Origin: a bacterium
GTDB taxonomy: Bacteria > Campylobacterota > Campylobacteria > Campylobacterales > Sulfurimonadaceae
Assembly: GCA_018822665.1 (NCBI GenBank)
Contig: JAHJJX010000012.1
Location: 1 to 43,891 of the forward strand
Direction: 5' to 3'
DNA length: 43,891 nt
The translations under genes were made by a program, and so were the position numbers. The notes below the pieces were generated by a model that had not been told where the DNA came from, searched no databases, and saw nothing but the letters and a program-made list of their open reading frames with translations. This document shows, in pieces, positions 1 to 43,891 of the stretch (the stretch's first letter is position 1; each line of letters begins with the position of its first letter).

Positions 1-1362
1 AGTGTAGGAAAATTTGATTTATCCATCAAGGCAATCGTGCCAATTATTAAAAATGAAAAATTTATAGGTATTATCGAAGTTATTTCACACTTTAATTCCA
101 TCTCCAAGCAGCTGAGCGAATCCAATATCTATTCTCTTGTTCTCTTAAAAAAAGAATACAAAAAGCAGCTGGAATTTCCATTTACAAATTTATTTATAGA
201 CGACTATTATGTAGCGAATTTGGATGCGCCCAAAGTGCTTATGGATTATTTGCAAGCGAGAAAGATTGAAGAGTATTTTAATGATTCGTACAAGGTTGAA
301 AACGGCTATATTATAGCGTCTTACGGATTGAGAAATAACAATTCCGAGCCGCTTGGATATTTTGTTATGTTTAAAAAGATAAAAGACCTCTCGAGTATGG
401 ATTTGGATTTTTTTATGTTTAAATGGTTTGCAATCTCGATTATCATTATACTCAGTATCATTATGATTGTAGTTGCCTTGTTGTTTTATGCAAATACAAA
501 GCAAAAAAAATACTATAAAAATATTATAGACACGGCTTCAAATATTGTTATTTTAAATGACGGCAAAACAATACTGGACGTAAATAAAGCATTTTTCAAA
601 TATTTTATTCAATACAAAACGCTTGAAGAATTTAAAAAAGAACACACCTGCATATGTGATTATTTTATAGAAGAGAACGAATACCTGAAAAAAGATATGA
701 ACGGGCAATCTTGGGTTTTATATCTTGTAGAGAATAAAAATAAAAATATAAAAGTCGGAATGAACTTTTATGGGAAAATACAGTATTTTTTCATAAACGC
801 ATCCCTTGTTTCTGAAGAAAAACATCATTACAGTATCGTATTGTCAGATATAACAAAAGAAGAAAACTATAAAAACAAGCTTGAGCATTTAAGTATTACG
901 GATGCTTTGACGGGGATAGGAAATCGCAGACAATTCAATCAAAAGATAAAAGATGAAACTGTCCGTGCTAACCGTTATAGCAATGAATTGTCCGTAATAA
1001 TGTTTGATATAGATTTTTTCAAACAGGTAAACGATAGGCATGGACATAATATCGGCGATAATGTATTGGTTGAATATACCCTTTTAATCTCTTCCATGTT
1101 AAGAGAAAATGACGTTTTTTGTCGTACGGGCGGAGAAGAATTTGTGATAATACTGCCGCATGTCAATAAAGAAGACACAAGAAAAATAGCTGAAAAAATA
1201 AGAAAAAAAGTGCAAGAAAGCAGAATAATTGTTCCAATTACCATAAGTATGGGTGTGGTGGAATATATACACGGGGAAGATATAGAGTTTGTTCTCAAAA
1301 GAGTAGACGATGCTCTGTATGAGGCAAAAAATAGAGGAAGAAATAAAGTTGTAGTCGGATAG
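1..1362 (+). CDS. Diguanylate cyclase with extracytoplasmic sensor region, 5' end outside the window
   Basis: This protein makes cyclic di-GMP from two GTP at the inner membrane. The frame is open to the first base of the window, and the GTG at 37 is an internal valine codon rather than a convincing start, so the gene is cut by the window edge. Numbering from 37, residues 1-120 are the end of a periplasmic sensor region (Cache-like, inferred) and about 127-150 form a hydrophobic membrane segment. A PAS-like linker follows. The C-terminal GGDEF domain begins at SITDALTGIGNRRQF. The active-site motif is GGEEF (about residue 365). RxxD (REND) lies five residues before it, matching the product-inhibition I-site, so feedback inhibition is likely. 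No EAL domain is present. The next gene starts 5 nt after the stop, so they may be cotranscribed. The stimulus is unknown. Confidence 0.9.
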   Translation, partial: SVGKFDLSIKAIVPIIKNEKFIGIIEVISHFNSISKQLSESNIYSLVLLKKEYKKQLEFPFTNLFIDDYYVANLDAPKVLMDYLQARKIEEYFNDSYKVENGYIIASYGLRNNNSEPLGYFVMFKKIKDLSSMDLDFFMFKWFAISIIIILSIIMIVVALLFYANTKQKKYYKNIIDTASNIVILNDGKTILDVNKAFFKYFIQYKTLEEFKKEHTCICDYFIEENEYLKKDMNGQSWVLYLVENKNKNIKVGMNFYGKIQYFFINASLVSEEKHHYSIVLSDITKEENYKNKLEHLSITDALTGIGNRRQFNQKIKDETVRANRYSNELSVIMFDIDFFKQVNDRHGHNIGDNVLVEYTLLISSMLRENDVFCRTGGEEFVIILPHVNKEDTRKIAEKIRKKVQESRIIVPITISMGVVEYIHGEDIEFVLKRVDDALYEAKNRGRNKVVVG

Positions 1363-1367
1363 CTAAG

Positions 1368-2468
1368 ATGTATTATGAAAATGAACTCAGGGCATTAAAG
1401 CGCTCAGGCAGATACAGAACCAGAGAAGTTGCGGATAACACGTTGCTGGATTTTGCTTCAAATGACTACTTGGGGCTCTCGCACAATAAAGAGCTTCACA
1501 CTTGCACATGCCAAGAACTCTCCACTCTTGAGCTCAACAGCGCCAAGGCTTCGATGCTTGTAAACGGCTACCATCAAATCCATTATGATTTTGAGAGAGC
1601 CTTGTGCGGGGCGAACGGTTTTGAAGAGGGTGTAATTTTGGGGAGCGGTTTTAACGCAAATATTGCTTTGATTGAAACGCTTGTTAGAAAGGGTGACGTT
1701 CTTTTTATGGATGAAAAATATCATGCTTCGGGAGTTTTGGCATCGAATCTCAATAGCGTAGAAGTTTATTTTTTTGCCCATAATTCGATGTGTGCGCTGA
1801 AAGATTTATTTGTTAAATTTCCACATGCCAAAAGAGTTGTGGTCGCAGTGGAGGGAATTTACTCCATGGATGGAGATATTTTAAATCCGGAAGTGTTTGA
1901 TATTTGTGATGAACATGATGCCATTTTGATTGTTGATGAAGCGCATAGCAGTGGCGTAATCGGAGAAAATCTTATGGGAGTGTATGATTATTACAACATT
2001 GCTATCAAACCAAACCATATTAAAATGGGAACACTTGGAAAAGCTTATGGGAGTTTCGGCGCTTATATTCTCGCTTCAAGCCACATCGTGGAATTTCTCA
2101 TCAATCGTGCAAAACCTGTTATTTATGCAACTGCTTTATCTCTTTATGATACACTCTTGGCGCATAATGCCCTCCGATATATGCAAGAAAATAAAGAAGA
2201 TATCAAAAGGGAGATAGAATTTCGCCAAACCGTCATTTACGAAGAGCTGGGCATAAAAATAGACGGCTTGATAGTTCCGATTGTGATAGATGATAATAAA
2301 AAAGTGATAGAGATAAAAAATGAGTTGCAAAATCTTGGATTTGGAGTCGGCGGAATAAGACAACCGACGGTGCCAAAAGCCATAATCAGACTCATAGCAA
2401 GACTGGGGCAAAGCAGTGATGAGTTAAGAGTTCTATGTAAAAAAATTGCTACATTTGTGATAAAATAA
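1368..2468 (+). CDS. bioF: 8-amino-7-oxononanoate synthase-like PLP enzyme (biotin synthesis)
   Basis: This is an alpha-oxoamine synthase of PLP fold type I. BioF condenses pimeloyl-thioester with alanine in biotin synthesis. The 366 residues are slightly shorter than typical BioF (about 385). Visible motifs are FASNDYLGLS near the N terminus, VDEAHSSGVIG carrying the cofactor-binding Asp, and MGTLGKAYGSFGAYI, in which Lys225 is the expected Schiff-base lysine. The close relatives Kbl and serine palmitoyltransferase share these motifs, so substrate is inferred from family resemblance and from the Campylobacterota habit of keeping bioF near the PBP1A gene. The ABC ATPase gene begins 3 nt after the stop, suggesting one transcript. 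A TTCCACATGCC repeat lies inside the gene at 1819. Confidence 0.85.
   Translation: MYYENELRALKRSGRYRTREVADNTLLDFASNDYLGLSHNKELHTCTCQELSTLELNSAKASMLVNGYHQIHYDFERALCGANGFEEGVILGSGFNANIALIETLVRKGDVLFMDEKYHASGVLASNLNSVEVYFFAHNSMCALKDLFVKFPHAKRVVVAVEGIYSMDGDILNPEVFDICDEHDAILIVDEAHSSGVIGENLMGVYDYYNIAIKPNHIKMGTLGKAYGSFGAYILASSHIVEFLINRAKPVIYATALSLYDTLLAHNALRYMQENKEDIKREIEFRQTVIYEELGIKIDGLIVPIVIDDNKKVIEIKNELQNLGFGVGGIRQPTVPKAIIRLIARLGQSSDELRVLCKKIATFVIK
1502..1512 (+). repeat. One-mismatch copy of the TTCCACATGCC repeat
   Basis: The sequence TTGCACATGCC inside bioF differs from the consensus at one position (C to G at position 3). The same variant recurs at 7313 and 33357 on the other strand, so it may be a tolerated form rather than chance. 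Confidence 0.5.
1819..1829 (+). repeat. TTCCACATGCC repeat, exact copy 1
   Basis: Exact 11-mer inside bioF, read as TTT-CCA-CAT-GCC (Phe-Pro-His-Ala). It is one of 13 exact copies in the window; see findings. Confidence 0.85.
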
Positions 2469-2471
2469 AAA

Positions 2472-3161
2472 ATGAATATTTCTAAGCTGCATGTGTCTTT
2501 GGATGCCCAAGTATTGGTAGATATAAACTTAAGAATCACCTCTTCCCTTGCGCTTGTAGGTCAAAGCGGAAGCGGTAAGAGTTTGACGCTCAAAGCACTT
2601 TTGGGGATGTTGCCAAAAGCTATGAAGTGCGAGCTGGAGCATGACAGTGCGTATGCGTTGCGGGCGGGAGAGAGTGTCTCTTTTGTTCCCCAAAACCCTT
2701 TTACGGCGCTTTCTCCTTTAACAAAAATACGAAAACAGTTTTTCATTCCACATGCCGAGGTTTTAAAACTTTTTGCTCAGGTGGGCTTAGATATTTCACT
2801 TCTTGAGAGGTTCCCGCCGGAGCTCTCGGGAGGCCAGCTTCAAAGGGTTGTTATTGCCATGGCTTTAAGCAACACTCCAAAGTTGCTTATGCTCGATGAG
2901 CCGACAACGGCGCTTGACCCCCAAAACAGAACTTTGATTTTGAAGCTCTTAAAAGAGCTGCAAAAAGAGTTCGGATTTAAGATACTTTTTGTGACGCACG
3001 ATATGAACTCTGCTTCATCTTTATGCGAGGATATATGTGTGATTAAAAATGGAAAAGTTATAGAAAGCGGAGTTATGACTGAAGTTTTACAAACTCCGCA
3101 TGCCCAATATACAAAAACTTTAATACAGGCAAATTTTGCAAACAGGAAATTTCGAAAATGA
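2472..3161 (+). CDS. Orphan ABC transporter ATP-binding protein (oligopeptide/nickel type)
   Basis: A single ABC ATPase domain of 229 residues. The Walker A is GQSGSGKS, followed by a Q-loop in VPQNPF, signature LSGGQLQRV, Walker B LLMLDEPTTALD and an H-loop His in VTHDM. The sequence style is that of the DppD/OppD/NikD branch, which hydrolyses ATP to drive peptide or metal import. It is about 100 residues shorter than DppD and lacks that family's C-terminal oligopeptide domain. No permease or binding protein lies nearby, so its partner is unknown. It sits between bioF and the PBP1A gene and overlaps the latter by 4 nt (ATGA), which indicates translational coupling. A role in peptidoglycan-peptide handling would be speculation. 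A TTCCACATGCC copy lies at 2746. Confidence 0.85.
   Translation: MNISKLHVSLDAQVLVDINLRITSSLALVGQSGSGKSLTLKALLGMLPKAMKCELEHDSAYALRAGESVSFVPQNPFTALSPLTKIRKQFFIPHAEVLKLFAQVGLDISLLERFPPELSGGQLQRVVIAMALSNTPKLLMLDEPTTALDPQNRTLILKLLKELQKEFGFKILFVTHDMNSASSLCEDICVIKNGKVIESGVMTEVLQTPHAQYTKTLIQANFANRKFRK
2746..2756 (+). repeat. TTCCACATGCC repeat, exact copy 2
   Basis: Exact 11-mer inside the orphan ABC ATPase gene, read as ATT-CCA-CAT-GCC (Ile-Pro-His-Ala), the same frame as copy 1. Confidence 0.85.
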
Positions 3162-5161
3162 TTAAAAAAATATTTTTAACTATTGTATTTGTCGGGTTTA
3201 TATCACCCTTTTTACTTCTTGCATATTACCTAACTCAGTTTGAATACGATGTCTCAACTTTGGTAGATTACAAACCTGCGATGACTACGAGAATTTATGA
3301 CCAAAACGGAGATAAAATAGCAAATATTTTTGATGAAAAACATCGATATTATGCTTCTTTTAATGATATACCGCCAAGAATCATTGAGGCTTTGCTGGCT
3401 ATAGAAGACACAAGCTTTTTTGAGCATCCGGGGATCAACGTGGATGCTATTTTTAGAGCAATCATCAAAGATGTAAAAGCAAGAAAGATGGTTGAAGGGG
3501 CAAGTACAATCACGCAACAGCTGGTTAAAAATAAACTTCTTACCCGTGAAAAGAAACTCTCAAGAAAAATAAAAGAGGTGATTTATTCTTTAAAAATAGA
3601 GCTGGAATTGACTAAAGAAGAAATTTTAGAGAGATACTTAAATGAGATTTATTTCGGACATGGATACTATGGGATTAAAACAGCTGCCGATGGATATTTT
3701 CATAAAGAGCTAAGCGAGTTATCCCTCAAAGAGATGGCTATTTTAGTTGGATTGCCAAAAGCACCTAGCACCTATGCGCCCACTAAAAATTATGAAATTT
3801 CTATGGGCAGAGCCAATCGCGTTGTTTCAAGAATGTATGATTTAGGCTGGATAGACGAATCTGCCTATAAAAAAGCTCTTGTTGAATTGCCTAAAGTGTA
3901 TGATGATACGCTTACACAAAACAAAGCTCCTTTTATTGTGGATGAAGTTATCCGAACTGTGTCAAATCTTGGAATTCATGATGTGAAAACAGGCGGCTAT
4001 GAAATATATACAACGGTCAATATAAGACTTCAAGAAGCAGCAGAAAAATCATTGAAGTTTGCTTATGAGGAATCTCTTAAGAGAATTGAAGGCTATAAAA
4101 ACAAAAACCAATCTCTAGAGCAATCTGCAGACGATGAAGAAGAAATAGGAGCGGCAGAGGATGCCAACACCTCCCTTTTAAACGGTGCTTTAGTGAGTAT
4201 TGACCCAAAAACAGGAGATATTCTAGCGCTTGTAGGGAGTGTTGACTATAAACAGAGTTCTTTCAACCGTGCTACCCAAGGCCGCCGTTTGCCGGGCTCT
4301 GCATTTAAACCGTTTATTTATCAGGTTGCAATTGATTTGGGATATTCCGGTGCAACACAACTCGTAGATATTTCTCGAACCTACACCTATGAGAAAAACG
4401 GCGAGGAGATGAAATGGCAGCCAAAAAATTATGAAGAAAATTATAAAGGACTTATAAGTCTGCGTGAAGCGCTTGTTCACTCAAGAAACCTTGCCACGAT
4501 TAATCTTGTCAACGACATAGGTTTGAGTCAGTTATTAAGAGAATTTAAAAAGTTCGGTATAGCAAATCTTCCGCATGATTTATCTATATCGCTTGGTACG
4601 ATTTCTCTTTCTCCTTTGGAGCTTGCAAAGTACTATACATCGTTTGCAAACGGCGGGATTCAGATGGAGCCAAACCTTATTAATTCCATCGATAAAAATG
4701 CAAACACAATTTACGTAAAAAATGAAAAGAGCCGTTTTATCACTACGCCTGAACAAGCTTTTATTATGACGACCATACTCAGAGACGTGGTGAAACGGGG
4801 AACAGGAAGAAAAGCGGCAGTGAGCGGGATAGAGCTTGCGGGAAAAACGGGAACCACCAATAATAATATTGACGGCTGGTTCGCAGGTTATTCACCTACG
4901 ATAGAAACAGTTGTTTGGTTCGGAAATGACGATAATACGCCTATGCACAAAAAAGAAACGGGGGGAAAATTGGCCGGTCCCGCTTTTGCGCATTATTATA
5001 AAAACATACTTCAACTGTATCCGCAGATTCAAAGAAAATTTGATGTTCCCGAGGGGATAGTCGAAGTCAATCTTGGCGGAGAAAAAGAGTACTTCAGCGA
5101 CACATCCAAACCGCCGAGAACCGATGTGAGTTCAGATCCGCAAGAGGAGTTAGTATTTTGA
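3158..5161 (+). CDS. mrcA: Class A penicillin-binding protein 1A (peptidoglycan glycosyltransferase/transpeptidase)
   Basis: This bifunctional enzyme polymerises lipid II and cross-links peptidoglycan on the periplasmic side of the inner membrane. Residues about 5-26 form an N-terminal signal anchor. The GT51 domain carries EDTSFFEHPG (catalytic Glu83) and GASTITQQLVKN (about 114-125). The transpeptidase domain has SxxK in GSAFKPF (about Ser380), SRN, and KTGTTNN (about 562). At 667 residues it is near the usual PBP1A length, and no key residue is missing. An acidic, Gln- and Glu-rich insert lies between the two domains (about residues 305-335). The gene overlaps the preceding ATPase by 4 nt, and the next gene starts on its stop codon (TGATG). 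Confidence 0.95.
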   Translation: MIKKIFLTIVFVGFISPFLLLAYYLTQFEYDVSTLVDYKPAMTTRIYDQNGDKIANIFDEKHRYYASFNDIPPRIIEALLAIEDTSFFEHPGINVDAIFRAIIKDVKARKMVEGASTITQQLVKNKLLTREKKLSRKIKEVIYSLKIELELTKEEILERYLNEIYFGHGYYGIKTAADGYFHKELSELSLKEMAILVGLPKAPSTYAPTKNYEISMGRANRVVSRMYDLGWIDESAYKKALVELPKVYDDTLTQNKAPFIVDEVIRTVSNLGIHDVKTGGYEIYTTVNIRLQEAAEKSLKFAYEESLKRIEGYKNKNQSLEQSADDEEEIGAAEDANTSLLNGALVSIDPKTGDILALVGSVDYKQSSFNRATQGRRLPGSAFKPFIYQVAIDLGYSGATQLVDISRTYTYEKNGEEMKWQPKNYEENYKGLISLREALVHSRNLATINLVNDIGLSQLLREFKKFGIANLPHDLSISLGTISLSPLELAKYYTSFANGGIQMEPNLINSIDKNANTIYVKNEKSRFITTPEQAFIMTTILRDVVKRGTGRKAAVSGIELAGKTGTTNNNIDGWFAGYSPTIETVVWFGNDDNTPMHKKETGGKLAGPAFAHYYKNILQLYPQIQRKFDVPEGIVEVNLGGEKEYFSDTSKPPRTDVSSDPQEELVF

Positions 5162-5652
5162 TGAAAAAAGTTTTAGCAGTTTTGCTGTTGTTGAGTACTT
5201 TGAGTTATGCCCAAATGTTTGAAAAAGGAAATTTGGGCTTGGGAATAGCCATTGGGAGCGGTTCGGTTACTGTTGGAACCGATACACAAAACTATGTTTT
5301 GGCGGGTGTGAGTTTTGATTATTATATTGCAGATAATATGTCGGTGGGCTTAGGATATCTTGGTTGGTTTGGCGCTACGCCATCGCTTCATCAGGTCACG
5401 CTTCCCGTGCATTATTATATTCCCCTTGATGAGAAATTCCGCCCTTATGCGGGAGCTTTTCTTAGAGAAACTTTTGCGAGCGAGGGTTATGAAGATTATG
5501 AATCGTACGGGGTAAAAGCCGGATTGGCTGTTGCATTGTCAAAAAATGCATATTTAGGCGCCGCTTTGGTACAGGAGTATTACGGCAACTGTACGTGGCA
5601 AAAAGAGTGCTCTCAGTCGTATCCGGAGATTGTCATCTCTTTTATGTTCTAA
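5161..5652 (+). CDS. Small outer-membrane beta-barrel protein of unknown function
   Basis: A 163-residue exported protein. The ATG at 5161 overlaps the PBP1A stop (TGATG) and is preferred over the TTG at 5158 in the same frame. Residues 1-18 are a signal peptide ending SYAQ. The rest alternates polar and hydrophobic residues with many Gly, Tyr and Val, in OmpW/OmpX-like style, consistent with roughly eight strands. It ends in Phe, as outer-membrane barrels recognised by BamA commonly do. Two cysteines near the C terminus (NCTWQKECSQ) could form a disulfide. I do not recognise the exact family. A terminator follows at 5667, so this is probably the last gene of the 1-5652 unit. Confidence 0.75.
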   Translation: MKKVLAVLLLLSTLSYAQMFEKGNLGLGIAIGSGSVTVGTDTQNYVLAGVSFDYYIADNMSVGLGYLGWFGATPSLHQVTLPVHYYIPLDEKFRPYAGAFLRETFASEGYEDYESYGVKAGLAVALSKNAYLGAALVQEYYGNCTWQKECSQSYPEIVISFMF

Positions 5653-5666
5653 GATTTTTGCTGTTT

Positions 5667-5699
5667 CACGCAGAGAAAAAAACTCTGCGTGACTTTTTT
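5667..5699 (+). terminator. Rho-independent terminator
   Basis: A perfect 9-bp stem (CACGCAGAG at 5667-5675 and CTCTGCGTG at 5683-5691) with an all-A 7-nt loop is followed by ACTTTTTT. It terminates the PBP1A and barrel-gene transcript. The opposite strand lacks a U-tract after the stem. Confidence 0.9.
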
Positions 5700-5958
5700 A
5701 CTCTCTATATTGTTTTTTATGTTTAAATTTCACAACGGACGGATATTCATCCTCTTCCTCTTCTTCATCCCAACCGCCATAGCTGTCATACTTTTCATAA
5801 TCAACCGTAAAGATTTTTTCATAATCTCTTTTGACGAGTTCTTCGTCAATAAGCTCACTTTTAAACCCTTTACTTTTGCAAAGCTCAATAATTTCAGCGA
5901 TATCCGCCGAAGAAACTCCATTTAGTTCCATTTCTAATCTTAAATCAGAAATTTCCAT
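5698..5958 (-). CDS. Small acidic hypothetical protein
   Basis: An 86-residue cytoplasmic protein with no signal peptide or membrane segment. I chose the ATG at 5958 because AGAGGAT lies 5 nt upstream; the longer frame back to 5988 adds ten hydrophobic residues with no ribosome site. The first 50 residues look like a compact alpha-helical domain (MEISDLRLEMELNG, then DIAEIIELCKSKGF). The tail holds a nearly continuous acidic run (WDEEEEEDEYP) followed by a basic end. It stands alone, convergent with the upstream gene. I do not recognise a family and no function is proposed. Confidence 0.65.
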   Translation of the reverse strand: MEISDLRLEMELNGVSSADIAEIIELCKSKGFKSELIDEELVKRDYEKIFTVDYEKYDSYGGWDEEEEEDEYPSVVKFKHKKQYRE

Positions 5959-6283
5959 GACATCCTCTATAAATATGATTATTAGCAACAGGTGCCGCTA
6001 AATAAAAAGTTTGACATCCTTGGCATCAAACACAGACAACAAAAACCGTAAATACCAAATGGTACCTTATGTAACTCAATGGATTTTATGTAAATAAAGT
6101 TACCATCATCTGAGTAGGAAATTATACTAATTTTTTGGATAAATTACAGATAAAAATGAGGGGCTGCAATGGAGATTTTTGACCTGTTTATTTGCTGAGG
6201 AGGGTAAATATTTCAGAGTATACTTTAGTATTTTTGTATATAATGAACCTTATAAACAGTATTAAAGCTAGAAGGAGGGAGTT
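5959..6283. other. Divergent intergenic region, 325 bp
   Basis: This gap must hold the promoters of the small acidic gene (leftward) and of the metallo-beta-lactamase gene (rightward). It contains a TACCA-AA-TGGTA inverted repeat at 6053-6064 beside the palindrome GGTACC, and several TTATGTAA-type segments that resemble half of the Pho box seen elsewhere, but none has the full paired-site spacing. A good ribosome site (AAGGAGG at 6272-6278) precedes the ATG at 6284. I see no RNA gene here. Confidence 0.4.
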
Positions 6284-7681
6284 ATGGCGACAGTTACATC
6301 TTACGGAGCGGCACAGACAGTTACAGGCTCGTGCCACCTTGTAAAAATAGGTTCTATCCGAATTTTGGTGGATTGCGGGATGTTCCAAGGCACGGGCGGC
6401 AGTAAAAAAAACTATGAGCCTTTTGAGTTTGAGGTGCAAAAAATTGATTATTTGATATTGACGCATGCCCACCTTGACCATGTAGGCAGAGTTGCCAAGC
6501 TGGTTAAAGACGGGTTTCACGGAACCATCATTGCCACACAACCAACGAAAGAGATAGCAAAAATTATGCTTCTTGATAGTGCAAATATACTTGAAGAAGA
6601 GTATAAAACTATGCGAAGAAAAGCTCGCAGACGCGGTGAAGAAGAGAGCATAGAAGAGCCTTTATACACAGAAAAACATGTGCATGAAGTTTTTGCAAAA
6701 AAATGGCATACACTGGAGTATTTTCAGGATTTTAAACTCAAACAGCATATCAAAGTTTCTTTGGGAAACGCAGGACATATTATGGGAAGTGCTTTTGTTA
6801 TGATTGATTATCAAGAAGACAATCAATCCAAGCGAATAGTATTCTCAGGCGACATAGGAAGCCCGCACAGGCTTATTATTGACTCTCCCGACACGATAGA
6901 TGAAGCCGATACCGTGTTCATAGAATCGACCTATGGAGACCGCATTCACAAATTGCTTCAAGAGAGTGTTGAAGAGTTTAAAGAAGCGGTTCTTGCAACG
7001 CTCAAAAGAGATGGGAATATCCTTATTCCGTCTTTTGCACTCGAGAGAACCCAAGAGATACTTTGGCTGTTACACGAGATGCATGATGATGGAGAACTGC
7101 CTCCGTGTCGTATCTTTTTAGACAGCCCCTTGGCCGTAAAAGCAACCGAGTTATATAACAAGCACCCCGTGCATTTAAGTGATGAATTGGAGTGGAAAGC
7201 AGCCGGCGGAAAAGACCCGTTTTCTTTTAAATGGCTTGAAACTACCGTCGGCAGAGAGCAGTCGATTGCTATCAATAAGGTGAAGGAACATGCAATTATC
7301 ATCGCCGGAAGCGGCATGTGCAACGGCGGACGGATTATGCACCATTTAAAACATAGACTTTGGAATCCTAAAAATTCTATTATATTTGTCGGTTTTCAAG
7401 TAGAGGGAACACTTGGACGTCGCATAGTAGATGGGGAAAAAACGGTAAAAATCTATGGAGAAGATATTATTGCAAAGGCAGAAGTATTTACAATTAACGG
7501 TTTTTCAGCACATGCGGACCAGCATGAATTAATTGAGTGGCTTCGTCATATAAAAACTCTCAAAAAACTTTGCCTGATTCATGGCGAAACAGACAAAATG
7601 GAAATTTTCGCAGCCGTGATTAAAAGCGAACTCGAACACAACGCACATATAATGCAATATGGTGTCCCTTTGACACTTTAA
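6284..7681 (+). CDS. Metallo-beta-lactamase / beta-CASP ribonuclease-like protein
   Basis: A 465-residue cytoplasmic protein of the MBL-fold RNA-processing group (COG1236, relatives of CPSF73/Ysh1), predicted to cleave RNA with two zinc ions. The HxHxDH metal motif is THAHLDHVG (His61, His63, Asp65, His66). Further visible blocks are a metal-ligand His in GNAGHIMGSA, FSGDIG, a beta-CASP domain from about 240 to 380 including GSGMCNGGRIMHHL, and a C-terminal FSAHADQ followed by CLIHGE. Length matches single-domain beta-CASP proteins, without the KH domain of archaeal forms. The LOG-family gene follows after 13 nt and is probably cotranscribed. RNase activity is inferred from family. A one-mismatch copy of the window's 11-mer repeat lies at 7313 within the conserved GMCN codons. 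Confidence 0.9.
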   Translation: MATVTSYGAAQTVTGSCHLVKIGSIRILVDCGMFQGTGGSKKNYEPFEFEVQKIDYLILTHAHLDHVGRVAKLVKDGFHGTIIATQPTKEIAKIMLLDSANILEEEYKTMRRKARRRGEEESIEEPLYTEKHVHEVFAKKWHTLEYFQDFKLKQHIKVSLGNAGHIMGSAFVMIDYQEDNQSKRIVFSGDIGSPHRLIIDSPDTIDEADTVFIESTYGDRIHKLLQESVEEFKEAVLATLKRDGNILIPSFALERTQEILWLLHEMHDDGELPPCRIFLDSPLAVKATELYNKHPVHLSDELEWKAAGGKDPFSFKWLETTVGREQSIAINKVKEHAIIIAGSGMCNGGRIMHHLKHRLWNPKNSIIFVGFQVEGTLGRRIVDGEKTVKIYGEDIIAKAEVFTINGFSAHADQHELIEWLRHIKTLKKLCLIHGETDKMEIFAAVIKSELEHNAHIMQYGVPLTL

Positions 7682-7694
7682 AAGGACGAATTGA

Positions 7695-8543
7695 ATGACA
7701 CAAGAAAAAAGAATGCAGGCATTGTTGCATCATCCAAACTACCGCATAGCGGATGAAGATCCGGATTTTTTGAGGGGGGATGACGTCCGCTGTATGAGGC
7801 TTCAGGCAGATTATCTTAAAACGGAATTGTTGCTCCAAGAGCATGGAATTAAGCATACAATAGCTGTTTTTGGCGGGACGAAAATTATAGAAGAGTCGCA
7901 TGCAAAGCAAAATTTGCTTGAAGCCAAACAGCTTTTAGAGAAAGAGCCCCACAATGAAGAGTTTATTCGAAGATATAAAGTTTGTGAAAAGATTTTAAGC
8001 AAAAGTCATTTTTATGAGATGAGCAGAGAATTTGGAAAAATTGTGGGGATGTCGGGACAGAATGCGGAAGATTGTCGGGTAACCTTGATGACGGGCGGCG
8101 GACCCGGTGCCATGGAAGCTGCAAACCGCGGCGCATACGAGGCGGGTGCAAAATCGATTGGACTCAATATAAGTCTGCCGCGTGAGCAGTCTCCAAATTC
8201 ATACATAACGCCTGAGCTTTGTTTTCAGTTTCATTATTTTAGTATGCGAAAACTCCATTTTTTTAAAAGAGCAAGAGCGCTGGTCGCATTTCCGGGGGGC
8301 TATGGGACAATGGATGAGTTTATAGAAGCCTTGACGCTTGTGCAAACAAAAAAGATAGACCCTTTTCCTATAATCTTAGTCGGAAAAGAGTTTTGGAATA
8401 AAGTAATAGATTTTGATTTTTTGCTTGAAGAGGGAGTAATAGCTCCGCAGGACGTAGAGCTTTTTTCTTATGCGCAGAGCGCGCAAGAGATATGGGATTG
8501 CATATTGATGTGGCACCTGAAAAACGGCGCTCCTTTGGTGTAG
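7695..8543 (+). CDS. LOG-family (TIGR00730-type) Rossmann-fold nucleotide phosphoribohydrolase
   Basis: This family removes ribose 5-phosphate from purine nucleoside monophosphates. Plant and some bacterial members release cytokinins and others act in nucleotide salvage (YgdH/PpnN-like). The signature PGGYGTMDE is at residues 200-208 and is followed by ALTLVQT. A glycine-rich nucleotide-binding turn, TGGGPGAMEAANRGA, lies near 132-146. The 282 residues include about 80 extra N-terminal residues relative to minimal LOG proteins (about 190), as in longer bacterial forms. It starts 13 nt after the beta-CASP gene. The following deacetylase gene begins 8 nt after its stop. The true substrate cannot be read from sequence. 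Confidence 0.85.
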   Translation: MTQEKRMQALLHHPNYRIADEDPDFLRGDDVRCMRLQADYLKTELLLQEHGIKHTIAVFGGTKIIEESHAKQNLLEAKQLLEKEPHNEEFIRRYKVCEKILSKSHFYEMSREFGKIVGMSGQNAEDCRVTLMTGGGPGAMEAANRGAYEAGAKSIGLNISLPREQSPNSYITPELCFQFHYFSMRKLHFFKRARALVAFPGGYGTMDEFIEALTLVQTKKIDPFPIILVGKEFWNKVIDFDFLLEEGVIAPQDVELFSYAQSAQEIWDCILMWHLKNGAPLV

Positions 8544-8551
8544 GTGAAAAA

Positions 8552-9607
8552 ATGAAAATATTTTTAAGTTTATTTTTCTTTTTTTTAACAGCACCGTCTT
8601 TTTTATGGAGTGATGTTCGAGGCGATGCCTTGGAAGAAAATTCACATGCCGCCGTAATTCTTATGTATCACCGTTTTGGAGAGAGTCGGTATCCTTCTAC
8701 AAATATTCGTCTTGAGCAGTTTGAACAGCACCTTGAATATTTGGCAAAAAACGATTATGTTGTCTGGCCTCTCTCAAAGATTGTCAGCTATCGCATCGAG
8801 GGCAGAAAAATGCCTTCAAAAACAGTGGCTTTAACTATTGACGATGCTTTTGAGAGCATTTATACCGAGGCCTATCCAAGGCTAAAAGAGAAAAATTTCC
8901 CTTTTACTGTTTTTGTAAACACATCCGCCATCGGTAGGACATCCAAACATTATATGAATTGGGAGCAGATGCGGGAGATGCGTCTGCATGGGGCAGAGTT
9001 TGCAAACCATTCATTAACGCATGATGTTTTACTGCCTAAGAAATCCGAGAACACAGAAGCCTGGCAAAAACGCTTGAAAAATGAAATTGAGGGTGCACAA
9101 AAAAAATTGCAGGAGGAGCTTGGAGCGAATACAAATGAGAATCCTAAGCTTTTTTCTTATCCTTTTGGAGAATATAGCGAACAAACAGCGGATTTTGTGA
9201 AAAGCCTTGGTTATGTCGGCATCTCTCAAACTTCCGGGGCGCTTGGCATGTGGAATGATTTCAGGGCTTTGCCCCGTTTTGCGATGTCAGAAGCGTATGC
9301 AAATCCCGAGGGATTTATTTTGAAACTAAACGCGCTTGCTTTGCCTTTGCAATCGGTTTCTGCTTTTGAACCGATAATAGCCGAGACAAATCCGCCAAAA
9401 TTACGCTTAAAGCTGGAAAAACCGATGAAAAATATGGGTTGTTATAGCTCGAGCGGTAAAGCACTCAAGATGTCGTGGATATCTAAAACAGAAGTGGAGA
9501 TAGAAGCGTATGTTCCCCTGAAGGCTCCTAGAGACCGTTATACCTGTACCGCTCCTGCAAAAGAGGGAAGATGGTATTGGTATAGTCATTTGTGGATTGT
9601 GGATTAG
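8552..9607 (+). CDS. Secreted polysaccharide deacetylase (NodB-homology, PgaB-like N-terminal type)
   Basis: The predicted role is metal-dependent removal of N-acetyl groups from a polysaccharide in the periplasm. I chose the ATG at 8552 because it begins a signal peptide (MKIFLSLFFFFLTAPSFLWS). The frame continues upstream into the LOG gene, but that extension has no signal character. Of 351 residues, the NodB motifs are TIDDAFESIY (catalytic and metal Asp pair, about 95-97), NHSLTH (metal histidines, about 152-156) and SYPFGEYS. An MYHRFG motif near residue 35 matches PgaB/IcaB-type enzymes. A C-terminal domain of about 90 residues with two cysteines (GCYSS, RYTCTAP) is unassigned. No PgaC-type synthase is nearby, so the target polymer is unknown. 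One TTCCACATGCC copy (reverse) lies at 9245. Confidence 0.85.
   Translation: MKIFLSLFFFFLTAPSFLWSDVRGDALEENSHAAVILMYHRFGESRYPSTNIRLEQFEQHLEYLAKNDYVVWPLSKIVSYRIEGRKMPSKTVALTIDDAFESIYTEAYPRLKEKNFPFTVFVNTSAIGRTSKHYMNWEQMREMRLHGAEFANHSLTHDVLLPKKSENTEAWQKRLKNEIEGAQKKLQEELGANTNENPKLFSYPFGEYSEQTADFVKSLGYVGISQTSGALGMWNDFRALPRFAMSEAYANPEGFILKLNALALPLQSVSAFEPIIAETNPPKLRLKLEKPMKNMGCYSSSGKALKMSWISKTEVEIEAYVPLKAPRDRYTCTAPAKEGRWYWYSHLWIVD
9245..9255 (-). repeat. TTCCACATGCC repeat, exact copy 3 (reverse)
   Basis: GGCATGTGGAA on the + strand inside the deacetylase gene, read as Gly-Met-Trp-Asn, a different frame from most coding copies. Confidence 0.85.
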
Positions 9608-9690
9608 ATAAGTTTTAGCAGGAAGCTAAAAACAAAATCATTAAACATAATAGTGTATAGTTATAAAAAAATAATTATGACGGAACGTAG

Positions 9691-10494
9691 ATGGTAGAAT
9701 ACAATTTAAGTCAACGACAATACTACGAAGCGATTCAAAGTTACGGGGAGAGCCTTGCGCTTGAACCTTATCAGGCAGAACTCGTAAAGTTGCAACAACA
9801 CCTCGAGAGACATAAACTCAAACTTATGATTTTGTTTGAGGGGCGTGATGCGGCGGGCAAAGGAAGCGTTATCGGGAGCGTGAGCAGATACATGAACCCT
9901 AAACATTACCGCATTGTTGCGCTTGGAAAACCGACTGAACAAGAGAAAACGCAGTGGTATTTTCAGCGTTACATCAAACACTTTCCACATGGCGGGGAAA
10001 TCATTCTTTTTGACAGAAGCTGGTATAACAGAGCGATGGTGGAGCATGTATTTGGTTTTTGTTCTCAAGAAGAGTATCAACTTTTTATGAAACATGTTGT
10101 TCCTTTTGAAGAGTCCTTGGTTGAGCACGGCACGCTGATTGTCAAGCTGTATTTTAGTGTAAACAAAGATAAGCAGGCGATGCGGTTTGAGCAAAGAAGA
10201 ACAGACCCTCTTCGTCAATGGAAACTGAGTGAAATTGATTTGCAGGCGCAAAGCATGTGGGACCAGTTTTCAGATACTAAATACAAAATGCTCCAGCAGA
10301 CAAGCCATGCAAAAGCACCTTGGTATATCATCCGCTCAGGGGATAAACATAAAGCACGCATGGAAACAATGAAGCTCATTTTGAATCAAATTGACTATGA
10401 GGGAAGATGCCGCTCTTTAGATTTCACCCCTGATTCAAAAATAGTTTTTAGCTCACAAACGGAGTTGAAAATTATGGAAAAAGCACTGCGATAA
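9691..10494 (+). CDS. ppk2: Polyphosphate kinase 2, first copy
   Basis: PPK2 transfers phosphate between polyphosphate and nucleotides, usually favouring NDP phosphorylation from polyphosphate. The 267-residue, single-domain form is class I-like. Visible are the Walker A FEGRDAAGKG (about 49-58), TQWYFQRY, the Walker B-like block DRSWYNRAMVE (about 108-118), and the later lid and base-binding segments RRTDPLRQWKLS and APWYIIRSGDKHKAR. The ATG at 9691 has no clear ribosome site and a 6-codon frame (ATG at 9677) overlaps it. It stands 83 bp after the deacetylase gene and shows no Pho box upstream. The second copy at 31278 shares the same motifs and is paired with a phosphate transporter, so the two may serve different conditions. 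Confidence 0.92.
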   Translation: MVEYNLSQRQYYEAIQSYGESLALEPYQAELVKLQQHLERHKLKLMILFEGRDAAGKGSVIGSVSRYMNPKHYRIVALGKPTEQEKTQWYFQRYIKHFPHGGEIILFDRSWYNRAMVEHVFGFCSQEEYQLFMKHVVPFEESLVEHGTLIVKLYFSVNKDKQAMRFEQRRTDPLRQWKLSEIDLQAQSMWDQFSDTKYKMLQQTSHAKAPWYIIRSGDKHKARMETMKLILNQIDYEGRCRSLDFTPDSKIVFSSQTELKIMEKALR

Positions 10495-10645
10495 ACATAG
10501 TTATCGTACATCGTCATTTCGGTATCCAGAATTTATTCCGGGTTGAGAGGGTCAGTCAAGACACGCTGCCCCGAACAAGATAAAGCGTATTCAAAGTTTG
10601 AATCGTGTACTATTTCGCAATTTTAATTAACACTAGGAAACAATC
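10495..10645. other. Intergenic region with REP-like remnant and one end of a flanking direct repeat
   Basis: The stretch CGTCATTTCGGTATCCAG followed by AATTTATTCCGGG resembles half of the dispersed intergenic elements of the type CGTCATTCCGG...GGAATCCAG found in many proteobacteria, but the second arm is degenerate. CCCGAACAAG at 10570-10579 recurs at 12146-12155 on the other side of the MarR-ugd pair. No gene or RNA was recognised. Confidence 0.35.
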
Positions 10646-10963
10646 TTGACGCACGAAGAGCTAGAACTCGCTATACTTAAAAACGCACATGCCATCTCCT
10701 CTCAAAAATCTTTGGCAGATGAGATAGGTTTTAGTGTGGGAAAAATCAACCATGTTCTTAAAGCCCTTGTAGACAAAGGCTTCATAAAAGCAGAACGATT
10801 CCTTACTTCTGATAATAAAACAAAATACAAATACCTCCTTACAGACAATGGCATACAAGAGAAAATAGCACTTACTAAAAAGTTTATTGCAAGAAAAAAA
10901 GCAGAGTACGAAGAACTTCAAAAAGATCTTGAAGCAGATATTTTAAAATGGGGACAAAACTAA
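10646..10963 (+). CDS. MarR-type winged-helix regulator (EPS-associated family)
   Basis: A 105-residue DNA-binding protein. It reads from a TTG start at 10646, with AGGAAA 5 nt upstream; no in-frame ATG exists near the N terminus, and starting later would cut the helix-turn-helix. Residues about 15-75 form a winged helix (SQKSLADEIGFSVGKINHVL as the helix-turn-helix, then KAERFLTSDNKTKYKYLLT as the wing). A lysine-rich coiled-coil tail (about 76-100) probably dimerises. The size and layout match the small MarR-like regulators found next to exopolysaccharide genes. It lies 3 nt before ugd, so it is probably its operon partner and possible autoregulator. The target site is not visible with confidence. 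Confidence 0.8.
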   Translation: MTHEELELAILKNAHAISSQKSLADEIGFSVGKINHVLKALVDKGFIKAERFLTSDNKTKYKYLLTDNGIQEKIALTKKFIARKKAEYEELQKDLEADILKWGQN

Positions 10964-10966
10964 AAC

Positions 10967-12136
10967 ATGAAAATAGCAATCGCAGGAACAGGATACGTAG
11001 GACTCTCAAACGGAATCCTACTCTCACAACACAACGAAGTAGTAGCACTTGATATCATCCCTGAAAAAGTGGAGATGATTAACAATAAAATCTCACCTAT
11101 TGAAGATAAAGAGATAGAAGAGTATCTTCAAAGAGATGACTTAAACTTCAAAGCAACACTTGACAAAGTGGAAGCATACACAAATGCCGACTATGTCATC
11201 ATTGCAACACCTACAGATTATGATGAAGAAACAAACTACTTTAACACAAAAACTATAGAGTATGTCGTAGCAGATGTTTTGAGAATCAATCCACATGCCA
11301 CGATGGTTATTAAATCTACCGTGCCCGTAGGTTATGTAAAAAGCATCAGAGAAAAGTTCAATACCCAAAACATCATCTTTTCACCAGAGTTTTTAAGAGA
11401 GGGTTTGGCACTGCACGACAACCTTTACCCAAGCCGTATCATTGTGGGTGAAAAAAGTGAACGCGCGTCTATCTTTGCCAATCTTTTAGCCCATGGCGCC
11501 ATCAAAAAAGATATTGCAATTTTATTTACAGACTCTACGGAAGCCGAAGCTATCAAACTTTTTGCCAACACATATTTGGCAATGCGCGTAGCATACTTCA
11601 ACGAGTTGGATTCCTACGCAGAGAGCCACGGACTTAACAGCCGTCAAATCATAGAAGGGGTAGGACTCGACCCGCGCATAGGCATGCATTATAATAATCC
11701 AAGTTTTGGTTATGGCGGATACTGCCTGCCAAAAGACACAAAACAGCTTTTAGCAAACTACGCAGACGTGCCGAGCAACATGGTAAGAGCCATCGTAGAT
11801 GCCAACTCTACTAGAAAAGATTTTATAGCAAATGCCATTTTAAAGAAAAACCCAAAAGTAGTCGGAATCTACAGACTTGTCATGAAAGCCGGCTCTGACA
11901 ACTTCAGAAGTTCAGCCATCCAAGGAATCATGAAACGCATCAAAGCCAAAGGTGTAGAAGTAGTAGTTTACGAGCCTGTAATGGAAGAAGAGGAATTCTA
12001 CCACTCAAAAATCATCAAAGATTTAGAAGAATTTAAAAAGATAAGTGATGTAATCGTAGCAAACAGATTAAGCGAAAACCTTCTTGATGTCAAAGAAAAA
12101 GTCTACACCAGAGATATTTTTAATAGCGATAGCTAG
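10967..12136 (+). CDS. ugd: UDP-glucose 6-dehydrogenase
   Basis: It oxidises UDP-glucose to UDP-glucuronate with two NAD+, supplying exopolysaccharide or LPS synthesis. The Rossmann motif GTGYVG is at residues 7-12. The substrate-site segment [11 protein letters not shown] and the catalytic cysteine in [14 protein letters not shown] (Cys253) are both present. The 389 residues match the short bacterial UGD class. The gene follows the MarR-type regulator by 3 nt and stands apart from any glycosyltransferase. Its early codons favour A- or C-ending forms more than the neighbouring genes do (GGA ACA GGA TAC GTA GGA, for example), and a 10-bp direct repeat flanks the pair, so lateral acquisition is possible. 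GDP-mannose dehydrogenase is the main alternative but fits less well. Confidence 0.9.
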
Positions 12137-12282
12137 ACATATTGTCCCGAACAAGTTCGCGGTACCGAAGAATGAAGAGAGTGCATTGACGGGCATTGTC
12201 TTTTTGGTACCGAAAAAAGTATTTATTAACAGAGAGCATTATACTAAACCTTATATGCTTAATGAAAAAAAGAAAATAACCT
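12137..12282. other. Convergent intergenic region with short repeats
   Basis: It holds CCCGAACAAG (12146-12155, second copy of the repeat flanking MarR-ugd), which continues into the imperfect hairpin CCCGAAC-AA-GTTCGCGG. It also holds a direct repeat GGTACCGAA (12161-12169 and 12206-12214). No poly-T tail follows, so this is not a clear terminator. Confidence 0.4.
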
Positions 12283-13107
12283 CTAAAAATAATACCCCAC
12301 TCTCAAACTAGCAAAATTATCACTTGCCGTTTTACTCAAACCATACGCGTAGTTCGCGCTTGTAAACCAATGGGTGTCGATGTTGTAGAGGGCATAAAAA
12401 GAGGCTGTTTCGAGTTTTGCCACCCCTTTGTAAATACTGTCGCTATTAGTGTACGAGCCGCTTACATACAATGCATCAGTAGGGTAAAACCCTACGCCTG
12501 CATGCACGGAGTCTGTATTTTGGTAAATGATTCTTTCCGTATTTGTTCTAATATCGGTGTCGTTTACGATGGTTAAAGCGTATCCGCAAAAGAGGTTCAT
12601 GTTGTCTATTAAATAAGAAAAACTGACAGATGCCGTATAGTCTGCATTGTTATTGTTAAGACCTGATTCATAGGTAGGAATAATCACTCCGACACCCAGG
12701 CGGATACTCATCTTTTCATTTTCCGGGTTTAGTTTATAGTACGCACCTAAAAATGAGTCATTCATTCCGCTGTTGTTGTAGGTAACACTGTCAGAATTAT
12801 AATAAGCGCTACTTGCTTGGAGTGAAAAGTTTTTGTAGTAGTAGTCTAGCTGTAAGTTTTGTGTAATATTGTTTGCGTTTTCGGTGATTTCGTAGCTGTC
12901 CTGCGAATAACTAAGACCGTAGATGATGTCAAAATGATGGGGGCTTTGCAAGTCCTTAACGGTACATCCGTCTGTGCCAACGAGTTCACTCATCATCGTA
13001 TTGGGACATTTGTCATGCTTGTCTTCGACACCATCCATATCGTAATCACTATATGCAGATAAACTCACAGACGACACTATAAAAATAAACAAAGCTATTT
13101 TATACAT
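12283..13107 (-). CDS. Outer-membrane beta-barrel protein with N-terminal calcium-type thrombospondin-3 motif
   Basis: A 274-residue exported protein. Residues 1-19 are a signal peptide. A thrombospondin type-3-like loop follows (DYDMDGVEDKHDKCPNT), whose regularly spaced Asp residues normally bind Ca2+. From about residue 55 onward the sequence has alternating strands rich in Tyr, Ser and Asn and ends YYF, as expected for an outer-membrane barrel of about 10-12 strands. The lipid or substrate it handles is unknown. It is the last gene of a leftward set that begins with a response regulator and histidine kinase, and lies 39 bp after the Gln/Thr-rich protein gene. Regulation by that two-component system is a plausible inference only. 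Confidence 0.75.
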   Translation of the reverse strand: MYKIALFIFIVSSVSLSAYSDYDMDGVEDKHDKCPNTMMSELVGTDGCTVKDLQSPHHFDIIYGLSYSQDSYEITENANNITQNLQLDYYYKNFSLQASSAYYNSDSVTYNNSGMNDSFLGAYYKLNPENEKMSIRLGVGVIIPTYESGLNNNNADYTASVSFSYLIDNMNLFCGYALTIVNDTDIRTNTERIIYQNTDSVHAGVGFYPTDALYVSGSYTNSDSIYKGVAKLETASFYALYNIDTHWFTSANYAYGLSKTASDNFASLRVGYYF

Positions 13108-13146
13108 ACATACCCTCTTTTTGTACCGCCAAAGAGGCGATACTTA

Positions 13147-13545
13147 TTATTTTTGGCCAGTTCTTCCTGTTTGCATTACATTGGATGCAGTTTGATGCTG
13201 GTTCATCTGCTGCGTTCTTTGCATAGAGCTTGTTTGCTCCATTTGGTTAACACGATTTCTTTCTCTTGTCTGCGTTTTTGTCTGTGTTTGCGTTTGTGTC
13301 TGCGTCATAGTTTTGAGCTCTTTGCCATTTGCCTGCATAGAAGCTTTAAATTGCTCAATAGCCGCCGCTCTGTCTTCTGCGCTTAAAGTAGACAAAGTTT
13401 GTTTAAACTCATTCACAAGTCCTACTCTTGTTTGGGGAGTTGCGTTTTGAATCGCATCAATCTCCGTATCTACACTTACTTCTGCCATACCTAAAGTTAA
13501 AGTTCCTAGCAACATTAAAGTTGCGCTTAGTTTTAAAGCTTTCAT
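13147..13545 (-). CDS. Periplasmic Gln/Thr-rich low-complexity protein
   Basis: A 132-residue protein of no recognised family. AAGGACAAGAA precedes the ATG. Residues 1-21 are a signal peptide (ending GMAE). Residues 22-78 look helical (TEIDAIQNATPQ, LSAEDRAAAIEQFKASMQ). Then comes a TQ tandem (TQTQTQTQTKTQTRERNR, about 81-98), encoded by a 6-bp microsatellite-like DNA repeat, and a Met- and Gln-rich tail (MQRTQQMNQHQTAS). Many Met, His and Gln residues in a periplasmic tail can bind soft metals, but this is conjecture. The gene lies 44 bp after a histidine kinase gene on the same strand and just ahead of an outer-membrane barrel gene. Confidence 0.7.
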   Translation of the reverse strand: MKALKLSATLMLLGTLTLGMAEVSVDTEIDAIQNATPQTRVGLVNEFKQTLSTLSAEDRAAAIEQFKASMQANGKELKTMTQTQTQTQTKTQTRERNRVNQMEQTSSMQRTQQMNQHQTASNVMQTGRTGQK

Positions 13546-13589
13546 TTCTTGTCCTTTTGTTTTGATGGCATAATTGTTACATAAGAGTG

Positions 13590-14645
13590 TTAGTCGAGTG
13601 TAAGTCTAGAGAGATTGAGGGTAAATGTGGTTCCCTTGCTTATTTCACTTTGAACATCTATCTTTACCCCTATCTCATCACATAGCTTTTTGACTATATG
13701 AAGACCAATCCCTATTCCTCTTTCTTGCTCTTTGTAAAATCTCTCAAAAATTCTTTGGGGAGCTTTTATCCCTTTGCCCGTATCTATGATGCGCAGATTT
13801 TTATTGCGCGCATCATAAACAGCGCTGACAGAGCCCTGTGTTTTGTTATATTTTGCCGCATTGGTTAAAATATTGTCAATTATACGACTAAAAGCTTTTT
13901 TATTTGTTAAAAGTTTCGTGCTTTGTATCTCTGTTGTAAAATGTATCTTAGGATAGTTTTTTTCTAAGAGATAGATGTGTTGTTCAAGTAGTGTTTGAAG
14001 GTCAAACTCCTCTTTTTGCATGGTGTGGTTGTGCAAGTAGGAGCGCAGGTGCTGTTGAAGGTTGAGTATGTTCTCAATACTTTGCTCCATTCGGTTGATT
14101 TTTTCATTTTCTCCGATTTCTCTTTTGAGCATAGAAGAGTTCAGACGAAGAGAAGCCAGAGGGGTGTTGAAGTCGTGAAGAATATCTTTGATAAACTCTT
14201 GTGTTAAAAGCAAGGCATTTCTAAGCGGGTACAGCGCATACACCGAAAATAAGACGGAAAGAACAATGACAATAATCAAAATGGCAGAAAAATCCCATAT
14301 CGCTTTGTTTTGCAGCTTTTTGAGCTGTTGGTTGTATTTGTCTGCGTTTAAATGCAAAAGTAAAATGTACTTTTGAGAATTAGGAATCGGGTAATAACTG
14401 CTAAGCCCCTCTTCATTTTTATACAAAGTATATAATTCTTTATGGGATTTTTCTAAAAAATCTATTTTAAACTGCTCGCACTTTAAATCAAAACTACACA
14501 CCCGCATTTGTGAAAAAATTCTCTCATCGAGAGTTTGAATCTCTTTTGTGTAGTTGATGTAAAAAAGGCTCGCTATTAAAATGCCAAGAGAGCTGAAAAA
14601 AAGTATGAAACTTTTTAAGAAAGATTCCAGTTCTACTCTACTCAA
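13590..14645 (-). CDS. Membrane sensor histidine kinase
   Basis: The sensor half of a two-component system. Of 351 residues, membrane segments lie at about 12-31 and 119-140 and enclose a periplasmic region of roughly 85 residues with two cysteines (RVCSFDLKC). The dimerisation/phosphoacceptor box is LHDFNTPLASL with His157; Asn-Thr-Pro replaces the more usual Arg-Thr-Pro. The ATPase domain shows the N box (DNILTNAAKYN), G1 (IIDTGKGI) and G2 (GIGIGLHIVKK) motifs, then a KGTTFTL ending. No HAMP domain is obvious. The start overlaps the response regulator by 8 nt, so the two are translationally coupled. The stimulus is unknown; the two envelope genes downstream are candidate targets. Confidence 0.9.
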   Translation of the reverse strand: MSRVELESFLKSFILFFSSLGILIASLFYINYTKEIQTLDERIFSQMRVCSFDLKCEQFKIDFLEKSHKELYTLYKNEEGLSSYYPIPNSQKYILLLHLNADKYNQQLKKLQNKAIWDFSAILIIVIVLSVLFSVYALYPLRNALLLTQEFIKDILHDFNTPLASLRLNSSMLKREIGENEKINRMEQSIENILNLQQHLRSYLHNHTMQKEEFDLQTLLEQHIYLLEKNYPKIHFTTEIQSTKLLTNKKAFSRIIDNILTNAAKYNKTQGSVSAVYDARNKNLRIIDTGKGIKAPQRIFERFYKEQERGIGIGLHIVKKLCDEIGVKIDVQSEISKGTTFTLNLSRLTLD

Positions 14646-15270
14646 GTATGTATCCTATGCCCCGTATGTTTTTTATATCTAAGCCGGTTGTTTGTTTTAG
14701 TTTTGTAAGAGCGACTCTCAGTGCGGTTGGAGAAGGTTTTTCCAAGCATTCAAGAAGTATCTCGTTGTCTAAGATTTGTCCTTTGTTTTGCAGGAAAATT
14801 TCAAATAATTTCTCTTGAACTTCACCCAAAACAAGAATTTGTCCATTTTTTCTCAGCAGTTTTTTTGCCTTGTCGTATTCTAAATCTTTATATGCCAAGA
14901 GAGAGTTTTTTTTGTCTAGTTTCGCATTCACGCGCAACAACAGTTCTTCGGGGAAAAACGGTTTTTTAATATAGTCTTCTCCTCCAACCTCAAAGGCTTT
15001 TGTGATGGAGTTTAAATCGACAAGGGCGCTTATGAATATAGTAGGGGTTTTATCGTCCGCATCTCGGAGACTTTTTAAAAGCTCAAGACCGTTGATATCG
15101 GGAACATTGATGTCAAAGATATACAAATCAAAGGCATAGTCATACGACGCATCGACAGCTTCATCTCCACATGCCGCAAGCGTCACCTCGTAACCCTCGG
15201 ACGTTAAGAGTTCTTCCAAGGTTTGTGCCAAAAGAATGTCATCTTCCAAAAGTAATATTTTTTTGCTCAT
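14638..15270 (-). CDS. OmpR-type response regulator
   Basis: A 210-residue DNA-binding regulator. The receiver domain (1-120) has the acidic pair Glu9-Asp10 with Asp11, phosphoacceptor Asp53 in YIFDINVPD, conserved Ser (FISAL) and Lys (YIKKPF). The winged-helix output domain occupies about 130-210 and is slightly shorter than usual (about 225 in OmpR-type proteins). It is transcribed first in the leftward set with the kinase. The ATG at 15270 has no ribosome site; instead a perfect TATAAT sits 5 nt ahead of it, so the mRNA may be leaderless (see findings). Its target promoters cannot be read from the sequence. Confidence 0.9.
   Translation of the reverse strand: MSKKILLLEDDILLAQTLEELLTSEGYEVTLAACGDEAVDASYDYAFDLYIFDINVPDINGLELLKSLRDADDKTPTIFISALVDLNSITKAFEVGGEDYIKKPFFPEELLLRVNAKLDKKNSLLAYKDLEYDKAKKLLRKNGQILVLGEVQEKLFEIFLQNKGQILDNEILLECLEKPSPTALRVALTKLKQTTGLDIKNIRGIGYILE
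15165..15175 (+). repeat. One-mismatch copy of the TTCCACATGCC repeat
   Basis: CTCCACATGCC inside the response regulator gene; only the first base differs from the consensus. Confidence 0.5.
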
Positions 15271-15275
15271 GTTTA

Positions 15276-15281
15276 ATTATA
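15276..15281 (-). promoter_or_regulatory. -10 element 5 nt before the response regulator start
   Basis: On the minus strand TATAAT is followed by TAAAC and then the ATG. A transcript starting 6-7 nt after the hexamer would begin at or next to the start codon. No good -35 hexamer is visible at 17 nt. Confidence 0.5.
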
Positions 15282-15524
15282 GTCAATAATTGTTAGATAT
15301 GTGTTAAAGGATGAGAAAGTATCTGCATGATAAAAGGGAGTTGTTGCTTTGTTGTCTCATACGCTTGCAATTCATGCTATAATTGCGAAACTTCAGTGTG
15401 CTTCGGTTCACAACTGACTTCGTTTTTGTCATCCTTCGATAACTTTAACTACACCCATTGATTAGCCTAAACCGACACAAGCCTTCAGGCTTTGGCAGGC
15501 TGCTACACCCAAAGGTACATATTT
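15282..15524 (+). other. Long leader or promoter region of the RhlE-type helicase
   Basis: About 240 bp without a gene. It contains the hairpin AAGCC-TTCA-GGCTT at 15479-15492, overlapping further GGC/GCC pairing (TTTGGCAGGCTGC), just before the helicase start. AAAGGT at 15511-15516 is the ribosome site of the ATG at 15525. DEAD-box helicase genes in other bacteria often carry structured, self-regulating leaders, so this may be one, but I recognise no known RNA family. Confidence 0.35.
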
Positions 15525-16868
15525 ATGTCATTTTCTACATTAGGATTATCGGCTCCTTTACTAAAAGCGATACAAGAGCAAGGATACAGTGAACCAACAC
15601 CTATCCAAAAACAGGCGATACCCGTCATATTGAGCAAACGTGATGTTTTGGCAGGCGCTCAAACAGGAACCGGCAAAACAGCAGGTTTTACTTTGCCTCT
15701 TTTACAATTGTTGAGCGAAAAAGCTCCTTTAAAATCATCGAACCATATTCGTGCGCTTATCCTCACTCCGACACGAGAGCTCGCGGCTCAAGTCGGTGAG
15801 AGCGTAGCGGTGTACGGAAAATATCTTCCCTTTAAATCTACCGTGATTTTTGGAGGGGTAAAAATCAACCCTCAAATTGCAAACCTGAAAAAAGGTATGG
15901 ATATCGTTATTGCAACTCCGGGGCGATTGTTGGACCATGTGGGACAAAAAACAATCGACCTCTCCAAAGTTGAATGTCTTATTCTCGATGAAGCCGACAG
16001 AATGCTAGATATGGGTTTTATAAACGATATCAAGAAAATTTTGGCTGTTTTACCTCGCAGCAGACAAAACCTGCTTTTTTCGGCTACATTTTCAGATGAG
16101 ATAAAAAAACTCTCAGACGGCTTGTTGAATTCTCCCGCGCTTATAGAAGTTGCCCGTCGCAACACTGCTTCTGAAAAAGTGGGACAGATTGTGCATCCCG
16201 TAGACAGAGAAAGAAAAAGAGAGCTTCTGAGTCATCTCATTACAACCGGAAACTGGGCGCAGGTTCTTGTTTTTACGAGAACAAAACATGGTGCAAACCG
16301 TTTGACGGGTCAGCTTGAAAAAGATGGCATTACAGCCGTTGCCATCCATGGAAACAAGAGCCAAAATGCAAGAACAAAAGCCTTGGCGGACTTTAAAAAA
16401 GGTGAAGTGCGCGTTTTGGTTGCGACAGATATCGCGGCACGCGGAATCGACATCGACCAGCTTCCCCACGTAGTCAATTTTGAACTTCCGAATATAGCTG
16501 AAGATTATGTTCACCGCATCGGAAGAACAGGCCGTGCAGGAAATAACGGCGAAGCTGTTTCTTTGGTATGTATCGATGAGCATGAGTATCTTAAAAATAT
16601 TGAAAAATTAATAAAAAGAGATATTCCTAAAACGACATTGCAAGGATTTAAGCCCGACCCGTCTATTCAAGCTGAACCAATCCAACAAAAAAGTGCTTCG
16701 CACCAGAGAAACGGTGCAAGACCTTCAAGAGGTGCAGGTAATCCTGTAAATAAACCTGCGAGCAACACAGGTAAGCCCTCTAATAATTCAAATAAACATG
16801 CAGGCAATGCAAGTCGTGCAAGCAAACCCCAAAGTGCATCTCATGCCTCTTCTGGACGCGGAAGATAA
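15525..16868 (+). CDS. rhlE: DEAD-box RNA helicase, RhlE type
   Basis: An ATP-dependent RNA helicase acting in ribosome assembly, RNA decay or cold adaptation. I chose the ATG at 15525 (MSFSTLGLS); the frame extends 11 codons upstream without a ribosome site. All core motifs are present over 447 residues: Q motif ([13 protein letters not shown]), I (AQTGTGKT), Ia (PTRELAAQ), Ib (TPGRLLDH), II (DEAD, about 155), III (SAT), IV (LVFTRT), V ([11 protein letters not shown]) and VI (HRIGRTGR). From about 375 to the end the chain is a basic, disordered Ser/Asn/Gln/Arg-rich tail typical of RhlE proteins, which binds RNA nonspecifically. It is monocistronic in appearance. Confidence 0.95.
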
Positions 16869-16893
16869 CACTGTTTGTGTTGTCTTGCCTCTT

Positions 16894-16904
16894 GGCATGT
16901 GGAA
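16894..16904 (-). repeat. TTCCACATGCC repeat, exact copy 4 (reverse), intergenic
   Basis: GGCATGTGGAA on the + strand, 25 nt after the rhlE stop. The GCC-TCTT-GGC sequence leading into it could form a small hairpin near the gene end. Confidence 0.85.
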
Positions 16905-16962
16905 TAATTTATACTAAAGACAATAAATAGTAGAATAGTTCCAGTTCAAAAGAGGGGGATGC

Positions 16963-17691
16963 GTGAGCAAAACCATACTGTTTCTTTTCCTATCTGCTTC
17001 GCTTTTATTTTCGGACGAAGCGCATGACATCATGAATAAATTAGACGAAAACATGCGCGGGCAAAATATTTATATTCAGATGAGTATGAAAATCGTTTCT
17101 TTTGGACATGAAAGAACCATGAAGATGCAAAGCTACTCCCAAGGCACAAAAAAAAGTTTTGTCAAAGTGATTTACCCTCCAAAAGATAAAGGGATAACTT
17201 TTTTAAGTCTCGATAATCAAATGTGGCAGTATGTTCCCCGCATAGAAAGAATCATAAAAATACCGCCCTCTATGATGCTCCAAAACTGGATGGGAAGCAA
17301 TATAACAAACGATGACATAGTAAAACAAAGTTCCGTCGTGGAAGATTATGAGCCAAAAATCATTAAAAAAGAGGGTGTTGTCGTAACCATAGAACTGACA
17401 CCCAAAGAAGATGCCGCAGTCGTATGGGGAAAAATAATCACCAACATAAACACCTCCACCTACACCTCCGATAAAGATATTTTTTATGATGAAGAGGGGC
17501 AGGAAGTGAGGGTGTTTTTGTATGATAAAGTAAAAAAATTTGGAAAGTACCACATCCCTACATATTGGAAAATCCAGCCCTCGGATAAAAAAGAGAATTA
17601 TACGGAAATCATTCTTGAAGATGTTGAGTATGATATGAACATCTCCGAACAGTACTTTCAAAAAAGTGCCCTGAAGAGGTTTTCGAGATAG
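16963..17691 (+). CDS. LolA-like periplasmic outer-membrane lipoprotein-sorting protein
   Basis: A 242-residue secreted protein of the LolA-like group (COG2834), with a fold that shuttles lipids or lipoproteins across the periplasm. It uses a GTG start at 16963 behind AGAGGGGG; the ATG at 16959 is out of frame. The signal peptide is MSKTILFLFLSASLLFS. Family blocks visible are YPPKDKGITFLSLDNQMWQY, PPSMMLQNWMGSNITNDD and the C-terminal KKFGKYHIPTYW region. It is longer than housekeeping LolA (about 200), and belongs with the subgroup encoded next to FtsX-type permeases. The permease gene begins at the base after its stop codon. The cargo is unknown. Confidence 0.85.
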   Translation: MSKTILFLFLSASLLFSDEAHDIMNKLDENMRGQNIYIQMSMKIVSFGHERTMKMQSYSQGTKKSFVKVIYPPKDKGITFLSLDNQMWQYVPRIERIIKIPPSMMLQNWMGSNITNDDIVKQSSVVEDYEPKIIKKEGVVVTIELTPKEDAAVVWGKIITNINTSTYTSDKDIFYDEEGQEVRVFLYDKVKKFGKYHIPTYWKIQPSDKKENYTEIILEDVEYDMNISEQYFQKSALKRFSR

Positions 17692-18912
17692 ATGTTTAAA
17701 CTCGCAATCAAAAACATTCTTTTTTACAAAGGACGTTCTATCACCACGAGCGTTTTGACTTTTGTATCGACTATGCTTTTTGTGGTTTTTGTGTCTATGC
17801 AAGACGGTTCCCATAACGCAATGCTTGAAAATTCGCTTAAGATTTATACGGGCGCAATAGAGATTTACCATAAAGAGTATCGGGACGTAGGGGGAAACGA
17901 GTACCTGATTCAAGACGTTAAAACCATCATAGACAAACTCTCGCAAATCGATGCGATTGAAGCTGTGAGTGCTAGATATGAAACTTATGGTCTGCTCTCA
18001 AGCAAAGGGCAGTCGGCGGCTTCTATGGTTGCGGGGATAGAACCTTCCAAAGAGAGGGTTTTAAGCTCTCTTTACGCAGCTCTTCGAGAGGGCGAATTTT
18101 TGTCTGATACTTCGGGAAACTGTCTTTATATGGGCGCAGAGCTGGTTAAAAAACTTCGCCTTAAAATGGGTGAAGAACTTGCCTTTGTAGGTTCGGCGAG
18201 CGACAACTCTTTTGCGGCAGATATTTTTAAGCTCTGCGGGGTTTTTAAAACGGGTTCCTTTGAGTTTGACAGCAGCAGTTCTTTTATTAGCAGAAGCTAT
18301 TTTGACAAATTGATGAATGGGGAGAATAAAGCTTCTTATATCCCTGTGAAGATAAAAAATCTCGATGAAGTGGATGCGCTCAACAGTAAAATTGTAGAAG
18401 TTCTCAATGATGAAGAGCTTGAGAGCCTGACGTGGAAAACTTTGATGAAGACTTTGGTGGAGGCGATGGAAGTTGACAACATTTTTGGATATATCTCCTT
18501 GTCTTTATTTTTTGTTGTCATCTTTTTTGTGATTATGATTTACGGGTTTGTCAATGTAAGCTCCCGCATCAAAGAGTTTGGAGTGCTTCGGTGCATCGGT
18601 TTGTCAAAATCAAATATTTTTTTGCTTCTTTTTTATGAGATATTTATACTCTCAAGTGCAGCTATCGTTTTGGCCGCACCTCTAGCGGCTTCAATCTGTT
18701 ATTATTATAGTATAAACCCTATCGTGATTGAGGGGATAGCGGAGATGTATAAAGATTATGGAATAGTCTCAGATGAGGTTCCCTTTGATTTTAATATTTT
18801 TACAATCTCCTGGAATCTCGGAGTTATCTATGTGCTTAATTTTTTGAGTGTGATTTACCCTTATATGTACATCAATTCTTTCAAACCCATAGAGGCAAGC
18901 CGACATGTTTAA
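17692..18912 (+). CDS. ABC transporter permease, FtsX/LolC-MacB type (first)
   Basis: A 406-residue inner-membrane protein. One membrane segment lies at about 14-35, followed by a periplasmic MacB-type domain (about 36-260). Three C-terminal segments lie at about 268-292, 310-342 and 368-392. KEFGVLRCIGLSKSNIF is the conserved cytoplasmic coupling sequence of FtsX permeases. Such proteins extract or push envelope substrates mechanically without transporting them through a channel. The ATG directly follows the LolA-like gene stop, and its own end overlaps the second permease by 8 nt, so three genes are translationally coupled. The partner ATPase is probably the gene at 20838. Confidence 0.88.
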   Translation: MFKLAIKNILFYKGRSITTSVLTFVSTMLFVVFVSMQDGSHNAMLENSLKIYTGAIEIYHKEYRDVGGNEYLIQDVKTIIDKLSQIDAIEAVSARYETYGLLSSKGQSAASMVAGIEPSKERVLSSLYAALREGEFLSDTSGNCLYMGAELVKKLRLKMGEELAFVGSASDNSFAADIFKLCGVFKTGSFEFDSSSSFISRSYFDKLMNGENKASYIPVKIKNLDEVDALNSKIVEVLNDEELESLTWKTLMKTLVEAMEVDNIFGYISLSLFFVVIFFVIMIYGFVNVSSRIKEFGVLRCIGLSKSNIFLLLFYEIFILSSAAIVLAAPLAASICYYYSINPIVIEGIAEMYKDYGIVSDEVPFDFNIFTISWNLGVIYVLNFLSVIYPYMYINSFKPIEASRHV

Positions 18913-20116
18913 GCTTCTTGTGAAGATGGCTTGGAAGAACTCCTTTTTAAGGCTTTCGCGCACACTTCTTGTCATTATGATGATTGGTGTAAGCATGAGT
19001 ATGATGTTGGGAATTCAGGGTCTTTATGATGGAATGACCGTAAATATGATAGACAAAAATAAAAGAAGCGACAGCGGAGATATAAGTATCTATGCAAAAG
19101 AGTATAGAATTGAAAAAGATTTAAAACATACGATAAAAAATGCCGCGCAGATAAAAGAGCAGTTGCAAAAAAGAGAGGGTATAGAAGCCGTTGTTTTAAG
19201 ACTTCGGGCAGAGGGGCTGGCTTCTACTGCCAGAAAATCAACTTTTACGACGATAAACGCAATAGATTTAGCGGAGGAAGAATCTTTTGGAAAGTTTAGC
19301 GCGTTTTTAAAAGAGGGGGAACTCGATTTGGACAAAAGAGGCGCGCTTGTCGGGATAGAACTCGCCAAAACACTTAAAATCCGCATAGGCTCCAAGGTGA
19401 TTTTTTCCACGCAAGATGTCTCGGGAGAGATAAACTCCATAGCGCTCAAAGTAACCGGCATCGTTCAAACAACAAACATTGTTCTTGATAAAAGTGCTAT
19501 TTTTGTGCAGAGCAAAAAGTTGTATACGTTTTTGGGTGTCGGGGCGGATGAAGCGACTCAAATCGCCATAAAGTCTCATGATGAAAAACTCTATGCAAGC
19601 CTAAAAGAAACATACCCAAATCTGGATGTAAAAAGCTTTTTAGAGTTGCAACCGATGATGAAAATGATGCAGGAGATGATGCGCATCTTTAACTCTATCA
19701 CTTTTTTTATCGTTATGAGTGTTGTGTTTATCGGGATTTTGGGTGTGATGTATGTTTCTGTTCTTGATAGAATTCGTGAATTCGGAATAATGCTTGGCAT
19801 AGGGATGCACTACAAATATATTAGATTGCAGATATTTTTAGAGGCTTTGTTTGTAGGCTTCATCGGGTATGCAAGCGGAGCGATTTTAGGAATAATTTTG
19901 CTTGTTTATCTGCGGGATTATGGACTGGATTTGAGTGCTTTTGCGGATGCGATGCAGAGTTTTGGTTATGAAACAACGGTGCACGGAACGATTAAATTTT
20001 CCTACTTCAGCACCACTTTTTTAGCGATTATGAGCGCCTCGGTTTTAAGTGTTTTGATTCCTCTAAGAAAGATAAAAACACTCAAACCCATAGAAGTTAT
20101 CAAGGCGGAGAAATAA
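18905..20116 (+). CDS. ABC transporter permease, FtsX/LolC-MacB type (second)
   Basis: A 403-residue paralogue of the preceding permease with the same layout: membrane segment at about 17-38, periplasmic domain, then three C-terminal segments starting near 265. The coupling motif is IREFGIMLGIGMHYKYIR. Two different permeases suggest a heterodimer, as in LolC-LolE. An unusual Met-rich run (LQPMMKMMQEMMRIFNS, about 244-260) lies just before the second membrane segment. It overlaps the first permease gene by 8 nt. A small secreted protein gene follows after 94 bp. Confidence 0.88.
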   Translation: MFKLLVKMAWKNSFLRLSRTLLVIMMIGVSMSMMLGIQGLYDGMTVNMIDKNKRSDSGDISIYAKEYRIEKDLKHTIKNAAQIKEQLQKREGIEAVVLRLRAEGLASTARKSTFTTINAIDLAEEESFGKFSAFLKEGELDLDKRGALVGIELAKTLKIRIGSKVIFSTQDVSGEINSIALKVTGIVQTTNIVLDKSAIFVQSKKLYTFLGVGADEATQIAIKSHDEKLYASLKETYPNLDVKSFLELQPMMKMMQEMMRIFNSITFFIVMSVVFIGILGVMYVSVLDRIREFGIMLGIGMHYKYIRLQIFLEALFVGFIGYASGAILGIILLVYLRDYGLDLSAFADAMQSFGYETTVHGTIKFSYFSTTFLAIMSASVLSVLIPLRKIKTLKPIEVIKAEK

Positions 20117-20210
20117 TAAAGCGCTCTTTTTTCTCTTTTTGCAGGGAAGCTACATTAATATTTCATTAGCTTTGCTTGAATACACTTATACAATACAAAG
20201 GAGATTCCCG

Positions 20211-20681
20211 ATGAGTAAAAAAATTATTATTATTTCCGTTTTTCTAAGCAATATCGTTTTTGCTTCTGTTTTACCCCTCAATATATCGCAAAACAATGCC
20301 AATACCAATCAGCTCAATACATTGTCCAATATGGCCGGTTTAAATCTTTACAAAAGAGGCTTGGATAAAAAAATAGCACAGCAAAAGATTTCTAAATCTT
20401 TGCAAGGCGATGAATATACAAATGATTTAATGGCGCAAAATATAACAGAAAATTTTGCTGAAATTACAAAAGAGGACATAGTTACGCACATCAGCAATTC
20501 TGCTTTATATGAAAAGAGTGTTGATTTGAGTTCTTATTCAAACATTATCTCTCTTGTGCAAAAAAGTAACAAACTTGTATTGGACAAAGAAAATTTAGAA
20601 AAAATACAAAAAATTAGTTTAGAAAATACAAAAATAAAATCTTCGTACAGAGCTTTTTTACTCCCTTGCTCTTACGTTTAG
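20211..20681 (+). CDS. Small exported hypothetical protein within the Lol-like cluster
   Basis: A 156-residue protein of no recognised family. I chose the ATG at 20211, which has AAGGAGA 7 nt upstream and opens a signal peptide (MSKKIIIISVFLSNIVFAS); the frame upstream has no start signals. The mature part is rich in Asn, Ser, Lys and Leu, appears mostly helical, and has a single Cys near the C terminus (LLPCSYV). It lies between the permease genes and the ATPase gene in the same direction and is followed by a hairpin at 20691, so it may be a separate unit or the last gene of the permease transcript. Membership in the transport system is inferred from position only. Confidence 0.65.
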   Translation: MSKKIIIISVFLSNIVFASVLPLNISQNNANTNQLNTLSNMAGLNLYKRGLDKKIAQQKISKSLQGDEYTNDLMAQNITENFAEITKEDIVTHISNSALYEKSVDLSSYSNIISLVQKSNKLVLDKENLEKIQKISLENTKIKSSYRAFLLPCSYV

Positions 20682-20690
20682 ATTTGAAAC

Positions 20691-20720
20691 ACTTAGCAAT
20701 ATTTTTTGCTAAGTTCCTTC
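20691..20720 (+). terminator. Hairpin terminator after the small exported protein gene
   Basis: ACTTAGCAA (20691-20699) pairs with TTGCTAAGT (20706-20714) around a TATTTT loop, followed by the pyrimidine-rich TCCTTCTCC. It sits 10 nt after the stop codon. The tail is not a pure U-tract, so efficiency is uncertain. Confidence 0.6.
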
Positions 20721-20750
20721 TCCTTGCTCTTCGTTCTTTGCAAAAAATCC

Positions 20751-20761
20751 GGCATGTGGAA
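20751..20761 (-). repeat. TTCCACATGCC repeat, exact copy 5 (reverse), intergenic
   Basis: GGCATGTGGAA on the + strand, about 36 nt beyond the hairpin at 20691-20714, in the gap before the ATPase gene. Confidence 0.85.
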
Positions 20762-20837
20762 CATCTGTTTACATAAGATATTTCATGTTATACTCTTTGT
20801 TGATTTTAAAAATAAATAGAATATTTTGGAAGCTAAA

Positions 20838-21509
20838 ATGATACAACTGCAAAATGTAAACAAATATTTTTATAAAGGCGAACCAAGAGAGGTTCATGCG
20901 CTCATCGACATTACTTTGACTATACAAGACGGAGAGTTTACGCTCTTTAGCGGGCCTTCGGGGTGCGGTAAAACTACACTTTTAAATGCGATAGGCGCAC
21001 TCGATAGCATTGACAGCGGAGAGATTTATCTTGATGAAAAAGAGATAGGCTCTTTGAGCGAAGACGCAAGAACAAGCATAAGACTCAATGCGATGGGTTT
21101 CGTTTTTCAGGCCTACAATCTTGTTCCGGTTTTGAGTGTGGAGGAGAATATAGGTTTCATAATGAAGCTTCGCGGATTTTCGGATGCACAGATAAAACAA
21201 AGAGTTTTGGAAGTGGCTTCCATGCTTGAGATAGACAATAAACTCTCTTCACTTCCACATGCCCTCAGCGGCGGACAACAACAGCGCGTTGCGGTTGCAA
21301 GGGCAGTTGCCGCAAAACCTAAATTTATTTTAGCCGATGAGCCAACCGCCAATCTGGATTCTAAAAATTCAAAAGCGCTTATGGACATGATGAGGGAACT
21401 CAATGAGAAAGAGGGTGTGAGTATATTATTTGCTTCGCATGATGATTACATTCACGAGAATGTACGACGCATCATCAAGATGAATGACGGTGCCATTGTA
21501 GATGCTTAA
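20838..21509 (+). CDS. ABC transporter ATP-binding protein, LolD/MacB type
   Basis: A 223-residue ATPase predicted to power the two FtsX-type permeases encoded upstream. The ATG at 20838 has GGAAG 5 nt ahead of it; a TTG at 20826 is in frame but overlaps the ribosome site. Motifs: Walker A GPSGCGKT (39-46), Q-loop FVFQAYNLVPVLSVEENI (the LolD/MacB-type x-loop), signature [14 protein letters not shown], Walker B FILADEPTANLD, H-loop His in FASHDD. Length matches LolD. The outer-membrane protein gene starts inside its last codons (8-nt overlap), so these two are coupled. A TTCCACATGCC copy at 21253 encodes the Pro-His-Ala just before the signature. Confidence 0.92.
   Translation: MIQLQNVNKYFYKGEPREVHALIDITLTIQDGEFTLFSGPSGCGKTTLLNAIGALDSIDSGEIYLDEKEIGSLSEDARTSIRLNAMGFVFQAYNLVPVLSVEENIGFIMKLRGFSDAQIKQRVLEVASMLEIDNKLSSLPHALSGGQQQRVAVARAVAAKPKFILADEPTANLDSKNSKALMDMMRELNEKEGVSILFASHDDYIHENVRRIIKMNDGAIVDA
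21253..21263 (+). repeat. TTCCACATGCC repeat, exact copy 6
   Basis: Exact copy in the LolD-type gene, read as CTT-CCA-CAT-GCC (Leu-Pro-His-Ala). It is the first of three exact copies within 370 bp. Confidence 0.85.
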
Positions 21510-22656
21510 ATGGTTTCTTCTTTTTGTGCTTATATTTCCACATGCCGTGACGGCAGAGTTTGACTACAAAATAAGCAACACCAACTTTATGCTTTCTCAA
21601 GGCTCAGAAGTTCCACATGCCGACACAAGCTACCTTTACAACTATGACAGACTAAGAGTTCAGGCGGATTACAAAGAGGAGAGTTTCTTTGCCACCGCTA
21701 TTGCGGATGGTGTGAATTATTTGGGTTATGCTTATGTTCATTCTGTTTCATTTGCGTATCTGAAACAAATACATTCCGATACCCCTTTTAAAACACAGAC
21801 GGAGTTTAGCGATTACCGTGAGGGTAGTGCGTATGCAAAACTTTACAGACTCTACGGCGGTTATGAAGATAACCAAAACAGAGTAGTTTTAGGGGTGCAA
21901 AATATTCAAATGGGAGTGGGGCGCATCTGGACACCGACAAATCTTTTTAATCCTAAAAATATTTATGCCTTAGAGCCTGATGAGGTTTTTGGGGTTGCAG
22001 CTCTTTCTTATACGAGACATCTCAATGAAACATCGCATCTCAGTGTTCTTATGAGTCAAAAGGCAGACAACAGTTTCAAGTACGGTGCAAGATACAAAAC
22101 ATTTTTAGATTTTGCAGATTTTGCGCTGGATGTCATGAGTTCGGATGATACAAAGATGCTGGGGTATGAGGTCGAAGGAAATCTAGCCGATACGGGAGTG
22201 GAGCTGAGAAGTGAGGGCGCATATATCAAAAATACCCTTCTCACAGGTTTGAGTACCAATAAGGAGAGAGAATTTTTTCAAGGGATAATCGGAGCCGATT
22301 ACGGCTTTGTAAACGGGGTGACTTTGGCGGCAGAAGCACTTTACAGCTCTGAGAAATTTTCTTATGCAGAGATGCTGCTCAATCTTGAGTCTGAAATCTT
22401 GCCCAATCTCGTGTATTCAAGATTGTATACCGCACTTAATCTTTCTTATAGTTTCAATATATTTTTGGATGGTTCTCTTGTTTACATAGAGAGTTTTAAC
22501 GACAAAAATTCCCGTTTTATCTCCCCGAATATTACCTACACGCTCAATGATTATCATTCCTTTTCTTTGGGAGCTATGATACAAAACGGAGCAAAAGAGA
22601 GTGAGTTTGGAAGTTTTTCCAATACATATTATTTTAAATGGGCTTTATCGTTTTAG
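21502..22656 (+). CDS. Outer-membrane beta-barrel protein of the Lol-like cluster
   Basis: A 384-residue protein with a signal peptide (1-18, ending AVTAE). The remainder is strand-rich with many aromatic residues, short turns and a terminal Phe (YYFKWALSF), consistent with a barrel of 14-18 strands. I do not recognise the family. Its start overlaps the ATPase stop by 8 nt, which ties it to the LolA-like / permease / ATPase set and suggests an outer-membrane receiver or exit component for the same substrate. Two TTCCACATGCC copies lie near its 5' end. A terminator follows at 22677. Confidence 0.75.
   Translation: MLKWFLLFVLIFPHAVTAEFDYKISNTNFMLSQGSEVPHADTSYLYNYDRLRVQADYKEESFFATAIADGVNYLGYAYVHSVSFAYLKQIHSDTPFKTQTEFSDYREGSAYAKLYRLYGGYEDNQNRVVLGVQNIQMGVGRIWTPTNLFNPKNIYALEPDEVFGVAALSYTRHLNETSHLSVLMSQKADNSFKYGARYKTFLDFADFALDVMSSDDTKMLGYEVEGNLADTGVELRSEGAYIKNTLLTGLSTNKEREFFQGIIGADYGFVNGVTLAAEALYSSEKFSYAEMLLNLESEILPNLVYSRLYTALNLSYSFNIFLDGSLVYIESFNDKNSRFISPNITYTLNDYHSFSLGAMIQNGAKESEFGSFSNTYYFKWALSF
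21536..21546 (+). repeat. TTCCACATGCC repeat, exact copy 7
   Basis: Exact copy inside the signal-peptide codons of the outer-membrane protein gene, read as Phe-Pro-His-Ala. A charged or bulky His in a signal-peptide core is unusual, suggesting the DNA motif rather than the protein is selected. Confidence 0.85.
21611..21621 (+). repeat. TTCCACATGCC repeat, exact copy 8
   Basis: Exact copy 75 nt after copy 7 in the same gene and frame, read as Val-Pro-His-Ala. Confidence 0.85.
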
Positions 22657-22676
22657 AAGTTTAAGAGGTGTTTTTT

Positions 22677-22716
22677 GCAAAACCGAAGAAAGTTTATTTC
22701 TTCGGTTTTGCATTTT
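22677..22716. terminator. Long perfect hairpin between convergent genes
   Basis: A perfect 15-bp stem (22677-22691 with 22697-22711, based on GCAAAACCGAAGAAA) has a 5-nt loop and is followed by ATTTTAA on the + strand. It lies between the outer-membrane protein gene (+) and leuA (-), 3 nt from the leuA stop, and probably serves both, best in the + direction. Confidence 0.85.
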
Positions 22717-24373
22717 AATGAAAAGCTCTGTTGAGTGCACAAAACAGTGCAAGGATGGACGCAGTCGCTATATCATTGTCTTCACCCACTCCAAAACATG
22801 AAAGAATGTCATCGCTTTGAATTTCAATGTAGGCGATAGCTTTTGCAGAACTTTTGTCCCCATGCGAGTGCTCATAGTATGAATGGATTGTAAATTCATT
22901 TTTATAATCTTTCATCAGTGCATTTTTGCAAGCATCAATAGGACCGTTTCCTTCCCCTTTCGCTGTAATCTCTTTGCCGTTATAGTTATATACCAGCGTG
23001 CAAGTAGAAACCTTTTTATCGGAAGATAAGGTTAAATCAACTAAAGATATATGCTCTTTCGCATTAAAATAACTTTCTTTGAAAATTTCCAAGATTTCCT
23101 GAGGCTCCAGCTCTCTTCCTTTTTCATCGGTCACCATCTGAACAGTGCGGCCGATTTCAGGATGCATTGCCTTTGGCAATTGGTACCCGTAATTTTTCTC
23201 CAGTATATAAGCGATGCCGCCTTTTCCGGATTGAGAGTTAATTCTGATGATGCTCTCATAAGTTCTTCCCACGTCTTTGGGGTCTATGGGCAGGTAAGGA
23301 ACTTCCCAAAACTTGTCGCTTTTTTTCTTTTGATATGCTAAACCTTTGTTGATGGCATCTTGGTGTGAGCCTGAAAAAGCGGTATATACCAACTCTCCGA
23401 CATAAGGATGGCGGCAATGTGTTAGTATTTCCGTACATTTTTCCACAACTTCCAAAACTTCATTGATATTTGAGAAATCAAGCTTGGAATCGACACCCTG
23501 CGTTGTCATATTGAGCGCGAGCGTGATGATGTCTACATTGCCTGTTCTCTCTCCATTGCTCAAAAGTGTTCCCTCGACTCTGTCCGCACCCGCTAAAAGA
23601 GCCAGCTCAGTTGCGGCAACAGATGTTCCTCTGTCGTTGTGTGTGTGCGTGGAGATGATGACATTTTCTCTGTTGTCAAGATGCTCACTCATCCATTCTA
23701 TTTGGTCGGCATAAATATTCGGAGTAGCCATCTCTACGGTTGCGGGTAAATTAATGATAACTTTTCTTGTAGGGTTGATTCCCCAGCGGGCGGTGACGGC
23801 ATTACAAATCTTCGCCGCATACTCCAATTCTGTTCCTGTAAAACTCTCAGGAGAATACTCTAAGAAAATTTCTCCATCATGCATCTTTTCATATTTTTTT
23901 ACCAAATCGACACCTTCAAGTGCAAGGGCGATAATCTCATCTTGAGATTTGTTAAATACAATCTTTCTTTGCGCAACCGAAGTGGAGTTGTATAAATGCA
24001 CGGTGGCTTTTTTCACACCCTTGAGTGCTTCAAAAGTTTTAGCAATCAGGTGTTCCCTTGCTTGAACAAGAACCTGTACGGTTACGTCATCAGGGATAAG
24101 TTTGTCATCTACCAAGCGACGTAAAAAGTCAAATTCTACTTTAGAAGCAGAAGGGAAACCGATTTCTATTTCTTTAAATCCGAGTTTTAATAAGAGTGTA
24201 AAAAGTTCAAGTTTTTTCTTCATATCCATAGGGTTTATAAGTGCTTGATTTCCGTCGCGTAAATCAACACTGCACCACGCAGGAGCTTTGACTATTGTAT
24301 TAGCAGGCCATTTTCTATTTGGCAAATCTATTTGCGGGTAAGGACGATACTTACCGTTATTTATATGATTCAT
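22715..24373 (-). CDS. leuA: 2-isopropylmalate synthase
   Basis: First committed enzyme of leucine synthesis: condenses acetyl-CoA with 2-oxoisovalerate. The 552 residues match the longer LeuA class (as in actinobacteria and some proteobacteria), not the roughly 515-residue enterobacterial one. Visible are CSVDLRDGNQALINPMD (catalytic base and metal-binding region), HTHNDRGTSVA (metal-binding His pair), NGERTGNVDI, and a C-terminal regulatory domain from about 430 that normally binds leucine (EGNGPIDACKNAL). AAAGGAT precedes the ATG at 24373. No leucine-rich leader peptide is visible upstream, so regulation is probably mainly by feedback inhibition. It stands alone between terminators. Confidence 0.95.
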   Translation of the reverse strand: MNHINNGKYRPYPQIDLPNRKWPANTIVKAPAWCSVDLRDGNQALINPMDMKKKLELFTLLLKLGFKEIEIGFPSASKVEFDFLRRLVDDKLIPDDVTVQVLVQAREHLIAKTFEALKGVKKATVHLYNSTSVAQRKIVFNKSQDEIIALALEGVDLVKKYEKMHDGEIFLEYSPESFTGTELEYAAKICNAVTARWGINPTRKVIINLPATVEMATPNIYADQIEWMSEHLDNRENVIISTHTHNDRGTSVAATELALLAGADRVEGTLLSNGERTGNVDIITLALNMTTQGVDSKLDFSNINEVLEVVEKCTEILTHCRHPYVGELVYTAFSGSHQDAINKGLAYQKKKSDKFWEVPYLPIDPKDVGRTYESIIRINSQSGKGGIAYILEKNYGYQLPKAMHPEIGRTVQMVTDEKGRELEPQEILEIFKESYFNAKEHISLVDLTLSSDKKVSTCTLVYNYNGKEITAKGEGNGPIDACKNALMKDYKNEFTIHSYYEHSHGDKSSAKAIAYIEIQSDDILSCFGVGEDNDIATASILALFCALNRAFH

Positions 24374-24551
24374 GTGAATCCTTTAAACTTGAAATTTGAT
24401 AGTACACTCTTACATAACTATCTTGAGCGCAATTATATCAAATTTATAATTACGGAAATAGTATATGTTCGATGATAGTCGGTAATTATAAAGTTATTGT
24501 AAAAAAATACTTTAATGAAGCGGGTAAAAGAATTATTTTCTTATCGGGCTT

Positions 24552-24562
24552 GGCATGTGGAA
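24552..24562 (-). repeat. TTCCACATGCC repeat, exact copy 9 (reverse), intergenic
   Basis: GGCATGTGGAA on the + strand, 18 nt from the glnA-side hairpin at 24581-24600. Confidence 0.85.
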
Positions 24563-24580
24563 GCGGAGTTTGGAGTATCT

Positions 24581-24600
24581 TTTCCCGCAACAGCGGGAAA
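24581..24600 (-). terminator. Hairpin downstream of glnA
   Basis: A perfect 8-bp stem with 4-nt loop, 22 nt after the glnA stop. The sequence following it on the minus strand (AGATACTCC) is not U-rich, so it may protect the 3' end rather than terminate. Confidence 0.5.
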
Positions 24601-24622
24601 GAAAATAAAGCTTAAAAGCTTA

Positions 24623-26053
24623 TTAGCACTGGTAAGTAGTTTTAAACTCGTACGCAGTTGGACGACCTTCATCCGGCCATACATCACGCTCAAATCTGTA
24701 ATGTCTGTAAGCATCTAAAAATTCTTTAGTAAATACAGGGCTTAGGTACTCGTTGTCACGGATAAGTGCTTCTAGTGAACCACGAAGCGTGTGAGGCATT
24801 TGAGGAATACCTTTTTCACGAATTTCATCTAAAGAAAGTTCATATAAATCTTCATCCATCGGACCGATTGGAATCTCTTTATTTTTGATACCGTCAAGTC
24901 CAGCCATCATCATTACGGCAAATGCCAAGTAAGGACAAGCAGTCGAATCTGGGAATCTCATCTCAACTCTTGTCGCTTTTTCACCTGCACCGTAAGGGAT
25001 ACGGCAAGATGCTGAACGATTTTGAGAAGAATATGTTAATACGCTTGGAGCTTCAAATCCAGGTAAAAGTCTTTTGTATGAGTTTGTTGTAGGATTCGTA
25101 AACGCTGCAACTGAACGCGCATGTTTAAAAATTCCACCAACATAATGAAGACCCATTTCAGAGATGTTCGCATAGTTACCTTGTTTATAGAAAAGGTTTT
25201 TACCGTCTTTCCATAAAGATTGGTGAACGTGCATACCGTTTCCGTTGTCGCCAAACATTGGTTTTGGCATAAATGTAGCTGTTTTACCGTTAAGGTGAGC
25301 AACCATTTTTACAACATATTTATATTTTTGAACATTGTCGGCAGCACCGATGATGTCAGAGAAAACAATACCGATTTCGTGTTGCCCTTGCGCAACTTCG
25401 TGGTGACCAAGAACAACTTCAAGACCGATTTGTTCCATAATCAGCATCATCTCAGCACGCATATCTACGCCTGTGTCTGTTGGAGCAACAGGAAAGTATC
25501 CACCCTTTGTTCCCGGACGGTGTGCATTGTTGTAAGAATCAGGGTACGAAGTGTTTGAATTCCAGCCACCCTCTTCAGTATCGATTTTGTAGCCGGCTTC
25601 GTTCATATTGTCAATAAATTTTACATCATCAAAAACAAAAAATTCATTTTCCGGTCCAAAGTATGCAGTATCCGCAATCCCCAAAGATTCTGCATGTTTA
25701 AGTGCCGCTTTTGCGATTGAACGAGGACATCTTTCATACGCTTGATTTTTGTAAATATCGTAAACATCACAGAAAATAATGATGGTCGGGTCAGCAGTAA
25801 AAGGGTCTAAAAACGAAGATGCTACATCAGGTTTTAAAAGCATATCCGATTTATTAATCGGCTGCCACGCATCTACTGAAGAACCGTCAAACGGTAAACC
25901 ATTTTCAAACAATCCGGCTGAAACCGCACTCATTCTGTAAGTAACATGGTGCCATGTTCCTTTAATGTCCGTAAATCTAAAGTCTACAAACTGAACATCA
26001 TTATCTTCACAAAAAGTAAAAAACTCTTCTACACTGTTAACAAATTTTCCCAT
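24623..26053 (-). CDS. glnA: Glutamine synthetase, type I
   Basis: Makes glutamine from glutamate, ammonia and ATP; a cytoplasmic dodecamer. The 476 residues match GSI. Visible are the beta-grasp N-terminal domain with [11 protein letters not shown], the metal-binding block [27 protein letters not shown], the ATP-site sequence [11 protein letters not shown] and the C-terminal LYELSLDE, where Tyr (about 403) is the usual adenylylation site of GSI-beta. GGGAGAA lies ahead of the ATG at 26053. It sits beside phoU on the same strand with its own promoter region in the 133-bp gap. Confidence 0.97.
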
Positions 26054-26084
26054 ATAATTTCTCCCGAGTAATAATTCTGCTGTT

Positions 26085-26121
26085 AGTATAGCTTATTTAT
26101 TTTTAATACAATCCCTGAGGG
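26085..26121 (-). promoter_or_regulatory. Candidate glnA promoter with adjacent palindrome
   Basis: Minus-strand TATACT (26085-26090) as -10 and TTGTAT (26106-26111) as a weak -35 with a short 15-nt spacer. Immediately upstream is the palindrome CCCTGAGGG (26113-26121), which could be an operator. No sigma-54 GG-N10-GC pair is evident. Confidence 0.35.
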
Positions 26122-26186
26122 TGATTAAAAATTCATCATCTTCCCTCTTTTTTATAAACTTCTACAAATTTACAAATAAATATTTT

Positions 26187-26858
26187 CTAACTGTAGAGCT
26201 GAATTTGCCCGCCTTGCTTTGCGTAGAGCATTAAATTTGCTATATTTACAGAGCGGTCGCAAGAGCGCTCAAGTTTTCTTAAAGTTCCTAAAATTTTCAC
26301 ATATTCAATAGATAATTCTTTTTCATTTATAATAATTGTCATAATTTCTTTCTCAAGTACAGAAAATAAATCATCATTTTTACTCTCTTCAACCATCACT
26401 TTTCTGAAGAAATCTTCGACATTGCAGCCATTTAAATTTTTAAAACATTCTAAAATATAAGACAAGGCATTTGCGGTACTTTTATGCAGTTGAATTATGG
26501 TATTTTTTAAAGGTTCAAAATTTAATTCACTTTGCGTATGTTCTTTCATGCGGCGCGTGTATTTTTTAATTCCTATGCCTATTTGGATAATTTCATTTGT
26601 CATCTTAAGGTAGGAAACCAAAGAGCGAAGTTCGTTCGCTTCAGGGCCAAAAAGGGCAAATGTTTTGATAATTTCATTATCAATGATATCGCCCTGCGTT
26701 TCAATATTGCTCAGTCTGTCTTGCACTTCCTGAAAGCTTTTGAGGTCGTTTTTTTCAAAAGCAGTTAATGATATTTGACTGGCTTGTGTAATGTTTTCCA
26801 ATAAAGCAGACATCTGTTCTCTGATTTGCTCTATTTTATTGCTATAACGAGTTGACAT
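26187..26858 (-). CDS. phoU: Phosphate-transport regulator PhoU
   Basis: PhoU links Pst transporter activity to the phosphate sensor kinase and limits phosphate influx. The 223-residue all-helical protein contains two three-helix PhoU repeats with the metal-binding acidic motifs ENDLKSFQEVQDRLSNIE (first) and EESKNDDLFSVLEKEI (second). I chose the ATG at 26858, since GGGAGA lies 6 nt ahead; the longer TTG start would overlap the ribosome site. It is the last gene of the leftward pstCAB-phoU set, 47 bp after pstB. Confidence 0.93.
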   Translation of the reverse strand: MSTRYSNKIEQIREQMSALLENITQASQISLTAFEKNDLKSFQEVQDRLSNIETQGDIIDNEIIKTFALFGPEANELRSLVSYLKMTNEIIQIGIGIKKYTRRMKEHTQSELNFEPLKNTIIQLHKSTANALSYILECFKNLNGCNVEDFFRKVMVEESKNDDLFSVLEKEIMTIIINEKELSIEYVKILGTLRKLERSCDRSVNIANLMLYAKQGGQIQLYS

Positions 26859-26905
26859 TTTTTCTCCCAAATGTTAAATATTTTTTTATGATTGCAGTGT
26901 AGAAA

Positions 26906-27691
26906 TCAACCAAATTTTCCGGTGATATATTCTTCTGTTAGCTTTTCTTTAGGTGTTACAAACATCTCTTCCGTAAGCCCCAATTCTATAAGTTCGCCAA
27001 GGTACATAAAACCTGTGTAATCGCTTACTCTTGCGGCTTGTTGCATATTATGTGTCACTATGATGATAGAAACCCTGTTTTTGAGTTCTACAATCAGTTC
27101 TTCGATTCCTGCGGTTGAAATGGGGTCAAGTGCGGAAGTGGGCTCATCAAAAAGTAAAACCTCAGGCTCGACGGCAACTGCACGTGCTATACAAAGTCTT
27201 TGTTGCTGTCCGCCTGAGAGGCCGTTTGCATCATGTTTTAATCTGTCTTTAACTTCATTCCATAGAGCTGCGTCTTGCAATGCTTTTTCAACGCGCCCTT
27301 GGAGTTCTGTTTTATTTTTAATACCTTGAAGTCTCATTCCGTAGGCAACATTATCAAAGATGCTCATCGGAAATGCCGTCGGTTTTTGAAAAATCATTCC
27401 TATTTGTATTCGAAGACTAATCAAATCTTCTTTAGCAGTTAAAATATTTCTGCCTTTAAAGATAATTTCTCCGGAGTATTGATTTCCGGAGTACAAATCA
27501 TGCATACGGTTAAAACTTCTAAGAAGCGTTGTTTTGCCGCATCCCGATGGTCCGATAAGCGCCGTAATGCTATTCTTTGCTACGGGCATAGTCAGTTTCT
27601 TTATGCTTGGTGCATCAGCAGACGCATACGTGAACTCAAAATCTTTAACTTCGAGCGCTTTTTCTTCAGTGATAGTAACGATAGTTGCCAT
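26906..27691 (-). CDS. pstB: Phosphate ABC transporter ATP-binding protein
   Basis: ATPase of the high-affinity PstSCAB phosphate importer. Of 261 residues: Walker A GPSGCGKT, the PstB-typical [12 protein letters not shown]-loop [20 protein letters not shown], signature [14 protein letters not shown], Walker [14 protein letters not shown]-loop [11 protein letters not shown]. The start overlaps the pstA stop by one base (TAATG), so translation is coupled. The length is usual for PstB. Confidence 0.97.
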
Positions 27692-28533
27692 TATTTGCCT
27701 TTTTTCTTGAGTAAAAATAGTCGTCCGATTATATTAAGACTTAAAATAAACATAGATAAAATGAATGCAGCGGCCCAGCCGAGTTTTTGCCAATCTTCGT
27801 AGGGCGAAGTTGCATAGTTATACATAGTTACGGTGAGTGAAGCCATCGGCTCGCTCATATCCGTATTTAAAAAGTTATCATTAAATGAGGTAAAAAGGAG
27901 TGGAGCTGTTTCTCCTGCGACACGGGCTACTCCGAGTAGCACCCCTGTTAAAATACCTGCTTTTGCTCCGCGATAAACGATTTGTGTGATGACCTTATAC
28001 TTTGAAGCGCCAAGAGCAAAGGCGGCCTCACGCAAAGTTGAAGGAACAAGCTGAAGCATATCATCGGTCGTTCTTAAAATAATAGGCAACATAATAATTG
28101 TCAGGGCAATCGAACCTGCCCAGCCGCTAAAATGTCCCATCGGAGCTACGACGATAGCGTAAACAAATGCTCCGATGACAATACTCGGAGCACTCATCAT
28201 GATATCGGATATATCACGAACAGTTTGTGCAAGTTTAGACATTTGTCCATATTCGCTCAAATAGGTTCCCGCTAAAATGCCAAGAGGCACTCCGACAACA
28301 GTTGCAATGCCAACGATAAAAAGTTGACCGATAAGAGCGTGTTTCAGCCCGCTCTCTTCATACCCCGGAGGCGCTCCCTCTTGCGTAAAGATGGTCCAGC
28401 TTAGTGCATCGATTCCGTTTAAAACCAATACTCCTAAAATCCAAAATAAAAATCCTATTCCAATGATGGCAGATAAAGCGGATAAAATCATTACTATATT
28501 ATTTGTAATTATTCTTTTTTGCGTATGCGTCAT
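27691..28533 (-). CDS. pstA: Phosphate ABC transporter permease PstA
   Basis: One of two membrane subunits of the phosphate importer. The 280-residue protein has six membrane segments; the first is at about 12-38 and the last near 250-272. The coupling-helix region [22 protein letters not shown] (EAA motif) contacts PstB, and [16 protein letters not shown] is the family-typical segment. It is joined to pstC and pstB through one-base TAATG overlaps. Confidence 0.96.
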
Positions 28534-29390
28534 TATGCTGCCCTTTGTCTACGTAAAAAGTAAAATTTCGCTATGGAAATAATGGTAAAACTAATCACCA
28601 ATAAAAATAAAGAAAGCTCAAATAGAGATGAATAATAGAGTGACGTATCTGCTTCTGTAAACTCATTTGCCAAAGTCACGGGTATAGAGGTTGCAGGTTC
28701 TGTCAAATCAAATGATATTTTATGCACATTCCCCATAACAAAAGTAACAGCCATCGTTTCCCCTATAGCACGTCCAAGAGCTAAAATAAATGAACCGATA
28801 ATCCCTGCTTTTGCATAAGGAATAATAATATCTTTAATGACATCCCATTTTGTTCCCCCAAGCGCATACGCTGATTCTTTGAGTATATCGGGTGTCGTAT
28901 TCATAGCATCTCTTGTTACTGCCGCCATAAAAGGCAATATCATGATAGATAAAACAATGCCGGCGGTGAGCATGCTTATTCCGATGCCGCCAAAGATATC
29001 GCGAACAATGGGAACAAAATAAAATAAACCCCACATGCCGTAAATAACAGAAGGGATTGCCGCTAAAAGTTCTATGGAAACTCCAACGGGAGATTTCAGT
29101 TTGGCAGGGGCGAGTTCACTTAAAAAGATTGCAACTCCGATGGCCAAAGGAACAGCCAAAACCATTGCCAAAAAGGTGGACACGACAGAACCGTAGATGG
29201 CTGGAAGTGCTCCAAATTTTTCCAAGTTCGGAGCCCATTTTGTTTCTGTAAGAAAATCAAATCCAAAAGCTTCGATAGAGTCAATGGAATTTTGAAAAAG
29301 TATAGTAAAAATCCAAGCGACCAATAATAATACAGCTATGGCTACAAACTTTGTTGCGTATGAAAAGAGCTTGTCTATTAGAATGCTCAA
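28533..29390 (-). CDS. pstC: Phosphate ABC transporter permease PstC
   Basis: Second membrane subunit of the importer and the first gene of the pstCAB-phoU operon. Of 285 residues, membrane segments begin at about 13, 65, 108, 140, 198 and 255. The EAA motif region is ESAYALGGTKWDVIKDIIIPYAKAG, split in the protein as usual, with GRAIGETMAV downstream. pstS is not in this operon; it lies 2.8 kb away on the other strand under its own copy of the same promoter box, an arrangement that allows separate adjustment of binding-protein level. Confidence 0.96.
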   Translation of the reverse strand: MSILIDKLFSYATKFVAIAVLLLVAWIFTILFQNSIDSIEAFGFDFLTETKWAPNLEKFGALPAIYGSVVSTFLAMVLAVPLAIGVAIFLSELAPAKLKSPVGVSIELLAAIPSVIYGMWGLFYFVPIVRDIFGGIGISMLTAGIVLSIMILPFMAAVTRDAMNTTPDILKESAYALGGTKWDVIKDIIIPYAKAGIIGSFILALGRAIGETMAVTFVMGNVHKISFDLTEPATSIPVTLANEFTEADTSLYYSSLFELSLFLLVISFTIISIAKFYFLRRQRAA

Positions 29391-29608
29391 AGTGCGTCTC
29401 CCATTAAAAAAGTTCGCAATTGTAAAAAAGTTTGGTTACATAAAGGTTACTAAATGCGTGTGAAATTTTTACATGTATTGCACTACGTTTGCCGCTAAAA
29501 TGAAGTGTTACATTTCGTATCTGAGCAGGAGATATTAAATAACAAATTAAGAAAGATAAGACTATAGTTTACGATTAACATGGAACTATTTTTTTTAAAG
29601 AGGTAGAT
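29391..29608. other. Divergent control region between pstC and the PiT gene
   Basis: 218 bp. The leftward side holds the Pho-box promoter of the pst operon (29419-29450). The rightward side shows a single GTTAC near 29507 and a weak TATAGT at about 29564 as the only candidate -10 for the PiT gene. On the + strand the same Pho box reads GTTAC-N6-GTTAC and is followed at 10 nt by TGAAAT, a poor -10, so bidirectional action is possible but unproven. Confidence 0.5.
29419..29450 (-). promoter_or_regulatory. Pho-box promoter of pstCAB-phoU
   Basis: Reading leftward: GTAAC (29450-29446), 6 nt, GTAAC (29439-29435), 10 nt, then TACAAT (29424-29419). Half-sites are perfect and 11 bp apart. The 11-bp direct-repeat layout matches PhoB-type boxes, and the GTTxC-N6-GTTxC form resembles the box reported for Campylobacter jejuni PhosR. 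It lies 29 bp before the pstC start. Confidence 0.8.
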
Positions 29609-31243
29609 ATGGAAATGATACAGACACTGAAGAAGATGGAAAAAGAAGCCTTAAAGAGTAGCGGGATTGATTTTATAAGGCTTGGTTTTGCACTTTTTTT
29701 TATGGTTGCTGTTTTGACATACAGCTTTTTAAATTCCGGGGGAGTGCCTAATAATGTGTTCTTAGCTATTGCGGCACTCTTTGGTGCCTACATGGCGATG
29801 AATATAGGGGCGAACGATGTTGCAAACAATGTCGGGCCTGCAGTCGGTTCAAAAGCGCTTACGATGGGGGGAGCGATTGTTATTGCGGCTATATTTGAAG
29901 CAGGCGGCGCTTTTATAGCAGGGGGTGACGTTGTTGAAACAATAAAAAAAGGGATTATCGATATCAATGCATTTGACGGCAATGTCAACTCCTTCATCTG
30001 GGCGATGATGGCGGCCCTTTTGGCCGCTGCCTTGTGGCTGAATTTTGCAACGGCTACTAAATCTCCTGTTTCTACCACACATTCCATAGTCGGCGGTGTT
30101 ATGGGTGCGGGTATTGCCGCAGCCGGATTTGAAATTGTCGCATGGGGAACAATGGGAAAAATTGCGGCTTCGTGGATTATCTCTCCGATTTTAGGCGGAA
30201 TTATAGCCGCAGCCTTTCTTTTTGCAATAAAAAAAACAATCATATATAAAGAAAATAAAACACAAGCGGCTATACAATGGGTGCCTATTTATGTCGCCGT
30301 AATGTCATGGGCATTTGTTACCTACCTAACACTTAAGGGTCTTAAAAAGGTTTGGCCTTCGATAGTCAAGGTCTTAGTTTTCCTCCCTGATGAAAAAAAA
30401 CCCTCTTTTATGGTGGCGGCAATTTTTGGACTCATAGCGGCAATTTTTATTTATTGGATAGTGAGAGCCTCTGTGAGAAAAAAAGGCAACACAATCCAAA
30501 ACAGCAGGAGCGGGGTTAATCTACTTTTTACAGTTCCTTTGATTTTTTCGGCAGCTCTTTTGAGTTTTGCGCATGGGGCAAACGATGTTGCCAACGCAAT
30601 CGGACCTTTAGCCGCAATTAACGATGCCGTGATGAGCGGCGGTATTTCGGAAAAAGCGGGCATACCGATATGGGTTATGGGAGTGGGAGCGATAGGGATA
30701 GCAATAGGGCTTGCACTTTATGGACCAAAGCTGATTAAAACGGTGGGAGGGGAGATTACGGAGCTCGATCAGATGAGAGCATTTTCTGTCGCCATGGCTG
30801 CTTCGGTTACGGTTATCATCGCTTCTCAGCTGGGACTTCCCGTTTCTTCCACGCATATAGCGATAGGGGGAATTTTCGGTATAGGTTTTTTAAGGGAGTA
30901 TCTTCAGGCAAATCATGAAAAAGATATCGTAGTGCACGAGCAGGGGGTGCTTAGAGATGAGAAAAAATTACTCAAAGCCTTTGGCGGCGAACTCAGAACG
31001 CTAGAAGCCAAAGCAGGCAAACAAAAAGAGGATTATGAAAGAATCGTGAGTCTCTATAAGATGATTGATGAAGAAGAAGAGAAGGTAAAAGAATCTAAAA
31101 AACATTTAAAAAGTGCAGAAAAAGTGAGATATGTCAAAAGAGATGCAGTGAAAAAAATTGTTGCGGCATGGGTTGTCACGGTTCCTGCCGCGGCGCTCTT
31201 GTCTGCAATGATTTATTTTATGATACGCGGCATTGTGCTTTGA
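29609..31243 (+). CDS. pit: PiT-family inorganic phosphate transporter
   Basis: A low-affinity, ion-coupled phosphate permease in the inner membrane. The 544-residue protein carries both PiT signatures: GANDVANNVGPAVGSKA (about 66-82) and HGANDVANAIGPLAA (about 320-334), with SPVSTTHSIVGGVMGAG and GLPVSSTHIAIGGIFG following each. About ten hydrophobic segments are visible. Between about 430 and 515 lies a soluble, strongly charged coiled-coil segment (KQKEDYERIVSLYKMIDEEE) before the last membrane span; this looks like a cytoplasmic regulatory insert and is a little unusual. AGAGGT precedes the ATG at 29609. The second PPK2 gene follows after 34 bp, so imported Pi and polyphosphate metabolism are probably coexpressed. 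Confidence 0.93.
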   Translation: MEMIQTLKKMEKEALKSSGIDFIRLGFALFFMVAVLTYSFLNSGGVPNNVFLAIAALFGAYMAMNIGANDVANNVGPAVGSKALTMGGAIVIAAIFEAGGAFIAGGDVVETIKKGIIDINAFDGNVNSFIWAMMAALLAAALWLNFATATKSPVSTTHSIVGGVMGAGIAAAGFEIVAWGTMGKIAASWIISPILGGIIAAAFLFAIKKTIIYKENKTQAAIQWVPIYVAVMSWAFVTYLTLKGLKKVWPSIVKVLVFLPDEKKPSFMVAAIFGLIAAIFIYWIVRASVRKKGNTIQNSRSGVNLLFTVPLIFSAALLSFAHGANDVANAIGPLAAINDAVMSGGISEKAGIPIWVMGVGAIGIAIGLALYGPKLIKTVGGEITELDQMRAFSVAMAASVTVIIASQLGLPVSSTHIAIGGIFGIGFLREYLQANHEKDIVVHEQGVLRDEKKLLKAFGGELRTLEAKAGKQKEDYERIVSLYKMIDEEEEKVKESKKHLKSAEKVRYVKRDAVKKIVAAWVVTVPAAALLSAMIYFMIRGIVL

Positions 31244-31277
31244 GACAAGATACAATAACTACAAAAAAGGGGCAGGG

Positions 31278-32105
31278 ATGAAAGGGAAAAAAAAGAACAA
31301 TAAAGATGCAAAAGTTCAAGTCTGGGTTAAAAAAGAGAAATTGGCGTATGACAATGAATTAACAAAACTGCAGGTCGAACTTTTAAAATTTCAATACCAT
31401 GTAAAAGATAAAGGTCTTAAAATTTTAATGATATTTGAGGGTCGTGATGCCGCAGGCAAGGGTGGTACGATTAAAAGAATCACAGAATATTTAAACCCAA
31501 GGGGTGCTCGGGTGGTGGCTCTTGAAAAGCCAAGCGACAAAGAAACAACGCAATGGTATTTTCAACGCTACGTATCACATTTACCGGCTGCGGGGGAGAT
31601 AGTTTTATTTGACAGAAGTTGGTACAACAGGGCAATGGTTGAACCTGTTATGGGTTTTTGTACAGAAAGACAACATCATAAATTTCTAAAAGATGCTCCT
31701 GAATTTGAAAAGATGATTGTGGATGAAGATATAAAAATTTTTAAATTTTATTTTTCAGTTTCTAAAAAAGAGCAGGCAAAAAGGTTTAAAGCAAGAGAAA
31801 CCAATCCTTTGAAACAGTATAAGCTCTCTTGGGTAGATAAAGAGTCGCAAAAGTTGTGGGATGAATACACGCTAGCAAAATTTATGATGTTAAGCGCAAC
31901 GCATACCGAGTCTGCTCCTTGGACAATTGTTAAAAGCGATGACAAAAAAAAGGCGAGGCTCAATGCGATAAGACACATTTTAAATTTTGTGGATTATCCG
32001 GATAAGATTGGTGATGATGAGATACTTGTCGATAAAGGGGTGATTGTATTTGGTCGGGATGAGGCTATCGAGATGGAGAAAAATTTTAAGTTTTTAAGTA
32101 AATAA
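31278..32105 (+). CDS. ppk2: Polyphosphate kinase 2, second copy, paired with PiT
   Basis: A 275-residue class I-type PPK2. I chose the ATG at 31278 behind AAAGGGG; 15 codons upstream are in frame but overlap the PiT end. The Walker A is FEGRDAAGKGG (about 53-63), followed by TQWYFQRYVSHLP, DRSWYNRAMVE (112-122), the lid ARETNPLKQYKLS, and APWTIVKSDDKKKAR. It is clearly homologous to the copy at 9691 but differs at the N terminus, which here is Lys-rich (MKGKKKNNKDAKVQ). The enzyme interconverts polyphosphate and nucleoside polyphosphates. Linkage with a phosphate importer suggests storage or recovery of phosphate at the membrane. Confidence 0.92.
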   Translation: MKGKKKNNKDAKVQVWVKKEKLAYDNELTKLQVELLKFQYHVKDKGLKILMIFEGRDAAGKGGTIKRITEYLNPRGARVVALEKPSDKETTQWYFQRYVSHLPAAGEIVLFDRSWYNRAMVEPVMGFCTERQHHKFLKDAPEFEKMIVDEDIKIFKFYFSVSKKEQAKRFKARETNPLKQYKLSWVDKESQKLWDEYTLAKFMMLSATHTESAPWTIVKSDDKKKARLNAIRHILNFVDYPDKIGDDEILVDKGVIVFGRDEAIEMEKNFKFLSK

Positions 32106-32232
32106 ACTTCGGTAAAAAAAGTTTTATTACAAAACGGTTACAAAATAATTCTTTATCCTCTTTTATTGTAATCATATTGTTACATTGTCCATTTATAATT
32201 TTGCCATCTTAAATTTAGACAAGGACATCAAT
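32106..32232 (+). other. pstS upstream region
   Basis: 127 bp between the second ppk2 and pstS. Besides the main Pho-box promoter at 32168-32199 it contains a second 11-bp-spaced pair, ATTAC-N6-GTTAC (32126-32141), about 40 bp further upstream, which could load additional regulator. AAGGA at 32221-32225 is the pstS ribosome site. Confidence 0.6.
32168..32199 (+). promoter_or_regulatory. Pho-box promoter of pstS
   Basis: GTAAT (32168-32172), 6 nt, GTTAC (32179-32183), 10 nt, then TATAAT (32194-32199). The spacing is identical to the pst, porin and DUF3450 promoters, with a perfect -10. It lies 33 bp before the pstS ATG. Confidence 0.8.
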
Positions 32233-33237
32233 ATGTTAAAGAGAATAGCCTCTGTTGCACTTATTGCAGCTGTAACTTTTAGTTCATCATTTGCAGGTGA
32301 TAAAATCAACGGTGCGGGTGCATCTTTTCCTGCTCCATTATATTATGATTGGGCATTTAACTATAAAAAAGACACTAAAAACAGTGTAAATTACCAATCT
32401 ATCGGTTCAGGCGGCGGAATCAAGCAAATCACTGAGCGTATCGTAGATTTTGGAGCATCCGACAAACCTTTAAAAACAAAAAATTTGACAGAAGCTAAAC
32501 TTTTACAGTTTCCTGCGGTCATCGGTTCTATCGTTATTGCCTTTAATGTTGAAGGAATTGCGGATGAGACTTTAAAATTAAGTAACAGCGTTGTTGCGGA
32601 TATCTTTGCAGGCAAAATCACAAAATGGAACGATGCGGCAATCGCAGCGGACAATAAAGGTCTGAAGCTTCCAAATCAAGAAATTATTGTAGTGCACCGT
32701 TCAGACGGAAGCGGTACGACGTATAACTTCACGTACTATTTAAGCGGAAGTTCTGAAAATTGGAAAAACAGCTATGGTACAGGTAAAGCAGTGGACTGGG
32801 CATGTGGAATCGGCGGAAAAGGTAACGAGGGTGTTGCAAACTTAGTAAAACAAACTCCGTTTTCTATCGGTTACATAGAAAATGCTTATAAAGAGAAAAA
32901 CAATCTTTCGGCTGCCGTGCTTAAAACAGCAAGCGGGAAATGGGTTGTTGCAAATGAAGAAAACTTCAAAGCTGCCGCAAAATATGCAAACTGGACGAAA
33001 GAAGATAATTTTTATGCAATGTTAGCGCTTCAGCCGGGTGACAATTCATACCCAATCGTTGCGGCAACTTTTATCTTGCTTCCTGTTGAAAAGGCAGACA
33101 CAAACAAACAAATCATTGCCTTTTACGACTATGCATTTAAGACAGGTGACGAATCAGCGAAAAAACTGGGTTATATAGCACTTCCTGAAGATACAAAAAA
33201 AATGATTCGCGAGTATTGGACAGCCAATATAAAATAA
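32233..33237 (+). CDS. pstS: Periplasmic phosphate-binding protein PstS
   Basis: The binding protein of the PstSCAB importer. The ATG at 32233 (AAGGA 7 nt ahead) opens a signal peptide (MLKRIASVALIAAVTFSSSFAG); the frame upstream runs through the promoter. In 334 residues the phosphate-contact loops GAGASFPAPLYYDW, SGGGIKQI and RSDGSGTTYNFTYYL are intact, as is DWACGIGGKGNEGV. It is monocistronic: its own Pho-box promoter precedes it and a terminator follows at 33275. The repeat GGCATGTGGAA at 32799 encodes part of the WACGI sequence. Confidence 0.97.
   Translation: MLKRIASVALIAAVTFSSSFAGDKINGAGASFPAPLYYDWAFNYKKDTKNSVNYQSIGSGGGIKQITERIVDFGASDKPLKTKNLTEAKLLQFPAVIGSIVIAFNVEGIADETLKLSNSVVADIFAGKITKWNDAAIAADNKGLKLPNQEIIVVHRSDGSGTTYNFTYYLSGSSENWKNSYGTGKAVDWACGIGGKGNEGVANLVKQTPFSIGYIENAYKEKNNLSAAVLKTASGKWVVANEENFKAAAKYANWTKEDNFYAMLALQPGDNSYPIVAATFILLPVEKADTNKQIIAFYDYAFKTGDESAKKLGYIALPEDTKKMIREYWTANIK
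32799..32809 (-). repeat. TTCCACATGCC repeat, exact copy 10 (reverse)
   Basis: GGCATGTGGAA on the + strand inside pstS, within codons for Trp-Ala-Cys-Gly-Ile. Confidence 0.85.
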
Positions 33238-33274
33238 TTTTTCTTTTACACCCCTTTCATTCATTCTCCCTTTC

Positions 33275-33307
33275 AAGCCCTCTTGCGTATGCGGGGGCTT
33301 TTTTTAT
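33275..33307 (+). terminator. Terminator of pstS
   Basis: AAGCCC (33275-33280) pairs with GGGCTT (33295-33300) across a loop containing TTGCGTATGCGG, followed by TTTTTATT. It lies 37 nt after the pstS stop. Confidence 0.8.
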
Positions 33308-33323
33308 TCCACCACATTGTACT

Positions 33324-33367
33324 TTCCACATGCCACGCTTTCTTGCAGAGAAATATGGCATGTGCAA
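33324..33367. repeat. Inverted pair of TTCCACATGCC repeats (exact copy 11 plus one-mismatch copy)
   Basis: TTCCACATGCC at 33324-33334 faces GGCATGTGCAA at 33357-33367 (one mismatch). CACATGCCA (33327-33335) and TGGCATGTG (33356-33364) form a perfect 9-bp stem with a 20-nt loop. It lies just after the pstS terminator and before the porin promoter. Paired inverted copies downstream of genes are typical of known DNA uptake sequences. Confidence 0.8.
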
Positions 33368-33391
33368 AGGGAAACAATAATGTAATGTGAT

Positions 33392-33423
33392 GTAATCATT
33401 ATGTAACCTAAGTGATTTATAAT
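33392..33423 (+). promoter_or_regulatory. Pho-box promoter of the porin gene
   Basis: GTAAT (33392-33396), 6 nt, GTAAC (33403-33407), 10 nt, TATAAT (33418-33423). A further GTAAT lies 10 bp upstream (33382-33386). The porin ATG follows 32 bp later. Confidence 0.8.
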
Positions 33424-33455
33424 TTCCTCAACAATAAAGAATAAGGAAGTCATAA

Positions 33456-34655
33456 ATGAAAAAAATCGTTCTTTCAGCTGTTGCTGCTTTGACAATAGGT
33501 TCAGTTGCTGCTTTGGCAAGTGAGGTACAATTTTATACAGATGCCAATGGACAGGTTTTCACACAAGAGGGTGAAGGACGTACTGCGTTAGAAAATAAAT
33601 CCACTTCATGGTACGCACATGCCGACAAGTTAAAATTTAATGCTTTGGCATATTTAGGATATGTGAATACCGATTTAAGAAACGACAATCAAGTTGGCGG
33701 CAATACAAGTGAATTTGAACTGCGCCGTATGTATTTTCAAGTAAAAGCACACCTTTTAGAAGACCCAAAAAGCTACTTTCGTGTAACGATGGATGCGACT
33801 ACAAAGGCTAATGATACATCTCCTGATACTTCAAAAGAGGAATACCAGGCTGTAATCATTAAATATGCTTATTTATATTTAAATGAAGTATTGCCTTTTA
33901 CGGGTGTTGAGATAGGGGTTGTTCACCGTCCTTGGATAGATTATGAAGAGCATAACGCATGGTTTTACCGTAACATAGCTAAAGTTTTTGTTGAAGCTGA
34001 CAACTCTGCTCACCTTACAAATTCAGCAGACCTTGGTGTGAACTTTAAAACAAGCACTCCGTATTTCTCAAGCGAAATTGGTATGTTTAACGGCGAAGGA
34101 TACCACAATGCAGAAGACGGTGCGGGTAACTCTTTAGAGTGGAGAGCAACAGCACACATTTTAGGAACGGGTAAAAAGCAAAAAGATAAATTTGCAAGCG
34201 TGACGTACTGGGATGCATCTTTCTTTGGACAGTACAATGTGGCAAGTGCCAAACATCAGGATTCTGCTACTCCAAACACAGATGATTTAGTATGGGGCGG
34301 TTTGCATACAGTGTTTAATATGCCTGCATTTATGCTTTCAGGACAGTATATAAAATCTCAAGACACTTCAGACAATGCGACACCTTATAAATATTCCGGT
34401 TCAGGATACAGTGTTCATACCGTAGCACGTTTTGGCGCAGGAAAAGATTATGCTGCTTTTGGCCGTTATGATTCATTTACTTCTGATTTAAAAGTAAATA
34501 CTAAAGAGCAGGAAAAAAGAACTTATATTGTTGGTGCATCATGGCAGCAAAATAAAAATATTCAGTGGATTGCGAATATTACAACAACAGACATAGACCA
34601 AGATTCAAGCAAAAACGGCAATGCGTATATGCTTAGTGCACAAGTAGAATTTTAG
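33456..34655 (+). CDS. Phosphate-selective porin-like outer-membrane protein (OprP/OprO type)
   Basis: A 399-residue outer-membrane channel. The signal peptide is residues 1-21 (ending ALAS). The chain is strand-rich, ends in Phe (LSAQVEF), and has length and pattern of 16-stranded phosphate-type porins: an early ELRRMYFQVKAHL strand, HRPWIDYEEHNAW, and a strand pair around NMPAFMLSGQYI. Its phosphate preference is inferred from resemblance to OprP-family porins and from the Pho-box promoter and pstS neighbour. AAGGAAGT precedes the ATG. It is monocistronic with its own terminator. A general porin induced by starvation is the alternative. Confidence 0.82.
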   Translation: MKKIVLSAVAALTIGSVAALASEVQFYTDANGQVFTQEGEGRTALENKSTSWYAHADKLKFNALAYLGYVNTDLRNDNQVGGNTSEFELRRMYFQVKAHLLEDPKSYFRVTMDATTKANDTSPDTSKEEYQAVIIKYAYLYLNEVLPFTGVEIGVVHRPWIDYEEHNAWFYRNIAKVFVEADNSAHLTNSADLGVNFKTSTPYFSSEIGMFNGEGYHNAEDGAGNSLEWRATAHILGTGKKQKDKFASVTYWDASFFGQYNVASAKHQDSATPNTDDLVWGGLHTVFNMPAFMLSGQYIKSQDTSDNATPYKYSGSGYSVHTVARFGAGKDYAAFGRYDSFTSDLKVNTKEQEKRTYIVGASWQQNKNIQWIANITTTDIDQDSSKNGNAYMLSAQVEF

Positions 34656-34693
34656 AAAAAAGATTAGATTTCATTTTCCCCTCCCCTGTTTTC

Positions 34694-34726
34694 GTAAAGC
34701 CTTTTTAGGCTTTACAAATTCTTTTT
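34694..34726 (+). terminator. Terminator of the porin gene
   Basis: A perfect 8-bp stem GTAAAGCC (34694-34701) with GGCTTTAC (34708-34715) and loop TTTTTA, followed by AAATTCTTTTT. The repeat TTCCACATGCC begins in the last T residues of the tail. Confidence 0.85.
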
Positions 34727-34735
34727 CCACATGCC
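34725..34735 (+). repeat. TTCCACATGCC repeat, exact copy 12, intergenic
   Basis: Exact copy overlapping the T-rich end of the porin terminator. Confidence 0.85.
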
Positions 34736-34793
34736 TGATATATTTGAAATAATTTTTAAGATTTACGGATGTTAATTATGAAGAAGAGGTTTT

Positions 34794-35474
34794 TTAGGCT
34801 AAGAGATAGCCCACCCCTCTTATGGTTTTAATGTACTCTTTTTTTCTTGTAGGGTCGATTTTTTCTTTTAATCTTTTGATGGCTACATTGACCGTTTTTT
34901 GGTGAATATTTTGTGAGTCCGTCCATATATTTTTGAGTAAAAAATCTCTGTCTAAAACTCTTCCCTTATTGGAAATCATAATCTTTAAAAGAGCAGTTTC
35001 GAGTTTTGTCAAGTCTATTTCCTGCGTATCAATCTTCACTTTATGCTGATTCAAATCCAAAACGATATCTCTGTATTTCATAGAATGTGCGCTCTGTGCC
35101 GAGCCTTTGGATGACCTTTTGAGTACGGCTTTGATTCTGAGTATGAATTCTTCGAGATTAAAAGGTTTTGTGATGTAATCATCGGCACCTCTTAAAAAAC
35201 CGTCTTTTATGTCTTCTGCGCTGTCTTTGGCAGATAAAAAGATGACGGGAGTGTTGATGTTTTTGCTTCGGAGCATCTCTATGTACAAACTGCCTTCTAT
35301 GTCAGGAAGATTTCTGTCCATAATAATGAGGTCTATGCTTTCTTCAGATAAAACCTGTCTCACATGTTTCGTGTTTAAAAAGCCAAGCACATCATAACCG
35401 GCATTTGTAAGATTATATTCTAGCAGTTCTAAGATATCATTGTCGTCATCTACTACCAATATATGCTCTTTCAT
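34794..35474 (-). CDS. phoB: PhoB-like OmpR-family response regulator
   Basis: A 226-residue transcription factor predicted to bind the 11-bp direct repeats found at the phosphate promoters in this window. Receiver domain: acidic Asp9-Asp11, phosphoacceptor Asp53 in IIMDRNLPD, FLSAKDS, and the Lys of YITKPF. The winged-helix domain (about 130-226) ends TIRGVGYLLA. Identity as PhoB (PhosR in Campylobacter) rests on family fit plus its place between the porin and the DUF3450-TonB operon; no histidine kinase gene is adjacent, so the sensor must lie elsewhere. A half Pho box with proper -10 spacing precedes it (35514-35534), consistent with autoregulation. Confidence 0.8.
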   Translation of the reverse strand: MKEHILVVDDDNDILELLEYNLTNAGYDVLGFLNTKHVRQVLSEESIDLIIMDRNLPDIEGSLYIEMLRSKNINTPVIFLSAKDSAEDIKDGFLRGADDYITKPFNLEEFILRIKAVLKRSSKGSAQSAHSMKYRDIVLDLNQHKVKIDTQEIDLTKLETALLKIMISNKGRVLDRDFLLKNIWTDSQNIHQKTVNVAIKRLKEKIDPTRKKEYIKTIRGVGYLLA

Positions 35475-35513
35475 GTAAACCTCTCAAAAGAATTATTATT
35501 TTATTTTAAAGTA

Positions 35514-35534
35514 TATATATATCATTAGGGTTAC
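35514..35534 (-). promoter_or_regulatory. Half Pho box and -10 ahead of the PhoB-like gene
   Basis: Leftward GTAAC (35534-35530), 10 nt, TATATA (35519-35514). The upstream half-site position reads GAGAG, which does not match, so binding would be weaker or need another protein. Confidence 0.45.
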
Positions 35535-35577
35535 AAAAATCTCTCTCTCAAGACATCCGTGTAACCATTGTGTGATT

Positions 35578-38500
35578 CTAAATTTTGGCACTCAAAGAAA
35601 GAGAGTAAGAGCGTCCGGTTTTGTATTGCAAAGTAGTGTTGTCACCCTGTTTCCATGTTGTTTCACCGTCTAAAATATTATGTATTTTAAATGTGAGTTC
35701 TATATCTGAGTTTATTGTTTCTGATTTGAATTTTTCTATCCAAGTAAAATCAAGAAGGTGTGGCGGTATTTCATAATCATCCAATGCGTAAACCACATCA
35801 CCGTTTTTGAGTGCGACACGCATAAGTCTCTCAGACATTTTGTTGTAAGAGATATTTACACTTCTGTCATTCTCTTGATAGGTAAGCGATAGGTTGATAA
35901 CTTCAGGAGATAAGCCTTGCAAAGCTCTCTCTTGTGTAACAAACTTCTCTTTTTGTGCATCTGTTAGTTCAACTTTGGAATAAATATACGTGTAGTTTCC
36001 GGAAAATATAAAGTTGTCCAAATCATCATATAAAAATCCAAGGTTCTTGTACCAGCTAAGCTCAAAACCCGCCAAATCTGCCGATGCAGAGTTTTCGAAT
36101 GAGTATCGCTCAAGCGTGGAAGTTGTAAATGTCTGCACATCTTCTATGGGATTTTGCATATTTTTATAAAAAAGCGATGCTGTAATGTTGTCGATGGCAT
36201 CAAAATAAAATCCATACTGAAAATCTAAACTCTTGATATCTGTTTCAACCAAGTTAGGGTTTCCTGCAACGGTCGCAAGAAATTCGGGGTGGGTAAATTC
36301 AGCATTGACAAATTCTCTAAAGTCAGGGTAGATAAATGTTTGCGAGTATGCAACTTTAAATTGATTTGCATCATCAAGCACATACTTTAGGCTTAAACTT
36401 GGCAATGTTTTTTGAAAATCAAGCGTATTGTTCTGTGTCGTTACGATGTTGTTTACTATCGCCCATTGGTCAATCGATTCACTCAAGTTCACCTGTCTTA
36501 CACCAAAAGTTATATCCATATTTTGGCTGGGTTTTATCATCGATTTGAAATAGACTGCGTTTCTCTCAAGTGAAGCATCATACTGGTCTTTTGGTCTTGA
36601 AAGAAGGTCATACGTCAAAGCGCTTGCGTCAGCGTATGAAAGCACCCCATCAATCGGCCCTGTCGTTATCGCCGTATCTGTAATGGTGCTTTGAACTCGC
36701 AGTCTGTTGATTCTCCCTTGTCTCTCTTTTTGTTCAACCATAGCTCCAAGTTCAACATAATCCTCATCGCTGAGCATAGGAATAAGGGAACGATTTTTAA
36801 GGTAGGCGCTAAAAAGATTATCGTTCGTTGTTCTGTTGGTAAAGGTAAGCTCGCTTTGTCTGGCAATAAATGCGTAAGGGTCCTGGACTCTTAACTTTTT
36901 ATAGTTGTAGTAAACGTCATTTGGAACATACTCGTTGGCAGTCGCAAACTCCAAGCCGAAATCAAATCTATTTTGCACAAATAAACTATAATCAAGCCCG
37001 CCGTTGAGCTGGTCAATATTGAGCTCTCTTTCTTGCCATTCAAGATAATTTTGCTGTTCGATAGAGTTGTTCTCACCAAATGTTCCCTCAATAAATCTTG
37101 TTTGATTTGTGGTGTTGAGTACATAAAGTTTCGTATATTTCGCATCAAAATTTTGATATTTATAAGAAACGTTTACTAAGCCTCCATGCTTAATGCTCTC
37201 TTTATAAATATCGTTTGTAGCTGTATTGTCAGGAGTTGGATTTTGAACCCCGCTGCTTGAAATAAGATAATCATACGAGGTGTACTGTCTGGATTCTGCT
37301 TCACTTTTATACCCGTAACTCGCAAGCACACTTACTTCATGCGCATCGGCAACGGTAAAACTTCTGGATGCTTCGAGCGCTACTTCTCCACCCATAGGAA
37401 TAGAGGTTGATTTTTGGTTCAATTCTCTTGTTGTGGTGATGGCTTGCATCTCTTGATTTGTGTAGTTTAGACTAGGCTGTCTTTCTCCGATGACAGGCGT
37501 GAGGGATTGGATGAAATTACTTGAAAAGGGTCTGTATGAACTGTCATAACCGCTCCAGTCACTGCTTGAACCCTGATAGGATGTAGCATTTTTCCCCGTA
37601 GTGCTATGCGCGTTCATTCCAAGCTTGATTTTTGCATAATCCTCTTCACTCTCTTGTTTTGTTCTTACATTCACATAACCGCCGCCAAAAGCACCCGTTA
37701 TATCGGATGAGAAAGTTTTTTGTACCTGTAAACTGCCTATAACTCCACTTGGAAACATATCCAAAGGGACTGTTCTTTTGATAGGGTTGGGTGAGGGCAA
37801 AGGCATTGCGTTGAGCTCCGTACTGGAGTATCTGTCTCCAAGACCGCGAACATAAATATATTTTCCTCCCATAATGGTAATTCCCGCAACTCTTTTTAAA
37901 GCACTGGCTGCGGTGGAGTCCCCTTGCTTGGACATCTGCTGGGAACCTATGACATTTGCAATAGAATCGCTGTTTTTTTCTTCCGCAATCATTGCGGCAA
38001 CGCTTCCTTCAATCTGGGGAGCAAGAACTATAAACTCTTCTAGTTCCATAGATGCGGGTGTCATCTCAATATATTTATTGATGCTGTCTTTTGCGATTAC
38101 ACTTACTTTTATTGTCTGGGAACTGAAATCGCTGTGAATAATCGAGATAGTCTGCTCACCCTCGGGAAGTGTAAGCTGGGCAAAACCTTTATCGCTACTT
38201 TGGATATCCACATGCAGCCCTTTTACAAATATGCGTGCATTTTGGATAGGCGCTTGATTGTCTGTTGAGAGCAAAGAGAGAAGCACCACCCCGTTTTCTT
38301 TACGCTCTTTTTGCGTAATTTTATTCTCAGCCACCGCCGATACAGGCACTTCAGCGTCCATAAAAGCAAAAGTATTGTCTTGATTGAGAGATAAAATCAA
38401 TTGTGATTCTTTACCCTCTTTGATAATAAAATTTTTTCTTGCAAAGGCTTGGGGTATATTTTTATCTTTTGCAAGGAGTTGCAGCTGGTATGTACCCACT

Positions 38501-38703
38501 GGCAAAACGGTATAGGAGTAGCCGTCTTTGTCTGTTTCAAATTCTAAATGTTTTTTAAAACTTTCATTATTGTTTTTTTTAAAGAGAAGCACTTCTTGCT
38601 TGCTGAGGGGTTTACCGTCTTTCATTACAAACAAAGACAATTCTCCTGTTGGCGCGGCGAAGAGAGAGATTGCCCATGCCATCAATATAATTATGAGTTT
38701 CAT
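35578..38703 (-). CDS. TonB-dependent outer-membrane receptor with two N-terminal carboxypeptidase-regulatory-type domains
   Basis: A 1041-residue outer-membrane active transporter. A signal peptide (1-16) is followed by two beta-sandwich domains (about 18-115 and 140-215, each with a GxxxLPxGxYxL-like turn such as VLPVGTYQLQLL). The plug follows (SALKRVAGITIMGG, YIYVRGLGDRYSSTELN), then a 22-strand-size barrel. The final residues (LSLSAKI) lack a terminal aromatic, slightly atypical. It is the last gene of the seven-gene leftward operon that includes its own TonB and ExbBD, and overlaps the TPR gene by 4 nt. The Pho box at the operon head suggests a phosphorylated or phosphate-related ligand, but substrate is not identifiable from sequence. 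Confidence 0.88.
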   Translation of the reverse strand: MKLIIILMAWAISLFAAPTGELSLFVMKDGKPLSKQEVLLFKKNNNESFKKHLEFETDKDGYSYTVLPVGTYQLQLLAKDKNIPQAFARKNFIIKEGKESQLILSLNQDNTFAFMDAEVPVSAVAENKITQKERKENGVVLLSLLSTDNQAPIQNARIFVKGLHVDIQSSDKGFAQLTLPEGEQTISIIHSDFSSQTIKVSVIAKDSINKYIEMTPASMELEEFIVLAPQIEGSVAAMIAEEKNSDSIANVIGSQQMSKQGDSTAASALKRVAGITIMGGKYIYVRGLGDRYSSTELNAMPLPSPNPIKRTVPLDMFPSGVIGSLQVQKTFSSDITGAFGGGYVNVRTKQESEEDYAKIKLGMNAHSTTGKNATSYQGSSSDWSGYDSSYRPFSSNFIQSLTPVIGERQPSLNYTNQEMQAITTTRELNQKSTSIPMGGEVALEASRSFTVADAHEVSVLASYGYKSEAESRQYTSYDYLISSSGVQNPTPDNTATNDIYKESIKHGGLVNVSYKYQNFDAKYTKLYVLNTTNQTRFIEGTFGENNSIEQQNYLEWQERELNIDQLNGGLDYSLFVQNRFDFGLEFATANEYVPNDVYYNYKKLRVQDPYAFIARQSELTFTNRTTNDNLFSAYLKNRSLIPMLSDEDYVELGAMVEQKERQGRINRLRVQSTITDTAITTGPIDGVLSYADASALTYDLLSRPKDQYDASLERNAVYFKSMIKPSQNMDITFGVRQVNLSESIDQWAIVNNIVTTQNNTLDFQKTLPSLSLKYVLDDANQFKVAYSQTFIYPDFREFVNAEFTHPEFLATVAGNPNLVETDIKSLDFQYGFYFDAIDNITASLFYKNMQNPIEDVQTFTTSTLERYSFENSASADLAGFELSWYKNLGFLYDDLDNFIFSGNYTYIYSKVELTDAQKEKFVTQERALQGLSPEVINLSLTYQENDRSVNISYNKMSERLMRVALKNGDVVYALDDYEIPPHLLDFTWIEKFKSETINSDIELTFKIHNILDGETTWKQGDNTTLQYKTGRSYSLSLSAKI

Positions 38704-39848
38704 AGTTCACACTCCCAACGGTTATTTTTACATTTTTGCATGTTTTTTCTAAGTTCAGTCGATTTTTTAAACAGGTCCGTATGGGTAATTTTTTTAAGCT
38801 CAGTTTCGCAGTTTTCATAATCACCGTTCATGTAATACGCATATGCCAAGGCATAACGGATATTTTCATCTTCAATGAGCTCGCTTCTGTAGATGGCACC
38901 TTTGCTTGCAACAATTCTTTCATACGCTTCATATTCTATAAAAATAGCAATACGCTGTTTGAGTTTCTCTTTTGTATCTAACATCTGAGCGTTTTTATAG
39001 AGAGCCAGATTGAACTCTTTTGCACGACGCATCATCTCTGCTGCTTCTTTTGTGTATTTGTTATCTTCTATGGAAGCTTCATCAAACAAATCTGCAGCCG
39101 CTTGAATCATCCCCTTGTCTAAATATAAATGTGCGAGAAGCACCGTTGCTTCAGCACTCTGTATAAAACGTAGATTTACCTGTTCGGCCAAAGCGATAGC
39201 CTTGTCCACGGCTCCCCCTTTTCTGAGTGCCGAGACAAAGGATAAAGATGTTTTTTCATTAGGTTTGGCATTTGCCAGATAGATGTTGGCATTTTCCAAG
39301 GCACTCTGATAGAGTTGAAGCGCTATGAGATAATTAAATCTTTGTTTATAAAAATCATATTCATGAGGAAATCTCTTGTTTGCTTCATTTAATGTACTCA
39401 GAGCATTGTCAATCTGCTCCAATCTCCAGTAGCATTCTGCTTGAAGTGCAAAAAGAGAGGGCTTGTCATCCACTAAAGTACCGGCATTAGAAATCGCCTG
39501 CAAAGCGGCTTTATAGTCTTGAAGCTTAAAACTATTTTGTGCCATATAAAGATAAATGGATTTATCTTCTTGACCCGCAGCGATGGATTGAAGAAAAAAA
39601 TCATTTGCTTGGGAATAATTTTCCTGTTTCGTGGATACCAAACCTTTTAGGGTGTAATATTTGATTGTATCTATAGCTTTATCTTCAAGGTTGACCTGAT
39701 TTAATTCATCATTTGCACGCAGTATATGTCCATCTTTAAAAAGAAGTGCCGCGAGCGAAATATGGTCTATTTCATCTGTGTTTTTTTTCTTATCGGCAGC
39801 AACGAGCGTTAAGCTGAGTATTAAACATAAAATTAAAATTTTTTTCAT
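38700..39848 (-). CDS. Periplasmic tetratricopeptide-repeat protein of the TonB operon
   Basis: A 382-residue exported protein: signal peptide 1-18 (ending LVAAD), then about eight to nine TPR-type helix pairs (for example YYTLKGLVSTKQENYSQAND and SLFALQAECYWRLEQIDNAL), plus a C-terminal pair of cysteines (ENCETEL, MQKCKNN). Proteins of this type are encoded with TonB2/TtpC systems in Vibrio and related bacteria and are thought to assist the TonB complex. It overlaps the receptor gene by 4 nt (ATGA) and follows tonB by 8 bp. Confidence 0.85.
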   Translation of the reverse strand: MKKILILCLILSLTLVAADKKKNTDEIDHISLAALLFKDGHILRANDELNQVNLEDKAIDTIKYYTLKGLVSTKQENYSQANDFFLQSIAAGQEDKSIYLYMAQNSFKLQDYKAALQAISNAGTLVDDKPSLFALQAECYWRLEQIDNALSTLNEANKRFPHEYDFYKQRFNYLIALQLYQSALENANIYLANAKPNEKTSLSFVSALRKGGAVDKAIALAEQVNLRFIQSAEATVLLAHLYLDKGMIQAAADLFDEASIEDNKYTKEAAEMMRRAKEFNLALYKNAQMLDTKEKLKQRIAIFIEYEAYERIVASKGAIYRSELIEDENIRYALAYAYYMNGDYENCETELKKITHTDLFKKSTELRKNMQKCKNNRWECEL

Positions 39849-39856
39849 TACTATTC

Positions 39857-40486
39857 CTACTGCAAATCAAATCTGATTTTTTGTTTGGCCCAAACTTTTA
39901 CTGCTTCGCCCTTGTATTGAGCCGGTTTGAACTGCCAACTTTTAACACCTTCTATGGCCGCTTCATCAAAAATACCCTCGGGCTCCGATTCAAGCACTTT
40001 TACTTTTTCAACTTCGCCCTCTTTGTTCACGAGTAAATTCATGAGGACATAACCTGACACACCCATCTTGCGAGCTTGTTTTGGGTACTCCATGGCGGAG
40101 CGTTGTGTCGGCTGCGGAGCAGAGTCCACAGAATCTTCACTCATAACCATATTTTTGCTTACGTCACCCAACAAGCTTTCATCCATATTCAATTCATTAC
40201 TCATAAAAGCATCTAAACCGGTATCGATACCGCTTAAAGAAGAGCTGAGTGTCGGTGCCGGAGCAGTTCTTTTTGGTTTGGAAGGCTCAGGTTTCTTTTT
40301 TGGTTCAGGTTTTGGCTTAGGCTTAGGTTTTACAAGCTTTTGCACATTAAGCTCACTGCTCTCTTTTGTAGTATTTTGCTTTAAATCTGTACCTTCGTGA
40401 TTCATAAGTATCACGGTGAAAAAGACAAAAAAGATTCCAAAAAGCATCCATACTATTGCTTTAAGGTGGTTTTTTAGCTGATTCAC
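39857..40486 (-). CDS. tonB: Energy transducer TonB
   Basis: Carries inner-membrane energy to the outer-membrane receptor. I prefer the GTG at 40486, which follows the exbD stop by one base with AGAGG about 9 nt ahead (209 residues); a TTG at 40513 in frame would add nine residues. Residues about 10-30 are the membrane anchor (VWMLFGIFFVFFTVILM). A Pro/Lys periplasmic spacer follows (KPKPKPKPEPKKKPEPSKPK). The C-terminal TonB domain has YPKQARKMGVSGYVLM and a final WQFKPAQYKG block. The anchor lacks the SxxxH motif seen in E. coli TonB, as is usual in TonB2-type proteins. Confidence 0.9.
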   Translation of the reverse strand: MNQLKNHLKAIVWMLFGIFFVFFTVILMNHEGTDLKQNTTKESSELNVQKLVKPKPKPKPEPKKKPEPSKPKRTAPAPTLSSSLSGIDTGLDAFMSNELNMDESLLGDVSKNMVMSEDSVDSAPQPTQRSAMEYPKQARKMGVSGYVLMNLLVNKEGEVEKVKVLESEPEGIFDEAAIEGVKSWQFKPAQYKGEAVKVWAKQKIRFDLQ

Positions 40487-40487
40487 T

Positions 40488-40892
40488 TTAGCCAACCTCT
40501 TTTTGTGTCGCAACTGCTACATCTTTGGCACCGCTAAGGCGGCACTGATCCACTACGTTTATAAGTTTCTCAACTGCGATAGTCTCATCAGCAACAACTA
40601 AAACCGAGCCCTCCGTAGAAGCTCTTAACATATCTCTGAGTTTTCCTTGTATAGCCCATACTTTTACAGGCTGTCCATCTACGTATGTTTCACCGACATT
40701 GTCTATGTACACACGAATAACTTTGCTTGAAGCTTTTGAAGCGGATGAAGCCCCGGGGCGGTTCAGGTCTAGTTTCATATCTTTAACAAAGGTAGAACTC
40801 ACCATAAAAAAGATTAACAGGATAAATACCATATCAATCAATGGCGACATATCTACGCTACTTTCGGCAGATCTTCTTGGTCTAAAACGCAT
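40488..40892 (-). CDS. exbD: ExbD-type proton channel subunit
   Basis: A 134-residue protein with one membrane span (about 16-36). The essential membrane Asp is in DMSPLIDMVFILLIFFMV (Asp20). The periplasmic domain shows the ExbD pattern (VYIDNVGETYVDGQPV, VLVVADETIAVEKLINVVD). With ExbB it forms the proton-driven motor for TonB. It starts on the base after the ExbB stop region (40893) and tonB begins one base after its own stop, so the genes are tightly coupled. Confidence 0.95.
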   Translation of the reverse strand: MRFRPRRSAESSVDMSPLIDMVFILLIFFMVSSTFVKDMKLDLNRPGASSASKASSKVIRVYIDNVGETYVDGQPVKVWAIQGKLRDMLRASTEGSVLVVADETIAVEKLINVVDQCRLSGAKDVAVATQKEVG

Positions 40893-41486
40893 TTACACTC
40901 CTTCTGAACACAATATGTCTTTTACTTGCTCTAATTCAAGCTCCATGACATTTGCTTTTTTATCTAAAATACGACCTATTATCAGCCCCGGAACAGCTAC
41001 AATCAGTCCAAGTTGCGTTGTGAAAAGCGCTTGAGAAATTCCACCTGCAATACCACCGCTTTGACTAAAAAGTTCCGCACTAGCTAAGGAGTCAAAAGTT
41101 TCAATCATCCCTATAACGGTTCCAAGCAATCCTATCAAAGGAGCTGCGGCTACAATCGTTCTTACAATTGTCTCAAACTGATGAAGTTCAACAAGATATT
41201 TACCAAATGCATCATCAAGATATCTTCTTGTTGATGCGGTATGCCCGTAGGTATCTACAATGGCGATTGCTTCAACAATAGCTCCATCTATCAAACCTCT
41301 CGGCTTTGTTCTAATACCTTCGCTAAATTTTCTGACAAGGTTGCGAACGTTAGCGTTTGAGCCGCGGTTTAATGCATGAAAACGAAAACCGATTGCATAC
41401 CAAAGTACGACTACTGAAGCTGCAAGCGGCCACATGACGAAGCCGCCGCTTTGCATATACTCCAAAAATTGTGTTAATAGTTCCAT
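40893..41486 (-). CDS. exbB: ExbB-type (MotA/TolQ/ExbB) proton channel subunit
   Basis: A 197-residue inner-membrane protein with three membrane spans (about 18-36, 105-128, 148-172). The conserved family block APLIGLLGTVIGMIETFD lies in the second, and GGISQALFTTQLGLIVAVPG in the third. It corresponds to ExbB2 of TonB2-type systems. It follows the larger TtpC-like gene by 2 bp and precedes exbD directly. Confidence 0.94.
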   Translation of the reverse strand: MELLTQFLEYMQSGGFVMWPLAASVVVLWYAIGFRFHALNRGSNANVRNLVRKFSEGIRTKPRGLIDGAIVEAIAIVDTYGHTASTRRYLDDAFGKYLVELHQFETIVRTIVAAAPLIGLLGTVIGMIETFDSLASAELFSQSGGIAGGISQALFTTQLGLIVAVPGLIIGRILDKKANVMELELEQVKDILCSEGV

Positions 41487-41488
41487 GG

Positions 41489-42802
41489 TTAGCGTTGCTT
41501 ATTGTACTCGTTAATCAAATGCAGTGCTGAATGCTCCATATGATCTTTGACTCTCTCTGCCCAACCGCTTAATAAATTACCAACCATTAATACAGGAATA
41601 GCCACAATCAGACCTAACTCCGTAGTAACCAGTGCTATGGATATACCGCCTGAAAGTAGTTTCGGGTCACCCGTACCAAATTCCGTAATGATGTCAAAAG
41701 TAGCTATCATCCCCGTAACGGTACCAAGAAGACCAAGGAGCGGGGCAACGGCGGCAATTACTAAAATAGCTGAACCATAGCTGTCAAGGCGACCGCTTTC
41801 ATGCAGGATAGATTCAGCAACGATATCTTCTATATGTTCACGGTCCCTATCGAGATTACGAAGCGTTGCTTTGAGAACACGAGCAGTTGAGCCTTTTTTA
41901 TCTTTAAGATACTCCAGCGCACTCTCAACATTGCCCTCAAGCAATTTCGTTAAAGTTGATTTTGCGAGGTTTTCGGCTGTAGAGCTTGCACTTATTAAAA
42001 AAACGGATCTTAAAATCGCCAGCAATAAACCAACCAGACCAAGAACAACAATGACCCATCCGATAATACCGCCGGAGTTAATAATGTCAAAAGTTGTTTT
42101 TTCTAAAACGTCGTCAATCTCTTTGGCATCATTTTCATAAATAAAAATATTTAAAGGTTTAGACAAATCATTTTTCAACAAAGCGCTTGCAGTTGCTGTC
42201 GCTTCGGGTGCATTGTAAACTTTGAATTTACCGCTTCCGGCTGGAACCAAAGCTCCCGATGCATCGGGAGATATACCAAAGTTTGCAATATTTCCAACAT
42301 GAATAATCGTTCCCTCTTTTTCACTGCCATCAGCGACATAAAATTTACCGCTCTCGCTTCTTAGCGTGCTAAGACGGGAGATAAGCGTATTGGTATTTTC
42401 AAATATATTTGCCAAAGCATCTTGATAATTATCGGGATTAACCTCTACATCAATGCCGTAAGGTTTTAATGCGGATGTTGACTGCATCATAACAGATTCG
42501 ATTAATGCCGTGTCATCGGTTATGAGCTGTGAATTTTGATGTGCGCGGAAAAGGTCATCAGAGAGTTTTTCGCTTTGTGCATTTTTTTGCAACACAATAT
42601 TTTGTAATGCAGAAAGTTCTGTTTTTATTTGAGACAAATTTTTATTTTGGCTTTCTTTGATGGTTTGCAGACGCTGTGTCAACATTGTTTTTTGTGCTTT
42701 AAGGTAAGCAAATTCTTTTGCATAAGCACGTTCGAGTTCCGTTTCGGTTGCTGCAAAAAGAGTGATGCTTAGTGCAATAAAAATGGCGATAATAGCTTTC
42801 AT
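41489..42802 (-). CDS. ttpC: TtpC-like large MotA/TolQ/ExbB protein
   Basis: A 437-residue second ExbB-family subunit with an added periplasmic region. A signal peptide (1-17) is followed by a long coiled-coil periplasmic part (about 20-110: ELERAYAKEFAYLKAQKTML), a mixed region to about 235, then three membrane spans (about 242-265, 335-360, 385-405) with the channel block APLLGLLGTVTGMIATFD. This layout is that of TtpC, the extra component required by Vibrio TonB2 systems. It overlaps the DUF3450 gene by one base and is followed by exbB after 2 bp. Confidence 0.9.
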   Translation of the reverse strand: MKAIIAIFIALSITLFAATETELERAYAKEFAYLKAQKTMLTQRLQTIKESQNKNLSQIKTELSALQNIVLQKNAQSEKLSDDLFRAHQNSQLITDDTALIESVMMQSTSALKPYGIDVEVNPDNYQDALANIFENTNTLISRLSTLRSESGKFYVADGSEKEGTIIHVGNIANFGISPDASGALVPAGSGKFKVYNAPEATATASALLKNDLSKPLNIFIYENDAKEIDDVLEKTTFDIINSGGIIGWVIVVLGLVGLLLAILRSVFLISASSTAENLAKSTLTKLLEGNVESALEYLKDKKGSTARVLKATLRNLDRDREHIEDIVAESILHESGRLDSYGSAILVIAAVAPLLGLLGTVTGMIATFDIITEFGTGDPKLLSGGISIALVTTELGLIVAIPVLMVGNLLSGWAERVKDHMEHSALHLINEYNKQR

Positions 42803-43560
42803 TATTTAACCTCCGTCATAACAATGGCATTTGGCAAAGTAAAATATCCTGTGCGGATTTGTTTTTTAAATGCATCAAATAGATTTAAAATCTGACTTTT
42901 TTCTTCTTTTGAAAGAGCCTCTTTATAGAACCAGCCCTGAGAATCTTTGCTCACATAACCGACACTCTCATCGGGTGTTTTAAAATACATCATCATCGTA
43001 CCGATACGCGCTACTTCAGCTAAACGCTCTTTGCCATCAAGGGTAATCGTTTGTTTAAAAAGACCATTTTCTTTTGTCATACGAATAGCATCGCTATAAG
43101 TGTTCCATGTCAATGCCAAGGCTTTTTGCGGTGTGATTAAATCATTTTGAATCTGTTCTTTGATTTTTGCAATATCATTGAGACGCTCGGCAGTTTTAAA
43201 AGGCAGAGAAGTTTGAATATTTTCTTCTAACAAATCAAGCGCACTCAGTAACAGAGGCTTTAAACCCTCAGAGTTTTTGCCGGCTTCCTTAATCTCTTTG
43301 TGAACTTTTGAAAGTTCTTGTTGAATCTGTTTTATTTTAAGATCTTCTCTTGCAATAACCGACTCCAAGTCGTCTTTTTGACGAAGAAAAGATTTCATAG
43401 ATGCTTTGTAAGTATCTTTTTCATCACTGATTGAACTATCAAGCTGTTCTACATCCGCGCGTAATTTCATTAAAGACTCTGCCATATTTTCAGAGTTGGC
43501 CGTGAGTGCCGTTACTGACAGCAGCAGGCTTAAGGCGATACTAATAGTTGTATTAGACAT
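42802..43560 (-). CDS. DUF3450 periplasmic coiled-coil protein, first gene of the TonB operon
   Basis: A 252-residue exported protein of the DUF3450 family, which is regularly encoded at the head of TtpC-ExbBD-TonB operons; its precise role is unknown. I chose the ATG at 43560 (GGGGAG 5 nt ahead) because it opens a signal peptide (MSNTTISIALSLLLSVTALTANS); the frame upstream runs through the promoter. Residues about 25-105 form a coiled coil (SLMKLRADVEQLDSSISDEK). The remainder is globular with conserved-looking WFYKEALSKEEK. A Pho-box promoter starts 30 bp upstream. Confidence 0.85.
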   Translation of the reverse strand: MSNTTISIALSLLLSVTALTANSENMAESLMKLRADVEQLDSSISDEKDTYKASMKSFLRQKDDLESVIAREDLKIKQIQQELSKVHKEIKEAGKNSEGLKPLLLSALDLLEENIQTSLPFKTAERLNDIAKIKEQIQNDLITPQKALALTWNTYSDAIRMTKENGLFKQTITLDGKERLAEVARIGTMMMYFKTPDESVGYVSKDSQGWFYKEALSKEEKSQILNLFDAFKKQIRTGYFTLPNAIVMTEVK

Positions 43561-43589
43561 GGGCTCCCCATATAGATTAAGATGGTGGA

Positions 43590-43621
43590 ATAGTATAAAA
43601 CGGGGGTTACTCGAAAGATAC
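43590..43621 (-). promoter_or_regulatory. Pho-box promoter of the DUF3450-TonB operon
   Basis: Leftward: GTATC (43621-43617), 6 nt, GTAAC (43610-43606), 10 nt, TACTAT (43595-43590). The geometry is the same as at pstC, pstS and the porin. TATACT two bases earlier is an alternative -10. No other promoter is obvious for this seven-gene unit. Confidence 0.7.
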
Positions 43622-43649
43622 TTTTTGGAAACATTTTGGGAACATTGTC

Positions 43650-43660
43650 GGCATGTGGAA
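43650..43660 (-). repeat. TTCCACATGCC repeat, exact copy 13 (reverse), intergenic
   Basis: GGCATGTGGAA on the + strand, in the gap between the last (partial) gene and the DUF3450 operon promoter. Confidence 0.85.
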
Positions 43661-43692
43661 AGTTTAGAAGAGGAAGAAAAGAATCTAAGAGA

Positions 43693-43721
43693 CAATAAGA
43701 AGAGAATTTCTCTTCTTATTG
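43693..43721 (-). terminator. Terminator of the partial gene at the window end
   Basis: A perfect 14-bp inverted repeat (CAATAAGAAGAGAA and its complement around a single T) is followed on the minus strand by TCTCTTAGATTCTTTTCTT. It lies 14 nt after the stop of the leftward gene. Confidence 0.75.
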
Positions 43722-43735
43722 TTGAATGTATGTAA

Positions 43736-43891
43736 TTATTTTGTTGTCAGCGCATCATCCGCATCAAGTCTAGTTTGCGCATCCGTTGCACCTGCACCAT
43801 CAGCTATAAGAGCGGCAGTTACAGAAACATCTTTGAAAGCGATAGCGGCTTTTTGGTCAACACTAAATGCAAGTTTCGTATGAATACCGGC
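43736..43891 (-). CDS. C-terminal 51 codons of an unidentified gene, start outside the window
   Basis: The minus-strand frame is open from the window edge to a TAA at 43736 and is too short for a full gene. The residues read as Ala-, Asp- and Thr-rich (KLAFSVDQKAAIAFKDVSV, then GAGATDAQTRLDADDALTTK). The composition suggests a secreted, repetitive or surface protein, possibly Ca2+-linked, but that is only an impression. A strong hairpin terminator follows its stop codon. I do not recognise it. Confidence 0.6.
   Translation of the reverse strand, partial: AGIHTKLAFSVDQKAAIAFKDVSVTAALIADGAGATDAQTRLDADDALTTK

Follow-up and report, generated by a model that had tools for sequence, protein, structure and literature searches.

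A TonB2/Ttp-type motor with its own receptor and beta-helix lipoprotein, apparently under phosphate control, in a relative of Sulfurimonas

TonB systems are viewed as iron, vitamin and glycan machines, the motors of which are often shared, and BtuB-BtuG, SusC-SusD and TbpA-TbpB are pairs of a receptor and a lipoprotein. Among motors, the closest described system is TonB2 of Vibrio (TtpB2-TtpC2-ExbB2-ExbD2-TonB2-TtpD2), which has the same gene content as the locus considered here, with DUF3450 first and TPR last. As stated in the excerpted text of PMC6957404, Vibrio vulnificus cannot take up iron through TonB2 unless it has TtpB2 (DUF3450) and TtpD2 (TPR), so that the remark in the initial annotation that DUF3450 proteins lack a defined role is out of date. 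Among lipoprotein-receptor pairs, the closest ones are ElpS and the neighbouring TonB-dependent receptor (TBDR) CC0171 in Caulobacter (excerpts of PMC2996285) and Fjoh_0546/Fjoh_0545 in Flavobacterium, a TBDT and an FII lipoprotein of the Flavobacterium johnsoniae phoBR operon being induced at low Pi (excerpts of PMC8115612). In both the lipoprotein adjoins the TBDR in a low-Pi or phoBR context, the likeness being one of context and not of compared sequences. Since the term ExbB is absent from the searched text of PMC8115612, no dedicated motor appears to be described there for the Flavobacterium pair. BtuB-BtuG, SusC-SusD and TbpA-TbpB likewise join a TBDR with a surface lipoprotein (PMC10404256, in part), by analogy, their lipoproteins having another fold than the beta-helix here and no sequence link being claimed.

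The present locus belongs to a bacterium related to the sulfur-oxidising Sulfurimonas, and the window, i.e. the whole stretch of DNA that was analysed (43,891 nucleotides), is one whole contig. Its relevant features are as follows.

26187-29390, minus strand: pstC-pstA-pstB-phoU, named by recognition of the translations
29419-29451, minus strand: Pho box of pstC-pstA-pstB-phoU, in the matrix training set
29609-31243, plus strand: PiT phosphate permease (PF01384, 7.8e-110)
32167-32188, plus strand: Pho box before pstS, two half-sites, in the training set
32233-33237, plus strand: PstS (TIGR00975, over cut-off)
33391-33423, plus strand: Pho box before the porin-like gene, the window's top-scoring three-half-site box, in the training set
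33456-34655, plus strand: putative porin-like protein, matched by no model of Pfam or NCBIfam
34794-35474, minus strand: PhoB-like response regulator, best NCBIfam models PhoB, scores under their cut-offs
35578-37674, minus strand: TBDR residues 344-1041, beta-barrel (Pfam and structure model)
37675-38703, minus strand: TBDR residues 1-343, comprising an N-terminal extension, the plug and a likely TonB box (Pfam and structure model)
38700-39848, minus strand: TPR protein (TtpD-like), 382 aa (domain search)
39857-40513, minus strand: TonB, at most 218 aa (PF03544)
40488-40892, minus strand: ExbD, 134 aa (PF02472)
40893-41486, minus strand: ExbB, 197 aa (PF01618)
41489-42802, minus strand: TtpC-like ExbB paralogue, 437 aa, MotA_ExbB domain after a long N-terminal extension (PF01618)
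42802-43560, minus strand: DUF3450 (TtpB-like), 252 aa from ATG 43560 (PF11932, 4.4e-32)
43592-43597, minus strand: putative -10 element TATACT, read from the sequence
43601-43644, minus strand: Pho box of the operon, four half-sites with 11-bp period (TGTTCCC-4-TGTTTCC-4-AGTATCT-4-AGTAACC), starting 84 bp before the DUF3450 ATG
43736-43891, minus strand: last 51 aa and stop codon of a beta-helix lipoprotein, the gene of which is truncated where the contig ends (match to the L037 lipoprotein)

DUF3450-TtpC-ExbB-ExbD-TonB-TPR-TBDR form a single leftward unit (35578-43560, minus strand), the gene ends overlapping or almost touching, so that the tight operon listed in the initial annotation is present with all its genes; the TonB2/Ttp set (DUF3450, TtpC, ExbB, ExbD, TonB, TPR) has this order in the window and in 9/9 close relatives. 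The DUF3450 gene is the sole PF11932 match in the genome at E 0.001, and its start is most likely ATG 43560 behind GGGGAG rather than the TTG of the longest frame, while the operon's ExbD and TonB are among 3 ExbD and 4 TonB_C matches in the genome. The description of the system as complete stands for the named genes; the unit extends further, the lipoprotein gene ahead of DUF3450 having been overlooked, and it is this lipoprotein, heading the cluster, that is the best clue to function. Directly after the TBDR comes the regulator gene, as had been claimed, for which we keep to the name PhoB-like, its scores falling under the cut-offs (TIGR02154 175.9 against 296.2 bits, NF053854 180.6 against 270 bits), and pstS lies 2.3 kb from the operon.

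By computation we find the operon, Pho boxes, pst linkage in some relatives and a lipoprotein partner. Judged from the sequences, the system probably belongs to the Pho regulon and imports phosphorus across the cell envelope. A TonB2-type motor would have been recruited for this, and the substrate would be caught by a matched lipoprotein-receptor pair, a phosphorus ligand being likely.

The Pho box at the operon head, as earlier claimed, has four half-sites scoring 16.7, which is matched by 1/2000 dinucleotide shuffles; with three half-sites it scores 10.9, which is reached by 11/2000 shuffles and is under the bar of 13.5 set for relatives. The lipoprotein's own Pho box, on contig C18, scores 18.4 with four half-sites (0/1000 shuffles) and also stands 84 bp before the ATG. 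With the matrix trained on pst, PiT and porin promoters only, the bar is passed in 31/64 regions upstream of DUF3450 and 42/76 upstream of the lipoprotein in relatives, as against 10/183 other regions and 3/383 operon-internal ones, these promoter groups including related loci, unthinned for kinship. The expectation of Pho boxes at homologous loci is thus borne out for these DUF3450 regions and not for the other 33/64, which, like 34/76 lipoprotein upstream regions, are below the bar and count against the importer reading. At the other Ttp operons (L044-L051, a label that implies nothing about cargo) the 7 testable promoters score at most 4.0 against the bar of 13.5. The exact pattern GTWAY-6-GTWAY-6-GTWAY has two sites genome-wide, neither within the window, and is too strict, because the window's own boxes fail it. 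With the known Pho regulon the locus has in common the 11-bp direct-repeat boxes and the pst neighbours, whereas the boxes here are GTAAC-like and as long as four half-sites.

By contrast, the Vibrio TonB2 operon is Fur-controlled, and the cluster here has, besides the Pho boxes, its own TBDR and lipoprotein. The best Fur match in the operon promoter is 11/19, the commonest value among shuffles, a chance level that agrees with the negative result predicted, and Fur matches show no excess in the promoters of relatives. Because of this lack of a Fur signal, we regard the operon as a variant, distinct from the TonB2 system that serves iron uptake in Vibrio. Iron control of the operon was dropped on the same scan. 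That a dedicated TonB set is controlled by phosphate, as proposed at the outset, is well supported at the sequence level by the Pho boxes in the window and relatives, the linkage to pst and PhoB and the Fur result. It is very unlikely, given the same Fur result, the Pho boxes and the pst linkage, that the locus is an iron system under phosphate control, with ferric phosphate or some other ferric complex as its substrate, or simply a TonB2 iron system whose Pho-like sites arose by chance, even though the Ttp system tested in PMC6957404, as excerpted, serves iron.

In the DNA around each locus, phosphate genes are found at 30/63 loci with at least 3 operon genes (PhoB-like 27, pst 6, PiT 3) and at 0/8 other Ttp loci, two of these being short; by the bars used, 33/63 loci, and 16/35 among those of at least 18 kb, are without a phosphate gene, which speaks against the importer reading. 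The gene order is pstS-464-aa unnamed protein-pstCAB-lipoprotein-operon at L110, pstCAB-phoU-lipoprotein-operon at L099 and L129, and motor-TBDR-361-aa unnamed protein-PstS-like-lipoprotein-two permease genes-pstB at L124 and L126. It is noted that L054, L055, L065, L087 and L115 duplicate L041, L039, L042, L035 and L043, to judge from identical matches and the lengths of the contigs, that L066 and L071 are near copies, and that the MAG bins of Bathyarchaeota L088, Desulfobacteraceae L077 and Desulfobulbales L106 may be wrong. The flanking ORFs scanned (10 of 125 around the loci and 13 of the first nine loci) include no phosphatase and no siderophore gene, the latter being, for this part of the ORFs present, a point against an iron function, and the flanking genes seem to point to no particular ligand. 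The kinds of flanking ORF include porins, a PstS-like protein, an acyltransferase, a desaturase, an aminotransferase, a subtilase, a restriction enzyme and others. The operon itself holds no phosphatase or phytase gene, which also counts against phosphorus import.

Homologous lipoprotein-TBDR pairs occur on plasmids of Sphingomonas, Indioceanicola, Aureibacter, Alteromonas and Pseudoalteromonas. On the Alteromonas macleodii plasmid a phoB-phoR-PstS-type gene set adjoins the lipoprotein-TBDR-DUF3450 operon; the same genes are present on four Pseudoalteromonas plasmids, where the annotation shows no pho or pst gene nearby, contrary to the importer reading, and on one of the four they lie next to siderophore genes, as an iron system would have it. 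For the Alteromonadales and the other plasmids a two-half-site Pho matrix was used, with 200 shuffles per promoter. The score was reached by 0 (L134), 0 (L143), 3 (L144), 17 (L133) and 59 (L145) shuffles for the lipoprotein promoters, by 2 (L145), 25 (L134), 59 (L143), 123 (L144) and 167 (L133) for the DUF3450 promoters, by 2 for phoB of L134, by 5 for the TBDR of L142, by 52 for the Sphingomonas gene, by 114 for the Indioceanicola gene and by 10 for the best of 9 control promoters. By this measure the matrix does well at L134 (lipoprotein and phoB promoters), L143 and L144 (lipoprotein), L145 (DUF3450) and L142 (TBDR), and not on the remaining promoters.

In the motor tree, the taxa of which include no Vibrio sequence, a branch (100/100) separates 26 Campylobacterota-type Pho motors from those of seven other Ttp operons and of five operons from Alteromonadales. 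The AU test does not reject a tree in which all Pho-type motors form a single clade (p 0.151); in the part of the tree that bears on a common origin of the Campylobacterota and Alteromonadales Pho-type motors, the FastTree supports are 0.18-0.39, and there is a long-branch warning. No description of a phosphate-controlled Ttp motor was found in the open-licence PMC literature, a weak negative as subscription journals and regulon databases were outside its scope, and the excerpts of PMC13367063 and PMC1790865 do not treat one.

The TBDR matches PF07715 (plug) and PF00593 (barrel), and its structure model resembles solved TBDRs. Pfam scores one carboxypeptidase-regulatory-like domain (residues 146-226), the model has a second beta domain at about residues 19-106, and the TonB box is likely at residues 218-233, disordered in the model. 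PhuR and FecA rank best among the solved folds, which would favour an iron function, though the solved TBDRs ranked are mostly iron, heme or cobalamin receptors. The TonB-Xanth-Caul model TIGR01782 scores 194, below its curated cut-off of 310, and a sequence search of solved structures with the TBDR at E 0.001 gave no match.

The N-terminal 136 aa of the lipoprotein, with a TGCG lipobox, lie on the separate contig C18 (L141:6069-6476), and the two pieces match the L037 lipoprotein at 61% (residues 7-152) and 54% (residues 368-415); a loose lipobox pattern is present in 66/82 lipoprotein frames of relatives. The model of the L069 lipoprotein domain (pLDDT 96.7) has a single-stranded parallel beta-helix fold, which in the VIA comparison matches a tailspike with Z 23.1 (rmsd 3.1, 264 aligned) and the AlgG epimerase with Z 22.2, others being within 1, while among the 50 best Foldseek rows the TM is at most 0.46 by query length and 0.59 by target length. 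Such model comparison yields the fold class only; at that level the lipoprotein resembles polysaccharide-acting beta-helix proteins and not phosphate-binding ones, which argues against phosphorus import. A solved-structure search by the lipoprotein sequence at E 0.1 gave nothing. By context and literature, the lipoprotein would belong with ElpS and FII, which are lipoproteins of low-phosphate conditions found beside a TBDR. A homologue in Caulobacter-like order (lipoprotein-TBDR-T2SS) is on a Sphingomonas plasmid, with 36.0% identity over half of the query (2e-15). According to the excerpted text of PMC2996285 (data not shown), expression of CC0171, unlike that of ElpS, is seen in rich as well as in poor media, which is another point against the importer reading.

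The loci with complete enough genes, 51 and 47 of 80, were kept for the co-variation analyses. Over 47 loci, the partial r of lipoprotein with barrel given the motor is 0.81 (0/2000 permutations), that of lipoprotein with the TBDR plug end given the barrel is 0.07, and plug end against motor gives r 0.91. In three close pairs, one being of single-contig genomes, similarity is lost over lipoprotein and barrel only, and the window's locus is broadly consistent with the pattern. The system thus consists of two evolutionary modules, the motor with the TBDR plug end and the lipoprotein body with the TBDR barrel, and both co-variations and the breaks in similarity are new. This suggests that lipoprotein and barrel change jointly, as matched partners, while the motor stays the same. 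Tentatively, the machine may combine a constant TonB2-type motor under phosphate control, together with the receptor plug, and matched lipoprotein-barrel cassettes that recombination exchanges, so that the phosphorus source or the surface identity would differ. The motor would then be dedicated to phosphorus import, with cargo passed to Pst. Phages and colicins commonly use TBDRs as receptors, and the sparing of the plug end would also fit an evasion of phages or bacteriocins for which the pair is the receptor, with no change of ligand; this explanation, compatible with the importer reading, is rather doubtful, as loop changes in one partner would suffice, unless the two bind each other.

In the importer reading, phosphate starvation would lead the PhoB-like regulator to turn on pst, the lipoprotein gene and the operon, as the Pho boxes indicate. 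The beta-helix lipoprotein at the cell surface would bind a phosphorus-bearing substrate, or a polymer carrying it, and would dock on the TBDR barrel, as their joint change suggests. The system's own TtpB-TtpC-ExbB-ExbD-TonB-TtpD motor would then drive the TBDR via the TonB box to import the substrate, which, from the linkage, may end at PstS and PstCAB. That linkage in some relatives fits import better than a TonB-driven export of the lipoprotein through the receptor (Oar-type secretion TBDT), which is unlikely. Export has a precedent in the excerpts of PMC6434023, barrel and lipoprotein co-vary as channel and cargo would, and on two alphaproteobacterial plasmids the pair is followed, in the place that the motor takes in other groups, by type II secretion genes, which adjoin it in Caulobacter too. 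However, ElpS release in Caulobacter is T2SS-dependent (PMC2996285, in part), and since T2SSG is matched in 9/10 operon-bearing genomes and a T2SS-like cluster lies on contig C26 of the window's genome, another exit for the lipoprotein may exist. Export for want of a T2SS has lost favour on that T2SSG count.

With phosphorus import as the preferred reading, the phosphate response of many Campylobacterota appears to include a full motor together with its receptor and lipoprotein. Sequence alone separates the motor-linked part of a TBDR from its ligand-side part, and the joint change of lipoprotein and barrel makes unexplained low-phosphate lipoproteins such as ElpS and FII testable as receptor partners.

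The seven-gene TonB set that the initial annotation had assigned to one tight leftward operon is present with all of its genes, the ends of which overlap or nearly touch.

35578-43560, minus strand: genes for DUF3450, a TtpC-like protein, ExbB, ExbD, TonB, a TPR protein and a TonB-dependent receptor (TBDR)

Thus the proposed operon stands, but the first gene of this minus-strand cluster, which encodes a beta-helix lipoprotein, had been overlooked. The last 156 bases of the window are the end of this gene and its start lies at the end of contig C18; since both pieces are at contig ends, the assembly broke inside the gene. In relatives the gene is internally repeated, several having similar or near-identical tandem domains, and such breaks may conceal it in draft genomes. 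A PhoB-like response regulator gene comes after the receptor gene, and the same contig (C2, covered in full by the 43,891 bases of the window; the genome has 2.5 Mb in 44 contigs) also carries PstS, PiT, PPK2, a porin-like gene and pstCAB-phoU, where we take pstCAB, phoU and PPK2 to be such by recognition of their sequences. Two PPK2-like genes, named likewise, lie at 9691-10494 and 31281-32105, one of them inside the phosphate island. The genome has 4 TBDR, 4 TonB_C and 3 ExbD matches, so that the TonB set in the window is one of several. The motor genes closest to those of the window, with 74% identity across 768 columns, are in the Sulfurimonas MAG locus L104, which makes a campylobacterote resembling Sulfurimonas the most likely host.

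DUF3450 matches above the family cut-off in 18 of 298 sampled genomes of the class, and 17 loci from 16 of these 18 were compared, leaving out the window's own genome and G263, whose match is borderline. The nine loci with low-scoring DUF3450 all have the seven operon genes in identical order, and in seven of them a lipoprotein gene (381-823 aa, with a lipobox and mostly two beta-helix domains) lies upstream on the same strand; in L043 it lies downstream of the receptor, as seen in its copy L115, and in L040 the contig ends at that place. The eight loci with high-scoring DUF3450 (L044-L051) represent a different, separate type of Ttp operon in Campylobacterota, with no close homologue of the window's receptor downstream; L051 carries a distant homologue (26%) on the opposite side.

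A scan of genome contigs with the lipoprotein domain gave 299 relatives, the best 80 of which were kept as 77 loci. Their titles are mostly of Campylobacterota (Sulfurimonas, Sulfurovum, Sulfuricurvum, Hydrogenimonas, Thiovulum and one Arcobacter), with three gammaproteobacteria and a few other or vague ones; the MAGs that carry the cluster as L088, L077 and L106 bear the titles Bathyarchaeota, Desulfobacteraceae and Desulfobulbales, which may reflect wrong bins or transfer. At least one of the seven operon genes is present in 67/77 loci and all seven in 53/77, while nine of the 10 loci without any are at most 11 kb long and the tenth, L130, is 20.6 kb. In 56 of the 71 loci where the gene after the lipoprotein is visible, that gene is DUF3450, in the same orientation. 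Other arrangements also occur: the lipoprotein is opposite in strand to the operon and points towards the receptor gene's end in L066 and L071, comes after the receptor in L075 and L115, and is followed by the receptor in L100 and L109, where no motor genes were recognised in the DNA examined. In L116 lipoprotein and receptor are separated by a frame of 314 aa that matches cytochrome c weakly (10813-11757).

By identity bars, PhoB-like, pst or PiT genes are present in 30/63 loci with at least three operon genes, including 19 of the 35 among these that span at least 18 kb, and by the same bars in 0/8 of the other Ttp loci. In L110 and L129 the pst genes lead on to the lipoprotein gene, about 150 and 110 bp away, respectively, and in L099 a 155-aa opposite-strand frame separates phoU from it. 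In L124 (444-14072) and L126, the row is motor, receptor, a 361-aa unknown protein, a PstS-like gene, lipoprotein, two permease genes and pstB; these are titled as Halothiobacillaceae and gammaproteobacteria MAGs. Frames of 464 aa stand beside the receptor in L036 (5039-6433) and L037 (4787-6181) and between pstS and pstC in L110 (4406-5800), those of L036 and L110 having no Pfam match.

The operon promoter in the window has four Pho half-sites with 11-bp spacing, the first 84 bp before the ATG, followed by TATACT. A half-site matrix was trained solely on regions upstream of pstS, pstC, PiT and porin-like genes (18 in all, four being from the window). With it the promoters of relatives were scored on three half-sites, and the bar was set at the 95th percentile of the scores of 183 other promoters. 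Those that pass it are 15/18 training regions, 31/64 DUF3450, 42/76 lipoprotein and 9/30 PhoB-like upstream regions, versus 10/183 other promoters and 3/383 operon-internal upstream regions. The window promoter, which is outside all of these groups, scores 10.9 with three half-sites, under the bar (reached by 11/2000 shuffles), and 16.7 with four (1/2000). The lipoprotein promoter of the same genome likewise has four half-sites 84 bp before the ATG (0/1000 shuffles), and the seven testable promoters of the other Ttp operons reach 4.0 at most. A Fur box search had been predicted to be negative, and this is borne out: the best match in the window is 11/19, the commonest shuffle value, and the promoters of relatives do not exceed other promoters in Fur matches.

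At 47 loci with complete genes, we compared four parts: lipoprotein, receptor barrel, receptor N-terminal part (extension, TonB box and plug) and motor (TtpC, ExbB and DUF3450 taken together). The N-terminal part varies with the motor (r 0.91). The lipoprotein varies with the barrel (r 0.85; 0.81 given the motor, reached by 0/2000 permutations, which do not fully remove relatedness), its correlation with the N-terminal part being 0.52 given the motor and 0.07 given the barrel (214/2000). In all 15 pairs whose motors share 75% identity or more, the similarities of barrel and lipoprotein keep in step: 23-28% and 33-44% in four pairs, 40-54% and 40-49% in five, and 61-99% and 62-100% in six, with none of the 15 having one high and the other low. 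Over 48 loci, the window broadly obeys this rule. Six loci have barrels closer to that of the window (54-62%) than any other, though not the closest motors; five of them give the five top matches to its lipoprotein C-terminal piece (31-53 bits), and no other locus, the sixth (L123) included, exceeds 23.1 bits. The N-terminal piece has rank correlations of 0.69 with the barrel and 0.12 with the motor, whereas for the short C-terminal piece 0.33 and 0.28 are hardly separable.

More independent evidence for the two modules than the permutation test is provided by the DNA breakpoints in three close pairs. L036 and L037 come from two single-contig genomes, in each of which the locus itself is the one place that matches the L037 receptor. 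The two loci are 85-91% alike from pstA to the first ~90 bases of the lipoprotein gene, the body of which is unalignable; they are 87% alike from 56 bp past the lipoprotein stop up to receptor codon 343, unalignable in the barrel, and 91% alike again from 4 bp past the receptor stop. L117 and L123, compared from the lipoprotein on, where the L123 contig begins, are 83% alike from 191 bp past the L117 lipoprotein stop to receptor codon 320, with likeness resuming 20 bp past the receptor stop; in L123 an additional frame comes after the lipoprotein. Between L067 and L113, likeness (79%, then 70%) extends from 119 bp past the lipoprotein stop up to roughly codon 370 and resumes 34 bp past the receptor stop; two short similar stretches lie farther upstream.

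The L069 lipoprotein domain is modelled as a beta-helix (pLDDT 96.7). At twelve positions, D or E stands in at least 98% of rows with a residue (45 rows). They include E145, D170, D171, E174, D192, D193, D196, D198, E220 and D242, with spacing like successive coils, a pattern suggestive of a metal or polyanion site. In the receptor model (pLDDT 82.6) the stretch 218-233 is disordered and, with its conserved MELEEFVVLAP, is likely the TonB box.

Lipoproteins of this kind also occur elsewhere. The domain matches 21/72,556 plasmid records, and 19 of the 20 listed among 49 receptor matches on plasmids are, compared by eye, in such records. Nine neighbourhoods were examined in a gene table that declares itself incomplete. 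On an Alteromonas macleodii plasmid the order is phoB-phoR-PstS-type gene-oxygenase-lipoprotein-TBDR-DUF3450 operon. Four Pseudoalteromonas plasmids have DUF3450 operon-lipoprotein-TBDR with no pho/pst gene annotated nearby in this incomplete table, followed on one of them by siderophore genes. An Aureibacter plasmid has TBDR-lipoprotein, and a Marinobacter plasmid has the lipoprotein without a TBDR annotated in the table. Sphingomonas and Indioceanicola plasmids have lipoprotein-TBDR-T2SS genes, the order given for Caulobacter ElpS (cc0170), cc0171 and gspC-N in PMC2996285. The window's own genome has a T2SS-like cluster on contig C26 (gsp-like genes, L140:1035-11192), followed by a frame of 1852 aa whose start resembles a lipobox (TTGCSGG; L140:11360-16918), which makes it a candidate for a secreted lipoprotein encoded next to secretion genes.

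In the Flavobacterium johnsoniae phoBR operon, the TBDT Fjoh_0545 and lipoprotein FII (Fjoh_0546) are low-phosphate induced, and 31-36% identity of FI-FIII to the Caulobacter protein is stated (PMC8115612); several Caulobacter TonB receptors are under PhoB control, according to PMC11208175. Counting against a simple picture, PMC2996285 describes cc0171 expression as alike in rich and poor media (data not shown there). Vibrio mutants (PMC6957404) establish a requirement for DUF3450, though not its mode of action. The analysis of the window and its relatives draws on sequence throughout. The reading that joins the Pho boxes, the pst linkage and the TonB motor is that a phosphorus source would be imported by a TonB-driven system under Pho control. 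In this import the lipoprotein would capture the substrate on the receptor, which is the simplest reason for the joint change of lipoprotein and barrel.
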